Positions 1 through 64,000 of a stretch of DNA of 64,000 nucleotides are shown here, one piece after another (the stretch's first letter is position 1; every line of letters begins with the position of its first letter). The translations under genes and the position numbers were made by a program. This stretch comes from Pelagibius sp. Alg239-R121 (GTDB lineage: Bacteria > Pseudomonadota > Alphaproteobacteria > Kiloniellales > Kiloniellaceae). The notes under the pieces were generated by a model. The model made no database searches. It worked only from the letters and a program-made list of their open reading frames with translations, and was not told the DNA's origin. The stretch is from positions 310,001 through 374,000 of the forward strand of contig NZ_CAMZOF010000001.1 in assembly GCF_947331435.1 (NCBI RefSeq). Reading direction: 5' to 3'.

Positions 1-2247
1 GACGCCGAAGCTGCAGTTGTGAACGGAACGCAACAAGCCCGGATTCTCAGCACGGTTCTTTCGTCTGCGCCTTTTGCCTGTCTTGCCTTCCATCATGAAA
101 GCGGCCGCCTCAACCGGAGCGGCAATCTGGCAGCTATTCTGGGTATGAATCCGGAGCAAGTCACCAGCCTGGAAGATATCTGCGCAGCATTTTTCGAGCA
201 CGACGGGCGCCAACTCTCGGAATCCGATCAGGCGCTCAAAACCTCCGGCGAGAACTTTATTCTCAGCCTCCGGCACCGGGACGGCACCCGAATCTTTGAA
301 GCCCTTGGCTTGCGGTCCCTTTCCGGTGAGGGTACGCCAGTCGCCGACAGCATCTGGTTCCGTGACGTGACGGCTCAACAGAGCGTATTGAACAGCGCGA
401 TGCGGGAGACGGAAGACCTCAGCACGATTTTAGACGCCCTACAGATACCGATCTGGCGCCGCGACACTGATCTAAATCTGACCTACTGCAACGCGGCTTA
501 TGCCTCTGCCCTCGACACAACGCCAGAAGGCGCCATGGCGGAGAGCCTTGAACTCCTTGGTCTGTCACAAGGCCGTATCGGCCAGGCCATTGCGCAACGC
601 GCCAAGGAAAGCGGCAAGATGGAGACGGAAAGCCATCATATCGTCGTCGGCGGCGCGCGACGGCTCTATCAGGTCAAAGAACGCCCGTTAAAGGATGGCC
701 GCCTAATCGGTTATGCCTTCGACGATACGACCCGCGAAGACCTGCAATTGGAGTTGACCCGTCACATCGACGCCCAGGCAACCGTGCTCGAAAATCTCGG
801 AACCGCGATCGCGATTCTTGGACCCGATATGCGCTTGAAGTTCTTCAATTCAGCTTACGCGGCTCTATGGCGGATCGACGAGGACTTCCTAAACAGTGGT
901 CCTGATATGAGCGACATCCTGGATGCAGCCCGAGACGAACGCCGCCTGCCTGAATACGCCAACTACCCTGAATTCAAGCAGCAGCGCCTGCGTGAGTTCC
1001 GCACCATGATCGAACCTCTTGAGGAACTGCAGCACCTGCCCGACGGCAATACCCTGCGGATGGTTGCCACGCCCCATCCCTTTGGCGGTGTGCTCATGAC
1101 CTATGAGGATGTGACCGACCGCCTTACTCTGGAGCGCTCCTACAACACCTTGATCGACGTGCAGCGGGAAACGCTGGACAATCTCTATGAAGGCGTCGCG
1201 GTCTACGGCGCTGACGGCCGCCTGAAGCTATCCAATCCGGCGTTTGCACGCATCTGGAACCTCCCCGTAGAGATGCTTTCCAGCGAGCCGCACGCGCGGC
1301 AAGTCATCGATCGCATGCGTGATTTCTTCGACGTCACTCCGGAAGAATGGCCCGAGATCCTGGAGACCATGGTGGCCCAGGCAACCGAAGCCGAATCCAT
1401 GAGCGGACGTTTCGAACGGGCCGACGGGTCGATTGTCGATTGGGCGCAGGTGCCGCTGCCGGATGGCGCGTCGCTCTATACTTTCCTGGACGTTACGGAT
1501 TCAATTCGCGTCGAGCGGGCTCTGCTGGAACGCAATGAGGCGCTGGAAACTGCCGATCGTCTGAAGTCCGAGTTTATCGCCAACATCTCCTATGAGCTTC
1601 GAACGCCTCTGAACGCCATCGTCGGCTTCGCGGAGATCCTTGAAAATCAATTCTTCGGCAGCCTCAACGAACGTCAGTTGGAATACAGCCACGCGATCGT
1701 CGAATCCTCTCAACGTTTGATGACCCTGATCAACGACATTCTCGACTTGGCCTCGATCGAAGCTGGTTATCTCCATCTGGACCGCACCGAAACTTCGATA
1801 AGCGGTCTGTTGGAAACGATCGAAACCCTGGGTCACGAACGGGCGCTCAACCGGAACATCCGCCTCAAGCTGGACTGTCCGGACGATGCCGGGACCGCCT
1901 TTGTCGATGAACGACGCTTGAAACAGGCACTTTTCAATCTGCTCTCCAATGCCATCAAGTTCACCCCACAGGGCGGCTCGGTCACCCTTGGAGCAGAACG
2001 CAGCGACAACATGGTCTGCCTACGCGTGACGGATACCGGTGTCGGCATTCCGGGCGAAGACCAGGCACGCGTCTTTGGAAAGTTCGAAGTCAGCGGTGGA
2101 CAATCCCGTCAGTCAGGCGCGGGTTTGGGACTCTCGCTGGTGAAAAGCCTTGTCGAAATGCATGGCGGCTGGGTCGAACTGGAATCCACGGAAGGCAAGG
2201 GAACCACGGTGACCTGCCACATACCATCGGATCCACCCGGAGCTTAA
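1..2247 (+). CDS. divL: DivL-like PAS-domain pseudo-histidine kinase (5' end outside window)
   Basis: Several PAS-like sensor domains are followed by a dimerisation/phosphoacceptor region and a GHKL ATPase domain. The N-box (LFNLLSNAIKF), G1 (DTGVGIP) and G2 (GAGLGLSLVK) motifs are intact. In the H-box the expected SHELRTPL reads SYELRTPL: the histidine is replaced by tyrosine, encoded at 1591-1593. This substitution is the hallmark of DivL, the alphaproteobacterial cell-cycle protein that modulates CckA instead of acting as an ordinary kinase. The reading frame stays open to base 1 and no ribosome-binding site precedes the GTG at 19, so the true start is probably upstream. About 743 codons are visible, against 769 in Caulobacter DivL. 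The downstream tsaE gene fits the usual divL neighbourhood. The name rests on motif and context, not on alignment. Confidence 0.85.
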   Translation, partial: DAEAAVVNGTQQARILSTVLSSAPFACLAFHHESGRLNRSGNLAAILGMNPEQVTSLEDICAAFFEHDGRQLSESDQALKTSGENFILSLRHRDGTRIFEALGLRSLSGEGTPVADSIWFRDVTAQQSVLNSAMRETEDLSTILDALQIPIWRRDTDLNLTYCNAAYASALDTTPEGAMAESLELLGLSQGRIGQAIAQRAKESGKMETESHHIVVGGARRLYQVKERPLKDGRLIGYAFDDTTREDLQLELTRHIDAQATVLENLGTAIAILGPDMRLKFFNSAYAALWRIDEDFLNSGPDMSDILDAARDERRLPEYANYPEFKQQRLREFRTMIEPLEELQHLPDGNTLRMVATPHPFGGVLMTYEDVTDRLTLERSYNTLIDVQRETLDNLYEGVAVYGADGRLKLSNPAFARIWNLPVEMLSSEPHARQVIDRMRDFFDVTPEEWPEILETMVAQATEAESMSGRFERADGSIVDWAQVPLPDGASLYTFLDVTDSIRVERALLERNEALETADRLKSEFIANISYELRTPLNAIVGFAEILENQFFGSLNERQLEYSHAIVESSQRLMTLINDILDLASIEAGYLHLDRTETSISGLLETIETLGHERALNRNIRLKLDCPDDAGTAFVDERRLKQALFNLLSNAIKFTPQGGSVTLGAERSDNMVCLRVTDTGVGIPGEDQARVFGKFEVSGGQSRQSGAGLGLSLVKSLVEMHGGWVELESTEGKGTTVTCHIPSDPPGA

Positions 2248-2535
2248 GACCTACCCCACGTGGATTGTGAGAAGCCGCATCAAACGGGCTGTATGCAGGC
2301 AAGCGAGCCACGCAAGCGGACCCCCGAGCAGAAATCCGGATTAGACGGGATCGTCCAAAATGATCCATCGGCCTGCTGCATCTACTCGACCTAGCAAGAT
2401 AGAGCCGAATCACATGATATGAGCAAACCACTGGGTGGTTCCGAAAAATCATGCTCCGTTCTAGAAACAATCGCTGTCGGAGCGGTCACTCCTCTGTTGC
2501 CGCTCACAGGTCCGGCGGTTAAAACCTCTTCTATC

Positions 2536-3075
2536 ATGAAACCGCTTGATGCCCCCGATCAAAAGCTGACTCTGCCGCTAGCCGACGAAAAGGCGACGGC
2601 TGCGTTGGCACAGGCCTTGAGCCAGCTGGTCAAAGCCGGCGACATCATTGCATTGTCCGGAGATCTGGGCGCAGGAAAGACCAGCTTCGCCCGCGCTTTC
2701 ATCAACGCGTTACCGCGGGAAGGCGACCTTCGGGGCGATCAACATGAGACCTCGCAGGAGGAAGTGCCAAGCCCAACCTTTACGTTGGTCCAACTCTATG
2801 AACGGGCGCCCGCGACCGTTTGGCATTTCGATCTTTATCGCTTGAAACAAGCCGAGGAAGCTTACGAGCTGGGCATCGAAGACGCCTTTTCGGACGGTAT
2901 CTCGCTGATCGAGTGGCCCGAACGGCTGGGCGGCTTGTTACCGGCGTCACGATTAGACTTGGCGCTCGACTTTGGGGCCACTCCAGAGTCGCGCCGGGCT
3001 CAAATCACCGCTTATGGCTCCTGGTGTGAGCGGATCGCCGCGCTGCCACTGGCGAAAGGAGCAGCTTGCGAATGA
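2536..3075 (+). CDS. tsaE: tRNA threonylcarbamoyladenosine biosynthesis ATPase TsaE
   Basis: This is a P-loop ATPase of the TsaE (YjeE) family, which works with TsaB and TsaD to form the t6A modification on ANN-decoding tRNAs in the cytoplasm. A Walker A motif (SGDLGAGKTSFARA) and the SPTFTLV and HFDLYRL family motifs are visible. The frame is open back to 2419, but the first stretch does not look like family sequence, so the ATG at 2536 is preferred; it gives about 179 residues. Between the Walker A helix and SPTFTLV there is an extra segment of about 15 hydrophilic residues. The stop overlaps the next start (ATGA), which implies translational coupling to the sugar kinase gene. Confidence 0.93.
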   Translation: MKPLDAPDQKLTLPLADEKATAALAQALSQLVKAGDIIALSGDLGAGKTSFARAFINALPREGDLRGDQHETSQEEVPSPTFTLVQLYERAPATVWHFDLYRLKQAEEAYELGIEDAFSDGISLIEWPERLGGLLPASRLDLALDFGATPESRRAQITAYGSWCERIAALPLAKGAACE

Positions 3076-4112
3076 GCGAACGGGAAACTCATCTCGAAAG
3101 TTTTCTCGCGCAAGCCGGATGGCAGAGCGCGGAACGGCACCCCTTGCTGGGCGATGCCTCTACGCGCCGATATATCCGGCTGCACCGGAGCGGCGAACAG
3201 GCCATGCTGATGGATGCGCCGCCACCCATGGAAAAGGTTGGCGCCTTTCACGATATTGGCAGACTGTTGAGAAAATTCGATTTCAGCACACCCGAATTCT
3301 TGGCCACGGACCTGGACCACGGCTTCCTGTTGCTGGAGGATTTCGGCGACCGGACCTTTACGAACGAACTGACCAAGGGCCGGGATGAGGCGGAGCTCTA
3401 TCGCCTGGCGGTCGATACTTTGATTGCGCTTCAAAGCCGTTGGAATGCATCGGCAAGCGATCTGGAAGAAATCTCCGTTCCACTTTACTCGGATCAGGTT
3501 TTGCTGGAAGAAGTCGGGCGATTTGCCGAATGGTATCTTCCCGAAGTTCTCGGCGCGCAAAATGCGGCGTCATTCCAGAACGAGTTTCTGGACCTGTGGC
3601 GCGAGGCACTGCCCGGCGCACGCTGTGTTTCCGATAGCCTGGTTCTGCGCGACTACCACGTCGACAATCTGATGGTCCTGCCCGGGCGGGAGGGGATTGC
3701 GGGCTGCGGATTACTTGATTTTCAGGACGCTGTGGTCGGACCGCTGACGTACGATCTGATGTCTTTGGTCTGCGATGTGCGGCGCGATGTCTCAACCGAC
3801 GTCGCATCGGAGATGGTCGACCGCTATCTCAGTGCCTTTCCCGATCTGCCCGAAGACAACTTCAGGCGATCCTTCGCCGTCATGTCTGCCCAACGCAACG
3901 TGAAGATCCTCGGAAACTTCGCCCGGCTTCTGCGACGTGATGGGAAACCGAGCTACCTTAAATTTATCCCCCGGACCTGGCGCCTCATCGAAGAGGCACT
4001 CGAACATCCTGCGCTTTCGGCCCTGCGCGGCTGGTTCGACCAGACTATTCCGGCGAAGCATCGAATTGTGCCCGGAGCCAAGGATGGCCAGGGCGATGGA
4101 GGAAATGAATGA
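3072..4112 (+). CDS. amgK: AmgK-like aminoglycoside-phosphotransferase-fold sugar kinase
   Basis: This is an aminoglycoside phosphotransferase-fold (APH) kinase. The catalytic loop reads RDYHVDNLM and the metal-binding motif reads LLDFQDA, both near residues 195-225. In alphaproteobacteria and pseudomonads this gene beside a MurU-type nucleotidyltransferase is AmgK, the anomeric MurNAc/GlcNAc kinase of peptidoglycan recycling. That assignment is by context here. Both ends overlap the neighbours by four bases (ATGA with tsaE and with the nucleotidyltransferase gene), so the three form one translationally coupled unit. The start at 3072 is chosen for the overlap; a TTG six bases upstream is also in frame. 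Resistance to aminoglycosides should not be inferred from the fold name. Confidence 0.85.
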   Translation: MSERETHLESFLAQAGWQSAERHPLLGDASTRRYIRLHRSGEQAMLMDAPPPMEKVGAFHDIGRLLRKFDFSTPEFLATDLDHGFLLLEDFGDRTFTNELTKGRDEAELYRLAVDTLIALQSRWNASASDLEEISVPLYSDQVLLEEVGRFAEWYLPEVLGAQNAASFQNEFLDLWREALPGARCVSDSLVLRDYHVDNLMVLPGREGIAGCGLLDFQDAVVGPLTYDLMSLVCDVRRDVSTDVASEMVDRYLSAFPDLPEDNFRRSFAVMSAQRNVKILGNFARLLRRDGKPSYLKFIPRTWRLIEEALEHPALSALRGWFDQTIPAKHRIVPGAKDGQGDGGNE

Positions 4113-4846
4113 CGACCGAGATCCCATCACAGGCCATGGTGTTGGCTGCAGGCCTGGGGACGCGCATGAAGGGGCTCACTGAGAACCTGCCAAAACCTCT
4201 CGTCGAGGTTTCAGGGCGCGCCATGCTGGATACAATACTGGATCGCATCTCGTCTGCCGGGATCGAGAACGTCGTCATCAACCTGCACTACCTGGGAGAT
4301 CGGATTGTCGAACACCTAGAGGCGCGTGACGCTCCCAAGATTGCCTACTCGCGCGAAGACGACCTGCTGGAGACCGGGGGTGGCGTTAAAAAAGCTTTAC
4401 CGCTGTTGGGCGAGAACCCGTTTTTCGTGACCAACGGGGATGTGTGCTGGCTGGACGGTTACTCCTCCGCACTTAAGCGTCTGGCAGAGCATTGGGAAGA
4501 CGACGAGATGGATGGCCTGCTGCTGCTCCATCCTACCGTCTACGCTTTCGGGTACGACGGCGCCGGCGATTTCATGATGAATCCGGACGGCCGCATTCAA
4601 CGCCGGGCCGAGCGTATGGTCGCACCTTTCATCTATGCGGGCATTCAGATCTTGCACCCCAGGTTTTTCGACGGTGCGCCTGACGGACCCTTTTCACTGA
4701 ACCTGCTATACGACCGAGCCATAGAGAACAGCCGCCTGTTTGGAATCCGTCACGACGGCGAATGGTTCCACATTGGCACACCTGAACAACTCCGCGACGC
4801 CGAAACTGCGCTGGAAAATCTGTCCTTCACATCGGTGCAGACATAG
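4109..4846 (+). CDS. murU: MurU-like sugar-1-phosphate nucleotidyltransferase
   Basis: This is a nucleotidyltransferase of the NTP_transferase (Rossmann-like) family. The N-terminal nucleotide loop AAGLGTRM, the PKPLVEV motif and the metal-binding TNGDV motif (about residue 110) are all present. With the preceding AmgK-like kinase, the likely reaction is UTP plus MurNAc-1-phosphate giving UDP-MurNAc, the fosfomycin-insensitive recycling route. The length of 245 residues is slightly above typical MurU proteins. The start ATG overlaps the kinase stop. Sequence alone cannot exclude a hexose-1-phosphate substrate. Confidence 0.83.
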   Translation: MTTEIPSQAMVLAAGLGTRMKGLTENLPKPLVEVSGRAMLDTILDRISSAGIENVVINLHYLGDRIVEHLEARDAPKIAYSREDDLLETGGGVKKALPLLGENPFFVTNGDVCWLDGYSSALKRLAEHWEDDEMDGLLLLHPTVYAFGYDGAGDFMMNPDGRIQRRAERMVAPFIYAGIQILHPRFFDGAPDGPFSLNLLYDRAIENSRLFGIRHDGEWFHIGTPEQLRDAETALENLSFTSVQT

Positions 4847-4937
4847 GGTGCAATCGTTCCTGATTGAATCGATCGAGGACACGAATCGCCTTCGAACACT
4901 ATGACCATGTGGCTGGATCATAATTTTCACTGAACGG

Positions 4938-7900
4938 GTGAAAAACGATCGAGATTTAACGAGCGGTAATGGGCAGGAAACGGCGAGCAATGAACCAAAG
5001 CGGCAAAACGCAGATGCCTCCACAAGGGCGATGAGCGTGGCCGGCCCAAAGGTTCTCAACATTCCCGCGGGCGTTGCCTTTGCCGACGCGTTGGCTGAAG
5101 GCGTTATCCAGAGGTGGGGGCATGATCCCCTCACTCTTGCCAAGATCAGAATCCTGCTGCCCAACCGGCGCGCCTGCCGGGTTTTGCAGGATGCCTTTCT
5201 ACGAGTCTCGGATGCACGGGCACTGCTGTTGCCGCGCCTGCTGCCGCTCGGCGATCTGGATGCCGACGAATTGGAGCTGACCAGCAGCGAAGTGGTGTCT
5301 GAGGCGGCGGCGGAAACCGAAATCCCGCCGGCGATCCCGCCACTGCGAAGGCAGTTGCTGCTGGCACGCCTGATCATGAAGTGGGGCGAAGTCAATGCCA
5401 AAGATGACGGCGTCGATGCTCCAAGCGAGGATCAGGCGGTACGTTTGGCGGCAGAGCTCGCCAGTCTGCTGGATCAAGTCGAAACAGAAGGCCTGGATCT
5501 TCGGGACTTGAAGAACCTCGTGCCGCAGGAATATGCCAGTCACTGGCAGATCACCCTCGACTTCCTCGAAATCCTCTCAGTGCAATGGCCCGCCATCCAG
5601 GCTGAATCCGATTGTGTTGGTATTGCCGAACGCCGAAGGCTTCTCCTGGAAGCGCAAGCGGCTGCCTGGCGGGATAAACCCCCGAACGATCCGATCATTG
5701 TTGCAGGTTCCACAGGCTCGATCCCTGCCACGGCCCAACTGATTAAAGTCGTCTCGACACTGCCTCAGGGACATGTCGTTTTACCGGGTGTGGATCTGCT
5801 GGCCTCTGATGCCATCTGGCAGGCGATCGGCGAAGACCCGAGCCATCCACAATATGGCTTGCATCGCCTGCTTGAGGGACTGGGGGCCGAGCGCAGCGAT
5901 ATCGCTCTCTGGAGCAGTGATCTTGAAGATCCGGACGCCCAGCGACGCGCCAGCCTTCTCTCCACGGCATTGCTGCCTGCCGCCGCCACGCCGGAATGGC
6001 TGAATGTCATCGAAGAAATGCAGCCGGACGACATGCGTGCTGCATTGGAGCCTCTACAGCGGATCGATTGCCCTGGTGCGTCGGAAGAGGCTCTAGTCAT
6101 CGCCCTTTTGATGCGTGAAGTCCTGGAGGAGGATGGTCGGCGTGCGGCCTTGGTGACTCCCGACCGGTCCTTGGCCAGACGGGTGGCAACTGAGCTTGGC
6201 CGCTGGGGTCTCGCCGTCGATGATTCCGCAGGTGAGCCGCTCGCGAGCTCATTACCGGGCAGTTTCCTTCGTTTGACTGCGGAGATGATCTCCGGCGAAC
6301 TGGAACCTCTCGCTGCTCTGGCTGCCTTGAAGCATCCGCTGGCTTCCGGTGGGCGACCTCGGCCTGAGTATTTGGTCTTACTGCATCAGATCGAAAAAGA
6401 GGTGTGGCGCGGCGTCCGTCCGGCGCCTGGATTTCAGGGATTGATGGACAGCCTCAGTGAGGAAAGCGCTAATCCGACCACAGGTGAGGTTAGGGCCGAG
6501 TGCAGCAGCTTCGTCGCCTGGCTCAGCGAGGCCGCCCGGGAATTTGAACAAAGCCTGCAGACATCCGAAAGCAACTTCGAAAGCGTTATCGACAGCCACA
6601 TCGCGTTCATGGAAGCCTTGGCCGCAAGCGATACAGAAAGCGGTGCAGACAGGATCTGGCAGGGAGAAGCCGGAACTCTGCTGGCCAACTTCGTCGATGA
6701 GTTGCGGGACGCCGCCGGTAGTCTGCCCCTGGTATCGCGTTGGCGTTACTCTGCCCTGCTCAGCAGCCTGCTGGAAGGCCGGGTGGTACGGCAGGCTTTC
6801 AGCAGTCACCCAAGGCTGACGATACTCGGACCTCTCGAAGCCCGCCTGCTGCACCCGGACGTGATGATACTCGGCGGATTGAACGAGGGAACCTGGCCGA
6901 TAGAGGTCGATTCGGGCCCTTGGTTAAGCCGGCCCATGCGTGCAGACTTCGATCTTCCGTCGCCGGAGCGCCGGATCGGGCTATCCGCGCACGACTTCGC
7001 GCAAGCCGCGTCGGCACCAAGGGTCTACATCACGCGCGCGACACGGGTCGATGGAACACCGACCGTGCCGTCGCGCTGGCTGTTGCGCCTGGACGCGTTG
7101 CTTCAGGGGTTAGGCATTTCCGATGCGCTGATGAGTGAAGCACCGGACTGGTTGGCCTGGGCGCAACTGCTGGATCAACCCGGCCGTTCCCTGCGTGGCA
7201 AACCACCGGCGCCACAACCACCTGTGGCGGCACGCCCGCGCCGTCTTTCGGTCACCCGCGTCGAGACTTGGCGCCGCGACCCCTACGCACTCTATGCCCG
7301 GGAAATCCTGAAGTTGCGGCCGCTCGATCCGATCGATGCCGATCCCGGCGGGGCAGAAAAAGGCACCTTGATCCATGAGATTCTGGAAATCTTCCTTGGG
7401 GAATATCCAGATGCGTTACCGGCGGATCCCGAAGCGAAGCTGCTGGAGATCGGCGCAGAAGTTTTCGAACGCGCCGCGGTACGGCCTGGCCTGCGCGCAT
7501 TTTGGTGGCCCCGCTTCGTGCGGATCGCCGAGTGGTTTGCAGTGGCCGAACAGACGTGGCGCGAAGAGACTCGGGGATCCCATGCCGAGCAAACTGGCAA
7601 ACTGGTTTTCAACGCCCCGGGTGGGCTCTTTGAATTGACGGCCAAAGCCGACCGGATCGACGAGTTGCGCGACGGCAGCTTTGCCATTCTGGATTATAAG
7701 ACCGGTCGGATCCCAACCGATCCAGAAGTCGAAATGGGGTACGCGCCACAGCTACCCCTCGAAGCCGCCATGTTCAATGCAGGCGCCTTTGGGGATTTGC
7801 GCGGGAGCGTTTCGCGCCTTGGTTACTGGCGCTTGACTGGTGGAGCGACAGCCGGAGAAAACAAACCTCTTAAACAATCGGCGACAAGCTTGGCCGATGC

Positions 7901-8060
7901 CGCACTTGCTGGTCTGGAAACGCTCGTTTCCCGCTTTGACTCTCCGGAAACGCCCTATCCTGCGCAACCGCGGCATGACCGGCGGCTGCGGTTCAACGAT
8001 TACGCGCATCTCGCGCGCATAAAGGAATGGTCTGCCGGCGAAGGAGGGGCAGAATCATGA
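4938..8060 (+). CDS. addB: double-strand break repair protein AddB
   Basis: This is the AddB subunit of the AddAB helicase-nuclease that processes double-strand breaks for RecA loading. The protein has a degenerate N-terminal helicase-like region (NIPAGVAFADAL, then LLPNRRACR) and ends in a RecB-type nuclease domain with the metal-binding motif ILDYKTGR. The length of about 1,000-1,040 residues is normal for the alphaproteobacterial form. The start is uncertain: the GTG at 4938 opens the frame, but the ATG at 5031 gives a product that begins just before the conserved PAGV segment. The stop overlaps the addA start (ATGA). Confidence 0.93.
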   Translation: MKNDRDLTSGNGQETASNEPKRQNADASTRAMSVAGPKVLNIPAGVAFADALAEGVIQRWGHDPLTLAKIRILLPNRRACRVLQDAFLRVSDARALLLPRLLPLGDLDADELELTSSEVVSEAAAETEIPPAIPPLRRQLLLARLIMKWGEVNAKDDGVDAPSEDQAVRLAAELASLLDQVETEGLDLRDLKNLVPQEYASHWQITLDFLEILSVQWPAIQAESDCVGIAERRRLLLEAQAAAWRDKPPNDPIIVAGSTGSIPATAQLIKVVSTLPQGHVVLPGVDLLASDAIWQAIGEDPSHPQYGLHRLLEGLGAERSDIALWSSDLEDPDAQRRASLLSTALLPAAATPEWLNVIEEMQPDDMRAALEPLQRIDCPGASEEALVIALLMREVLEEDGRRAALVTPDRSLARRVATELGRWGLAVDDSAGEPLASSLPGSFLRLTAEMISGELEPLAALAALKHPLASGGRPRPEYLVLLHQIEKEVWRGVRPAPGFQGLMDSLSEESANPTTGEVRAECSSFVAWLSEAAREFEQSLQTSESNFESVIDSHIAFMEALAASDTESGADRIWQGEAGTLLANFVDELRDAAGSLPLVSRWRYSALLSSLLEGRVVRQAFSSHPRLTILGPLEARLLHPDVMILGGLNEGTWPIEVDSGPWLSRPMRADFDLPSPERRIGLSAHDFAQAASAPRVYITRATRVDGTPTVPSRWLLRLDALLQGLGISDALMSEAPDWLAWAQLLDQPGRSLRGKPPAPQPPVAARPRRLSVTRVETWRRDPYALYAREILKLRPLDPIDADPGGAEKGTLIHEILEIFLGEYPDALPADPEAKLLEIGAEVFERAAVRPGLRAFWWPRFVRIAEWFAVAEQTWREETRGSHAEQTGKLVFNAPGGLFELTAKADRIDELRDGSFAILDYKTGRIPTDPEVEMGYAPQLPLEAAMFNAGAFGDLRGSVSRLGYWRLTGGATAGENKPLKQSATSLADAALAGLETLVSRFDSPETPYPAQPRHDRRLRFNDYAHLARIKEWSAGEGGAES

Positions 8061-11000
8061 CCTCTCCGAACAGCGCAGGCACCTCGGCCGAGGAGATCAC
8101 TGAACGAAGCAACGCCATCAAGCAGGGTGCTTCGGTTGCCCAGCGCCGGGCAGCCTCGCCGGAGTCTTCCGTCTGGGTCGCGGCTTCGGCGGGTACCGGC
8201 AAAACCAAGGTCTTAACCGATCGGGTTCTGAGCTTGCTGTTAGAGGGCACAGCCCCACCTCGCATCCTTTGCCTGACCTTTACCAAAGCGGCCGCCGCAG
8301 AGATGTCGAACCGTTTGGCTCAAAGACTTGCGCGCTGGGCAACATTGGGCGAACAAGCGTTGGTGGGCGAGCTTCAATCGCTGACCGGACTCGCCCCCGA
8401 TGGTGCGCTGATCGAGACCGCACGGCAGCTCTTTGCGCGGGTGCTTGACGCACCGGGCGGGATGAAAATCCTGACCATCCATTCCTTTTGTCAGTCGTTG
8501 CTGGGACGCTTCCCGCTCGAAGCCGGCGTCGCGCCGCATTTTCAGGTGCTCGACGACCGTTCGGCAGAAGAACTGCTACTCCAGGCGCGCGAGGGCATTC
8601 TCTCACGTGCGGGCAGGGCCCCTGACAGTCCGCTTGGCCTCGCGTTGACAGAGATCGCGACGCACGCGCAAGAGCAGAGTTTCAGTGATCTGATCGCGGA
8701 ACTCATCATGGCACGCGGCCGGCTCACCCAGGCCTTACAAAGGCATGGCGGATTGGAAGGGTTGATTGCCGCCATCTTTGCCTGCCTCGGTGTGGAGCAG
8801 CATGAAACGGTCGAAGATCTGCTCGAACGCGCCCTTGAGGATGTTGCGCTGGATTTGATCGGGCTCCGCCTCGCCTGTGACGCCTTCTCCGCCGGATCGA
8901 AAACTGATGTGGTCAAGGGCGAAGTGCTGGCAAGGTGGCTAGCCGGCAATCTCGAAGACAGGATCGCCGGTTTTAACGACTATGCGTCCATATTTACCAC
9001 CAAGAAGCGGGAGGTGGCGAAACGGCTGCTCACCAAAGCAGCAGCCGCTGCCGTCCCCAGCGCCTTACCGGTGCTGGAAGTCGAGGCACAACGAATTCTG
9101 AACGTTCAGAAACGTCTCGATGCGCTCGCCGTCGCTAAAAAATCGGTCGCGCTGCTCCGGCTGGGCGCCGAAATGCTCGGGCGCTATGCAGACTTGAAAT
9201 CGAACCGGGCGCTACTCGATTACGACGATCTGATTTTCCGCACTCGGGAGCTGCTGCAGCGTCCCGATGTGGCGCCCTGGGTGCTCTTCAAACTCGACGG
9301 TGGACTGGACCATATCCTCGTGGATGAGGCGCAAGATACAAACCCGGATCAGTGGGCAGTCGTGCGCCACCTCGCCGATGAATTCTTCTCGGGCGAGAGC
9401 GCCCGCGAAGACCGCCGAACGCTGTTCGTCGTAGGTGACGCCAAGCAATCAATCTACAGTTTTCAGCGGGCGGACCCTGCGGTCTTTGAAGCGATGCGCG
9501 CATACTTTGCCGAACGCGTTCACCAGGCAGGTCAATCCTGGGATGAGGTTGGTCTCGGTGTTTCCTTTCGGTCCACCTCGGCCGTGCTCAGCTCGGTCGA
9601 TGAGGTCTTTGCGCAACCCGAAGCCTTCGACGGTGTGCGCTTCGGCGAAGAATTGATCGAGCATCTGCCCGCACGCCTCGGCCAGGGCGGAATCGTCGAG
9701 GTCTGGCCACCCGTCGATCCGCAGGAGGAAGACGCGCCGGAGCCCTGGGAATTGCCGGTCGCCGGGCAAAGAATCGATTCCCCGCGCAGCCGGCTGGCAC
9801 GGCTGATCGCAAACAAGATCCATTACTGGACCCAGTCGGATGCGGGTGCCAATGATCCCGAAGCCTGGCTCGCCTCGAAAAACCGGAGAATGGACCCTGG
9901 CGATCTGCTGGTTCTGGTAAGGCGCCGGAATGACTTTGTCGAAGAACTCGTGCGTGAGCTCAAAACCCTTCAGGTTCCAGTTGCCGGTGTCGACCGGATG
10001 GTCCTGACGAACCAACTCGCTGTCATGGATTTGATCGCACTCGGCCGTGTTCTGCTGTTACCCGAAGACAGCCTGACGCTTGCCACCGTACTCAAAGGTC
10101 CGTTGATCGCGTTGGAGGAAGATCAGCTTTTCGATCTGGCACACGGCCGTTCCGGGTCGCTCTGGATGGAATTGTGTCGATACGCTCAAGAACATCCGGC
10201 ATTCCAAGCAGCCTACACCATGATTGCAGCGCTTTTGGAGCGTGCCGAGGTCGTTCGTCCATTCGAACTTTTTGCCGAGGTCCTGGGTCCCCGTGGCGGC
10301 CGCCAGGCTCTGGTTGCCCGCCTCGGCCCCGATGCCAACGATCCTATCGATGAATTTCTAAACCTTGCGCTCAGCTACGAACGCGAACAGACGCCGACTC
10401 TGGAAGGTTTCCTGCATTGGCTGGAACGCGGCGAGCAGGAAATCAAACGCGATATGGAACATGGCGGTGGCGCGGTTCGGGTCATGACCGTTCATGGCTC
10501 GAAAGGCCTTCAGGCGCCGGTAGTCTTTCTGCCTGACACCCTGCAGGGGCCGTTGCCGCATCGCGGCCTGATCTGGCTGAAATCCGATGGCGATTTGCCG
10601 ATCTGGTCGCTTGGGCAGGATTTTGCCGGCCTCGCCGAATCAACCGCCCGGCGCGCAATCTCACAGGCGAGCACCCGGGAATACAAACGACTGCTCTACG
10701 TGGCCATGACCCGGGCGGAAGACCGCCTCCTGCTCTGTGGTTGGAATGACAAGAGACGAACACCCCCCGACGACTGCTGGTACAACCTCGTTCAGTCCGG
10801 AATCGCGCCTTTAGCGGACGAAATTGAGTACGATTTTTCGACCAGCATCGCCGACGGCTGGTCCGGCACGGGTTGGCGGCTGGAATGGCCACAGATTGCC
10901 GATTCAGAAGCAGCCGGCAGCTTTCCAGAGGCTCAGCGCGGCACGGCACGGCTTCCAGCCTGGGCAGGCGCAAAACCACCGGCCGAACCTTCACCGCCCC

Positions 11001-11596
11001 GTCCATTGGCTCCGTCTCGCCCGTCAGGTCCAGAGCCTGCCGTCCGCTCGCCGCTGGGCGGCGATCGAGGGCAAAGATTCCGCCGTGGTCGTTTAATTCA
11101 CCGATTGCTCCAGACCCTGCCTGAATTGGCGTTCGAGCGCCGCGAAGAGGCTGGCAGGCGGTTTTTGGCACGCCCTCTCCACGACCTGACAGAGGCGCAA
11201 CAGATCGAAATCCTGGACGAAACCCTTGCCGTTATTGAAGATTCTCGGTTCGGCGCACTTTTCGGTCCAGGCAGTCAGGCAGAGGTACCGGTTGTCGGCG
11301 TTGTTCCACAAAGACGGGATTCGAGCTTATTTCGAGGCGCGGAAGTGATTTCAGGGCAAGTGGACAGATTATTGGTTACCGATAACAAGGTCTGGATCAT
11401 CGACTACAAGACCAATCGCCCTGCACCTCTCGATCCCGAGGCGGTTCCCGCTATCTATTTGAAGCAAATGGCGTCTTACCGAAGTGTGCTGCGGCAGATC
11501 TATCCTGACAAGCAGATTGAGACCCTGCTGCTATGGACGGACGGCCCGCGTTTGATGCATCTCAGCGATGCTCTGATCGCGGATCACGCACCTTGA
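8057..11596 (+). CDS. addA: double-strand break repair helicase AddA
   Basis: This is the UvrD/RecB-type 3'-5' helicase-nuclease subunit of AddAB. The Walker A motif ([11 protein letters not shown]) lies near residue 45. The helicase motifs [31 protein letters not shown] and [12 protein letters not shown] follow, and the C-terminal nuclease motif is IIDYKTNR. The start at 8057 is supported by a strong Shine-Dalgarno (AAGGAGGGG at 8041-8049, seven bases upstream) and by the overlap with addB. At about 1,179 residues it is full length. The gene order addB-addA-trxA is common in alphaproteobacteria. Confidence 0.96.
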
Positions 11597-11684
11597 CGGC
11601 GCGCCCCCGGGCTCCCTACATTCGTATCATGAAAGTGCGGTAGGCCCTTTGGTCTACGGTCGACAACAGGTCATAGAGGTTATG

Positions 11685-12005
11685 ATGAATACCAGTCCCG
11701 TCAGCGATTCTTCCTTTGAACTCGACGTTATCAAGGCGGATGGGCCCGTTCTGGTAGATTTCTGGGCCGAATGGTGCGGCCCTTGCAAAATGATCGCGCC
11801 GGCACTCGAAGAAATCGCTCAGGAGATGGGCGGACGGCTCACCGTCGCGAAGATGAACATCGACGACAATCCGATGACCCCCCAGAAGTACGGCGTGCGT
11901 GGCATTCCAACGCTGATGCTGTTCAAAGATGGGCAGGTTTCTGCAACCAAAATCGGTATGGTCGCGAAGAATCAGCTTATTGAGTGGGTTGAAGAGGTCA
12001 TCTGA
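11685..12005 (+). CDS. trxA: thioredoxin
   Basis: This is a classic thioredoxin with the active site WCGPC, the cis-proline loop GIPTLMLF and the buried charged residue of VDFWAEW. At about 106 residues it matches standard thioredoxin 1. It reduces protein disulfides in the cytoplasm using thioredoxin reductase. Two consecutive ATG codons (11682 and 11685) follow the AGAGGT at 11675-11680. The second is favoured by spacing and by family length. The gene ends the addB-addA-trxA block and is followed by a strong intrinsic terminator. Confidence 0.95.
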
Positions 12006-12031
12006 CCCACCCTCCAGCGGTCCCTAAGCGG

Positions 12032-12069
12032 AAAAACACCTTCGTTGCTTTCAACGGAGGTGTTTTTTT
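12032..12069 (+). terminator. intrinsic terminator after trxA
   Basis: A stem of about 16 base pairs with one G-T wobble is followed by a run of seven T. Its arms are AACACCTTCGTTG and CAACGGAGGTGTT, extended by flanking A and T. It sits 27 bases after the trxA stop and separates it from the convergent folC gene. Confidence 0.9.
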
Positions 12070-12225
12070 GTTGGCTTGGAGTCCAGTGGCTGTTCGTTTT
12101 TCACTGAACTCGCGGAAACGTAAATCGCACTCGAAAGCAGACCCCCGCCGGCTGGAATCGCTTAAGATGGTCTACTGACCGGGTTAATCTGCTCCAGGTA
12201 GAGTCGCCTGATGACAATTAGGATG

Positions 12226-13548
12226 TCACGCATTTTCCGACAAGATGTGGCCGGCGAGGTACAGTGAACCGCACACGAGAATGCGGCCACCCGGAAAGCG
12301 CTCTCTGATATCGACGATTGCGGCCTCGACAGAGTCGCTGGCAGTTGCCGCAAATCCCTGAGCAACCGCATGGGCTTTCGCATCCCCCGCACTGAGTGAT
12401 GCTGTCGCGTCGGGTATAGCAACCGCATGGAGGCTCGACGCCCTTTCGGCGATTGGCCGCACAAAGTCCTCGGCGACCTTGGTATTGAGCATCCCATAGA
12501 TCAGATGCACCGGCCGGTCGTCCCAGTCTGCGAGAACATCCGCAAGCGCTTCGCCGGCTGCGGCATTGTGTCCGCCGTCGATCCAGAGCTCCCAGCGGCG
12601 CTCTGACGAAGCTTGACCCGCTGACTCCATACCGAGCAGGTTCAAAAGCGGCCCCTTCGTCAAGCGTTGCAAACGCGCTGGCCAAACCGCTGAGGCGATG
12701 CCCTCGGCGACTTTCGGCCGGAAGCTATCAAGCTGCTCGGCACAGGCAGCGGCAAGACCGGCATTTACGATCTGATGCGCACCCCGTAAGGCCGGTTTGG
12801 GATAGTGCTGAGAACCATTGCGGCCACTGAAGAGAAAACCGTCATCGACGGCCTGAACATCCCAATCAATGCCGCCGCGATAGAGTGGTGCATCGAGCTC
12901 AGCGGCGCGGGCTTCAAATACGGCCATCACCGCGGGATCCTGAGGTGCTATCACACAAGGAACACCAGCCTTCAAAATACCGGCTTTCTCCACTGCGATC
13001 ACTTCCTGTTCACTGCCCAGGAACTGCACATGATCAATCGAAATCGGCGTGATGGCAGTCAGCAGAGGCTGTTCCAACACATTGGTGGCATCAAGCCGCC
13101 CGCCCAACCCGGTTTCAAGCAATAGAACGTCCGCCGGCATCCGTGCGAAGGCCAGAAACGCCGCAACCGTCGTGATCTCGAAATAGGTAATGGATTCGCC
13201 CAGATTCGCGGTCTCGCATTCTTCGAGCAGTTCGACGAGGGTATCCTCGCCGATCAGGGTGCCGGCAAGCTCAATCCGCTCGTGAAAGCGAACCAGATGC
13301 GGCGATGTATAAGCATGAACGCGATTTAAGCCCGACGCCGGGTCGCCGCCCAATGCCAGCATGGCACGCAGATAGGCGATCAAGGAGCCTTTACCATTCG
13401 TCCCCGCGACGTGGATCGCCGGCGGTAACTGCCGCTCTGGATGATCCAGACGCTCCAACAAGGTCTCGACCCGTCCAAGGGAGAGGTCGATGATCTTTGG
13501 ATGAAGACGGGTAAGACGCTCTAGGACTGCGTCACTCCGTCTTGCCAT
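12226..13548 (-). CDS. folC: bifunctional folylpolyglutamate/dihydrofolate synthase
   Basis: This is a Mur-ligase-family ATP-dependent enzyme that adds glutamate to dihydropteroate or folates. The P-loop is HVAGTNGKGS near residue 50, and the family motif TSPHLVRFHERI follows. The frame extends upstream to 13620, but the ATG at 13548 gives the expected N-terminus (RRSDAVLERLTRLHPK) and 440 residues. This start overlaps the end of accD by 17 bases. The accD-folC order, downstream of trpA, is conserved in many alphaproteobacteria. Confidence 0.94.
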   Translation of the reverse strand: MARRSDAVLERLTRLHPKIIDLSLGRVETLLERLDHPERQLPPAIHVAGTNGKGSLIAYLRAMLALGGDPASGLNRVHAYTSPHLVRFHERIELAGTLIGEDTLVELLEECETANLGESITYFEITTVAAFLAFARMPADVLLLETGLGGRLDATNVLEQPLLTAITPISIDHVQFLGSEQEVIAVEKAGILKAGVPCVIAPQDPAVMAVFEARAAELDAPLYRGGIDWDVQAVDDGFLFSGRNGSQHYPKPALRGAHQIVNAGLAAACAEQLDSFRPKVAEGIASAVWPARLQRLTKGPLLNLLGMESAGQASSERRWELWIDGGHNAAAGEALADVLADWDDRPVHLIYGMLNTKVAEDFVRPIAERASSLHAVAIPDATASLSAGDAKAHAVAQGFAATASDSVEAAIVDIRERFPGGRILVCGSLYLAGHILSENA

Positions 13549-14521
13549 CTTCCGGTTCTCCCTTGCCGTTTTCGGCGGTCTCCTGGGATGTCTCCGCCTC
13601 GACCTCAGCCTCGGCTTCAACCTCTACGGCAATATCCTCGGTCCCCGGTAGAGGAACGATCTCAGCGGAAGGCGACTTCACACTGAGCAGGTTCAGAACA
13701 CGCCCAAGCGTCACTTTCAGTTCCTGCCGCGGTACCACCATGTCAACCATGCCGTGATCGAGCAGATATTCGGAACGCTGGAAACCTTCCGGCAGTGTCT
13801 CGCGAATAGTCTCTTCAATCACCCGCTTGCCGGCAAAACCAATTGTCGCACCGGGCTCGGCAATTGCGATATCGCCCAGCATGGCAAATGACGCTGAAAC
13901 GCCTCCGGTCGTGGGATCGCTGAGCAGCACGATGTAGGGAAGCCCTGCTTCCTTGACCAGATCAACCGCGATCACCGAGCGCGGCATCTGCATCAAAGAC
14001 AGGATGCCTTCCTGCATACGTGCGCCGCCGGATGCAGGTACCACAATCAAGGCAGCATCCTGCAGGACCGCCAGACGCGCGGCTGCCAGAAGACCTTCGC
14101 CGACCGCCATGCCCATGGAGCCGCCCATGAAACTGAAATTGAAGGCTGCCAGGACAACCGAGGAACCGCCAATCTCGCCGTGAGCGACAACAATGGCCTC
14201 CTTATCCTCGTTCTTCGCCTGGGCTTCCTTCAGCCGATCGGTGTAGCGTTTTCGGTCGCGGAATTTCAGCGGATCCGCAAGCGTTTCAGGCAGCTCGATG
14301 ACCTTGAACTCGCCATCGTCGAAGAGCCACTCAAGGCGCTGTCTGGCACTGATGCGCAGGTGATGATTGCAGTGCGGGCAGACCCGCAGGTTGGCATCCA
14401 GCTCGCGATGGAAAACCATCTGCTCGCAGCTCGGACACTTTTCCCAGAGATTGTCGGGAACGTCAGGTTTGTTGACCAGCGCCCGGATCTTAGGGCGGAC
14501 GAAGTTGGCAATCCAGTTCAT
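13532..14521 (-). CDS. accD: acetyl-CoA carboxylase carboxyltransferase subunit beta
   Basis: This is the AccD subunit that, with AccA, transfers carboxyl from carboxybiotin to acetyl-CoA to make malonyl-CoA. A four-cysteine zinc ribbon (CPSC and CPHC spaced by about 16 residues) lies near residue 30, followed by the crotonase-like domain with SGGARMQEG and DPTTGGVSASFA. The C-terminal 35 or so residues are a low-complexity Glu-rich tail not needed by the fold. The gene lies between trpA and folC. Confidence 0.96.
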   Translation of the reverse strand: MNWIANFVRPKIRALVNKPDVPDNLWEKCPSCEQMVFHRELDANLRVCPHCNHHLRISARQRLEWLFDDGEFKVIELPETLADPLKFRDRKRYTDRLKEAQAKNEDKEAIVVAHGEIGGSSVVLAAFNFSFMGGSMGMAVGEGLLAAARLAVLQDAALIVVPASGGARMQEGILSLMQMPRSVIAVDLVKEAGLPYIVLLSDPTTGGVSASFAMLGDIAIAEPGATIGFAGKRVIEETIRETLPEGFQRSEYLLDHGMVDMVVPRQELKVTLGRVLNLLSVKSPSAEIVPLPGTEDIAVEVEAEAEVEAETSQETAENGKGEPEDGKTE

Positions 14522-14635
14522 AGCGTTTCGTTCTCTGTGCGCGAATGGCCCTGATTAGTCTATTTCATCCGGTCTGGCGAACGAATTCGACCAAAAATCC
14601 AATAGGTTTGGGCGCGGCTAATGCGGTTCGACGAA

Positions 14636-15469
14636 CTATCCCTGCCGCGCCGAGCGAACTCCGGCGGCAAGAGAGGCAACATATCCAACGACACCTTCAA
14701 CTAAATTGGGACCGGCAATCCCGTCGGGGGAGAGTCCAGCCTTGACCCGCTCGACAATCGCAGTTCCAACAACGGCGGCGTCCGCCACCGCGGCAACTTC
14801 GGCAGCCTGCTCCGGCGTGCGGATGCCGAAACCGACGGCAACCGGCATATCAGTGTGCTTCTTCAAACGAGTAACCGCAGCACGAACGGCATCGCCCGAC
14901 GCCGCCTTGGTGCCGGTGATTCCCATGATCGAAACGTAGTAGATAAATCCGCTGGTGTTCGTCAGAACCTTGGGCAGGCGGGCATCGTCGGTCGTCGGCG
15001 TGGCGAGGCGAACAAAATGCAATCCGGCGGCATTGGCAGGTTCGCAAAGCTCGTCGTCTTCTTCCGGCGGCAGATCGACAATGATCAGGCCGTCCACCCC
15101 AGCCGCAAGCGCATCCTTGATAAAGACGTCGACGCCATAGGAATAGATGGGGTTGTAGTAGCCCATCAGCACGATCGGTGTCGTGTCGTCCGCTGCCCGG
15201 AAATCGCTGACCATTTGCAGCGTCTTGCGCAGCGTCATACCGGCATCCAGGGCCCGCAATCCCGCAGCCTGGATCGAGGGACCATCGGCCATGGGATCCG
15301 AGAAAGGCATGCCCAGTTCTATCACGTCTGCACCCGCGTCCGGCAAGCGCTTGAGGATTTCAAACGCCGTGTCGTAATCCGGGTCACCAGCAGTCGTGAA
15401 GGTCACCAAGCCGCCTCGACCTTCGGATTTCAGCGCCGCAAAACGGCGTTCCAAACGACTCTCGCTCAT
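14636..15469 (-). CDS. trpA: tryptophan synthase alpha subunit
   Basis: This TIM-barrel enzyme cleaves indole-3-glycerol phosphate to indole, which channels to TrpB. The catalytic Glu is in [11 protein letters not shown] and the catalytic Asp is in [10 protein letters not shown]. The phosphate-binding GFGIRTPEQ motif is intact. The product is 277 residues, full length. The start overlaps the trpB stop by four bases (ATGA), so the two subunits are translationally coupled. Confidence 0.97.
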
Positions 15470-16677
15470 ATCGTTACTCCGAGAGCTTCGGCAACGGTAA
15501 AGACATCTTTATCACCACGCCCGCACATATTCATGACCAACAGATGGTCACGCGGCAAGTCGGGTGCGACCTTGCGCACGTGAGCGAGCGCATGGGACGG
15601 CTCAAGTGCAGGGAGAATGCCTTCAAGGCGGCAACAAAGCTGGAAGCACTCCAAGGCTTCTGTGTCAGTCGCCGAGACATATTGCACGCGTCCGATGTCA
15701 TTGAGCCAGGAATGCTCGGGGCCGATCCCCGGGTAATCCAGACCGGCAGAGATCGAATGCGCATCTTTGATCTGCCCGTCATCAGTCTGCAGCAGGTAAG
15801 TCCGGTTACCATGCAGGACACCCGGTCGGCCACCGGTCAAAGAGGCCGCATGCTCACCGCTTGGAATCCCGTGTCCCGCCGCCTCAACACCGGTGATCTG
15901 AACATCGGTATCGTTCAGGAAAGGATGGAACAGGCCCAGCGCGTTCGAACCACCGCCAATACAGGCAACAAGGCTGTCGGGCAGTCGGCCTTCGGCCTCC
16001 ATCATCTGCTCGCGCACTTCACGGCCGATAACCGACTGGAAGTCACGCACCATGGCCGGATAGGGATGTGGGCCTGCGGCGGTGCCGATGATGTAAAAGG
16101 TCGATTCCACGTTGGCGACCCAGTCGCGCAGAGCGTCGTTCATGGCGTCCTTGAGGGTGCCGGTGCCGCTGGTCACGGGCACGACTTCTGCCCCCAACAG
16201 CTTCATCCGAAAGACATTCGGCGCCTGGCGGGCGATATCGGTTGCACCCATGTAGACAACACAGGGCAGATCGAACAGCGCACAGACGGTTGCCGTCGCC
16301 ACACCATGCTGGCCGGCACCGGTCTCGGCGATGATCCGGGTTTTACCCATGCGCTTGGCCAGCAGAATCTGACCCATACAGTTGTTGATTTTGTGGGAGC
16401 CGGTGTGATTCAGCTCATCGCGCTTGAAGTAAACCTTGGCGCCGCCGAATTCCTTGGTCAGGCGCTCCGCAAAATACAGCGGGCTGGGTCGGCCGGTGTA
16501 GTGCTTGGCATAATAGTCGATGTCGGCCTGATAACTCGGATCGCTCTTAGCGGCGTTATACGCCTCTTCGACCTCAAGGATCAGCGGCATGAGCGTCTCG
16601 GCGACGAAGCGGCCGCCGAAATCACCAAAATGGCCGCGCTCGTCGGGCCCGGTTGTATAGGAATTGGGCGTTGTCAT
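15466..16677 (-). CDS. trpB: tryptophan synthase beta subunit
   Basis: This is a PLP enzyme that condenses indole with serine to form tryptophan. The PLP lysine lies in HTGSHKINN, and the phosphate-binding glycine loop GGGSNA is present. The product is 403 residues, a normal length. It sits between trpF and trpA in a single-direction cluster, with only 67 bases to trpF. Confidence 0.98.
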
Positions 16678-16744
16678 TCTGTTACTTAAGCCTCAGTAGG
16701 GGACGGCGGACTTTGCCGCAAAATCGCCGCTATCGCAAGACGCG

Positions 16745-17392
16745 CTAAATTACCTTGGCTGCGGCGATAAAGGCGCGGATCTTATCCGGGTTCTTGATAC
16801 CTGGACGGTCCTCGACCCCCGAAGATACATCCAAGGCCGATGCACCTGACAGATCGACAGCGCGCGCCAGATTATCAGCCGTCAGCCCTCCGGCCAGCAT
16901 CCAGGGCTTCGGCCAGGCCTTGCCCTTCAGATAGGTCCAGTCGAAGGATACGGCATTGCCGCCGGGCAGCGGATTTTCCAGGTCGGCGGGCGGAGCTGCA
17001 TCGAACAGAATGCGATCGGAGACTTCGAGGAAATTCTCTACCCGGCTAACGTCATCGGGGCCACGGATCTTGATGACCTTCATGACCGGAACACCGAAGC
17101 GCGATTTAATCGCTGCAACCCGCTCGACAGACTCACTTCCGTGTAATTGGAGCAGATCCAGCGGGGCAGCCTTTAATACCTCTTCTATCAGAGCATCAAC
17201 GGCGTCGACAAACAGACCGACCTTAGTCGCCCGATCACCAACCGGCGCCAGCAGTTCGCCCGCCCGTGACGGCGTGACCGCGCGTGGACTGGGCGGGAAA
17301 AACACTGTCCCGACATAATCAACCCCCGCCTCGATCGCAGCTGTCATGGTTTCGGGCGTCGAAAGACCACAGATTTTAACTTCTATGCACAT
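16745..17392 (-). CDS. trpF: phosphoribosylanthranilate isomerase
   Basis: This TIM-barrel isomerase acts in tryptophan synthesis. The catalytic Cys is in the N-terminal VKICGLS motif and the catalytic Asp is in the FDAAPP segment. The LAGGLTADN and DVSSGVE motifs close the phosphate site. The product is 215 residues. It leads the trpF-trpB-trpA-accD-folC run. The 237-base gap upstream holds its promoter and that of the divergent VanZ-like gene; no leader peptide or attenuator was recognised. Confidence 0.96.
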   Translation of the reverse strand: MCIEVKICGLSTPETMTAAIEAGVDYVGTVFFPPSPRAVTPSRAGELLAPVGDRATKVGLFVDAVDALIEEVLKAAPLDLLQLHGSESVERVAAIKSRFGVPVMKVIKIRGPDDVSRVENFLEVSDRILFDAAPPADLENPLPGGNAVSFDWTYLKGKAWPKPWMLAGGLTADNLARAVDLSGASALDVSSGVEDRPGIKNPDKIRAFIAAAKVI

Positions 17393-17629
17393 TGGGCAGT
17401 TTTAGTGAGTTGAAACGTCCGATGCACTCAATTTTTGGCAGAACTAAACCTGCATTGTCGTACGGACAGTCGGGAAAAACCCATCGCGTGAAAAATTATC
17501 CGTCGATGAAGCGCTTGAATGGGTTAGTGTTGTCCGATTGAATTGCTGCTGCCAGCAGGTTGCCAGTCATTTGTATCGGATCGCCGGAAATTCCCATCTC
17601 AATTGAATTGATTAGTTACATATCCGCAC

Positions 17630-19216
17630 ATGAATAGACTCTGGTTAGGATTTGCAGCGATTGCTGCCTATGGGTCGATCTATCCCTTCGACTTTCAGTT
17701 TCAGCCGCTCGATCCTTCGGCAATGCAGGCTTTTATCGATACCTGCTGCCGCGAGACCAGCCGCGGCGACATCCTGGGCAACGTCGTTCTTTTCCTACCC
17801 TTTGGATACCTGGGCATTCTGGCCGCCGGTGCAGAGGCGCGGCTCGTCCGGCAGTTTCTTTTCGTTTGCGTCGTCGGAGTCATCTTCGCCTTTGCGCTGC
17901 AGGTTGCGCAGCTCTATCTGCCGTCACGCGATGAAAATCTGCAAGACGTCATCTGGAACCTCCTGGGTATCATGATTGGCGCTGCTTTGGGCGTACCCTC
18001 ACGCCAATTTATCCGCCGTGCGGCAGATCAGGCCACGAACCTGCAGCTGGTTCCCTGGATTCTGATCGGAAGCTGGCTGGCCTACCGCTTAATTCCCTTT
18101 GTTCCCTCGATCGACTTCCAATCGATCAAGGACTCCATCAAGCCGCTGCTGGCTTACGGTGACCTCAGTTTACCGTCCGTAGCCTATCACGCGGTCGCCT
18201 GGCTGCTCGTGGGATACTTCCTGAATCTTGGCCTGCGCGGCAAGCGGCTGGGACGCCTGTTGCCGCTTCTGGTACTCGGCACCTTCGGGTTGGAGATCCT
18301 GATCGTCTTTAATGTTCTGACACCGTCCAATGTCGCGGGCGGTCTCCTCGCGATCCTGCTTCACTGGACCCTCTTCAGCAGACTGCGCCGGGTAGAACTA
18401 CCGCTGCTGATCTGCTTATTGTTCAGCTTGGCCTGGAGCGATCTCACACCCTTTATTCTCCGGGCGGAACCCACTGCCTTCAACTGGCTACCATTCCGGG
18501 GCTTTCTTGGCGGCTCGATGTTCGTCAATGCGCAATCGGCCAGCGAGAAGGTCTTCGCCTACGGCAGCATTGTCTATCTGTTGCTGCGCATGGGCGCCGG
18601 CGGCTGGATCTCGGTGCTGGCGGCCACGGCCTGGGTCGCCGCTATTGAGTTCGGACAGACCTATGTTGCGAACCATACGCCTGAGATCACGGACCCTCTG
18701 CTCGTGATCTTTGCCGCGTTCGCAATCTTTGCGGTTGAGGGATTGAGCCAGCAAAGGTCAGAGACAGAGCCGCGGACACGACGGAGACGACGGAGCGGGG
18801 CATCGGAAGCAGAAAGCGGGCCTGCTCAGAACTGGTCCGAAGACTGGATTGTCGAGCGCGTGAACTTGAATTCCACACAAGGAGAGCTCTTAGATCTTCT
18901 CGCTCAGGAATTGGGCGTTTCGGTCTCGGAAGCAAGCCGGAAAATTATCGATGAGGCCGTCGAACTGGCCGCTCAAAACGCTCAAAACGCGGCTGACCAC
19001 AGGCGAAGACTCAGTGCCCTTGTATTGACTGGTTCTGCAGGCCTGATAACACGCGAGAACGAAAGCAGCAGCTGGAAGTCTTGGAATATAGAACTTCATC
19101 CCGATCAGCACGACCTTCTGCAAAAGCTCTCTCAGGAATGCGGCAGCAGTGTCTCCAGGTTGGTACGGCGGATCATCGACCGGTTCTTCTCCGAACTGGA
19201 GGCTGACGGTACCTAA
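17630..19216 (+). CDS. VanZ-like multi-pass membrane protein with two tail repeats
   Basis: The first roughly 380 residues contain about ten hydrophobic segments. They include a VanZ-like block near the N-terminus (GDILGNVVLFLPFGYLG) and a related segment later (TAFNWLPFRGFLGG). A basic, disordered linker (RTRRRRRSG) follows. The tail then carries two similar units of about 40 residues, near 404-444 and 484-523. Each has a short strand followed by QxxLLxxLxQExGxSVS and a helix ending RxIID. These units look like ribbon-helix-helix or coiled association modules, which is unusual on a membrane protein. No function can be assigned. The gene is divergent from trpF and convergent with the next gene. 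No Shine-Dalgarno is evident before the ATG. Confidence 0.8.
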   Translation: MNRLWLGFAAIAAYGSIYPFDFQFQPLDPSAMQAFIDTCCRETSRGDILGNVVLFLPFGYLGILAAGAEARLVRQFLFVCVVGVIFAFALQVAQLYLPSRDENLQDVIWNLLGIMIGAALGVPSRQFIRRAADQATNLQLVPWILIGSWLAYRLIPFVPSIDFQSIKDSIKPLLAYGDLSLPSVAYHAVAWLLVGYFLNLGLRGKRLGRLLPLLVLGTFGLEILIVFNVLTPSNVAGGLLAILLHWTLFSRLRRVELPLLICLLFSLAWSDLTPFILRAEPTAFNWLPFRGFLGGSMFVNAQSASEKVFAYGSIVYLLLRMGAGGWISVLAATAWVAAIEFGQTYVANHTPEITDPLLVIFAAFAIFAVEGLSQQRSETEPRTRRRRRSGASEAESGPAQNWSEDWIVERVNLNSTQGELLDLLAQELGVSVSEASRKIIDEAVELAAQNAQNAADHRRRLSALVLTGSAGLITRENESSSWKSWNIELHPDQHDLLQKLSQECGSSVSRLVRRIIDRFFSELEADGT

Positions 19217-19259
19217 CGAGACTGGGGTTACCAGCTCCCTATATTCCAGTACGTTAATC

Positions 19260-20159
19260 TCACGATTCCCAGGGCTGAACCTCTTGGCTTGCAGGGGCTT
19301 CAGGTACCCAACCGGTGCAGGTCTGGAAAGCAATCGAGAGATAGGAAATAACCGCCAGACCGTTCAGAATCCCGATGACAGTCGTTACCACGTCGATCCA
19401 ACTCCACGTCATCCGCGACTGAACTGCGCCTCCGGAAAAGGCTGCGCTGAACAGTTCCCAGTTCAATCCGACTGAGATAATCAGTGCCGGTAGAAAACAC
19501 AGAATGAAACCCGTAACCAACCGAGTTACCTGGCCTTTGGACTGTTTCCAGGCATTCATCAGGCCATAGTTTTCATCGACCGCGACCGCAGGAAAGACGA
19601 AAGACAGCTTTGCCAGGAGAGCCATGCCGATAAGAAAAAGAATAGGCACAACAAGCAAGACGCCAACGGCGCCCGCCCCCCCTGATACCACAACCAGAAA
19701 AGTCACTACCAAGGTGATAATAAAGGAAAGAACCCCTAAGGAGATTGCAATGATGATCGTGACGAGCACCATGTATGCAAAATACATCATGTGTCTGCGC
19801 GCGATCGGATAAACAAACCTCGGCCGCCCGTCGATGGGCCCGAAGAGGACGAGACGGTGCCAGGCCACATAAAGCAACGTCAGGGCTGCGAACTGGACCA
19901 CACTGGAGAGCATGGCCACCTTGAAGATCTGGCCGACGGGTAATTGTTCCGGGGGCACGCTGTTGACACTGTTCAGAAGGGCGCCCCAACCCGTCGATTC
20001 GAGAACCATGTACCAGACCAGATAAATCAAAGCAGGCAGGCAGATCGCCGCAGGCACAAGACGCAGGTTCAGAAACACGAGCCGATAAGCATTGGTAACA
20101 CTCGGGATAACAGCGAGACTTTGGACCGCATTTTCGGGCGGTGTCGAAGAAGTGTTCAT
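19260..20159 (-). CDS. multi-pass membrane protein, paralogue A of a tandem pair
   Basis: This protein of about 299 residues has roughly six hydrophobic segments and an otherwise unrecognised family. The ATG at 20159 is preferred to upstream in-frame positions because the segment before it is not hydrophobic or conserved with the neighbour. It shares AWHRLVLFGP, FVFPAVAVDENY and a C-terminal AFQTCTGWVPE motif with the next gene upstream. The two are therefore diverged tandem copies. The motif WHRL before the third membrane helix and the ending GWVPE may be useful family signatures. Confidence 0.75.
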   Translation of the reverse strand: MNTSSTPPENAVQSLAVIPSVTNAYRLVFLNLRLVPAAICLPALIYLVWYMVLESTGWGALLNSVNSVPPEQLPVGQIFKVAMLSSVVQFAALTLLYVAWHRLVLFGPIDGRPRFVYPIARRHMMYFAYMVLVTIIIAISLGVLSFIITLVVTFLVVVSGGAGAVGVLLVVPILFLIGMALLAKLSFVFPAVAVDENYGLMNAWKQSKGQVTRLVTGFILCFLPALIISVGLNWELFSAAFSGGAVQSRMTWSWIDVVTTVIGILNGLAVISYLSIAFQTCTGWVPEAPASQEVQPWES

Positions 20160-20372
20160 GAGGGCCCTAAGAGCTGAGGGGGACAACGAGGTTGCAATCC
20201 AATGCAAATGACCTCGCGGAGAAAATGGCACGCCGCTTTCCGGCAATCAATATCACAACAGATACGGGACAGCCGGCACTGCTGCCGAGGACTGTGTTTT
20301 GCAGTTTAACATATTGAAGATTTGGCTGAACCGCGCTTTTTGCGTGCCTAAGAAAAACGACCGGACACCAGC

Positions 20373-21326
20373 TCACTCGCCCATCTGTTCAGGCACCCAT
20401 CCGGAGCATTTTTGAAAGGCAATTGTCACAAAAGATAAAGAGACCAAGGAACAACAGCCAGCTATGGCAACGTTAAAGACAGCGAGCCAAGACGGCAGTT
20501 CGCGTTGGAACACTTCGCCCAGAGGTTCGAAAAGATCCCGAGGCTCATGCGTCGCAAGAATGCTGTGAAGGTCGAAAAAATAAACCGAAAAGCTCGATAC
20601 CGACATTAGTGCGACACCAGGAAAAATGCAGAGCAGCAAACCGAGAGGCATGGCAAATGTCAGACCCCGGCTATGCCTGTAAGAGGCAAAAAAGCTGTAC
20701 TTTTCGTTCAATGCCACTGCAGGAAACACAAAGAAAAACCTGCCGAACAAAACGGCCCACGCCGTAGGATTCACCAGAAGAAAAAAAATTAATGCGTAAG
20801 GAAGCCAGCGAAACGGGGATGCGGGAAAACCGTCGCCAAACGAATGATCAAAGGAGAACATTGTTCCAACGGTTATAAGCGAGACAATGAGAGATTCTAC
20901 GATCGATATAAAAACAAAGAAGACGAATGAAGCAATGACTACAAAAATAATATAGCCGTGATAAATCCAATAGCTGCGCGGTAAAAAATACATCCAGCGC
21001 ACAGAAGAGTTGGCAGGTCCGAGGACAAGCAATCTATGCCAATTCACTGCTATCAACGAGAAGGGAAACGTCAGGAGCAACGGAACCATGAGCGAAACAC
21101 CGGTCAATCGCCTGCGATTTTCACCGTCTTTCACAATCTCGCCAAATTCAAGAAACTCGATTTCGTAAAAATCGAATAGGGCCCAAAAGGCGCAGAACAT
21201 CAAAAATGGCTGAAACAAAACCGCCGGCAAATACCGCGCGTTCCGAAAAAAGCTGCCGTAGGCAGAGCCTACCGTGGATAAGACCGGAAGACTGCGATCA
21301 GTCTTCGGCGACTGCATGTCGCTCAT
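20373..21326 (-). CDS. multi-pass membrane protein, paralogue B of a tandem pair
   Basis: This is a hydrophobic protein of about 317 residues, with NWHRLLVLGP, FVFPAVALNEKY and a terminal AFQKCSGWVPE that match paralogue A position by position. The loop between the middle helices is longer than in A. Base composition is visibly more AT-rich than in A or the flanking housekeeping genes. The ATG at 21326 is chosen; another lies three codons downstream. No function is known to me; it is probably an integral inner-membrane protein. Confidence 0.75.
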   Translation of the reverse strand: MSDMQSPKTDRSLPVLSTVGSAYGSFFRNARYLPAVLFQPFLMFCAFWALFDFYEIEFLEFGEIVKDGENRRRLTGVSLMVPLLLTFPFSLIAVNWHRLLVLGPANSSVRWMYFLPRSYWIYHGYIIFVVIASFVFFVFISIVESLIVSLITVGTMFSFDHSFGDGFPASPFRWLPYALIFFLLVNPTAWAVLFGRFFFVFPAVALNEKYSFFASYRHSRGLTFAMPLGLLLCIFPGVALMSVSSFSVYFFDLHSILATHEPRDLFEPLGEVFQRELPSWLAVFNVAIAGCCSLVSLSFVTIAFQKCSGWVPEQMGE

Positions 21327-21449
21327 AACGCCGAAACATCCTGTCGTTCGATCCGCTTTATACTGCAGAAGACGCAGACTGGCATAGCTGATCAACCTAA
21401 TCAATCAGAGGATGTTCTTTACCTTGAACACCGCAGGGCTCGCCCGTTT

Positions 21450-22163
21450 CTAATGCCCTGCCAACTCCATCGCGATTCTATCAGCCGCTTCCGCCGGATC
21501 CTCGGCAGAAGTAATCGGACGTCCGATAACAATATAGTCGGCGCCGATCGACACAGCCTCTGACGGCGTCATAATGCGCTTCTGATCACCCGCGACCGAC
21601 CAAGTTGGACGAATTCCAGGCACGATCAGCTTAAAGTCTGGGCCACAGGCGGCCCGCAACACGGCGATCTCACGTGGCGAACAGACCACACCATCTAATC
21701 CGCAATCCTGCGTCAATGCCGCCAGCCGCTCGACCTGGGCGCTGGCCGGCCCTTGTTGTCCGACCGCCACAAGATCCTCGTCGTCCAGGCTCGTAAGCAC
21801 CGTGACGGCGATAACCAATGGTTTCGGCACAGCAAGTGCCGCTGCTTCCTCCTGCGCAGCTTGGGCGGCAGCCGTCATCATCGCTCTGCCGCCTGAGGCA
21901 TGAACATTGAGGATCTGCGGCTTCATGCGCAGCGATGACCGGACGGCTCCCGCGACGGTGTTTGGAATGTCGTGGAACTTGAGATCCAGGAACAGCGAGT
22001 CGTCCCCTACGAGCTTTCGGACCGCTTCTGGTCCCTGCGCCGTGAAAAACTCCTTGCCGATCTTGATGCCGCCAACACGTCCGGCCACACTGCGCACCAG
22101 GCTCTCTGCACGCGTAAGGTCAGGTGTGTCGATGCCCACGAGGATGCGTTCTTTGGGGTCCAT
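21450..22163 (-). CDS. pyrF: orotidine 5'-phosphate decarboxylase
   Basis: This is the last enzyme of UMP synthesis, which decarboxylates OMP. The catalytic D-x-K-x-x-D array is visible in LDLKFHDIPNT. The phosphate-binding end (GIRPTWSV, then GADYIVIGRPI) is intact. Starting at the ATG at 22163 gives 237 residues, standard for the bacterial family. An upstream in-frame extension to 22235 is not family-like. Confidence 0.97.
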   Translation of the reverse strand: MDPKERILVGIDTPDLTRAESLVRSVAGRVGGIKIGKEFFTAQGPEAVRKLVGDDSLFLDLKFHDIPNTVAGAVRSSLRMKPQILNVHASGGRAMMTAAAQAAQEEAAALAVPKPLVIAVTVLTSLDDEDLVAVGQQGPASAQVERLAALTQDCGLDGVVCSPREIAVLRAACGPDFKLIVPGIRPTWSVAGDQKRIMTPSEAVSIGADYIVIGRPITSAEDPAEAADRIAMELAGH

Positions 22164-22287
22164 TCTCCAATTTCCTCCTGAATCTGCTGATTGTGATGGC
22201 GACAGCTCCTTCTGACGAATTTTGCCTGTCGGCACAACCGAAGATCCGGCTGCGGTCGTCGGGGGAGCAAGACAATTGATAGAATCG

Positions 22288-23223
22288 TTAAGCCCGCTCG
22301 AAGGTCAGTTGCGCCGCAGCAAGATCCTCGATAGCTGTCCCCACAGACTTGAAGAGCGTGATCTGGTCGTAATACCGCCGGCCCGCACGATCACCACGGG
22401 TCATATCAAAGAAATCCCCTGCAATATCCGCGGGGTCAAGCACCCCCTCCTGGATCGGCTGTATCAGATCGCCGGCCTCACCGAGAGCACCCTCACGCGT
22501 ATCGACAAAAATTCTCGACCGCCGGATCACCTCGTCATCACTTTCCCGCATGTCGGGCCGAAAGGCACCCACCAGATCGACATGCTGTCCGGGCCGAAGC
22601 CAACTGCCCCTGACGAGCGGTTCACTGCTTAGGGTCGCGCAAGAGATGATATCCGCACCCTTAACAGCCGCCTCCAGATCGGTGGTGAAATTGACTCGAA
22701 AATCGCGCCGGTTAAGACGCCTGGCAAGCTTCTCTGCTTTTTCGGAATGACGGCCCCAGATCAGAACGTTGCAGAGGGGCCGGACGGTCGCGTGGGCAGT
22801 AATCAGATACGGTGCAAGCGCCCCGGTACCGACCATTAAAAGGCGTTCGCAATCCGGGCGTGAAAGATAACGAGATGCCAGAGCGGAAGCGGCGGCCGTA
22901 CGTTTGACCGTCAGCATAGGACCGTCGATCAGGGCTTTGGGCGATCCCGTCTTGCCGTCGAGGAGCAGATAGGCACCCATCACGGCCGGCAAGCCACGCT
23001 CTGCATTGCTGGGGAACACCGTTGCCAGTTTTACGCCGATACTCTGCCCCGCCTGCCAAGCGGGCATCAGCAGTAACGCAGCCTCGTCGCCGTTTCCATC
23101 CTCCAAGTGATGGTAATGGCGAGGCGGAACGCCGGTCTCGCGCCGAAAGGCCTGACGCAAGCGCTCCACCAAACTGGTGAAGTCCAAGGCCCCTTCAACT
23201 TCGGCAGCAGAAATGATCCGCAT
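22288..23223 (-). CDS. ornithine cyclodeaminase / mu-crystallin family protein
   Basis: This 311-residue NAD(P)-dependent enzyme belongs to the ornithine cyclodeaminase/alanine dehydrogenase/mu-crystallin superfamily. The substrate loop (PSNAERGLPAVMG), the lysine segment TVKRTAAASALA and the Rossmann motif LMVGTGALAPY are visible. The family includes ornithine cyclodeaminase, delta1-pyrroline-2-carboxylate reductase and others, and the substrate cannot be told apart here. It lies between lapA and pyrF, where other alphaproteobacteria often have no gene, so it may be a lineage-specific insertion. Confidence 0.88.
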   Translation of the reverse strand: MRIISAAEVEGALDFTSLVERLRQAFRRETGVPPRHYHHLEDGNGDEAALLLMPAWQAGQSIGVKLATVFPSNAERGLPAVMGAYLLLDGKTGSPKALIDGPMLTVKRTAAASALASRYLSRPDCERLLMVGTGALAPYLITAHATVRPLCNVLIWGRHSEKAEKLARRLNRRDFRVNFTTDLEAAVKGADIISCATLSSEPLVRGSWLRPGQHVDLVGAFRPDMRESDDEVIRRSRIFVDTREGALGEAGDLIQPIQEGVLDPADIAGDFFDMTRGDRAGRRYYDQITLFKSVGTAIEDLAAAQLTFERA

Positions 23224-23247
23224 AAGGCTGTTATTTTGAGCCTTGGG

Positions 23248-23673
23248 TCACGTCCCCGTCAAACGGGCCGCCGCTGTGTCGCTCGACGCTGACGCTGCCT
23301 GTGTTTGAGAGGGAGAGGCGCCGATCTGGAGCGGTGCAGTCCCACCGGAGGCCGCAGCAGCAGACTTGTGTGCCTGGGTGGCAGCCTCGCGTGAGGCCTG
23401 CTGTTTCAGGCTCGCGTTCTCCCGCTTCAGACCAACGGCTTCAAACTCTGCTTTGCGCGCCCGGCGCCTGACCTTTCCGGCAGAGAACCAAAGAACGACG
23501 CCGCCACAGACAAAACCGACAACGAAGGTCAGAAGAATTGCGATATAGAGCTCAAGCGAAAAAGTGCCTTCCAAAGGCCAGAAGCCGAAGGCAACTTCAT
23601 GCAGATTGCTGATCGCGAAGATCACGACGATCACGGTGATCGGCAACGTAATGATCCAGGAAAGATATTTCAC
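23248..23673 (-). CDS. lapA: LapA-domain membrane protein
   Basis: This 141-residue protein has two membrane helices typical of the LapA/DUF1049 domain (about residues 5-23 and 42-66), followed by a basic stretch (GKVRRRARKAEFE) and a helical Ala/Ser-rich tail. In enterobacteria LapA works with LapB to control LpxC turnover and LPS synthesis. No LapB is present here, so only the domain assignment is firm. The position between ihfB and pyrF is common in alphaproteobacteria. Confidence 0.85.
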   Translation of the reverse strand: MKYLSWIITLPITVIVVIFAISNLHEVAFGFWPLEGTFSLELYIAILLTFVVGFVCGGVVLWFSAGKVRRRARKAEFEAVGLKRENASLKQQASREAATQAHKSAAAASGGTAPLQIGASPSQTQAASASSDTAAARLTGT

Positions 23674-24049
23674 ATTGAGCTCGCAGCTGTTGTCCTAGAA
23701 TCCGACCGTCTCGTTCGAAAACGAGATAGAAAGCGAATCGACCTCACTTTGATTACGCGAGATACGATTCACGTTCTTGATCACTTCAATCAAGAGCGAT
23801 CTCACCCTAGCACAGCTCAGTCGGGACATGGAAGCGACCCAACACGACCAGCCAGGCATACCCGAGCCCTACTGCGGAACATACTGGGCGAAGCAAGGTT
23901 CACATATTTCAGCGAAACCACAAAGTGGATCCGGTAAAATATGATCCGGTCTAGAGGGCAATCGGCGGTTTTAAAATAGCAGAGAAAACCAGCACAGAGA
24001 CTGACTCAGTACGCTAAATCACTCGATTGTATGCGCCCGCAGCCAAAAC
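23674..24049. other. 376-base intergenic region between lapA and ihfB
   Basis: No gene is supported. It holds a short perfect hairpin (TCTCGTT, loop CGAA, AACGAGA at 23709-23726) just upstream of lapA on the - strand. The rest is of mixed composition. Some alphaproteobacteria have sppA at this place; no trace of it is seen. Confidence 0.5.
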
Positions 24050-24334
24050 CTAGGATTCGCCGTTGAGCCGCTCCCGGAGCTGTTTGCCGGTTTTGAAGAA
24101 GGGGATGTGTTTCTCTGACACACTGACGGCATCGCCCGTACGCGGATTCCGTCCGACGCGGGCTTCTCTATGCTTCACCGAGAAGGCACCAAACCCGCGG
24201 AGTTCCACCCGATCGCCGCGTGCCAGAGCTTCTGAAATTTCATCGAATATAGTGGTGACGATTCGCTCGACGTCACGATGATATAAATGCGGATTCAGCT
24301 CCGCTATATGCTGAATGAGCTCCGACTTGGTCAT
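24050..24334 (-). CDS. ihfB: integration host factor beta subunit
   Basis: This is a 94-residue HU/IHF-family DNA-bending protein. The signature [21 protein letters not shown] forms the DNA-intercalating arm, with the proline in RNPRTG. The N-terminal [11 protein letters not shown] and the position downstream of rpsA identify it as the beta subunit rather than HU. It acts with IhfA in nucleoid organisation and site-specific recombination. Confidence 0.95.
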
Positions 24335-24668
24335 AATGCCCCTTCCCCCTGGCAGGCCATGCGGTTCAAGACCTTGCGCTGATCAAAGCCTCAACGCCCC
24401 ATTTGTCTGTTCAACCGCCAAAGTCTTTATTTTCGACCGTCGTTTCCATTTCTTATGGAGCAACGGAGCCTCGAAAACCGCTTCGGCTCAAGTTCATTGG
24501 ACCAAAGGTTGCCAGAGGGACGCGAAGGCGTCAAGTGTAACCCACTAAGATCAAAGGTTTTTTTGAGCGGCGTAATTAACTAAACGACCGAACGATACAA
24601 AAACGGCCCGGCAATTCCGCCGGGCCGCTTTTTCAGGATCGCAGCGCCGAAGCGCCGGATCGATAGGA
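24335..24668. other. 334-base intergenic region between ihfB and rpsA
   Basis: No coding sequence is supported. It contains the rpsA terminator near its right end. The remaining part upstream of ihfB (- strand) presumably holds the ihfB promoter, but no clear -35/-10 pair was picked out. Confidence 0.5.
24599..24635 (-). terminator. intrinsic terminator after rpsA
   Basis: A GC-rich stem (CGGCCCGGC pairing with GCCGGGCCG, loop AATTCC) is flanked by A and T runs. On the - strand the stem is followed by TTTTTGT, 33 bases after the rpsA stop. The flanking runs make it potentially bidirectional. Confidence 0.9.
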
Positions 24669-26525
24669 TCAGGCCTTTTCGCTGCCTTCGGTTGCTTCGC
24701 CCGTATCGGCTGCGGCATCCTCGGCCACGGCTTCTTCGGAGGGAGCTTCCTCTGCCTCGGCCTCGGCGGCCTCGGACTTGGCAGCAGCCTTCTTGGCCGG
24801 CTTGGGCTCTTCAGTGTCGCGACCTTCAGCCGCCTTAGAAAGAGCCGCACCTAGAATATCGCCCAGGCTGGCGCCGGATTCGGTCGAACCGTAATCCGCC
24901 ATCGCCTGTTTCTCTTCCTCGGCTTCACGCTGCTTGATGGAAAGCGAGATCTTGCGGGTCTTGCTGTCGATCGTTGTGATCTTGGCATCGACCTTTTCGC
25001 CAACCGCAAAGCGGTCTGGACGTTGTTCGCTGCGATCGCGCGACAGTTCGGCCTTGCGGATGAAGCCAAGCGCACCGTCGGCGAGCTGCACTTCGATACC
25101 ACCGTCGGTGATCTGATGGACGGTCACCGTCACCACATCGCCCTTTTTGATGTTCTGGGTCGAACCGGCGAAAGGATCGTCGCCCAGCTGCTTGATACCG
25201 AGGCTGATGCGTTCCTTGTCGACATCGACATCCAGAACCTTGACCTTGACCATCGCACCCTTCTCGTAGGACTTGACGGCTTCTTCACCGGACAGGTTCC
25301 AGTCCAGATCGGACAGATGAACCATACCGTCGATCTCGCCAGGCAGACCTACGAACAGACCGAACTCGGTGATGTTCTTGATCTCGCCCTCGATCTCGCT
25401 GCCCGTCGGATAGTTGTCGACGAAGGCATCCCAAGGATTGGAGCCACACTGCTTCAGACCAAGGCTGATACGGCGCTTCTGCTCGTCCACGTCGAGAACC
25501 ATAACCTCGACTTCCTGGCTGGTCGAAACGATCTTGCCAGGGTGGATGTTCTTCTTGGTCCAACTCATCTCGGAAACGTGGACCAGACCCTCGATACCGG
25601 GCTCGAGCTCGACGAACGCACCGTAGTCGGTGATGTTGGTCACGCGGCCGACAAACTTGGCACCCATCGGGTATTTGGCCGAGACGCCTTCCCAGGGATC
25701 GGCTTCAAGCTGCTTCATGCCCAGGCTGATGCGCTGGGTTTCGGCGTTGAAGCGAATGACCTGAACGTCGACCTGCTGGCCGATGGCAAGGGCTTCGGTC
25801 GGATGGTTGATGCGCTTCCAAGAGATGTCGGTAACGTGCAGCAGACCATCGACACCGCCAAGATCGACGAAAGCGCCGTAATCGGTGATGTTCTTGACCA
25901 CGCCCTGCAAAACCTGGCCTTCCTTGAGGTTCGCAACCAGTTCCGAACGCTGTTCGGCGCGGGTTTCCTCTAGGACGGCGCGGCGTGAGACAACGATGTT
26001 GCCGCGGGCGCGATCCATTTTCAGGATCTGGAAAGGTTGTGGGGTACCCATGAGGGGCGAAACGTCGCGAACCGGGCGGATGTCGACCTGACTGCCGGGC
26101 AGGAAGGCCACAGCGCCGGAGAGATCGACGGTGAAACCACCTTTGACACGTCCGAAGATGACGCCGTTCACGCGCTCATTGTCGTTAAAGGCTTTCTCAA
26201 GCTGGGTCCAGGCTTCTTCGCGCTTGGCTTTTTCGCGCGAGATCATGGCCTCGCCGAACTTGTTCTCCATCCGCTCGAGGTAAACCTCGACGTCGTCACC
26301 AACCTTCAGCTCGGGAACCTTCCCGGCTTCGGAGAATTCTTTCAGGGCAACGCGGCCTTCCGATTTCAGGCCAACGTCGACCATGACGGAATCGCTGTCC
26401 ATCGAGACGATGGTGCCTTTTAGAACGGTGCCCTCAAGGCTTGGGATGGTGCCGAGGGATTCTTCAAGAAGTGCTGCGAAGCTTTCCTTCGCTGGTGTCG
26501 GGGTTTCTACGGCTGCTTCAGCCAT
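24669..26525 (-). CDS. rpsA: 30S ribosomal protein S1
   Basis: This 618-residue protein has six consecutive S1 (OB-fold) RNA-binding repeats spread from about residue 30 to 530. Repeats 3-6 show the typical GxxxxITDYGAFVxL and GLVHVSEMSW motifs. It brings mRNA to the 30S subunit. The last 80 residues or so are a low-complexity Ala/Glu tail (AAAKSEAAEAEAEE), as seen in alphaproteobacterial S1. The gene follows cmk with a 265-base leader and is closed by a strong terminator. Confidence 0.98.
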   Translation of the reverse strand: MAEAAVETPTPAKESFAALLEESLGTIPSLEGTVLKGTIVSMDSDSVMVDVGLKSEGRVALKEFSEAGKVPELKVGDDVEVYLERMENKFGEAMISREKAKREEAWTQLEKAFNDNERVNGVIFGRVKGGFTVDLSGAVAFLPGSQVDIRPVRDVSPLMGTPQPFQILKMDRARGNIVVSRRAVLEETRAEQRSELVANLKEGQVLQGVVKNITDYGAFVDLGGVDGLLHVTDISWKRINHPTEALAIGQQVDVQVIRFNAETQRISLGMKQLEADPWEGVSAKYPMGAKFVGRVTNITDYGAFVELEPGIEGLVHVSEMSWTKKNIHPGKIVSTSQEVEVMVLDVDEQKRRISLGLKQCGSNPWDAFVDNYPTGSEIEGEIKNITEFGLFVGLPGEIDGMVHLSDLDWNLSGEEAVKSYEKGAMVKVKVLDVDVDKERISLGIKQLGDDPFAGSTQNIKKGDVVTVTVHQITDGGIEVQLADGALGFIRKAELSRDRSEQRPDRFAVGEKVDAKITTIDSKTRKISLSIKQREAEEEKQAMADYGSTESGASLGDILGAALSKAAEGRDTEEPKPAKKAAAKSEAAEAEAEEAPSEEAVAEDAAADTGEATEGSEKA

Positions 26526-26790
26526 GTGTTAAAGTCCTTTCAAGTCGCACTATTCGGGCCGGCCGGTTGACTCCGGCGGTCTTCCCGGGACCATCCCGGG
26601 CTTACAATTATGTCGTTCGGCCTCACGGCAACTCCCGGCCCACGGGAGACCGCGCTGTCGGCAAACGACCGAAAGGCGGCACGGCTCCAGCCGAATTACC
26701 GCCCTCTTAACTCTCACCGCTTTCTAGAACCGCCAGTTGAGCCTTTTTAAGCCTTCCCACGGTAATAACGGCACTTGGCAAACACCGGCG
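26526..26790 (-). promoter_or_regulatory. rpsA leader region with GC-rich hairpins
   Basis: The region between cmk and rpsA holds a perfect 7-bp hairpin (CCCGGGA, loop CCA, TCCCGGG at 26584-26600) and a second GC-rich structure (GGGCCGGCCGG at 26555-26565 with CTCCGGCGG nearby). No T-run follows, so these are more likely leader structures than terminators. S1 genes are often autoregulated through leader RNA, but no named family was recognised. Confidence 0.4.
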
Positions 26791-29182
<2,392 letters not shown>

Positions 29183-29533
29183 GTGGCCAAGCCGGAATGG
29201 GGACTAAAGCGCGTTTGCCAGAGTTGCAGCGCGAAATTCTATGATATGCAGCGCAATCCGATTGCCTGCCCGAAATGTGGTGCCAGCTTTGACCCGGATG
29301 CCTTATTGAAATCCAGGCGCCCGCGGCCGGCAGCGGCCAAGCCGGTGCCGAAGGAAGTCGTCAAGAAACCAGTCGAGAATGAAGACGACGTGCTTTTGGC
29401 CGATGACGACGACGACGGCGTCGATGCGGTCGAAGACGACGACGACGATGCAGTCCTGGCCAACACCGACGATCTCGAGGGAGATTCGGATCTGGCCGAC
29501 GTCGTCGTCGAAAACAAGGATGAGGAACGCTAG
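29183..29533 (+). CDS. TIGR02300 (FYDLN acid) family protein
   Basis: This small protein of about 116 residues has an N-terminal zinc-ribbon-like part (CQSC, KFYDMQRNPIACPKC) followed by a very acidic tail rich in Asp and Glu. It matches the alphaproteobacterial FYDLN acid-domain family, whose function is unknown. The GTG at 29183 is chosen because GGAGG at 29171-29175 lies seven bases upstream and because the family begins with AKPEWG. An in-frame ATG at 29132 would add 17 unrelated residues. It often sits next to aroA and a tRNA-Ala gene, as here. Confidence 0.9.
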   Translation: MAKPEWGLKRVCQSCSAKFYDMQRNPIACPKCGASFDPDALLKSRRPRPAAAKPVPKEVVKKPVENEDDVLLADDDDDGVDAVEDDDDDAVLANTDDLEGDSDLADVVVENKDEER

Positions 29534-29784
29534 CGTCCGGTTGCACTTTTGGCGGCAATGCTCAGCCGCTTTACTAACTGCTGTGACGTTAGGTTTCTGC
29601 TCAAGGCAATGGGCGCGTAAGCAGCTCATCCTGCAGGCGCTGAAATCGGGAAACGCTTCGTCGACCAGTTAGGTTTTCGTTAGCTATTTTTCCCTTGCCT
29701 TGATCCGGGCAGGCACATATCTTCCCGCCGTTCGCGCAGACCGCACAGGCGGCGAAGCTTTGATTTCCAAAGCGCGACAGAGAT

Positions 29785-30314
<530 letters not shown>

Positions 30315-31180
30315 TGTCCGTCATCATATAGTTTGAGACAGAAGGCGTTTTGACTTTGAGGAGTCATCGCTCATCTGGGTTTAGTTAAGCAGCGGCCTTA
30401 GCGTGCTGCAAGCGCCTCGACTTCATAGTTTTCCTTTTTATCTTCTCGCGTTCAAGCAAGATTGTGTGGCCTCGGCCTGTGTAAACGTCGGCGGGTGTGA
30501 CGTTGTTCAGGCTCTCGTGGTATCGCTGGTGGTTGTAATGCCCAACGAAGGCAGCGATATGGGCTTCGAGATCACCAGGTAGGAAGTAGTTTTCTAGCAG
30601 GATGCAGTTCTTCATCGTCTGATGCCATCGCTCGATCTTGCCCTGTGTTTGCGGATGATAGGGCGCGCCGCGTGTGTGCGTCATGCCTTTGTCTTCTAGA
30701 TATTCAGCGAGATCTCCGGAGATGTAGCATGGGCCATTATCTGACAGCAGGCGGGGGCGATGCACCACATTTACCTGATCCAACCCAGTTGCCTCCAGAG
30801 CTTGATTTAACGTGCCCTGAACGTCTGATGCGGCCATTCCGGTGCAGAGCTTCCAAGTGATGATGTAGCGACTGTAGTCATCCAAGATCGTGCTGAGGTA
30901 GAACCAACCCCAACCGATGACCTTGAGATAAGTGAAGTCAGTCTGCCAAAATTGATTGGGTGCTGTGGTCTTATCGCGGAACTCGTTCGCCGATTTCATA
31001 ACAATGAATGCTGGGCTGGTGATCAAATCATGAGACCTCAGAAGCCTGTAAACACTGGCCTCAGAGACGAAGTAGCTGCGCTCGTCGGTGAATGTCACAG
31101 CCAGTTCCCGTGGGCTCAGTTCTGGCCGCGCCAATGCCATATCCAACATTGCCTGGCGCACCGTGTTGCGGTCTCGCACC
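30315..31180 (-). mobile_element. IS3-family insertion sequence remnant
   Basis: The segment contains the distal part of an IS3-family transposase. One plausible intact terminus is at 30315 (+ strand TGTCCGTCATCATATAG), which starts with the TG typical of IS3 ends. The other end, with the first ORF and the left terminal repeat, is missing. The break falls near 31178-31190, next to an orphan terminator hairpin. Confidence 0.75.
30385..31179 (-). pseudogene. 5'-truncated IS3-family transposase (DDE domain)
   Basis: This frame of 264 codons carries the full rve-type integrase core. The three acidic residues are in QTDFTYLK, LSDNGPCY and GKIERWHQTMKN. The N-terminal end begins at a GTG within the family block that precedes ELSPRELAVTFTDE, and the helix-turn-helix part that should precede it is missing. 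A stop codon lies a few codons upstream in the hairpin sequence, so the full enzyme cannot be made. The remainder is uninterrupted, which suggests a recent truncation. Confidence 0.88.
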
Positions 31181-31214
31181 CAACCCCGCGTTTACGCGGG
31201 GTTTTTTATTGGGT
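31178..31214 (+). terminator. orphan intrinsic terminator at the IS junction
   Basis: A perfect stem CCCCGCG/CGCGGGG with loop TTTA is followed by six T, and is enclosed by a second inverted repeat ACCCAA/TTGGGT. The T-run shows it terminates + strand transcription, yet no + strand gene remains to its left. It probably belonged to a gene removed when the IS region was rearranged. Confidence 0.75.
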
Positions 31215-31270
31215 CGCTCGGCGATGGCCAAGGGTGCATGCGCAACCCGTGTTTGGAAAGGAAGGTCGGC

Positions 31271-31685
31271 ATGAAACAACAAGGAAACACTTGTGAAGAC
31301 AGGATCGAACGGCACCTCAAGTACCGCATCGAAGACCTGCAGAGGCTCTGGCGGTCATATTGTGCGGGAGAGGAAAGCGCGGATGGAGAAAACATCTGCG
31401 AGTACGGTCTGGGTTTCGATTATGTCGCGCCGCACACCTTCAAGGATCAACGGGAAGGCTATTTCCGCTACCAGCTTTCGTATGGCGGCCCTTCCGACGA
31501 ATTCAGGTTTTTCACAAACCCTGACTTTTTCTTGCCACCGCATCGAGTATTGGTTTCTCGACTGGTTTGCTGGCGCCCACCGCACCCTAAGCGGCAGCGA
31601 CGAGGCTTTGCTCTGCGAACTCTGGGACTGGTTCCGGGAGTGCGGATTAGCGCAAGACGCCTTTGAAAAGGCCAAACAAGTCTAG
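31271..31685 (+). pseudogene. frameshifted plasmid-type protein of unknown function
   Basis: The frame starting ATG at 31271 reads well through YGLGFDYVAPHTF and GGPSDEFRFFTNPD, then turns into unlikely sequence. The +1-shifted frame continues with CHRIEYWFLDWFAGAHRTL and ends at 31685. Removing one T from the run of five at 31526-31530 joins the two into a single sensible protein of about 137 residues. I recall similar proteins on plasmids and in ICEs near ParB-like genes, but they have no known role. It is either a true frameshift mutation or a homopolymer read error. Confidence 0.75.
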
Positions 31686-31774
31686 CCGGAATGCAGCGCC
31701 GAGCGGTTCTCATCCCTGACCGCTCCACGGTGCAATCCCGCATCACTCAAACCTCTCAAAAAAGGAGAAACAAA

Positions 31775-33487
31775 ATGACTATTGAAATGATCCCCCTTAC
31801 TAAACTGCGTCCTTCATTGGACAATCCGCGCAAGCAATTCGACGAGGAAACGATTGCAGGCCTCGCACAAAGCATCAAGACAGATGGCCTGTTGCAAAAC
31901 CTTGTCGCGGCAAAACCGGAGGGGCGCAAACGCATCTACCCGATTATCAGCGGTGAGCGACGTTACCGCGCCTTATCGCTACTGGTGGAAAACGGCGATT
32001 TTCCAAAAGATGTCTCCGTGCCCGTGGAAGTGCGCGAGTCTCTTTCTGATTCGGATATCCTGCGTATCGCAGCAGTCGAAAACATCCAGCGGGAAGATCT
32101 TTCGCCGTTGGAAGAAGCTGATGCTATCCAAACGCTGGCGGAACACGGCGAATGTCTTGACGAGATTGCCGCGCAAACCGGATTGTCCGAACGCACTATC
32201 CAACGCCGTCTTGTCCTGCTTGGTCTCAGTGATGCCACGAAGGCGGCATTGAGTGACAAGCGTATCTCATTGTCACAGGCCGAAGCCCTCAGCCTTGGCA
32301 GTCACAGCGAACAGGACGGGTTACTGGATCAGGTGATTAAAGGCTGGTACTCGGCGCCGTCCGACATCAAAGGCCGTTTGATTGGCCAGGCTCCCAGCAT
32401 GGCGCAAGCGATCTTCCCCAAGGAAGACTACAAAGGGTCACTGACAACCGATCTGTTTGGTGAAGACGAAACCTCTTACTTCGATGATGCCGATGAGTTC
32501 TTCCGTCTGCAAAAAACGTCCGCCGAGAGCCTTGTTGCAGAGTATGAGCAAAGTCACGACTGGGCGGAATTCATCGAGGGCAGGTTTTCATCGCTTGAAT
32601 ACCGCGAGGCCGGGGAGGGCGAGTCCGGCGGTGTGGTGGTGCAACTGTGCCCGAGCGGAAAGGTCGAGATACATGACGGGCTGATCCGTAAATCCATCGA
32701 TGCTTCTGTCTCGAGGGCGCTGAACACCAAAGCGACCTATGCCAAACCCGTCTGCGAATACTTCGCCATGCGCAAAAGCGCCACCTTGCAAACCGAGTTG
32801 CTCTCCCATCGGCGCAAGGCCAAGGAGATCGGTGTGGTTACGATGATGTTGCAGTGCGCGGTTCACGGCTGCTACGACTATCTGGCAAACAGTGACGGGG
32901 ATGACGCTTACATCAGTGCCATCGAAGCTGAAGCGGCTGCTTTATTGGATCTACTCGGTGAGGATACACACGGTCAGGACGCATTCAATACCCTGTTCGG
33001 CCTCGGTTATTCGAAGGCACAGGCATACGAATGTATTCAGCGGCTTGACGATGATGGGCTTGACCGCCTGTTTGCCTTCTTCTCGCTGGTTCGGTTCGGA
33101 CAGGAAGATTGCGACAGGCTTGATACCAACAAAGAGAGTCTCTTCAACCGCGTTGCAGGTGACATCGGTATCGATATGCGTAAGCACTGGGTTCCCGATG
33201 CATGGTTCCTCAGCCGCAGAACCATGACCCAGCTTCAAGCCATACTCCGTGACAGCGGGTTATCCCGTCTGTTTGGCAATGGAAACGGCTATAAGAAATC
33301 GGAACTGGTGCCCATGATGGTGCGCTACTTCTGCAAGGTGCGGAATATGCCCTCGCCCCAGCCTGACCAGCTGCAGGCGCGCGACTGGCTTCCCGAAGCG
33401 ATGCAGTTTCCCGCCATTGACCCGGACGCTGAGCCTGCGCAAAGCGAAGCGGAGGAAAGCGCCGACGATCTTACCGAGGCCGCATAG
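31775..33487 (+). CDS. plasmid-type ParB/RepB/Spo0J-family protein
   Basis: The N-terminal ParB domain (about residues 5-100) shows IPLTKLRPSLDNPRKQFDE, the arginine-rich SGERRYRALSL motif and ENIQREDLSPLEEA. A central helix-turn-helix follows (AAQTGLSERTIQRRL). The remaining 350 residues or so are not recognised and are typical of long plasmid ParB-like proteins. At 570 residues it is much longer than chromosomal ParB. There is no parA beside it and no parS was identified. The start at 31775 is supported by AAAGGAG at 31761-31767. It may act in maintenance or in regulation of the island. Confidence 0.88.
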   Translation: MTIEMIPLTKLRPSLDNPRKQFDEETIAGLAQSIKTDGLLQNLVAAKPEGRKRIYPIISGERRYRALSLLVENGDFPKDVSVPVEVRESLSDSDILRIAAVENIQREDLSPLEEADAIQTLAEHGECLDEIAAQTGLSERTIQRRLVLLGLSDATKAALSDKRISLSQAEALSLGSHSEQDGLLDQVIKGWYSAPSDIKGRLIGQAPSMAQAIFPKEDYKGSLTTDLFGEDETSYFDDADEFFRLQKTSAESLVAEYEQSHDWAEFIEGRFSSLEYREAGEGESGGVVVQLCPSGKVEIHDGLIRKSIDASVSRALNTKATYAKPVCEYFAMRKSATLQTELLSHRRKAKEIGVVTMMLQCAVHGCYDYLANSDGDDAYISAIEAEAAALLDLLGEDTHGQDAFNTLFGLGYSKAQAYECIQRLDDDGLDRLFAFFSLVRFGQEDCDRLDTNKESLFNRVAGDIGIDMRKHWVPDAWFLSRRTMTQLQAILRDSGLSRLFGNGNGYKKSELVPMMVRYFCKVRNMPSPQPDQLQARDWLPEAMQFPAIDPDAEPAQSEAEESADDLTEAA

Positions 33488-33512
33488 CGCGATCTCAATA
33501 AAGCTCAAAGGA

Positions 33513-33546
33513 AGGGCCGTGTGGCTGCACGCGGCTCTTTCATTTG
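33513..33546 (+). terminator. terminator after the ParB-like gene
   Basis: An 11-bp stem with two wobbles (AGGGCCGTGTG pairing with CACGCGGCTCT, loop GCTG) is followed by TTTCATTT. It lies 25 bases after the stop and separates the gene from the hipBA promoter. Confidence 0.75.
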
Positions 33547-33560
33547 CGTTGCTTTAGAAT

Positions 33561-33608
33561 GATACATATTTCGATATCTTTTCCAGATATGATATCGAGA
33601 GATGTATC
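33561..33608 (+). promoter_or_regulatory. palindromic operator upstream of hipB
   Basis: Two 18-base arms (33561-33578 and 33591-33608) form an inverted repeat with 16 of 18 positions matching, around a 12-base spacer. The arms carry GATACAT and CGATATC. A third half-site-like element (ATATCTCGATTTTTGATAT) follows at 33621-33639, close to an AT-rich putative -10 region. HipB-type proteins are known to bind such palindromes and repress their own operon; that this is the operator is inferred. Confidence 0.7.
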
Positions 33609-33685
33609 GGTGTTTGCATCATATCTCGATTTTTGATATACTTAAATATATAATTCCTATGATCGATGCAGAAAAGAATATCAAA

Positions 33686-34069
33686 ATGAGTTACGATGCA
33701 CAGGCAATCTCCAAAAGACTGCAGGACGCCCGCGCGGCAAAAGGCCTCAGCCAGCGCGAATTGAGCAAGCTGGCAGGCGTTCCGCAGGGTCAGATTTCCC
33801 GTATTGAAGCGGGCGCAGTTGATCTCCGTCTTTCCAGCCTTGCCGCCCTTGCGCATGCCCTCGATCTGGAACTGACACTCGTGCCGCGTAAAGCGTTGCC
33901 TGCTGTCCATTCACTCATTCGGCAGGCCGCAGGAACGCGCTCTCAAGCGACAAGTGCATTCGAGAAGACGAAAGCAATTCGAAACACTTTGGCTCACAGT
34001 TCAATATTCAGGCAGATAGAAGACGAACCGAAACCAGCTTATTCGCTCGATGAGGATGATGATGGCTGA
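33686..34069 (+). CDS. hipB: HipB-like antitoxin, XRE-family repressor
   Basis: This protein of 127 residues has an XRE helix-turn-helix near residues 10-60 (KGLSQRELSKLAGVPQGQISRIE). A C-terminal extension rich in polar and acidic residues ends in SLDEDDDG. It is longer than the 88-residue E. coli HipB. It overlaps the HipA start, which is the usual antitoxin-first arrangement. It is expected to repress the operon and to neutralise HipA by binding it. The ATG at 33686 is chosen because it starts the family-like sequence. Confidence 0.88.
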   Translation: MSYDAQAISKRLQDARAAKGLSQRELSKLAGVPQGQISRIEAGAVDLRLSSLAALAHALDLELTLVPRKALPAVHSLIRQAAGTRSQATSAFEKTKAIRNTLAHSSIFRQIEDEPKPAYSLDEDDDG

Positions 34070-35297
34070 TATCTCGACCCTCAATGTCTTCCTGCACGGT
34101 CAAGCAATCGGCACGCTCACCTATCTCGGAGGAGAGCGAACGCTATTCGCGTTCAATGAAGAATACATCGCCGATCCGGAACGGTCGACACTGGGCTTGC
34201 GCTTCAAGGACAGGTTTGGAGAGCTGATCACCGAATTCCGGCCCTATCGCATCAAGCTCATGCCGTTCTTCTCCAACCTTTTGCCGGAAGGACATCTTCG
34301 AAAATACCTCGCCGAGAACGCCGGTATTCATACCGACCGCGAATTTTTCCTCCTTTGGGCTTTGGGCCGCGATCTCCCCGGTGCAATTACCGTGCGTCCG
34401 GCAGAAGGAGAAGCACAGCCTCCGGCTGAACAACTCGACGCGCTGGATGAGCAGACACGATCAAGCGCGAAGGCAGAAGCCCTGCACTTCTCTCTTGCGG
34501 GCGTTCAACTGAAGTTCTCGGCTGTTACAGAGGCATCAGGCGGGCTGACAATTCCGGCAAGCGGTGTCGGCGGCAACTGGATCGTAAAGCTGCCTTCCCA
34601 GCAGTATCACGGTGTCCCTGAAAACGAATTCTCGATGATGACGCTTGCCCGCATGATTGGAATCACCGTTCCTACTATTGACCTGATCAATATCAAAAGC
34701 ATAGGCAACATGCCAGGCGGCATAGACGCCCTTGGTGAAAAGGCATTCATCATCGAACGCTTTGATCGCAGCAGCGATGCGCCCATCCATATCGAGGACT
34801 TTGCACAGGTCTTCGATGTCTATGCCGAGGACAAATACAAGCGAGCAAGTGCCCGCAACATTGCCTCAGTTATCGCCGCAGAAGCAGGTGACAGTGATAT
34901 CGCCGAGTTCATCCGGCGCCTGACCTTTAACACACTGATCGGAAACGGCGACATGCACCTCAAAAACTGGTCGCTGATCTATCCTGACAGACATCACGCC
35001 CGTCTCTCCCCGGCCTATGATTTTGTCTCGACGATTCCCTACATCGCGGACGACAAAGCCGCGCTGAACTTCAGCAGATCACGCGCATTCACGGACTACA
35101 CGAAAGACGAGCTCTTCCATCTCTCCGCCAAGGCTGCCTTGCCACGCAAGCTGGTGTTGGATACCGCCCTAGAAACAGTCGATCTCTTCATGGAGCGGTG
35201 GCAGGCAGAGAAGAAACACTTCCCGATGGGTACAGATGTTCTCCGCGCCATCGATGCGCATCTGAAGACTCTGTCAATTGTGCAGGGTGGTGAATGA
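34062..35297 (+). CDS. hipA: HipA-family serine/threonine kinase toxin
   Basis: This 411-residue protein has the HipA N-terminal (couple_hipA) part, LPEGHLRKYLAENAG, and the kinase-like core. The phosphate loop region is LAGVQLKFSA (about 145-154), the ATP-site lysine lies in GNWIVKLPS, the catalytic Asp is in GNGDMHLKN (D297) and the metal-binding Asp is in PAYDFV (D320). HipA of E. coli phosphorylates glutamyl-tRNA synthetase, causing persistence. The target here is unknown. All catalytic residues look intact, so it is probably active. Confidence 0.92.
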   Translation: MADISTLNVFLHGQAIGTLTYLGGERTLFAFNEEYIADPERSTLGLRFKDRFGELITEFRPYRIKLMPFFSNLLPEGHLRKYLAENAGIHTDREFFLLWALGRDLPGAITVRPAEGEAQPPAEQLDALDEQTRSSAKAEALHFSLAGVQLKFSAVTEASGGLTIPASGVGGNWIVKLPSQQYHGVPENEFSMMTLARMIGITVPTIDLINIKSIGNMPGGIDALGEKAFIIERFDRSSDAPIHIEDFAQVFDVYAEDKYKRASARNIASVIAAEAGDSDIAEFIRRLTFNTLIGNGDMHLKNWSLIYPDRHHARLSPAYDFVSTIPYIADDKAALNFSRSRAFTDYTKDELFHLSAKAALPRKLVLDTALETVDLFMERWQAEKKHFPMGTDVLRAIDAHLKTLSIVQGGE

Positions 35298-35540
35298 GGC
35301 AGGCCACAGTAAATGCTGGCGGCACAGTTTGGTGTTCACGTTTGCAACGGAGAGAAGGCACCTATTGATCTTCAAGTAATTATTGAACGAAGGAGATTGC
35401 CAAGCTGATGTCAGGTCAACTGTTCAAATTGCTACGTCCTCTAAAGCGATGAGCGGGTCAGTCGACCGTTTCGAGTCATCAGTGCCTAGCGCTGCGTATT
35501 CAATCTTCTATTTCTTCACAGCCAACTCGGTAGGTGCGGG

Positions 35541-36806
35541 TTACAGTTCATCAATCAGCTTGAAGACCCGTGGGATATGATAAAGCGGCACTGCCAGCAA
35601 GAAGAGCGCGAAGATGCCGCCTAAATAAAACAGTGCCGCTCTAGTGTCCCATTCATCCAACAAGACTGGTATGAAGATAGGAAGGACGAAGAGAAATAGC
35701 GCAGCAGGCGCGATCAACAGGATTATTGCTATGAAGACCCCTGCGTATGACCATAAACCGTGAAAAGCATAGAAGCTTGGCAAATTCCCAACGACGCTCT
35801 CTCCGATTCTTACTCCAGATAAGTAGCGCAATGCTCTAGTTGTGTAGATCGCAATAGATAAAGCGCAAAATGCCAAAATCCATGGCCCTATCAGGATTGC
35901 GTCGCGTAGCTGAAGAGATATCGAGATAACAGGAATATTGATTGTGCTGGATTGCCCAGTTGCCCTCAGTAGAAGTGCGACTCGCTTTTCGTGTGCTACC
36001 TTCAAAGCCACACTTGGTTGTGCGAGCGTAAGATTTGCCCTCCGCTGTTTCTCAAGATCGGAAATTTCATTATTCGGTGACCTTATCCACTTGTTCCAAA
36101 TTCTTTCGGCCGTTGCTCTTCTATTAAGGCTGAACTCGCTGAGAACAAGGTTTTTAAGTCTTTCCAATTCGCGAGTGGCTTTGCTTAAATCTTCTTCGGT
36201 GGAAAGCGATGATTGGAGCACCGTCAAGCCTTTCAACCAAGCTTTAATTTCAAGCGTCGACATCCAATGATAGCGCAACGCATCTTCGACCCGGAGGTTC
36301 TCTATTTTATCTGCGACGAGGTATGAGCCTGGGCTATGCTCGGCGAGACGAAGCGCAGATTGCCCTTCTAGAAATGGAAACTCTGCTTCCAGACCCATTG
36401 GGTCATTTAGGAACATCAAGCCGCCAATTGTGTTGAGGGGGCTGTTAATTGCAAGGCGTTGACTGCTCGAGAGTCCAATCTCTGGATTGGTCATCGCTTT
36501 TACAGTGCGGCGAACCTCGGCAAACAACCGACTGCGATTTCTTCTGAGTTCGTCAATCGAACGCCGCTCGTTATGGTAGTCTGGTTGGAGATACATGAAG
36601 GAACGAAGTTGAAGTGCAATTTCCAGTGCATCAGACTCCATATCGGAATAGAATTTTATCAGTTCTTCATTGCTACGCTCTTCGATATTATGGGATCTGA
36701 AGTCGATGAACGATGTGACTAGGATAAGAGCAGTCAAACTCCACATCAAAATGTAAAAGTTATTGGCTCGACTAAAGCTGTCTTCAGCGGCTTCGAGATG
36801 GGTCAT
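35541..36806 (-). CDS. membrane protein of unknown family, cargo block
   Basis: This 421-residue protein has one N-terminal membrane helix (about 17-35), a hydrophilic, helix-rich middle of about 260 residues and four C-terminal hydrophobic segments (about 305-415). The middle contains predicted coiled-coil stretches (KATRELERLKNLVLSEF). I recognise no domain. It is the last gene of the minus-strand cargo block, separated by 222 AT-rich bases from the V8-like protease gene, so it may have its own promoter. A sensor or transport-like role is possible but unsupported. Confidence 0.7.
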   Translation of the reverse strand: MTHLEAAEDSFSRANNFYILMWSLTALILVTSFIDFRSHNIEERSNEELIKFYSDMESDALEIALQLRSFMYLQPDYHNERRSIDELRRNRSRLFAEVRRTVKAMTNPEIGLSSSQRLAINSPLNTIGGLMFLNDPMGLEAEFPFLEGQSALRLAEHSPGSYLVADKIENLRVEDALRYHWMSTLEIKAWLKGLTVLQSSLSTEEDLSKATRELERLKNLVLSEFSLNRRATAERIWNKWIRSPNNEISDLEKQRRANLTLAQPSVALKVAHEKRVALLLRATGQSSTINIPVISISLQLRDAILIGPWILAFCALSIAIYTTRALRYLSGVRIGESVVGNLPSFYAFHGLWSYAGVFIAIILLIAPAALFLFVLPIFIPVLLDEWDTRAALFYLGGIFALFLLAVPLYHIPRVFKLIDEL

Positions 36807-37028
36807 GTACTGTCACTCGACAATTTAGAGATTTGAGCTCTCGTGTCGCTTAGGGTTTCATTTCAGACACGAACGTTGAGCACGATGCTTTCTTCTGGCG
36901 TTTCATAAGTGTTCTGAGAATTTGGCAACTTATACGTAAAATATTGATATTTATCGCATAAATCACAAAAACGTCACGAGAATTTTTGAACTGGCACAGT
37001 CATAAGGGCGCTCTGGAGAGCTACGCAC

Positions 37029-38057
37029 TCAAGACGACCAATTGGAGATTGCATCAAAAATCTCGTTCGTTACACGGCGACCTAGGTTTGCAGTTCCTTG
37101 CGTGTAAACATGAGTAGCAACGACCCAACGTTGTCCACTTTTGTTTGAAAAAAAAATGGGTGCGCCGCTTTGCCCCGCTTCGGTATCCACCCGGTAGTAT
37201 ATGAATGCCTCGTCGTAGTCAGTTGATCGGCCTGCATCATACCACTGCGTACCGAATGCCTTAGACTCTCCAGGATACCCAGCGCTTTGGATGAGGGGCC
37301 GTGCAGATAAATCACTATCGGTGAAAACCGCATAGCCAAACCAACCGGTGGCCGACCCGATTGTCTTATCGGCCGTCTTTATCATACCGAGATCGTATTG
37401 CTCGTCTCCCCGATCAACCCAACCAGCGAGAGCATCTCTTTTCACTCCGTAGGTTTCGCCGAATGGCGCAATTCGTCCGTCGCGCCCAGGAATCACCCGG
37501 ATATTCCTCGCCCAGGACTTAGAATGTCGATCGAAAACATTGTGGCCCGCGGTGATCAGGGTGTCAGGGCCCGAGAACCAAGCGCTACCTGTCGCTCTCG
37601 AGCCGTTTTCATAGACAATTTCCAGATGGCAAATACTGCGAAAGGGAACACGCGACGTATCGTTAATTTTTACCCACGGCTGCCCCTCGAAAAAGGCATT
37701 TTCGGGCTGTAGCCACTTTCGCACTCCTTTATCGAGAAGAGTGTTGGAAGAGGTAGTGCATAGCACATCCGACAAAGATGTCTGATCGACAATTTGCGAT
37801 CCATAGCCATGACTATAGGCACGACTTAAGGGGAAATCCGAAACCCTTTCCAATATTCCGCCAAGATGCGTTTCCGTCATCCAGCTTCTTTGTATCCGCC
37901 TTTCACGCTCCTGCTCCAATGGCTCACGCTTTTGCGAAGAATGATCCGGCCCTGCGTGGACGGGTACTTTAAGTTCTCCCTGCGTAACATCAGTTCCGAT
38001 CGCATAGGGGTTTTCGTCATCTGTGATTTCAAGATGCACTTTTGAATCGTCAGCCAT
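37029..38057 (-). CDS. V8/trypsin-like serine protease, no signal peptide
   Basis: The C-terminal two thirds form an S1B (glutamyl endopeptidase-like) chymotrypsin fold. The catalytic triad is visible as H172 (ITAGHNVFD), D222 (EQYDLGMIK) and S297 (EAGQSGAPIF). The first 130 residues are charged and not recognised; there is no signal peptide or membrane helix. The start follows the lipoprotein stop by two bases with AGGAAGG before it, so the two genes are co-translated. Such proteases can act in the cytoplasm of bacterial conflict systems or, if exported another way, outside. The substrate is unknown. Confidence 0.88.
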   Translation of the reverse strand: MADDSKVHLEITDDENPYAIGTDVTQGELKVPVHAGPDHSSQKREPLEQERERRIQRSWMTETHLGGILERVSDFPLSRAYSHGYGSQIVDQTSLSDVLCTTSSNTLLDKGVRKWLQPENAFFEGQPWVKINDTSRVPFRSICHLEIVYENGSRATGSAWFSGPDTLITAGHNVFDRHSKSWARNIRVIPGRDGRIAPFGETYGVKRDALAGWVDRGDEQYDLGMIKTADKTIGSATGWFGYAVFTDSDLSARPLIQSAGYPGESKAFGTQWYDAGRSTDYDEAFIYYRVDTEAGQSGAPIFFSNKSGQRWVVATHVYTQGTANLGRRVTNEIFDAISNWSS

Positions 38058-38059
38058 AA

Positions 38060-39271
38060 CTACCTTCCTGTTCCAGACGAACCGGTTGTCGAAGCTCCAC
38101 TGGGTGCGCCACCATTCTCTGGTGCTTCGGCCTCTGGCTGAACTGTCTCGCTTCCAAATTGCAACCCTGCGTTCCCCACCGAGAGGTTAAACAGCATGGA
38201 TCCTGGCTTATAGTTTTCCTGCTTTAACTTTGCCTCCCTTGCTTCCTTCTTCTTTGCGTCAAGGTTGATTTTTTTGTCGATCAGGGTTGAGCGCGCATCA
38301 AAAAGCTCTCCTTGCTTTGTTATGCCTTGTATGAATGAACCGACGAGCTCGAAGGGAAGAGCTGCAAGGCGTTCGGCTTCACTACCGTCTGTAACGTACT
38401 TGTAGTCGACGAGCATCCCATTGTGCAGGCTTACGTCGCTTGACCACTTGGTAAAGACGCCACGCTTAACCGCAGCGGCGTAAGTCGGGCTGCCGTTAGG
38501 CAGGTACACATTGGTTTGTTGGATTGTGTCGTCGAAAAATCGTGCCGTGACGGTGTAGGAAACAGGCAAGCGGTAACAAAAGCCGACACTGCATTTACTG
38601 CTATCATCGATAGGGTCTAGCGCCTTATCGGCACCAAACGACCGTACGACGGAAAGCGCCACAACAGAACCTTGCTGTCCTAACAAACTTTCGGCTTCTA
38701 AGAGGAAAGGTTTTTCCGCCAATTCCTCCCGATCAATCGACCCAAAAGCTCCTAGGATTGCCTGATTGATTTCACTATTGAGGATGTCAATCTCGCTGAC
38801 CAAATCTTCGGAAACGGAAGGTTTGGTCAAGGCCTCGAGATCGACCTCTCGACTGAGCACTAACTTGCCATCGGCGGGCTGGCTTTGCGCGACCAGAGCG
38901 CCCACTGATTTAAGGGCGTTCTGAGCAGCTTCATCCAGGCGCCCGTCTGATTCGTAGTTGAGTGTGTTCAAGAGCCCAGTTCTACTAACCTTCGCATCGA
39001 AAGTCTCAGCGTGAAAGGGACTGTAAATTGACTTCAATCGATACCGGTGTTGTTCGTCGGCGATGTAGACAGGCTCAGACGCAGAAATTGATATACCATC
39101 GCCATTAGTATCGACCGATACGAAGAGTGGAAGTTTTGTCGTCGGCAGGAAGTAAACCGGACCGAGGTTGTTATCGTCTTTGTCACCAACCGCGACCGAA
39201 CTGACACCTGTACAAGACTGAAGACTTAATGTTGTAAAGCTCAAGGCGATGAGCGAGAGCTTGATATTCAT
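38060..39271 (-). CDS. predicted lipoprotein of unknown family
   Basis: The N-terminus is a lipoprotein signal (about 20 residues, lipobox LQSC). The mature protein of about 385 residues has mixed strands and helices and a charged coiled segment near 320-350 (KKINLDAKKKEAREAKL). It ends in Gly/Ser-rich low complexity. No domain is recognised. It overlaps the small membrane protein gene by four bases (ATGA) and is coupled to the V8-like protease gene, suggesting the three products act together at the envelope. Confidence 0.8.
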   Translation of the reverse strand: MNIKLSLIALSFTTLSLQSCTGVSSVAVGDKDDNNLGPVYFLPTTKLPLFVSVDTNGDGISISASEPVYIADEQHRYRLKSIYSPFHAETFDAKVSRTGLLNTLNYESDGRLDEAAQNALKSVGALVAQSQPADGKLVLSREVDLEALTKPSVSEDLVSEIDILNSEINQAILGAFGSIDREELAEKPFLLEAESLLGQQGSVVALSVVRSFGADKALDPIDDSSKCSVGFCYRLPVSYTVTARFFDDTIQQTNVYLPNGSPTYAAAVKRGVFTKWSSDVSLHNGMLVDYKYVTDGSEAERLAALPFELVGSFIQGITKQGELFDARSTLIDKKINLDAKKKEAREAKLKQENYKPGSMLFNLSVGNAGLQFGSETVQPEAEAPENGGAPSGASTTGSSGTGR

Positions 39272-39516
39272 GATGCCTGCCTCCCCAATGGGGTATTCGG
39301 CTTGCTGAGTTCGACAACTTGCTCTTTCTTGCCAGGAGGGATGAGATAGCCCACGGCGAAAACAACGATTGTTGTGATTGCAGCCGAAACCCCAGCAGGA
39401 ATTTTTATTGGATCACTTTCGACCTCCACAAACCAGATCAGGACTTGCACGATAGCCGCACCAAGGGCCGCTGCTGTGACCTTCTGTCCAGGAGAGTTAG
39501 AATTCATACGGAACAT
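39268..39516 (-). CDS. small two-helix membrane protein, holin-like
   Basis: The 82-residue product has two hydrophobic helices (about 12-30 and 42-61) separated by a short loop with Pro and acidic residues, and a basic, polar C-terminus (PPGKKEQ). This layout resembles small phage-type holins, but length and helix count alone do not prove that. A good ribosome-binding site (GGAGG) lies before the start. It is the first gene of the coupled trio with the lipoprotein and protease. Confidence 0.65.
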   Translation of the reverse strand: MFRMNSNSPGQKVTAAALGAAIVQVLIWFVEVESDPIKIPAGVSAAITTIVVFAVGYLIPPGKKEQVVELSKPNTPLGRQAS

Positions 39517-39599
39517 TTTTTTCCTCCCTTAACTTGAAGTTCGAAATTATCGAACTTCAGGATTTTAAAGTTTGACGCGAATTGAACTGTCGTTGCTCA

Positions 39600-41135
39600 C
39601 TACCCAATGGGATTGACGTCATCGACGAACTTGATGAGGTCGGCCATTGTGAAGTTACCGGCGTCGCTTCCCGGAAGTTCAGGACGCCAGTTTGAGCGTT
39701 GCCAGAGAAACGACCCGTGATCTCCATGCACCAAACCAAGGAAGGTCTCTGCGATAATTGTCGAACCCACAGGTCCAAGCCGTTGACCCCCGTGAAGGAC
39801 CTCGGCTTCTTTGAGAATGTAGTACCAAAGAGGCGTATTCGCCTGCAGCCCATGCTCCTGAACGACGGCGCCATCCGGTCCGCTGATTAGGTCTCCTGCA
39901 GAGAGCAGGTCGGCTCCAATGAACGCTGCAATTGCCTGGCCGGAAGGTAGTCTGAGTTGAACGCCGCGCTTTAGGTTTCTAAAGGCAAGGACACCCTGCA
40001 AACCGGATTCTCCCGGTAAACTGTGCAGATCAGAAGCAAGTTTCGGATCGATCAATCGCGAAGCGTTGACTGGCGTGCCGTCCAATCCAAGATCATAAAA
40101 CCGACGCCAATCAATGATCCAATTCCCAGGGAGCGAAGCGAGTTTCCCGCCAGGAATGCCCGGTGTTGGGTCAACGCTGGGATCATTAACTAGATCACCT
40201 ACGATCGCACCGGACTTGCCAGTGAACCCGAAGAGGAGACGAAGAGTGGCTGGCGTTAAGCCGCCTTCACGGAAGACCCTGTTGAAGTCGTAAACCTGCC
40301 TAACCATTGAATGGCCTAGGCGATAGGCCGCGGCAGAAAATTCGACGGGCATGAAGGGAGTGGTCTTGAAGCGGTAGAAACGGCGGCCTTCATGTTTGAT
40401 CTTTCGGATCAATCCCGGTTCTGTCAATCGCTCGACAAAATCGAACAGCACAATCCACTGATAGTGCCAGGCAACGATTCGACGAGCTTCTGTATACTGG
40501 TCTGCACCGGTGAGATCCGGGCGGTTTGACGAAAGAAAATCGATCACCGCGTTATGAAACTTCAAAAAAGCGAGATGCGTTTGAGCAACGACGAGGTTCT
40601 CGTCATTGCGTTCATCTCCGATGAGGGGGCGACCGACGCGGTTTCGCGGTAGGTCATTTGGCAGTGGGTTTGGGATGTCCTGCTCTTCGCTTGGCAGAGT
40701 CACACCCAAAAGGAACTTGTTACTTGGACCATATGGCGTCCTTGACTTTCGAGCGTAAAGCTCAGGACGAACGCCGGGACCATCGCCGTACAATGAGTCG
40801 AGATCCAATGCAGGAGTCCGAAAGTTTTCGGTTATTGTCGGATCGGTCGCCTGATCGGATATTGGCGTCGTATCCAGCGTAAGATCGTGATCAACAAATT
40901 GTCCTAAATAGGTGAAGCCTGCGGGGATAGTGCCGTTGTCTCCCGAAGGCGCTGTTCCAGGCTGGTCAAGCATTGACGCAGCGAGGTCAGCGAGCTTTGC
41001 GTCCGACACCTGGAGAGCAGGGAGATTGGGAAACATTCGCCCGAACTTCCCTGGGTCGCTGTTGGTCGAGAAAGCGTCGAGAGTAGAGATATCCAAATCT
41101 CGGGTGCTGCTACCATGGTTGTTTGAATAGGACAT
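39600..41135 (-). CDS. animal-type haem peroxidase (peroxinectin-like)
   Basis: This 511-residue protein belongs to the animal haem peroxidase superfamily. The distal histidine is in GQFVDHDLT (H83), the catalytic arginine is in GDERNDEN (R176) and the proximal haem-ligating histidine is in YRLGHSMVRQ (H275). The full core is present. The ATG at 41135 follows AGGTGGCAC. No signal peptide is seen, which is unusual for a peroxidase acting outside the cell. It could oxidise halides or organic substrates with H2O2. It lies between a terminator on one side and the small membrane protein on the other, so it may be transcribed from its own promoter. Confidence 0.9.
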   Translation of the reverse strand: MSYSNNHGSSTRDLDISTLDAFSTNSDPGKFGRMFPNLPALQVSDAKLADLAASMLDQPGTAPSGDNGTIPAGFTYLGQFVDHDLTLDTTPISDQATDPTITENFRTPALDLDSLYGDGPGVRPELYARKSRTPYGPSNKFLLGVTLPSEEQDIPNPLPNDLPRNRVGRPLIGDERNDENLVVAQTHLAFLKFHNAVIDFLSSNRPDLTGADQYTEARRIVAWHYQWIVLFDFVERLTEPGLIRKIKHEGRRFYRFKTTPFMPVEFSAAAYRLGHSMVRQVYDFNRVFREGGLTPATLRLLFGFTGKSGAIVGDLVNDPSVDPTPGIPGGKLASLPGNWIIDWRRFYDLGLDGTPVNASRLIDPKLASDLHSLPGESGLQGVLAFRNLKRGVQLRLPSGQAIAAFIGADLLSAGDLISGPDGAVVQEHGLQANTPLWYYILKEAEVLHGGQRLGPVGSTIIAETFLGLVHGDHGSFLWQRSNWRPELPGSDAGNFTMADLIKFVDDVNPIG

Positions 41136-41569
41136 GTGCCACCTCCATTTTTTCACTGTGTTTGAAGAACACTGTTGGTCCTGTCGAAAAATCCGAAATC
41201 AACAGCGACTAAGTTGACTGGCTCTCAGCAGTTCTTGAGAGACGACAGTAATTGTGCTCGGATCGGAGGTGCGATCTGCTTTTGGTCGTGCGGTCCGGAC
41301 ACTTCGAGCAAACCAACGTTCAGTGCGAACGTTTAAGGCCTTCGTCTATCAAAGCACCGTAGAATTAAACATTGGAAACTCGGTTTCGCGTGAGTTAGTA
41401 AAGAGTTATTAATTCGTTATTTTGGTTAAAAATATAAAAGAAAGCCTCGCTACAATATGTAGCGAGGCTTATTGCATTCGTTGACGCTCAAATAGATAGA
41501 TCAAGTCTTATATCTACAGAGATTTCTAAGAGCTTTAGCGCGGAGGTTAATTGAAACGGAATGCCAGCC
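41136..41569. other. 434-base non-coding gap between peroxidase and subtilase genes
   Basis: It contains a strong terminator for the subtilase side and AT-rich sequence on its left, probably the peroxidase promoter. No frame with coding character is seen. Confidence 0.5.
41442..41470 (-). terminator. terminator after the subtilase-like gene
   Basis: A perfect 12-bp stem (AAGCCTCGCTAC with GTAGCGAGGCTT) encloses a 5-base loop. On the - strand it is followed by TCTTTTATATTTTT. It ends the upstream regulator-PAP2-subtilase unit and isolates the peroxidase gene. Confidence 0.85.
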
Positions 41570-43489
41570 CTAAGTTCGATTCCATCTAGCATCCGCAAAA
41601 ATCACCAGCCCATCGCCTCCGCGTTCCTTGTTGGGTGCCGGAGCTCCCTGTGCATGGGCAATCAATTGCGCTTTTGCGTTCGCGAAAGTAGATTGGCCAT
41701 CAGACATTAAATCCGCCAGAAAGCGTGTGACCTGAGGCGCGGCAACACTCGTTCCATTGATTGGAAGACTTGATCCTGAAAACGTCCCGGAAGCTAACAC
41801 ACCGGGTTGGGATCGCGAGCGATCGGATACTGCTGAAACGTCTGGCTTGAAAGGGACATGTAGAAGATTTTGTTTTTCATCTCCGCGTCCCGAATAGCGT
41901 GCTATCGTCACTGAATTCTTCGTATAACCCGCGACAACGATAGTTCGTGAATTCGTGGAGAGGCCGCTTTGTGTGCCGCAACGCTTGACGACACTGTTAT
42001 CTTGGTCTTCCAATTCCAACCGCCCTTGCTCGTCAAATCTCTTGTAGTTCGGGTCGTCAAAATAGGACTGACGGCCATTGGTGCGATATCGATAGGGAGC
42101 TTCGTCGCGCTGTACCCAAGCATCGATCTGTTCGCCTGGCCGTAAGAATGTCTCGACAATCACCTTCCAAAGGCCGGCGGGTGCTCGTTGACGGGTACTA
42201 TCGAAAATCTCTGTAGGCGCTACGGCAATGAGTATCCGTTGTCGATCGGAATTGGGATTGTCCAGAGTAACTCTGGCAATCACATCGCCGTTTGGACCAT
42301 CACGCAAGAGCTGTGCCTCCCCGGCCAGGGCTAGAGTTGTCGAAACGCCCCCAGGTGGTGAAATTTCCACTGTCGGTGTCGTGTCCGCCGGTATCCAGAT
42401 CTCTAGATAGCTCGAGGTTTGATCGCAGGGTTGAATCCGCCAAGGCAACGACAGAAGCTGGCGCGCATCTCTTCCAATTTCACTACAAGCGTGTTGGCGA
42501 TTTAGATGGCGGTTTCCCGCAGGCAGAACAACTTGCATCATTACGCCTTTGCCCGCTGTTTGATCGTTGGCAAGCTCCTTCTCTAAGATTTGTTCAACCT
42601 GCCCTTTGCTGTTATGCGGCCCTCCACTGATCGCGTAACTGAAGTTGATGACAACTGGCAGGCGGTCGAGTTTCAAAGCAATTCTCATCTTTTCCGCTTG
42701 CTTTCGGATAAATTTGACCGCGGCGGTGACGAAGGGCACATAAGTGGCCCCCGAAGTTTCCTGTGTCATTAAAAATGGTAACTGGACTGTAATCATGCGC
42801 CGAAGATGTGATTTATCGAAGCCCTTTTCATCTGGTCCGTAACCAGCAGCAAGATCCGCCATATGGGTTCCGTGTGACGCTCGTCTTACCAGAGCAGACT
42901 CGTCAAATGCCTTGTCTTTGACCAAGCCGAGCTGTGAAAGAACTACTGCTTCATCGGCACATGCAGCGCGTTTTTGATCAATTTCAGTCGAGGTGATGAC
43001 CTTACCGTAGGGAACGTCGCCAGCACTATCGGCGTCTTGCACCCAGGCGTAATCGACACGAGATCGACCAAGGGCATCGACGAAACGATCATTGGCGATG
43101 TTGATCCCATCGTCGATCACCGCAACAATCACGATTTCCTTTTTCTCTTCCTCTGTCAGTCCCTGTAGAGCTGGCGGCACTTCGTAAACGGCCTTTGAAT
43201 CCTCAGTTCCATTTCTATTGAAACTCCTTTCTCGAAGCGGCATCGGGAAACGCACATCTTCACGAGCGCGGGCTGGCGGTGCAGACGGCCCGCGTGCGGG
43301 CGACGCACTCACTGGATTACCCGGAGCGAGCTTTAGATCGATCGTTCTGGCAAAGTCTTCTGAATGATCGTTTGGTCGTTTAGCTCTCTTACGGACCGTA
43401 AAATCCTCCCCAAGTCCAAGAAGCCAATCGCAGTAAGGATCACCGCATTCGGGTGTGGTGGAGTCTGGAACCCAAGTTAATGTTGCCAT
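41570..43489 (-). CDS. subtilisin-like (S8) serine protease
   Basis: A 639-residue S8 family peptidase. Catalytic residues are visible: Asp in VIDDGIN (D126), His in SHGTHMADLAAG (H206) and Ser in NGTSVAAPQ (S581). A long insert of about 200 residues lies between the oxyanion region and the serine. There is no signal peptide; the N-terminus is charged and starts with a Cys/Asp-rich stretch (CGDPYCDW). The ribosome-binding site is GGAGGA. It follows the PAP2-fold gene by 19 bases and ends with a terminator. The protein could be intracellular or exported by an unknown route. Confidence 0.92.
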   Translation of the reverse strand: MATLTWVPDSTTPECGDPYCDWLLGLGEDFTVRKRAKRPNDHSEDFARTIDLKLAPGNPVSASPARGPSAPPARAREDVRFPMPLRERSFNRNGTEDSKAVYEVPPALQGLTEEEKKEIVIVAVIDDGINIANDRFVDALGRSRVDYAWVQDADSAGDVPYGKVITSTEIDQKRAACADEAVVLSQLGLVKDKAFDESALVRRASHGTHMADLAAGYGPDEKGFDKSHLRRMITVQLPFLMTQETSGATYVPFVTAAVKFIRKQAEKMRIALKLDRLPVVINFSYAISGGPHNSKGQVEQILEKELANDQTAGKGVMMQVVLPAGNRHLNRQHACSEIGRDARQLLSLPWRIQPCDQTSSYLEIWIPADTTPTVEISPPGGVSTTLALAGEAQLLRDGPNGDVIARVTLDNPNSDRQRILIAVAPTEIFDSTRQRAPAGLWKVIVETFLRPGEQIDAWVQRDEAPYRYRTNGRQSYFDDPNYKRFDEQGRLELEDQDNSVVKRCGTQSGLSTNSRTIVVAGYTKNSVTIARYSGRGDEKQNLLHVPFKPDVSAVSDRSRSQPGVLASGTFSGSSLPINGTSVAAPQVTRFLADLMSDGQSTFANAKAQLIAHAQGAPAPNKERGGDGLVIFADARWNRT

Positions 43490-43508
43490 TTTCTTATCCT
43501 CCGAGAAC

Positions 43509-44687
43509 TCATGCCCACTCTTCGAGCGCTAAATCCCACAGACCCTTCAGTGGCAAACAGACGTCTTGATCTCCAACACTTAGTTCATTCGATCCGACCT
43601 TAACGACATTTTTGACTGGGTTATTATTTTCTTTGGAATAGTCGACTAGTTGTGCAGAAACACGCTTCAATTCGCTGTCGAAGTTAAGCAACTTTTGGTA
43701 ATCGAAATCCTGTTCACCAATTCCGGCTGCATTAAAAGTAGCTGATTTCAGATTTTTACTTGACCCGGTGGCCCTGTCAGCAAGGTAGTGTCCTAATACT
43801 ACTCCCATCATTGCGCCTGCAATACTGTCGATCGGGAAGTGAACACCTGCGACCGTTCGATTGACCGCGATACGCGCGGCTTGGCGCAAGAGCATGTCTT
43901 CGACGCCCGAATTGACAGTGGAACTAACGAGACGAGAGAGCATTGTTGCGACAGCGAAGGCCTCGGTCGCATGGCCACTTGGCAATGCCCCGTGACCCGG
44001 AGTCTGGATCATTGGTTGAACCTGTGACGAGAAGCGGTCGGGGCGCACACATGCTAAGGAGTGCTTCGCACGCTTTGCCGCCATCGTCGCAAAGAACTGC
44101 GCAACTGTAATCAACTCCAATGTGTATTTATTTTTTTCCGGATAGATGCCAAGAACATTTGCGAAGAACGGGGTGGGATAACCCAGTTGCGAAACAATTT
44201 CCGCCGCACGATCCACGCGGAGATCGATGTAGTTGCGCACAACTTTCATTTGTTCCGCGAAGTCGGTCATCGAAGGACGAATGAGTTTAAGCATCTCCTG
44301 TCTTTGTAGGGTAGCCGTTGCACCTAAATCACCGCTTTCAGCCACGTGATACATGACAATGCCAGGCAGCTGATTATTATCGATATCTAATTTCGAGTCG
44401 GAAATCTGCTCAAAAGCCACTCGGGACAGCAAGTCAGCTTCAATCGTAACTGCCCGCACCTGTGGGTCCCAAGCCTTGATGTTGGCTGAGGCATTTCCCC
44501 TCATTGGTGAAGGAGTTGCCACTTCAAAGCGACCAGCGATGGCGTCTCGGGCTGTTATCAGGGCGCCGGTGACAGCCATACTGCCGCCGCTCTCACCACC
44601 GCTTGCACCACTAGCGCCGCTTGCGCCGCTTGCGCCGCTGGCTCCACTTGCACCGCTCGCTCCACTTGCAATACTTGCAATAGACAT
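43509..44687 (-). CDS. PAP2/vanadium haloperoxidase-fold enzyme with Gly-Ala-Ser head
   Basis: This 392-residue protein carries the three PAP2/vanadium-haloperoxidase motifs: K208 with R215-P216 (KHSLACVRP), PSGH (236-239) and R277...H283...D287 (NRTVAGVHFPID). These bind phosphate or vanadate, so it could be an acid phosphatase or a haloperoxidase. It lacks the many membrane helices of lipid PAP2 enzymes and is likely soluble. The first 31 residues are a Gly-Ala-Ser tandem tract. The gene follows the regulator by 18 bases. Confidence 0.88.
   Translation of the reverse strand: MSIASIASGASGASGASGASGASGASGASGGESGGSMAVTGALITARDAIAGRFEVATPSPMRGNASANIKAWDPQVRAVTIEADLLSRVAFEQISDSKLDIDNNQLPGIVMYHVAESGDLGATATLQRQEMLKLIRPSMTDFAEQMKVVRNYIDLRVDRAAEIVSQLGYPTPFFANVLGIYPEKNKYTLELITVAQFFATMAAKRAKHSLACVRPDRFSSQVQPMIQTPGHGALPSGHATEAFAVATMLSRLVSSTVNSGVEDMLLRQAARIAVNRTVAGVHFPIDSIAGAMMGVVLGHYLADRATGSSKNLKSATFNAAGIGEQDFDYQKLLNFDSELKRVSAQLVDYSKENNNPVKNVVKVGSNELSVGDQDVCLPLKGLWDLALEEWA
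44595..44669 (-). repeat. Gly-Ala-Ser-coding tandem repeat in the PAP2-fold gene
   Basis: The 5' end of the gene repeats a Gly-Ala-Ser codon triplet about eight times. Copies differ mostly at third codon positions. Such repeats can expand or contract by slippage and so vary the length of the N-terminal tail between strains. Confidence 0.8.
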
Positions 44688-44705
44688 TGTTTATCTCCCC
44701 AAGAT

Positions 44706-46364
44706 TTAGTTTGTTGGCACACCAGATTTACGAAGGGCCTCCGCCCATTCACGCCCTGTGGCGAAAAGGGCGGCTGGATGATCCTTCAGATAACCCTCAA
44801 CAGTCAGTGAAGGCTGGAGCCGAACCAGTTCAACGGCTGAAGTGAGAGCTTCTTCTGTTCGGCCCAGTGACTGAAGCGCGATTGTCCGTACACGCAGTGT
44901 TGAGATGTGTCGCCTGTTGGCCTTGAATGACCGGTTCGCCAATTCGAGCGCGCCGGTGAAATCGCGCAAGGAAAGCCGGGCAGTGGCCGCAAGGCTATCG
45001 TATAGGTATTTGTATGGATCGACCGGCGAAAGCCTTTGTGCCCGATCGGTACAAGAGACAGCTTCGGAACCTTGGTCGACAAAAGCATGCATCGTCCCTT
45101 TGAGCAGCCATGCGAGCGCATTGTTGGGATCAAGCTCGATGGCTTCGTCAAAGCGTGCAGCTGCGACATCGAAGCGCTTTACCAGATTGTTCTGAACAAA
45201 TCCGTCGACCGCCAATGAAAAGGCGCATTCCGGATCGATGTCGAGGGCACGCCGACCACTGTCCGCAGCAGTTGCTGCGTCTCGGGCGAAATCCACACTC
45301 CAGCCTTGACCAACACTCAGCACGTACCACATCGCGAGCCAGGCATGTAACGCTGCGCAGCGTGGAGCGCGTGAAATGAGTTCCTCAAGTCTGGGCCTAG
45401 CTTGGGAAAAGCTACCGAGTGCCTGCCGGTGCATGAGAGCAATTGCGGAGACAAGAAGATAATGGCTCTCTACGTCATACAGTTGCCGGGCATTCGTGGT
45501 TTCGATCGATGCCGACACCACTTCTCTGCCGATAGCACGTGCCAGTAAGTAGGCAACTTCATCGTTGCCGTCGACGAACTTAGAGACCTGCCCGGTCAGA
45601 TCTTGAGACCAGCGTAGGGTTCCGCTTTCCACGTCCGTAAAGTCAACGCTCAGATGGTAAGCATCGTTTCGTACTCTGACTCGCCCAGAGAGCACATAGT
45701 CGACCCCGATACTCTGCTGAAGGTCACCCAATGTGATGACTGTCGTATCGACGTTCCGACAGGAAAGATGGGAAATGACATTCATGAGCGTTGAGCGCGA
45801 TAGAGCGCGAGTAGCTTCCTCAGAAAGCATATCCCCAATCAGAGATTCGTAATCGCTTCCTGGCTTGCTCTGTAGTGGCAATACGGCGATTGTCGGACGG
45901 ATATCAGTTATCTGGCGCGATGGTTGCACCAACTCAGCGATGGCTAGAACTGGGTTGGAGTGGCGATAGTTATTGAGCCATGTTTCGAATGCCGGTGTCG
46001 CCACACTGAGGCCTTCGAGGAATGTGCCGTCAGACTTATGTCCGACCAATTCCCACGTATCGGGCACTAACTGTATGTCGTCGTTAGTTGTCTTTAGCAG
46101 CGTTTCAAATCGGTCATCGAAGAGCTTCTTTAACTCGCTAAGCGCCCCTCTTAAGCTCAGCCTCTGATGCTCCGCACCAGATCTCCACAACATATCGCCA
46201 AGATGAGCTCGTGTTCGACGCCCATCCGGCGCTGTCGCAAGTAATGCCAACAACGCGCGCTTCTTGTTACCAGCAATTCTGACTTCTGTGCCGTCAGACC
46301 ATTTTGCAGAAAACGGGCCGTACAAACGTATCTGCAATTTTGGGACACCGATAATCTTTGGCAT
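44706..46364 (-). CDS. SARP-like winged-helix / TolB-like / TPR regulator
   Basis: This 552-residue protein starts with a winged-helix domain of the SARP/OmpR type (about 8-95; LYGPFSAKWSDG, GNKKRALLALLA, LSLRGALSELKKLF). A TolB-like segment follows (TIAVLPLQSK and GVDYVLSGRVRVRND), and then at least four TPR-like repeats to the end (AAARFDEAIELDPNNALAW). Such proteins occur as stand-alone transcription regulators in proteobacteria. It is the first gene of the cargo block and probably controls it. The ATG at 46364 follows GGGGGAAG; an in-frame ATG 15 bases earlier is less well spaced. Confidence 0.85.
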   Translation of the reverse strand: MPKIIGVPKLQIRLYGPFSAKWSDGTEVRIAGNKKRALLALLATAPDGRRTRAHLGDMLWRSGAEHQRLSLRGALSELKKLFDDRFETLLKTTNDDIQLVPDTWELVGHKSDGTFLEGLSVATPAFETWLNNYRHSNPVLAIAELVQPSRQITDIRPTIAVLPLQSKPGSDYESLIGDMLSEEATRALSRSTLMNVISHLSCRNVDTTVITLGDLQQSIGVDYVLSGRVRVRNDAYHLSVDFTDVESGTLRWSQDLTGQVSKFVDGNDEVAYLLARAIGREVVSASIETTNARQLYDVESHYLLVSAIALMHRQALGSFSQARPRLEELISRAPRCAALHAWLAMWYVLSVGQGWSVDFARDAATAADSGRRALDIDPECAFSLAVDGFVQNNLVKRFDVAAARFDEAIELDPNNALAWLLKGTMHAFVDQGSEAVSCTDRAQRLSPVDPYKYLYDSLAATARLSLRDFTGALELANRSFKANRRHISTLRVRTIALQSLGRTEEALTSAVELVRLQPSLTVEGYLKDHPAALFATGREWAEALRKSGVPTN

Positions 46365-46373
46365 TACTGCTTC

Positions 46374-46387
46374 CCCCAATATTGGGG
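46374..46387. promoter_or_regulatory. 14-bp perfect palindrome over the regulator's ribosome-binding site
   Basis: CCCCAATATTGGGG lies 10 bases before the regulator start codon and overlaps its Shine-Dalgarno. A bound dimer would block transcription or translation. It may be the regulator's own operator; no second copy was seen before the other cargo genes. Confidence 0.5.
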
Positions 46388-46512
46388 AGAGTTTCTAACA
46401 TAAATTTACTCTTGAAAAGTGTTCTAACGATTAATTAACGGATTTCAAACACCTGCTCCGCGGACGGGCGAGCAATATTGAGACTGCTGGAATCAACGAT
46501 TGGAATGCACCC

Positions 46513-46728
46513 GTGGTCGATTGGAAAAGTGAAACAGACGACAGCATACGTGCTGACAAAATTGAGAAACTTCGTGACCTCAGCGACTTCTGCCAGAACT
46601 GGCCCGAACTACGTGAATTTTTAGATCCAGACACTGGGCACAATGCTGAGGCAGTGAAATCGAAACGTGCGATCGTAAGCTGGCTTGTTTTGCTCGCAGA
46701 TCGTATCTGCGCAGCGGACGAAATCTAG
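46513..46728 (+). CDS. possible small protein of unknown function
   Basis: A 71-residue frame with a GTG start, acidic and helix-rich (ADKIEKLRDLSDFCQNWPELREFL). The composition is protein-like, but there is no good ribosome-binding site and no recognised family. It lies divergently upstream of the regulator. It could be spurious. Confidence 0.4.
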   Translation: MVDWKSETDDSIRADKIEKLRDLSDFCQNWPELREFLDPDTGHNAEAVKSKRAIVSWLVLLADRICAADEI

Positions 46729-46881
46729 CTCTATCGACCGCCGTGCCCAGCATCGATTTTAACAGTATCGGTCTCGGCTAACGACAAAGGATGGAGGCTT
46801 AGTGGCTCTGATCTTTGGAGCTGTGAGACTCAAAGAAAGTACAGGTTTTACAAACTTACTTACAGAATAATGGAGGAAAAA

Positions 46882-47187
46882 ATGGCTTGGAATTTACCCG
46901 ATAACTACGATCCACCTGCACTTGAAAACTTGAAACGCCACTTTGCAACTATGCAGTTGGGCGTGAACTCTACCGCCCTAAGAATGTATCAGATTGTTGT
47001 GAAGGGCAAAGTCCCTATTTATGCGGACGACTTTGATGAAGTCCACGTAGTTACGACTCGAGAGGAAGAAGGTATTACATCTTCTCAAGCACGAACCGCG
47101 TTCTCAAGGAGCTGGGTGCCGAGCGAGCATGTCGCGGCCATGACTGATATAGCCATGCGTGATGGCCAATCCTACTACGCGGATTAA
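46882..47187 (+). CDS. small protein of unknown function
   Basis: A 101-residue soluble protein (starting MAWNLPDNYDPPALENLKR). The ATG at 46882 is preferred because GGAGG at 46872-46876 is spaced five bases upstream; the ATG at 46870 has no such site. No domain is recognised. It lies between the cargo block and the mobilization genes, convergent with the relaxase. Confidence 0.6.
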   Translation: MAWNLPDNYDPPALENLKRHFATMQLGVNSTALRMYQIVVKGKVPIYADDFDEVHVVTTREEEGITSSQARTAFSRSWVPSEHVAAMTDIAMRDGQSYYAD

Positions 47188-47271
47188 CTACCAAAGTTTA
47201 TACTCGGTTTGCGGATGCGGGGAAGTTTCCTCCTGGGCGCCCGCATTCGCAAAACCGATTAAAAATGCAAT

Positions 47272-48567
47272 TCAAGGGCTTTCCAGTGAAGGATTGTTTG
47301 TCAGTGTGCGTGACTTCCGCTTGCGTTTATGCTTGCCACCGCCATCGGGTTGCTGCTTCCGCAGCCCGAGATAAAACGACACATCCTTCCTCAAGTCGTC
47401 CAATTGCTTTGTCGCCTCGCGCCTCATTGTGCGCAAGTCCTGTTGCAGGGTGCGGCGTTCCGATAGCTGCCCTTTGATCAGTTTTTCGCGCTCTAATACA
47501 TCCCGTTTTGCGGCATTTTGCGCCTCCATTTCGTTCTGCTTTCTGATTTTTCGCGTTTTACCACTGATCCAGTCCCACAATCCCAACACGCCTTTTCGGA
47601 ACCGCGACGCCCGTGCTTGGGCTTCCATATCGGCACGTGCAGCCAGCTTTTCTTTCAGCGCCTGCCTTTTTGCGCGTTGATCGGTCCGCAGCACCGCTTT
47701 CTTCTGCTGGATTGCCTTCGATGTGCTTTCGGCTTGCGCTTCAACGCTGCGGATCAGCTCCTTCAGCTTGTCGGTCATCCGGCCGGTGATTGTTTCTCTT
47801 GCCTGCGCGACGCTTTTCAATCCGTCAGGGTCCCCGAGCTTCGCCTTAACCGCGCTGGTCCTTTCGCCCGTCAAACGCGCTACCGGGTACACTTCTCCCC
47901 GCCAATCCACTGCAACAAAAGTACGCCTATCTCCTCGTGCGAGCACAAAGCCTTGTTCTTCTATCGCATGCGCAAAGGCGGCGCGGCTGTCCGATACCGC
48001 CCAGCAATCCATGAATGTTAGTTTCAAGGCACGCGGGTCCTGCTTTGTTCGCTTGGCTTGTTGCCATTCCGCTTGTGTGAAGTTCAAAGGATTGCGCTTT
48101 GTCCTGTCTCGTAATCCCTTGGGTAGCCGCCATCCATGCTCAAGAAAGAGTTCTCGTGATACGACCTGCAGCTTCATCTTGAAGTACGGCAGGGTGATTG
48201 CTGTCATGCTTTCGACATTGATCCGCGACCAGACAACATGCGCATGCCGACGGCCTTCCTTCTCATGGAAGACAATCGCGCGTGGCTGGCCGTTCAGCTT
48301 GAGCCTTTGTTCGATTGTCTCTATAGCGTCCTCAAAGGCCTCTACGGGTACGTCCTCCGTTTCCGGCGGGTTGAGGCTTAGCGAGAACAGGAACTGGCGA
48401 CAGCGTGTGCCTTTGGCCACCGCATCGGCCTCTTGCAACGCCCCGCGCAAATCCCGAGAGGATAAACCCCGCAGCTCATGCACCTCGACATGATCGTTTT
48501 CATCAAGGCGCAGCAAATGGGCGGCCAACTTCAACGCGCTGCCACGTTGAGAGCCTTTGAGGATCAT
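47272..48567 (-). CDS. relaxase / mobilization nuclease
   Basis: This 431-residue protein has the relaxase metal-binding three-histidine motif near residues 101-113 (HEKEGRRHAHVVW, the HxHxxW signature). The C-terminal half is a long, highly charged, helical region (KLIKGQLSERRTLQQDL). It nicks DNA at oriT to start conjugal transfer and stays on the 5' end; the nucleophilic tyrosine was not pinned down. It overlaps the MobC-like gene by four bases. No type IV secretion genes are in the window, so mobilization would need a helper. Confidence 0.88.
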   Translation of the reverse strand: MILKGSQRGSALKLAAHLLRLDENDHVEVHELRGLSSRDLRGALQEADAVAKGTRCRQFLFSLSLNPPETEDVPVEAFEDAIETIEQRLKLNGQPRAIVFHEKEGRRHAHVVWSRINVESMTAITLPYFKMKLQVVSRELFLEHGWRLPKGLRDRTKRNPLNFTQAEWQQAKRTKQDPRALKLTFMDCWAVSDSRAAFAHAIEEQGFVLARGDRRTFVAVDWRGEVYPVARLTGERTSAVKAKLGDPDGLKSVAQARETITGRMTDKLKELIRSVEAQAESTSKAIQQKKAVLRTDQRAKRQALKEKLAARADMEAQARASRFRKGVLGLWDWISGKTRKIRKQNEMEAQNAAKRDVLEREKLIKGQLSERRTLQQDLRTMRREATKQLDDLRKDVSFYLGLRKQQPDGGGKHKRKRKSRTLTNNPSLESP

Positions 48568-49016
48568 TCAGATTCCTCTACCGGATATCCGAGCGCCCGC
48601 ATCAACTCTGCCCGTATGGCCAACACAGCGGCACAGGCCTTGATGATTTCCTGCTCAGTCTCCTCGGTCAGGGGAAGCGCACCGATTGACGCCGCTTTGG
48701 CAAGCTCATCAAGGTTACTGACCAATCGAAGTTGCCCGATCATCCCCAAAACCTGCGCGAGGGCCGCATGATCCTTCACAGGGGCATAACCGCGCGTCCG
48801 GCGGGGTTTCAGATCACCTTCAAACAGCTTTGTCTTGATAAATGCTCCAAGAGGCGTGCCTGCCGCTGCAACTTCAAGCTTTTGACGCTCTTCGATATTC
48901 AGGCGCAAGGAAAAAGGTGGATCTTTCTTTCGCCTGCGGCGCGGCTTCACATTCACCGCAACCGCGAATGAATGTTCTACGTTTTCAGGGGGACTCTGGT
49001 TCGGGAGATGGCTCAT
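48564..49016 (-). CDS. MobC-like relaxosome accessory protein
   Basis: A 150-residue basic protein with a ribbon-helix-helix-like part near residues 30-65 (PPFSLRLNIEERQKLEVAA), as in plasmid MobC/relaxosome proteins. The C-terminal half is helical (LVSNLDELAKAASIG). It is coupled to the relaxase (ATGA overlap). It would help the relaxase recognise oriT, which should lie just upstream. Confidence 0.75.
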   Translation of the reverse strand: MSHLPNQSPPENVEHSFAVAVNVKPRRRRKKDPPFSLRLNIEERQKLEVAAAGTPLGAFIKTKLFEGDLKPRRTRGYAPVKDHAALAQVLGMIGQLRLVSNLDELAKAASIGALPLTEETEQEIIKACAAVLAIRAELMRALGYPVEESE

Positions 49017-49226
49017 GGTTCCATCTCCATATGTGGGAATTCACTATGCTTTAGCTGGTGTTCCCAGTCCTGCAAAACCTCGAAGAGTTGGTTCGATTCC
49101 TCTACTTCAAGGCCCACCAAATTTCCACAAAATTTGTCCCCACCTCGGTTGGCTATTTGCTATCGAGGCCTCGCCGATATCCCCCAAATCTGATCGCTGC
49201 GCAGTGCTGCATAGAATTCCATGCGT
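49017..49226. other. intergenic region: putative oriT side and right island boundary
   Basis: The sequence GGTTCGATTCC at 49090-49100 and CCCACCAAA near 49113-49121 resemble a tRNA T-arm and CCA end, but a full cloverleaf cannot be drawn. A pair of AAATTT boxes follows (49119-49135). This may be the other attachment end or the oriT, or both; neither is proven. Confidence 0.4.
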
Positions 49227-49607
49227 TCAGCCTTCGAATTTCTCGACTTCCTCTACCAAGATTGGTGCAGCGAGGCTGAGTGAATGAATACCCATGATCG
49301 TGGTCAGCTGGATCGTCTCCAGAATCTCCTCTTTCGTCGCACCCGCTCTTAGCGCGTTCTGAATGTGCCGCCGGACACCGGGGCCATGCAAATGGGTCGT
49401 TGCGGCATTGATCGCGATGAAGATCAATTCCTTATACTTCTGCTCAAGTGGCCCCTGACGCTGAGGGACAGAACGGAACGCCAAAAAAGCCTCCAGAAAG
49501 TCGGGATCCAGTTCTCGAAACTGATCCCAAGCCGGGTTCCAGTCGCCGGTCGCCTTTTGGGCGTCCATATGCGGATATTTCTTTTGATCGTCGGACATTG
49601 GACTCAT
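49227..49607 (-). CDS. carboxymuconolactone decarboxylase-like protein
   Basis: This 126-residue protein of the carboxymuconolactone decarboxylase/AhpD fold shows the helical motif LIFIAINAATTHLHGPG and RHIQNALRAGATKEEI. It lacks the CxxC pair found in AhpD peroxidases, so a redox role is unlikely. The ATG at 49607 overlaps the stop of the ThDP enzyme gene (ATGA). It is the last gene of the catabolic operon. Confidence 0.85.
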   Translation of the reverse strand: MSPMSDDQKKYPHMDAQKATGDWNPAWDQFRELDPDFLEAFLAFRSVPQRQGPLEQKYKELIFIAINAATTHLHGPGVRRHIQNALRAGATKEEILETIQLTTIMGIHSLSLAAPILVEEVEKFEG

Positions 49608-51292
49608 CCCCCCCGGTGTTTGAAACTGTCGCGGCGGAAGCTGTAGAGCGCCGCCGGGTCGACCGCGACATCGACAACTGCCGGTTTGCCGCAAACCAGC
49701 GCCGCTTCGATGGCTTCACGCATCTCATCAAGTGTTTGAGCCCGGAACCCGGCAGCTCCATAGAGCTCTGCAACCTTATCGAATCGTGGGCTACTTATGT
49801 CGGCACCGATATAGCGTCCGCCAAAGAAATCACGCTGATAGGCTTTCTCTGCCCCCCAGCATTTATTGTTCATCACCACCGTGACCGTATTGATTTTGTG
49901 ATCGACGGCGGTGCTGAGTTCCGACAGGGTCATCCCAAAGCCACCGTCTCCCATCAGACTAACCACGGGACGTTCGGGCTGCGCGAGTTTCACGCCCAAA
50001 CCGCAGGCAAAAGAGAAGCCGACCAACCCGAAGTCGAGCGGCGTGAAGAGGCTTTTTGGATGCCAATAGTTCAAGGCATCCGTCGCCTGAAGACACAGTG
50101 TGCCCGCGTCCATGGTCACAGCTGTATCCTTGGGCAAAACCTCGCGCAGCGCCTTGAATAGACCAGACGGCTGGATCGGCAGAACATCCGTGGCGGCATC
50201 CTCATCCCGCGTCGCAAGATAAGCAACGCGTTCAGACTTGTAGGCTCCGGTCCAGGCTTCAACTTCAGCTCTTTTGTTCATGGATGTGATGGCTGCGCGC
50301 AGCTGAACCGCTGCAGTTGGCGCATCCGCCCAGATACCGACTTCGATGGGAAAATACCGGCCAATGGCGGTCGGCTCGAGTTCCACATGAATGATCGCGG
50401 CATCCTCGTTGATGTTGTCGTAGCTGTAGAAGGTTGCATTGAATCCGATCCGCGTGCCGAGCGCGAGGATGACATCGGCCTCCCGCACAAGTCGCGACGC
50501 GACAGGGTTGCCGCGCGGTCCCATCTGGCCCGCGTTCAGGGGATGGTCGAAGGGGACTGCGTCACCGTGACCGGGAGAGGTAACCACCGGTGCATTCAGA
50601 GTCTCGGCCAACTCCATCGCCTGGACATGACCGCCGGTGTTCTTAATCCCACCGCCGGCGATGATGACGGGGCGCTCAGCGTTGCGCAGCAATTCCGCCG
50701 CTTGAGCGATGGCGTCTGCTGCGCCTGCGGGCACGGATTGGGAACGGTAAGCTCTGGGCTTCTGAAATGCGGGAAATTCAGCAGTCGCGGACAGTACGTC
50801 GCGCGGCAGGTTTAGCTGGACAGGGCCCTTACGCGGCGTCATCGCGACTCGAAAGGCTTCGCGGAACATTTCCGGTACCCGGTCGGCACCCGTGGCCGTC
50901 CAGGTCTTTTTCGTGATCGGACTGAAGAGCGCCTGCTGATCGACCTCCTGAAAGGCATCGCGATAGACATGCGACGAGGAGAGAGCGCCGGCGATGGAGA
51001 CGATCGGCGTAAAGGCCGCAGCGGCCTGCCCCAGACCCGTCACGAGATTTGTCGCGCCCGGGCCATTTTGCCCTGCAAGAATGACCCCAGCATTACCGCT
51101 GGCACGTGCATAACCATCGGCCATATGGGTACCGGTGCGCTCGTCATGGACCCCGACAAAGTTGATTTCGGATGCGTCGTAGAGCGCATCGAACATTTCC
51201 ATGGTGGCCGAGCCGATGAGTCCAAATACCTGTTCGACCTTCTCCGCCTTCAGGGATTCGACAGCGGCCTGACCGCCCGTAAGCTTTTTCAT
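49604..51292 (-). CDS. thiamine diphosphate-dependent enzyme (acetolactate synthase-like)
   Basis: This 562-residue ThDP enzyme of the acetohydroxyacid synthase superfamily has three domains. The activating Glu is in VHDERTGTHMADGYAR and the ThDP-binding motif is GDGGFGMTLSELSTAV, about 27 residues from NN. In a catabolic operon it may be a decarboxylase or carboligase for a keto acid, rather than the biosynthetic IlvB; no small regulatory subunit gene is nearby. The ATG at 51292 is chosen because the upstream frame is not family-like. Confidence 0.88.
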   Translation of the reverse strand: MKKLTGGQAAVESLKAEKVEQVFGLIGSATMEMFDALYDASEINFVGVHDERTGTHMADGYARASGNAGVILAGQNGPGATNLVTGLGQAAAAFTPIVSIAGALSSSHVYRDAFQEVDQQALFSPITKKTWTATGADRVPEMFREAFRVAMTPRKGPVQLNLPRDVLSATAEFPAFQKPRAYRSQSVPAGAADAIAQAAELLRNAERPVIIAGGGIKNTGGHVQAMELAETLNAPVVTSPGHGDAVPFDHPLNAGQMGPRGNPVASRLVREADVILALGTRIGFNATFYSYDNINEDAAIIHVELEPTAIGRYFPIEVGIWADAPTAAVQLRAAITSMNKRAEVEAWTGAYKSERVAYLATRDEDAATDVLPIQPSGLFKALREVLPKDTAVTMDAGTLCLQATDALNYWHPKSLFTPLDFGLVGFSFACGLGVKLAQPERPVVSLMGDGGFGMTLSELSTAVDHKINTVTVVMNNKCWGAEKAYQRDFFGGRYIGADISSPRFDKVAELYGAAGFRAQTLDEMREAIEAALVCGKPAVVDVAVDPAALYSFRRDSFKHRGG

Positions 51293-51311
51293 CTCGGGTT
51301 CCTTTACGTCT

Positions 51312-52109
51312 CTATACCGGCACATCATCGAGAAACGCCTCGAGGGCCGCAGCAAAAAGATCGGGCCTTTCCACCACCCCCATGTGCTGCAGACCAGGCA
51401 CGATGACGGTCTGCGCCGCTTCGATTTCAGAGGCGATGGCGTAGGACATCGCCGGTGTGCTGCCACTATCGTTTTCACAGGTCATCACCAGTGCGGGCAA
51501 CGTGATCGGCGGATTCGGGCGGATGAGTTCAACCACGCCCTTCGCCAGCACTTGCCGATGCAGTGCATAGTTTTTTGGATCATTATCGAGCACGAGGCTG
51601 CGCACCTGCTCGATAATCTCCGGCCGTTCGGCCCGGAACTCAGCCGTAAACCAGCGTTCCAGTGTTGTTTCAATCGTCGCCGCGGGCCCGCCCGCTTCGG
51701 TTCGTGCCGCCCGCTGCTCGACCAGCGCCTGCGCTTCCGGGCTCCGTTCGTGCGGCGAATTCAGGATGCCGAGCGCCGTGACCCGGTCAGGAAAATCCAT
51801 GGCGAATCGGCGGTTGATCATGCCACCCAGCGAAAAACCCACGACCGCTAAGCGGGCAATCACCAGTTCATTCAGGAGATCGCGCAGCTGTTCGGACAGA
51901 ACCGTCAGCGAAGGCGTTCGCTCAGGTAATGCACTTTCCCCATGACCACACAAGTCGTAGGTCAGAACGCAGTAATGTCTGGAGAGGATCGGCAAGTAAT
52001 CGTCCCAGGTCGCACGCGTCAGGCCAAGACCGTGGATCAGCACGACAACGGGTGCATTCAGCGACCCGTGTAGATCGTAGGCCGTTCCCTTGCTGCTTAG
52101 TTTGGTCAT
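51312..52109 (-). CDS. alpha/beta hydrolase
   Basis: A 265-residue alpha/beta hydrolase. The oxyanion loop is HGLGLTRATW, the nucleophile Ser is in GFSLGG, the acid is probably the Asp in CENDSG and the His is in LQHMG. The fold and size resemble RutD/PcaD-type enzymes, which open lactones or hydrolyse acyl intermediates. It lies between the AA_synth gene and the ThDP enzyme gene in the operon. Confidence 0.92.
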   Translation of the reverse strand: MTKLSSKGTAYDLHGSLNAPVVVLIHGLGLTRATWDDYLPILSRHYCVLTYDLCGHGESALPERTPSLTVLSEQLRDLLNELVIARLAVVGFSLGGMINRRFAMDFPDRVTALGILNSPHERSPEAQALVEQRAARTEAGGPAATIETTLERWFTAEFRAERPEIIEQVRSLVLDNDPKNYALHRQVLAKGVVELIRPNPPITLPALVMTCENDSGSTPAMSYAIASEIEAAQTVIVPGLQHMGVVERPDLFAAALEAFLDDVPV

Positions 52110-52154
52110 CTGTTGCCGCCCTTCGCGACCCTGCTGCAGAACCACCGAGCTGGC

Positions 52155-52757
52155 TTAAACGCCGGCTGGATTATCCAAATCCAGGTTGTATTCTCTCAAG
52201 TCGTCTTCGCGGCAGCCCAGCCGGTCATGCGGACGGCCTCCGACCGAGGCGCCCAGCGCCACGATCAGTTCATCATGGGCAGGAGCGTCGGGGATCGACA
52301 GCTGAATCGTCAGGTAATGGGACCGGCGACCGCCATCGTGCTTATCCATCAGCGGGATGGAAATCGGCGCGTTGGCGCCACCCCGGGTGTTGGAGAAAGC
52401 CAGATAGGTCTTGGCCCCGACGGCCGACCGGTATTGATTGCCGAAGGGCACGGTGTGGATCAGCGCGGCGGCATGCTCCATCTCGCCACCCATGCCGACG
52501 ACGGAACACTTCCCATAGGCTTCGACCGCATCACCCGAGCCTGCGGCCTCCACTATCATATCCGAGAGTTTTTTTCCTATGACGGGAGAAATCTCACGGA
52601 TCTCAGGACGCAGATTCTCGACAAATCCGCTACCGGCCCAAGGGTTCTTCAGTATCGCAACAGCGGCAATCAATTTCAGTGGACGTTCCGCGACACGGCC
52701 ACCGTCTACGAAGGTATCTTCCACATGCAAAAGGGTGCGGCGTATCTCCAGAGGCAT
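52155..52757 (-). CDS. AA_synth (DUF1185) family protein
   Basis: A 200-residue protein resembling the AA_synth/DUF1185 family, with KNPWAGSGFVENL, GKCSVVGMGGEMEHAAALIH and FGNQYRSAVGAKT visible. The family is poorly characterised; members occur in catabolic clusters with luciferase-like monooxygenases, as here. It may be a hydrolase or isomerase of the ring-opened product. No catalytic residues can be named. Confidence 0.8.
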   Translation of the reverse strand: MPLEIRRTLLHVEDTFVDGGRVAERPLKLIAAVAILKNPWAGSGFVENLRPEIREISPVIGKKLSDMIVEAAGSGDAVEAYGKCSVVGMGGEMEHAAALIHTVPFGNQYRSAVGAKTYLAFSNTRGGANAPISIPLMDKHDGGRRSHYLTIQLSIPDAPAHDELIVALGASVGGRPHDRLGCREDDLREYNLDLDNPAGV

Positions 52758-52798
52758 TTCATCGTCCTGTCGTTGGCAGTCGGACTGCAGAATTGGGG

Positions 52799-53836
52799 TC
52801 AGCCGAAGGCCGGGATAACTTCATTGCAGAAGAGCTCAAGCGAGCGTTTCTGTTCTTTCAAGCCGAGTCCCATGCTGGCGTAGTAAATGAACTCGTCCAC
52901 GCCGCGTTCCTCATAGAGTTTCAGCTTTGCGATCGCCTCATCCGGCGTGCCGAACATAAGGTTTTCGGTCAGCATCTGCGGGTCATATTCGTCCCGGTTC
53001 TCGAGCTCTTCGAGAGGGATCTGTCTTGGAAACCCGTTCTCCACATCGCCGAGGTTCTTAAAGAGGTTCTCGAACTGCCCAAGCTGGCGCTGAGCGGCCT
53101 TGACCGGAACGTCTCGTTCCGACGCCGTATCGTAAATTGCGGTGTGGCGCATCATCGCGATGGTGGGACGTTTCAGTCCAGGATTCGCCGCCATCGCCTC
53201 TTCAAGACGCTGCAGATAAAGATCCACTTCGGCCATGGGCCGAGTCAGCGGCCAGGACATGATGTTGTAACCATTCTTTACGGCATAATCGAAGGTGATC
53301 GGCGCGCGTGCCGCGACCCAGATCGGCGGATGCGGCTTTTGAACCGGCTTAGGCACGGAGGTCGCGGTCGGAAAGGTCCAGAATTCGCCGTCATGGGCGT
53401 AGTCGCCTTCCCAGAGAGCTTTTACCGCCGGCAGCATTTCGTGCATGTAGCGCCAGGCGTCCGACTGCTTTAACCCAGGCGCCATTCGGTCGAACTCGCG
53501 CTGATAAGCGCCCGAACCAATACCGAATTCCAGCCGGCCGCCGCTGATCAGATCCGTAAAGGCTGCCTCGCCCGCCAGCTTAATCGGGTTCCAGTAAGGC
53601 GCCACGGCTACCGCCGTACCCAGCCGGATGCGATCCGTGTGGCTCGCCCACCAGGTCAGGATTTGAAAGGGATTAGGCGCAATTGTCATTTCGAGCGCGT
53701 GATGCTCAGCCGCCCAGACGATGTTGAAGCCACCACGGTCGGCCATCTGCACCATGTCCAAGGTGTGCTGACGCACGTCTTCCATAGCGGTGTTGCCGTC
53801 CATGCGCTCCATATTGATCGCGAGTTGAAATTTCAT
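52799..53836 (-). CDS. luciferase-like flavin-dependent monooxygenase
   Basis: A 345-residue TIM-barrel monooxygenase of the bacterial luciferase-like (LLM) family, which uses reduced flavin from a partner reductase. Motifs include NIVWAAEHH, TDRIRLGTAVAVAPYW and SGGRLEFGIGSG. The partner flavin reductase is encoded in the same operon. It may perform the oxygenative ring or C-N opening step, as RutA does for uracil. Confidence 0.92.
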   Translation of the reverse strand: MKFQLAINMERMDGNTAMEDVRQHTLDMVQMADRGGFNIVWAAEHHALEMTIAPNPFQILTWWASHTDRIRLGTAVAVAPYWNPIKLAGEAAFTDLISGGRLEFGIGSGAYQREFDRMAPGLKQSDAWRYMHEMLPAVKALWEGDYAHDGEFWTFPTATSVPKPVQKPHPPIWVAARAPITFDYAVKNGYNIMSWPLTRPMAEVDLYLQRLEEAMAANPGLKRPTIAMMRHTAIYDTASERDVPVKAAQRQLGQFENLFKNLGDVENGFPRQIPLEELENRDEYDPQMLTENLMFGTPDEAIAKLKLYEERGVDEFIYYASMGLGLKEQKRSLELFCNEVIPAFG

Positions 53837-53896
53837 CGATATCTCCCATGGTGTTCAGCGGCGGCAGGCTTCTTCACTGACGCCGCCGTTTATTCT

Positions 53897-55378
53897 TCAA
53901 CGCGCGACGAACTGACTGCCCAAGGGTTCGTCGGAAGTGTTCATCCAGACCGTCTTGGGACGGGTATAGTCATAGATCGCCTGGAGCCCGCTTTCGCGCC
54001 CATAGCCCGAGTTTTTCATGCCGCCAAATTCTGCAATGGGAGAAACCGCGCGGTAGGTGTTGACCCAAACGATCCCTGCCTTCACTGCTTTCACCATCCG
54101 AAGCGAGCGTGCGCTGTCGCGGGTAAAGATGCCCGCAGCCAAACCATGTTCGGTTTTGTTGGCCAAACGGATTGCATCCGCTTCGTCCTTGAAGCGCACG
54201 ACACTGAGCACCGGGCCAAAAAGTTCCGTGTCCACGATCGTCAGATCAGAGTTCGGGCAATCGATGATGGTGGGCTCGTAGAACCTGCCGCTCATCCCTT
54301 CGACCGGCCTACCGCCGCAGAGCAGCTTGCCGCCTTCAGTCTGAGCACGGGCGACTTCGCGCTCGATATTTTCGAATTGCCCCTGAGTGCAGATCGGCCC
54401 CATTTCGGTCTCTTCAGCCAGCGGGTCGCCGATCCGGATCTGTTTGGCCAGAGCCGTCATGCGTTCAAGAAATTCATCGGCGATCGAGTCTTGAACTAAC
54501 AGGCGGGAGCCGGCAACACAGCTCTGTCCTGCCGCACCGAAGATTCCCGAGATGGCACCGTTTACCGCGCTTTCGACGTTGGTGTCTTCAAACACGATGA
54601 AAGGCGATTTGCCGCCCAATTCCAACGACACTTCCGCAAAATTTTGAGTGGAATTTTGAAGAACCTTTTGAGCCGCAACGGGCCCGCCGGTGAAGGAAAT
54701 TCGCGCGATAAGCGGATGCGAGGTCAGCACCTTTCCGCAGGGGTCGCCGTGACCGGTAACGATGTTCACGACACCCGTCGGGATGCCGGCGCGTTCGATC
54801 AGTTCGCCGAACTCCAGCATCGCTGCAGAGGCAAATTCAGATGCCTTCAGGACAACCGTATTCCCGGCCGCGAGGGCAGGGCCGATTTTGACCGCCGACA
54901 GGAATAGCTGGGAATTCCATGGCACCACGGCCGCGATCACACCCAGCGGCTCACGGTTCGTAAAGACGAAGAGATCGGGTTTGTCGATCGGCAGGGTTTC
55001 GCCGTGAACCTTGTCTGCGCAGCCGGCGTAGAAGTGAAAAAACTCGCTGATGTATTTTGCCTGCCAGCGCGTCTCCTTCAGCATCTTGCCAGTATCGATC
55101 GTTTCCGTCTGGCCAAGGGATTCGGAAGTTTCCGCGAGCAAATCGCCGAGGCGGCGCAGGCAATGACCGCGTTCCGTCGGCGACATCTGCGACCAGGGAC
55201 CGTCGTTAAAAGCGCGGTCGGCGGCGGTGACGGCTCGATCGACATCTTCTGCGGTTGCTTCGGGAATCCGCGCCCAGACTTCACCGGTCGCTGGATTACT
55301 GCTCTCAAAGGTTTTTCCGTTGGAGGCCGCAACCCATTGACCGTCAATCAACATTTTGTAGGTTTTTATGTCCGACAC
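53897..55378 (-). CDS. aldehyde dehydrogenase
   Basis: This 493-residue NAD(P)-dependent aldehyde dehydrogenase shows the catalytic Glu in SLELGGKSPF and the catalytic Cys in GAAGQSCVAGSR. The Rossmann fold and length are standard. It overlaps the flavin reductase stop by 13 bases, so they are co-translated. It oxidises an aldehyde intermediate of the pathway. Confidence 0.94.
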   Translation of the reverse strand: MSDIKTYKMLIDGQWVAASNGKTFESSNPATGEVWARIPEATAEDVDRAVTAADRAFNDGPWSQMSPTERGHCLRRLGDLLAETSESLGQTETIDTGKMLKETRWQAKYISEFFHFYAGCADKVHGETLPIDKPDLFVFTNREPLGVIAAVVPWNSQLFLSAVKIGPALAAGNTVVLKASEFASAAMLEFGELIERAGIPTGVVNIVTGHGDPCGKVLTSHPLIARISFTGGPVAAQKVLQNSTQNFAEVSLELGGKSPFIVFEDTNVESAVNGAISGIFGAAGQSCVAGSRLLVQDSIADEFLERMTALAKQIRIGDPLAEETEMGPICTQGQFENIEREVARAQTEGGKLLCGGRPVEGMSGRFYEPTIIDCPNSDLTIVDTELFGPVLSVVRFKDEADAIRLANKTEHGLAAGIFTRDSARSLRMVKAVKAGIVWVNTYRAVSPIAEFGGMKNSGYGRESGLQAIYDYTRPKTVWMNTSDEPLGSQFVAR

Positions 55379-55914
55379 CGGTGTGTTCCTCCCGAAGTTG
55401 CCTGTTGCGGAACCACACGATGGTAAGCGCCATCAAGGTAGGCCAGGGGTTCGGCCATGCCGCCCCGTACCGCAGCCACCCGGCCGACGAAAATGCTGTG
55501 ACTCCCGGAGGTCACGACCTGCTCTACGACGCAGGAAAAGATCGTTGCGCCATCAATTTCGGGAGCTGCTCCGGAGCTGTCGTCAAAGTCGATCCCATCA
55601 AAACGGTCGCGCACACGATCGTCGTCGCAGCCGGCAAATCTGTTCGCGATCTCGGGGTTCGTCCGTGACAGGACATTCACACAGAAATTGCCATTCTTGG
55701 AGACGGCCCGCGCAATACGGCTGTCGGTCCGCAGGCAAATCAGTGTTGTCGGTGGATCCGCAGAAACCGAAGAAAACGCGCTGACAGTTGCACCGTGTCG
55801 ACCTGCCGGTCCGTCGGTCGTAACGACCGTGACGCTGCTCGCGACCGTCCGCATCGCTCGAATAAAAGCATCGCGCGGGACCGGATGATTGCCGGCCGTA
55901 TCATGCTGCGGCAT
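55366..55914 (-). CDS. flavin reductase (two-component monooxygenase partner)
   Basis: A 182-residue flavin reductase-like protein (FMN-binding split barrel) with AMRTVASSVTVVTTDG, GATVSAFSSVSADPPT and GSHSIFVGRV. It supplies reduced FMN or FAD to the LLM monooxygenase, like RutF or HpaC. It is the first gene of the catabolic operon, divergent from the LysR gene. Confidence 0.92.
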   Translation of the reverse strand: MPQHDTAGNHPVPRDAFIRAMRTVASSVTVVTTDGPAGRHGATVSAFSSVSADPPTTLICLRTDSRIARAVSKNGNFCVNVLSRTNPEIANRFAGCDDDRVRDRFDGIDFDDSSGAAPEIDGATIFSCVVEQVVTSGSHSIFVGRVAAVRGGMAEPLAYLDGAYHRVVPQQATSGGTHRCRT

Positions 55915-55998
55915 TGCTCACCTCCATTTCGGCCTCATTGTTGTCTGCCCTCGGGCCGATCCGCGGAGAATGGCAGCATCAGATACATTTGAAAATTG

Positions 55999-56029
55999 AA
56001 TAATTTGGCACTATAAATTAAAAATTATT
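55999..56029. promoter_or_regulatory. AT-rich inverted repeat in the lysR/operon divergent region
   Basis: AATAATTT and AAATTATT form an inverted repeat about 15 bases apart, in a short gap between divergent genes. This fits a LysR-type operator, but no T-N11-A core was confirmed. A 12-base core also occurs, inverted, before the transporter's substrate-binding gene (62148-62159). Confidence 0.45.
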
Positions 56030-56046
56030 GCATTAAGGCTTTCCAA

Positions 56047-56892
56047 TTGAACACCGCTAACCTGCAGACTTTCCTGGCGATCGTAGAGACCGGCAGCCTT
56101 GTTCGGGCCTCGGAACGATTGAATGTCACCCAATCCGCCGTCACCGCCCGTCTGCGAAGCCTGGAGGATGAACTCGGCCAAACCCTGCTGAACCGGCAAA
56201 AATCCGGTGCAACGCTGACCGCCTCCGGAACCAGGTTCTTGCGGTATGCGCAGGTCATGACCGGGCTCTGGCGTCAGGCGCGGCAGGAAACGGCGCTACC
56301 GGAGGGGACGGAATCAGTCTGCAACTTCGGCTGCCACGTAGATCTGTGGCCCGGTGCCGGAAAGATCTTCTTCGATCAGCTTTACAGGGAACGACCACAG
56401 ATGGCGCTCTCTGCCTGGCAGGGTGTGCAAAGCGAACTTGATCAATGGATGGGTGCGGGGCTTATCGATGCGGCGTTGGCGTACGAGCCAACGGCCCGTG
56501 GCAAGCAGACCATCCATACGCTACGTGCGGATAGACTTCTGCTCTGTTCCGACCGGGCAGACACCCCGATACGCTTCGACCCCCGCTATATTTACGTGGA
56601 TCTGGGTGAAGAGTTCCGCAATCAGCACGCGGCCGCCTATGCGGATGCCGGAACCGCCCGTGTGACTTTCGGATGCGCTGCCTGGGCACTGGAATTTCTG
56701 CTGGCAAACGGCGGCTCTGCTTATCTGCCGGAACACATGGCCCGGACCTACCTTGCGTCCAGCCGGCTATTCACGCTGACCGACGCACCGGTCTTCACCC
56801 GCAACAGCTATCTGATAACCAATGACGCCACAGCCGGCGAATGGCCCTGGTTAAAGGAGCTGCTGGACAGGCTGTCGGCCAAAATCCCTTAG
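56047..56892 (+). CDS. LysR-family transcriptional regulator
   Basis: A 281-residue LysR regulator. The N-terminal winged helix-turn-helix (FLAIVETGSLVRASERLN, QSAVTARLRSLE) is standard and the C-terminal part is the inducer-binding domain. The start is TTG at 56047, giving NTANLQTFLAIVETG after the initiator. It is divergent from the catabolic operon and probably controls it and perhaps the transporter. Confidence 0.92.
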   Translation: MNTANLQTFLAIVETGSLVRASERLNVTQSAVTARLRSLEDELGQTLLNRQKSGATLTASGTRFLRYAQVMTGLWRQARQETALPEGTESVCNFGCHVDLWPGAGKIFFDQLYRERPQMALSAWQGVQSELDQWMGAGLIDAALAYEPTARGKQTIHTLRADRLLLCSDRADTPIRFDPRYIYVDLGEEFRNQHAAAYADAGTARVTFGCAAWALEFLLANGGSAYLPEHMARTYLASSRLFTLTDAPVFTRNSYLITNDATAGEWPWLKELLDRLSAKIP

Positions 56893-56921
56893 AGACTTCG
56901 GTAGAGGCTTAATCGCCTAAC

Positions 56922-58568
56922 CTATTCTGCAGCGGCACCGAAAGTGGTGTTGCGGCCTGGGGCGGCAGCAAGCAGGGATTTTGTGTAAGCATGACTTGGC
57001 GAAGCGTAGACCTCCGCGGTCCGCCCCTGCTCAACCACTACACCCCGCTGCATCACCATGATCCGGTCGCAGACCTGGGCCGCGACCCGCAGATCATGGG
57101 TGATGAATAGCATCGCCAGATCGAAGCGCTGACGCACGTCATCCAGCAACTCCAGCACCTGCGCCTGCACCGAGACATCCAGGGCCGAAACCGCCTCATC
57201 GGCAATCAGAACCTTCGGCTCCATGGCCAAGGCTCGGGCAATGCAGATTCGCTGCCGCTGACCGCCTGAGAACTGGTGCGGAAAACGCTCCAGCGCATCC
57301 GGCGAAAGGCCCACCACATTCATCAGATCGCGCGCCCGTACGATCGCATCTTGTTTCGTCAAACCGAAATTCATCGGCCCTTCGACAATCGACTGACCGA
57401 CCGTACGGCGCGGATTGAGGGAACGATAGGGATCCTGGAAAACGATCTGCACGTCGCGCCGGTAAGGGCGCAGCGCGCGCTCGCCCAGTCCTGCGATATT
57501 GTTCCCGGCGATCATGATCTCACCGGCGGTCGGGTCAATCAGACGGACGATACAGCGCGCCACGGTCGATTTTCCGGAACCTGATTCTCCGACCACGCCA
57601 AGGGTCTCGCCGCGGTGAACCACCAGTTCGACGTTCTGTGCCGCATGTACCTCGCGTCCGCGCTTGAACCATCCCAGGGAGCCATAGGTTTTGTTGAGGT
57701 TGCGGGCGGTCAAGGCCGGGCGCTCCACATCGACCGCCTCACGTGCCGGCGGCGTCAAGCTCGGGACCGAGGCCATCAGCATCCTGGTGTAGGGATGCTG
57801 CGGGCTGCCGATAACTTCGGCAGCCGCCCCCTGCTCCACGACCTTACCGTGCTGCATCACGATCACCCTATCGGCGATCTCGGCGACCACGCCGAAATCG
57901 TGAGTGATGAACATAACGCCGGTCCCGTGCCTTCGTTGAATATCCTTGATGAGCTCCAGGATCTGCGCCTGGGTCGTCACATCCAGGGCCGTGGTGGGTT
58001 CGTCGGCGATCAGCAGGCCCGGCTCCAGGGCAAGCGCCATGGCAATCATGATGCGCTGCCGCTGGCCGCCCGAGAGCTGGTGCGGGTAGGAATGAAACAG
58101 CTGCTCGGGTTCGGGCAGATTTACATCCTGCATTACCTCGAGAACCCGGGTGTTGCGCTCCTGCGCAGACATCGGACTATGGATCTCAAGCATTTCGGCA
58201 ATCTGATCGCCAACCTTCATGACCGGGTTCAGCGCGGTCATCGGCTCCTGAAAAATCATCGCCATGCGCTCGCCGCGCAGTGCGCGGAGCTGGGTCTCGC
58301 TCTTGGTCAGGAGCTCATCGCCCTGCAGCAGAACCTCACCGGCTACGGGCGTCAGATCCTTGCGCGGTATCAAACCCATGACCGTATGGGCGGTCACCGA
58401 CTTGCCTGAGCCGGACTCGCCGACCACGCAGACGATTTCTCCCGCACCGACTTCAAAGGAAACATCCTCGACAGCGAAATCCCGGTCGGCACCCTCGGGT
58501 AGCCGGACCGTCAAGCCACGGATCGACAGAACGCTGGTATCGGTCCTCTTCGCGTCATCGCGGCTCAT
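56922..58568 (-). CDS. ABC transporter ATPase, dipeptide/nickel type, fused double domain
   Basis: A single 548-residue protein has two ABC nucleotide-binding domains, one per half, equivalent to DppD and DppF fused, as in GsiA. Walker A motifs ([11 protein letters not shown] and [11 protein letters not shown]), signature motifs ([18 protein letters not shown]) and Walker B motifs ([24 protein letters not shown]) are seen twice. The second-half Walker B has Glu then Ala. It energises uptake by the membrane permeases encoded upstream. Confidence 0.95.
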
Positions 58569-59467
58569 CACATTTTCCTCGCGATGCGTGGATCCAGGGT
58601 ATCGCGCAAACCGTCGCCAACCACATTGACCGCCAAGACCGTGATCGCCAGCGCAATGCCTGGATAGAAGATGATCCAGGGCGAAAGCTGAAAATACGTC
58701 CTGCCTTCAGACATGATGTTCCCCCAACTCGGGATCTCCGGTGGTATTCCGGCACCGATAAATCCAAGGATCGATTCCGTCAGCATTGCAGAACCGCAGA
58801 TATAGGTCGCGAGCACAATCAGCGGAGCAATTGTGTTGGGCAGAATATGCCGGATCAGGACAAGGTGAAGCTTGGTGCCCGATGCGATCGCGGCTTCAAC
58901 GTAAGGCTCTTCCCGAACCGAGAGCACAACAGAACGTACAAGGCGGACCACACGGGGAATTTCCGGAATCATTATCGCGGTCACAACAGTCATCATGGTC
59001 GCGCCTGACAGCGAAATCAGTGCGATGGCCAGCAGGATACCAGGGATCGACATCAGTCCATCCATCACCCGCATGATAACGGCATCAAGCGCGCGGATAT
59101 AACCGGAGACCATGCCGACCACCAACCCGATCGAGACCGCGATGATCGACACCGCAAGACCGACAACAAGCGAAACGCGTGCGCCGTAGATCACCCGGGC
59201 AAAGGTGTCGCGCCCCAGATAATCGGTGCCGAACCAGCTTTCGCCGGACGGCGGCTTGAGACGTTTGATTGGATTGAGTTCAATCGGATCGCCGGTGAAA
59301 AGCGGCCCGAAAATGGCAATCAAAACCATAATCGACAGCAGGATCCCGCCCCAGAAAATGGAGGGATGGCGCCACAGCAAAACGGCGAGATTTGGGTCCG
59401 ATGCCGATGACGGCGGCACAGCGAGCAACTCGTCCGTTTTGCCGGAGCTAGTGGGCGTGTCCGTCAA
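58568..59467 (-). CDS. ABC transporter permease, DppC/GsiD type
   Basis: A 299-residue inner-membrane permease with six helices and the EAA-like coupling loop (EAAIASGTKLHLVLIRHILPN). The N-terminal extension before the first helix is typical of the DppC group. The TTG start overlaps the other permease stop by four bases, and its own stop overlaps the ATPase start by one base (TGATG). Confidence 0.93.
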   Translation of the reverse strand: MTDTPTSSGKTDELLAVPPSSASDPNLAVLLWRHPSIFWGGILLSIMVLIAIFGPLFTGDPIELNPIKRLKPPSGESWFGTDYLGRDTFARVIYGARVSLVVGLAVSIIAVSIGLVVGMVSGYIRALDAVIMRVMDGLMSIPGILLAIALISLSGATMMTVVTAIMIPEIPRVVRLVRSVVLSVREEPYVEAAIASGTKLHLVLIRHILPNTIAPLIVLATYICGSAMLTESILGFIGAGIPPEIPSWGNIMSEGRTYFQLSPWIIFYPGIALAITVLAVNVVGDGLRDTLDPRIARKM

Positions 59468-60405
59468 TATCTGATCCTCGGGTCAAAGAAGCAGTAGCTC
59501 AGATCGATCAGCAGATTGATCAGGATATAGACGAAGCTGAACAGCAGGATGAGCCCCTGAATGATCGGGTAGTCCCGCTTCAGGATGGCATCCAGCACCA
59601 GCCGGCCCAGACCGGGAATATTGTAGACGCTTTCGGTCACCACGACGCCGCCGATCAAAAGGGCAATACCCAGGCCAATGACGGTGACAATTGGCACCGC
59701 AGCGTTGCGCAGGGCGTGGCGCAGCAACACTTTCAATTCGCTCTGCCCCTTGGCACGTGCCGTGCGAACGTAGTCCTCTTGCAGGACTTCCATCACCGAT
59801 GCGCGTGTCATGCGTGAGACCAGGGCAATGAAGATTACCGACAGCGTGAGGGTCGGCAGAATGATATGGCGGACGAACGGCCAGACACCGTCGAAGATAC
59901 TCTTGTAGCCTTGAACCGGTAGCCACCTCAGTTCCATCGAGATTACGTAGATCATGATGTAGCCGAGAACGAAGACTGGGACTGAAAAGCCGCCGACTGA
60001 AAACAGCATCACAAAGCGGTCGATCAAGCTCCCCGACTTCCAGGCCGCCAAGGTGCCAAGCGGGACGGCAACCACCACCGTGAAGATGATCGTGGTCAGC
60101 GTCAGTGAGATCGTCGGCTCCAATCGCTGGCCGATTAGAGTCGTAACCGGCAGATTGGTGAAGATGGATATCCCCAAATCGCCTTGTAAAAGGCTGCCGA
60201 TCCAGGTCACGAACTGAACAACAATCGGCTCATTCAGACCAAGCTGTTCGCGAATGCGGATGATGTCTTCCGCGGTAGCATAGTCACCTGCAATCACGGC
60301 GGCGGGATCACCGGGTGACAGCCGTAGCATGAGAAAAACAAACAGCGCAACCACACCCATGACAGGAACGGTCGCGAGAATACGTCTAAAAATATAGCCG
60401 ATCAT
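59464..60405 (-). CDS. ABC transporter permease, DppB/GsiC type
   Basis: A 313-residue permease with six helices. The N-terminal YIFRRILATVPVMGVV and the coupling loop RTARAKGQSELKVLLRHALRN are typical of DppB. It pairs with the DppC-type permease. It follows the substrate-binding gene after a 104-base gap that has a GC-rich hairpin, perhaps limiting read-through. Confidence 0.94.
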   Translation of the reverse strand: MIGYIFRRILATVPVMGVVALFVFLMLRLSPGDPAAVIAGDYATAEDIIRIREQLGLNEPIVVQFVTWIGSLLQGDLGISIFTNLPVTTLIGQRLEPTISLTLTTIIFTVVVAVPLGTLAAWKSGSLIDRFVMLFSVGGFSVPVFVLGYIMIYVISMELRWLPVQGYKSIFDGVWPFVRHIILPTLTLSVIFIALVSRMTRASVMEVLQEDYVRTARAKGQSELKVLLRHALRNAAVPIVTVIGLGIALLIGGVVVTESVYNIPGLGRLVLDAILKRDYPIIQGLILLFSFVYILINLLIDLSYCFFDPRIRY

Positions 60406-60509
60406 AATGCCTCCGGCATTTCCGCCATCCGGACAACGACCAGTCTATATGACCTGGCCGGGCCGGACAGCGGAAACGGATCCAGTTGCTGTATAGCGTG
60501 CCGGAAGCG

Positions 60510-62102
60510 TTACTCGACGGACATGTTCCAGAAGAACTGTACCGGCGACTTGATAAGCCCCTTCACATTGGAGCGGTAGGCGACGGGGACAAAAAACTGG
60601 CCCAGCTCACCCGAGGCGCCGATTGACCAGAGACGTTCCTGGACCTTGGCGGCGATTTTCTTTTGCTCCTCAACACCTGTTGCTTTGGCAAAGGCCGCGC
60701 GCTGCGCTTCGAGTTCCGTATCGCTCGGCCAGCCGAACCAGCCCTTGTCTGGATTGCCGGAAAAGGCAATCGACATCGGGTTGATAACATCGGCACCAAT
60801 CCACCAGGTATGGAACATGTTCCAGCCACCGTCGGCCACTGGATCACGCTTCGCGCGCCGGGACGTCAAGGTCGACCAATCCATTGCTTGAACTTCGACC
60901 GTCATGCCGATTTTGCGAAGTTTTTCCGCGGTAATCAGCGAGAATGCGGACAGCAGCGGAATATCGGTCGGCTGCATGATCACGACCGGCGTTCCGTCAT
61001 AGCCGGCAGTCTTGAGTGCCGCGGCAGCCTTCTCGATATCACCGGTCTTCATGACCTCACTGCCAACTGAGTTCTCCAGCGGCGTGGCGCAAGGATAGAC
61101 GCTGTAACAGGTCTTCCAGAACTTCTGGTCTCCAACAGCACCGGCCATATAGTCTTCTTGTTTCATGGCCATGATCGCTGCCCGGCGAACGTCCGCATTA
61201 TCGAACGGCGGCAAGAGGTGGTTGAAACGCGCGAAACCGATGTTGCCGAGGGGATCGTTGATCTCGACCGTGATGCCTTCCTGGTTTTCGAGCAATTGCA
61301 TCAGATCGTTTGCAGGTGATTCGAAGTAATCGACCTCGTCGTTGATCAGAGCGTTCATCGCCGTCGTCTGATCCGGGAAGTAGGTCCATTCGACACGATC
61401 GACCTTGGCGACTTTGCCGCCGGCCGCAGCCGAAGGCGGCTCGGAGCGCGGCACGTAGTCATTGAATTTGACATAGACGACCTTCGAACCCGGCACCCAT
61501 TCATCCTTCTGGAACATAAAGGGACCGGAGCCGACATATTCTTCAATCTGTTTGAAAGGATCGGTCTCGGCGATCCGCTTTGGCATCATGAAGGGCACGT
61601 TTGAAGAGATCTTGCCGATGGACTCCAGCACCAGGCCATAGGGCTCTTTCAACTTCATCACGATGGTTTTGGAGTCGCCTGCCGTCAGACTTTCGATCGA
61701 CGCAAAAAGCTGCTGACCCATACCGTCGCGCTTGCCCCAACGATCGAGCGAAGCAATGCAGTCCTCTGCGGTGACGTCGGCACCGTCATGCCATTTCAGC
61801 CCGTCGCGCAGCTTGAAAGTCCAGGTCAATTTGTCGTCGGACACCTCCCAGCTATCGACCATCTGCGGCTGTGGCGTGAAGGATTCGTCCATCGCAAACA
61901 GTGTATCGTAAATCAGATAGCCGTGGTTGCGGGAGATGTAGGCCGTGGTCCAGATCGGGTCCAAATTCTTCAGATCCGCATGCGGGATGACACGTAATAC
62001 CGACTCCGCAGCCGCCGGCGTTGCCGTTTGCACAGCCCCCATTGAAAGCGGCAGCATGATTGCCGCAGCCGTTAAAAATTGTCGTTTTGTCCAGCGTAAC
62101 AT
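60510..62102 (-). CDS. ABC transporter substrate-binding protein, SBP_bac_5 type
   Basis: A 530-residue extracytoplasmic solute-binding protein of the DppA/OppA family. A Sec- or Tat-like signal (RWTKRQFLTAAAIMLP) ends near AAAES. The motifs LVPHAD/RVIPHADLKNLDP and WEVSDDKLTWTFKLRDGLKWHDG (only the core shown, KLRDGLKWHDG) are typical. The ligand is presumably a peptide or amide, given the M81 peptidase genes next to it. Confidence 0.93.
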   Translation of the reverse strand: MLRWTKRQFLTAAAIMLPLSMGAVQTATPAAAESVLRVIPHADLKNLDPIWTTAYISRNHGYLIYDTLFAMDESFTPQPQMVDSWEVSDDKLTWTFKLRDGLKWHDGADVTAEDCIASLDRWGKRDGMGQQLFASIESLTAGDSKTIVMKLKEPYGLVLESIGKISSNVPFMMPKRIAETDPFKQIEEYVGSGPFMFQKDEWVPGSKVVYVKFNDYVPRSEPPSAAAGGKVAKVDRVEWTYFPDQTTAMNALINDEVDYFESPANDLMQLLENQEGITVEINDPLGNIGFARFNHLLPPFDNADVRRAAIMAMKQEDYMAGAVGDQKFWKTCYSVYPCATPLENSVGSEVMKTGDIEKAAAALKTAGYDGTPVVIMQPTDIPLLSAFSLITAEKLRKIGMTVEVQAMDWSTLTSRRAKRDPVADGGWNMFHTWWIGADVINPMSIAFSGNPDKGWFGWPSDTELEAQRAAFAKATGVEEQKKIAAKVQERLWSIGASGELGQFFVPVAYRSNVKGLIKSPVQFFWNMSVE

Positions 62103-62144
62103 TTTCCTGCTCTCCTGTTTGCACGAGTCGTGAGCGCTCGGGCG

Positions 62145-62160
62145 ATTTAATTTTTAATTA
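62145..62160. promoter_or_regulatory. AT-rich motif before the substrate-binding gene
   Basis: ATTTAATTTTTAATTA lies about 45 bases upstream of the gene start and shares the 12-mer TAATTTTTAATT with the lysR/operon region, in the opposite orientation. In a GC-rich genome this may be a shared regulator site. Confidence 0.4.
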
Positions 62161-62311
62161 CGGAAAAAGACATGGTTACTGTCGCAATTGTACGGAGCGA
62201 AGCCATTGAAGAGTCAATGACGTTTTTTGCGCTTGACCCAAAGATCCTTCGTCAACACCCTCATAGAACCGGCCGTAAGCCCGGAGAAAAACAGCAAAAA
62301 TGAGGGTGTCG

Positions 62312-63802
62312 ATGCGAATTCTGACCGCGATGATGAAGCATGAAACAAATTCCTTTTCGCCGGTAAAAACGGACCTCGCACGATTCGAAGCCTGGGGATT
62401 ACATCGTAATGAAGCGGTCCTCGAGGCCTATCGCGGCACCAATATGCCGATTGCGGCTTACATAGAGTTGGCTGAACAGAGGGGCGCCGAAATCGTCGCC
62501 CCGGTCGCGTCGGAGGCCATGCCCAGCGGATTGGTGGAGCGCGAAGCATATGAGACTCTGGTCACGTGGATTCTGGAGCCGCTCCAGGAAGGCGGCATCG
62601 ATGCGGTTTTCCTGGATCTTCACGGGGCCATGACCGCAGAACATGTTCCCGACGGCGAGGGTGAACTCCTGCGCCGAATTCGCGAAATAGCGCCCGATGT
62701 GCCGATCGCCGTCACCCTCGACATGCACACCAACCTGACGGAAACCATGGTTTCCAATTGCGATGTCATGATCGGTTACAAGTCCTATCCCCATACCGAT
62801 ATGTACGACGTCGGCAAACAGATCGGCATTGTACTATGGGATAAGATCGAAGGCCGCACGAACCCGGTGATGGTCTGGGGCCCGGCACCTGTCCTGGCCC
62901 AAACCCTGCGCATGGGCACCTCCGACGAGCCGATGAAATCGCTTCAGGACGCGACCCGGCAGGAAGAAGCGCAAGCTCCCATTCTTGCTGCAACGGTTTT
63001 CGGCGGCTTCCCCATGGTGGACGTCGAACATGCCGGCGTTTCTGTTGTAACCGTCGCGGACGGCAACCTGGATGCGGCCGAAGCCTGTCGGAACCGCCTT
63101 CTGGAACAGGTCTGGCAGGTACATGAAGATCTGGTCTACGAACACCGCACGATGGCAGGCGCACTAACTGAAGCGAAAGAAAGAAACGTCGCGCCCATTG
63201 TCCTGCTCGATCATGCGGACAATGTCGGTTCGGGAGGCACTTCGGACGTCATGACCGTAATCGAGGCTGTCATCAAGCGCGGGTTACAGGGTGTTGCCGT
63301 CGCCACCGTTTTTGACCCCGAAGCCGCAGCTCAAATGCATGCCGCGGGCGAAGGGGCGGTGATCGAGACTAATCTCGGCGGAAAACTGGCAATGCCCTCG
63401 ATCGGTTTGGAAGGAAGACCCCTGCGGCTGTCTGGGAAAGTCCTCAAAATCACCGACGGCCGCTGGATTGTCCGGGGCCCGATGTACACCGGCGTTGAAG
63501 TGGATACCGGGCCAACCGCCGTGTTTGAAACAGGCGGTGTTAAGATCGTCGTGACCTCGAAACATCATGAGCCCTGGGACAGCGGTATCCTGTCCGAGAA
63601 CGGGATCGATCCACTTGCCTGCCGCTACATCCTGCTCAAGTCGCGAATTCATTATCGCGCTGGTTTCGCGCCGCTTGCCAAGGCAACCTACACGCTGGAC
63701 GGAGAAGGCGTGACGACATCAGATAATTCAATTCTGACCTATGAAAATATTCGTCGGCCGATTTACCCACTGGATCCGGCTGAAGCAGTCGAGCAGATGT
63801 AG
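62312..63802 (+). CDS. M81 family metallopeptidase (MlrC-like)
   Basis: A 496-residue protein of the M81/MlrC family (metal-dependent peptidases; MlrC degrades linearised microcystin and other amides). The N-terminal motif KHETNSFSPV and the conserved AVFLDLHGAM, TLDMHTNLT and GYKSYPHTDM motifs hold likely metal-binding His and Asp. The ATG at 62312 is used; one at 62300 is in frame. It is divergent from the transporter and next to a second M81 gene. Confidence 0.9.
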   Translation: MRILTAMMKHETNSFSPVKTDLARFEAWGLHRNEAVLEAYRGTNMPIAAYIELAEQRGAEIVAPVASEAMPSGLVEREAYETLVTWILEPLQEGGIDAVFLDLHGAMTAEHVPDGEGELLRRIREIAPDVPIAVTLDMHTNLTETMVSNCDVMIGYKSYPHTDMYDVGKQIGIVLWDKIEGRTNPVMVWGPAPVLAQTLRMGTSDEPMKSLQDATRQEEAQAPILAATVFGGFPMVDVEHAGVSVVTVADGNLDAAEACRNRLLEQVWQVHEDLVYEHRTMAGALTEAKERNVAPIVLLDHADNVGSGGTSDVMTVIEAVIKRGLQGVAVATVFDPEAAAQMHAAGEGAVIETNLGGKLAMPSIGLEGRPLRLSGKVLKITDGRWIVRGPMYTGVEVDTGPTAVFETGGVKIVVTSKHHEPWDSGILSENGIDPLACRYILLKSRIHYRAGFAPLAKATYTLDGEGVTTSDNSILTYENIRRPIYPLDPAEAVEQM

Positions 63803-63857
63803 ATCCACGCCTGAGTCGCACCGGATCTATCACTATTCCTGAACCTTCGGAGATACC

Positions 63858-64000
63858 ATGAGCCGCCCCAGAATTGCCGTTGCCGGATTCCAGCATGAAA
63901 CCAATACCTTTTCGCCGGTGCCGACAAGGTACGAGGACTTCGAGGCCAGCGGCGCTTGGCCGGCTCTGACCAAGGAGACGGATATCTTTGCCGTCTTTCA
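63858..64000 (+). CDS. second M81 family metallopeptidase, cut by right edge
   Basis: The frame begins ATG and reads RIAVAGFQHETNTFSPV, the same opening motif as the previous gene, then runs to the window edge (48 codons seen). A weak ribosome-binding site (CGGAG) lies upstream. It is a diverged tandem copy, likely co-transcribed with the first. The remainder lies outside the window. Confidence 0.85.
   Translation, partial: MSRPRIAVAGFQHETNTFSPVPTRYEDFEASGAWPALTKETDIFAVF

Follow-up and report, generated by a model that had tools for sequence, protein, structure and literature searches.

A three-gene cassette encoding a regulator, a PAP2-fold enzyme with an N-terminal tripeptide array, and a subtilase, on a genomic island

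Eight genes lie side by side at positions 35541–46387 of the 64,000-nucleotide stretch of DNA analyzed here (hereafter, the window), and they raise the question of whether they form an undescribed system or a chance collection. An earlier note on this DNA had read them as a single set on one strand, in which four enzymes keep their catalytic residues. All eight are indeed on the minus strand, and motif inspection of the peroxidase, the V8-like protease, the S8 protease, and the PAP2 enzyme bears out the intact residues. The genes themselves are real, yet conservation as a unit extends to only three of them.

A genomic island carrying two transcription units

The genes encode, in order, a regulator (REG), a PAP2/vanadium-haloperoxidase-fold enzyme (PAP2), a subtilisin-type protease (S8), a heme peroxidase (PEROX), a holin-like protein, a lipoprotein (LIPO), a V8-type protease (V8), and a membrane protein (MEM), and are separated by 18, 19, 434, 83, −4, 2, and 222 bases. 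Within the 434-base gap 3′ of S8 sits a strong intrinsic terminator (41470–41442; 13-bp stem, 3-nt loop, T-rich tail) on the same strand, which closes a REG-PAP2-S8 operon (46364–41570). We therefore read the block as two transcription units rather than one, the first being REG-PAP2-S8 and the second PEROX-holin-like-LIPO-V8; the attachment of MEM is less sure.

The mobile setting suggested for the block was confirmed by comparison with three congeneric genomes, all of which lack an insertion of approximately 27 kb (29863–56935) lying directly 3′ of a tRNA-Ala gene (29785–29860). Synteny with these genomes holds to the left of the tRNA gene and ends at 29863, whereas the DNA that follows the tRNA in genome G003 reappears in the window genome from 56935; we conclude, therefore, that about 27 kb were inserted 3′ of the tRNA. 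The three relatives contain nothing truly equivalent to the interval 49100–52100. Besides the eight-gene block, the island cargo comprises a recombinase remnant, an insertion sequence with an rve domain, a ParB-like gene, a HipBA-like pair, and a relaxase with a small gene. A search for an att direct repeat returned no exact repeat of at least 12 bp between 29700–29900 and the right side. The rve-domain transposase (30385–31179) adjoins a truncated C-terminal part resembling a site-specific recombinase (29811–30296) that overlaps the tRNA-Ala end, and the island's integration enzyme may have been inactivated. The HipB/HipA-like toxin-antitoxin pair (33602–35297), on the opposite strand to the block, adjoins the ParB-like gene.

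Conservation of the core and of its neighbors

A scan of one genome per species across roughly 85,000 species yielded at least 528 PAP2 relatives, of which the best 80 were examined. REG, PAP2, and S8 are ordered on one strand in 74 of these 80 loci (one with a split S8), REG is divergent in three, and a contig end cuts the remaining three. Wherever the contig is long enough, S8 and REG adjoin PAP2 in 80 of the 80 best relatives, each gap being a contig end. For REG-PAP2-S8, this linkage refutes the possibility, raised in the earlier note, that such genes are never neighbors elsewhere, and an undescribed system therefore does exist; what stands of the system proposed there is the three-gene core, whereas the eight-gene membership is not conserved. 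The core is an undescribed three-gene cassette, present in at least a hundred genomes, and its conservation marks it as a self-contained, horizontally moving device. In a tblastn search of plasmids, relatives of PAP2 and S8 were adjacent to each other in Phaeobacter, Rhizobium, Bosea, Terrarubrum, Roseibium, Caballeronia, Paraburkholderia, Microvirga, Paracoccus, and others, with a regulator-like gene upstream of or facing the pair where annotation was read.

Hosts of the best 80 loci are almost all Proteobacteria, mostly Alphaproteobacteria and some Betaproteobacteria; single records labeled Planctomycetota, Chloroflexota, and Bacillota may be metagenome-assembly or label errors. Among more distant PAP2 relatives, five loci (L061–L065) keep REG-PAP2 and have a Peptidase_A4 (glutamic peptidase) instead of the subtilase as the third gene, and in three (L066, L067, L069) regulator and PAP2 are present and no recognized protease was found. 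Recurrent additional neighbors of the core mostly reflect species-level synteny. Eight loci (L046, at 7783–8016, L047, L048, L112, L117, L122, L128, and L147) share a conserved divergent ORF of about 66 amino acids roughly 130 bp upstream of the regulator, possibly a small regulator. On Paracoccus zhejiangensis plasmid pPZ01 (L045, 1886–13525), a caspase-family gene and tssH lie less than 8 kb from a PAP2-S8 pair whose S8 is on the opposite strand.

The second unit of the window opens with PEROX (39600–41135), a leaderless animal-type heme peroxidase and optional neighbor of the core that most likely starts at ATG 41135, matches Pfam An_peroxidase (PF03098; 4e-21, 75.5 bits against a cutoff of 25), and has intact GQFVDHD, GDERND, and YRLGHS motifs. 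The next product (39268–39516), previously described as a two-helix membrane protein, is an 82-residue protein with two transmembrane segments that matches a holin family (phrog_9284, 1.8e-8) and may form pores. LIPO (38060–39271) carries an LQSC lipobox and has a 4-base overlap with the stop of the holin-like gene, and V8 (37029–38057), a leaderless V8/trypsin-2-type serine protease, begins 2 bases after LIPO; its TAGHNV, YDLG, and GQSGAP motifs are intact, and its Pfam Trypsin_2 match (5e-5) falls just under the cutoff. No leader or transmembrane segment was found in PEROX or V8. The membership of MEM (35541–36806; 421 residues), across its 222-bp gap, is uncertain, and no relatives of it were found on plasmids or in family libraries.

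These downstream genes rarely accompany the core elsewhere. Within the best 80 loci, one clear heme peroxidase lies near the core (L088, 2.4 kb away), while L084 and L092 carry, directly after S8, 330-residue ORFs with weak peroxidase similarity and no Pfam match; outside that set, Palleronia plasmid pTHAF1_a (L011) has the order REG-PAP2-S8-peroxidase-C1 peptidase. We found no relative of V8, the lipoprotein, the holin-like protein, or MEM next to any of the other cores, and a same-strand, two-transmembrane holin-like ORF within 500 bp after S8 occurs in none of the 86 core loci with room for one, which leaves a holin as a general cassette part unsupported. The peroxidase was rejected as a marker of the system, since, of the ten neighborhoods read among its 38 plasmid relatives, only that in Palleronia contains the core, and the other peroxidases read stand without it. 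Among 385 genomes, PAP2 and peroxidase co-occur in 7 against 1.2 expected (p 5e-5, uncorrected for kinship and genome size).

LIPO has three weak relatives, and in two of them (L263, 8203–10449, and L264, 8305–10745, minus strand) a V8 relative follows directly, a recurring two-gene unit that occurs there without the core. A peroxidase followed by a papain-type (C1) peptidase is found in L011 (8875–12632; Palleronia pTHAF1_a) and L187 (8316–12177; genome G310). On Rhizobium sophoriradicis pCC511_1 (L010, 8809–18385), a peroxidase relative clusters with a Dyp-type peroxidase, a C25 cysteine peptidase, a ferritin-like protein, a TPR protein, and a radical SAM enzyme. Solo peroxidases adjoin adenylate cyclase-TPR proteins in L006 (4535–8353, by annotation) and L189 (5159–6820, by Pfam), and TPR matches resembling those at L189 occur near solo peroxidases in L180, L191, and L193; all four had looked like the core regulator, but Pfam identifies the one at L189 as the adenylate cyclase-TPR protein. 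V8 relatives stand beside caspase-family and phospholipase D proteins in Mesorhizobium (L265, 1478–7969) and beside radical SAM and M23 peptidase genes in Tropicibacter (L266, 4807–8498). A viral origin was also rejected, as viral contigs gave only weak generic PAP2 matches and no lipoprotein.

The core proteins and the tripeptide array

REG (44706–46364) is a soluble one-component regulator combining a winged helix (BTAD/OmpR-like), a TolB-like part, and TPRs, and most likely starts at ATG 46364 behind an SD-like GGGGGAAG. Pfam returns TPR and a weak Trans_reg_C match, HilA/EilA is matched weakly (1.4e-7), and no transmembrane segment was found; the TPR half is conserved.

S8 (41570–43489) is a subtilisin-type protease (Pfam Peptidase_S8, 2e-14) whose fold is CspB-like and includes a beta-rich insert; it lacks a signal peptide, and no leader or transmembrane segment was found. 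The triad D126/H206/S581 is invariant in an alignment of 27 sequences. The top 11 PDB matches of the predicted model (pLDDT 83.6) are CspB, CspA, and CspC, with E values from 1e-24 to 1e-18 (best, CspB 4i0w, 1e-24), and the next family follows at 2e-6. Searching the locus with PADLOC returned only weak generic subtilase matches (IetS, 4e-6 over 95 residues), with the required partner genes absent, so that the defense role earlier suggested for the block is unsupported; a defense function, if there is one, would be novel.

PAP2 (43509–44687) is a soluble enzyme without a signal peptide (Pfam match, 2e-12), in which no hydrophobic leader or transmembrane segment was found, its N-terminus being a tripeptide array. 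The catalytic motifs in the window protein are KHSLACVRP, HGALPSGH, and NRTVAGVHFPID, and relatives share this type of active site (KxxxxxxRP in 99/99, PSGH in 97/99, RxxxxxHxxxD in 99/99). Seven residues ahead of the PSGH histidine stands an extra histidine (HxxxPSGH in 97 of 99 relatives; HGALPSGH in the window), which we take to be the equivalent of the second histidine of bromoperoxidases; acid phosphatase 7f17 has glycine at this position. The nearest structures to the AlphaFold model (pLDDT 85.5) are those of class A acid phosphatases (Z 16–18; best match 2akc, Z 18.0 over 196 residues), followed by vanadium haloperoxidases (Z 11–14). Fold and residues make PAP2 a candidate phosphatase or haloperoxidase.

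Alignment of PAP2 proteins revealed a feature absent from the earlier note: nearly every protein opens with a perfect tandem tripeptide, the unit of which differs almost from species to species. The window array (44597–44669) has eight copies of ASG/SGA; units elsewhere include GGA, GGV, TAM, NGD, SGF, NSF, TGW, RAQ, NAE, DAR, and others. Across 103 proteins, the period is three residues in 99, two in one, four in two, and six in one, with 49 units up to rotation and a median of 8 copies (maximum 16). A comparable repeat occurs in just 2 of the 1653 other predicted genes of these loci. In each of three genomes searched (G000, L095, L114) the array is present once, in PAP2 alone, and we accordingly rejected a tag common to several proteins of one genome.

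The unit has changed at least 65 times on a tree of 99 PAP2 proteins that was built without the array columns. Switches occur within genera, between species of Kiloniella (SGV, TGL, AGT), Tateyamaria, and Roseibium; near neighbors of Yoonia carry SGF, SGL, GGL, and GGF, and Phaeobacter strains keep NSF constant while copy number ranges from 5 to 7. Perfect units number 882 of 910, and a few of the 28 imperfect ones are artifacts of the chosen frame at array ends. The codons behave differently: among 2445 adjacent codon pairs, 1694 are synonymous but not identical and 124 encode different amino acids, neighboring units share a codon less often than in a within-array shuffle (0.276 vs 0.351, z −9.1), and every second unit shares codons more often than shuffled (z +4.2 at lag 2). 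Because the peptide is uniform while its codons are scrambled, it is the peptide, not the DNA, that is kept uniform. These statistics reject slippage as the sole cause of the array and fit growth in two-unit (18-bp) steps, loss of unstable identical neighbors, and strong selection that keeps the peptide uniform. A single NGS/SGS interruption, resembling a turn, occurs in some arrays (GAF and TAM groups). In AlphaFold the array is disordered (pLDDT <50, residues 1–36), in a single-chain model of a kind that cannot show homopolymer assembly.

Proposed mechanism, rival readings, and known systems

From the linkage, the array statistics, the folds, and the absent leaders, we tentatively infer a regulator-controlled latent-enzyme device, in which the array would cluster PAP2, the protease would release or activate it, and the output would be hydrolytic or oxidative; the proposal thus presumes self-association, cleavage, activity, and a benefit. 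The soluble regulator probably senses a ligand through its conserved TPR half and would thereby turn the operon on. PAP2 and S8 lack signal peptides and therefore presumably act, or are stored, inside the cell. The array could form a self-binding strand with three residues per turn (of polyglycine-II, polyproline-II, or cross-beta type); if all units are alike, chains can pack whatever their register, and this would account for a peptide that is uniform and replaceable as a whole. CspB activates pro-SleC by cleavage in Clostridium spores, and by analogy the CspB-like subtilase (or the A4 peptidase elsewhere) may switch the enzyme on by acting on the PAP2 assembly or on a precursor close by, with PAP2 itself a candidate substrate of S8. 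Released PAP2 would dephosphorylate a target or, with vanadate, peroxidize it, and in this island the optional effectors (heme peroxidase, holin-like protein, and LIPO-V8) could let the leaderless enzymes exit the cell. Against the latent-enzyme device, AlphaFold gives the array no structure, and the charged units RAQ, DAR, NAE, and NGK are harder to reconcile with a self-packing strand than GGX. Moreover, L066, L067, and L069 have no recognized protease, and protease activation is therefore not universal. Slightly more doubtful is the further step of seeing the lineage-private homopolymer as a self-recognition polymer, selected at the peptide level, that stores the enzyme until the regulator-controlled protease frees it.

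We consider it unlikely that the array instead presents the partner protease with a series of cleavage sites or a decoy, with unit switches tracking specificity as array and S8 or A4 peptidase co-evolve. The third gene is usually a protease, the class of which is swappable, many identical sites in a uniform repeat would suit a protease, and as each of the three searched genomes contains a single array, no second tag carrier is needed. Yet changes of unit among relatives bring in widely dissimilar residues (F, W, D, R, A, V) while S8 is conserved, and some cores have no recognized protease. A released weapon or self-destruction device, in which leaderless PAP2, S8, peroxidase, and V8 would accumulate intracellularly and be freed by the holin-like protein against neighbors, phage-infected cells, or surfaces, accords with the lack of leaders on all four enzymes, the holin-like gene between peroxidase and lipoprotein, the co-occurrence of peroxidase and PAP2 described above, and the island and plasmid locations. 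It is nevertheless improbable as well, given the absence of such a holin-like ORF after S8 in all 86 core loci with room for it, peroxidases that elsewhere mostly stand alone, and the lack of a defense family match.

We give similarly low weight to an ordinary phosphatase or haloperoxidase operon, of envelope or secondary metabolism, whose array would serve as a flexible, passive spacer, its regularity maintained by slippage. The top structural match belongs to the class A acid phosphatases (Z 18), units rich in glycine and serine look like linkers, copy number is not fixed within a species, and the signal at lag 2 (z +4.2) is that of two-unit (18-bp) slippage; however, slippage gives uniform DNA, while here neighbors avoid equal codons (z −9.1) in a perfect peptide, and a passive spacer would tolerate mixed residues. 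That the eight genes are simply a chance collection on the island is highly improbable: conservation does not extend to the downstream stretch (peroxidase, holin-like, LIPO-V8, MEM) as a whole, but retention of the core in 80/80 loci already refutes chance for that part, the LIPO-V8 pair recurs twice, and the core-peroxidase neighborhood recurs in Palleronia.

The component folds are known, whereas their combination and the behavior of the repeats belong, to our knowledge, to no described system. A literature search, which left most subscription papers outside its reach, found no paper linking these genes or describing such repeats, and none of the curated families searched describes the cassette or the arrays, so that a cassette with at least 528 PAP2 relatives has no name, family model, or paper that we could find. 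The arrays constitute a natural experiment on repeat evolution, with uniform protein, scrambled DNA, and wholesale unit switches, and make testable the long-standing question of which selective forces favor perfect low-complexity repeats. Should assembly or protease access be under the array's control, the array would represent a new way of holding a hazardous enzyme in a latent state, as well as a source of tags that self-assemble.

Each component has a known counterpart. REG shares winged helix and TPR with one-component regulators of the HilA, CadC, and SARP types, weakly matching HilA/EilA, but differs in its soluble TolB-TPR arrangement and in adjoining this PAP2 family. S8 shares the subtilase fold and beta-rich insert with the clostridial Csp germination proteases, with a weak NCBIfam match, yet occurs without spores or a SleC/cortex context, is 14–19% identical, and has PAP2 as partner. 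The anti-phage system IetAS, consisting of an S8 protease (IetS) and an AAA ATPase, likewise has a subtilase, although the cassette has no ATPase partner and other companions. Class A non-specific acid phosphatases (PhoN, PhoC), which are periplasmic or secreted, share with PAP2 the fold over about 200 residues and the catalytic motif set, whereas PAP2 has no signal peptide, an N-terminal tripeptide array, an extra invariant histidine, and an operon with a regulator and a protease. Vanadium bromo- and chloroperoxidases belong to the same fold family (Z ~13), and the algal bromoperoxidases also have HxxxPSGH; PAP2 has 392 residues, compared with 410–670 for solved vanadium haloperoxidases. Finally, the arrays resemble glycine-rich GGX proteins (spider silk, polyglycine-II folds) in their tripeptide periodicity and small residues at two positions, but are distinguished by being uniform, by sitting on an enzyme, by wholesale unit switches between sister species, and by many units that are not GGX.
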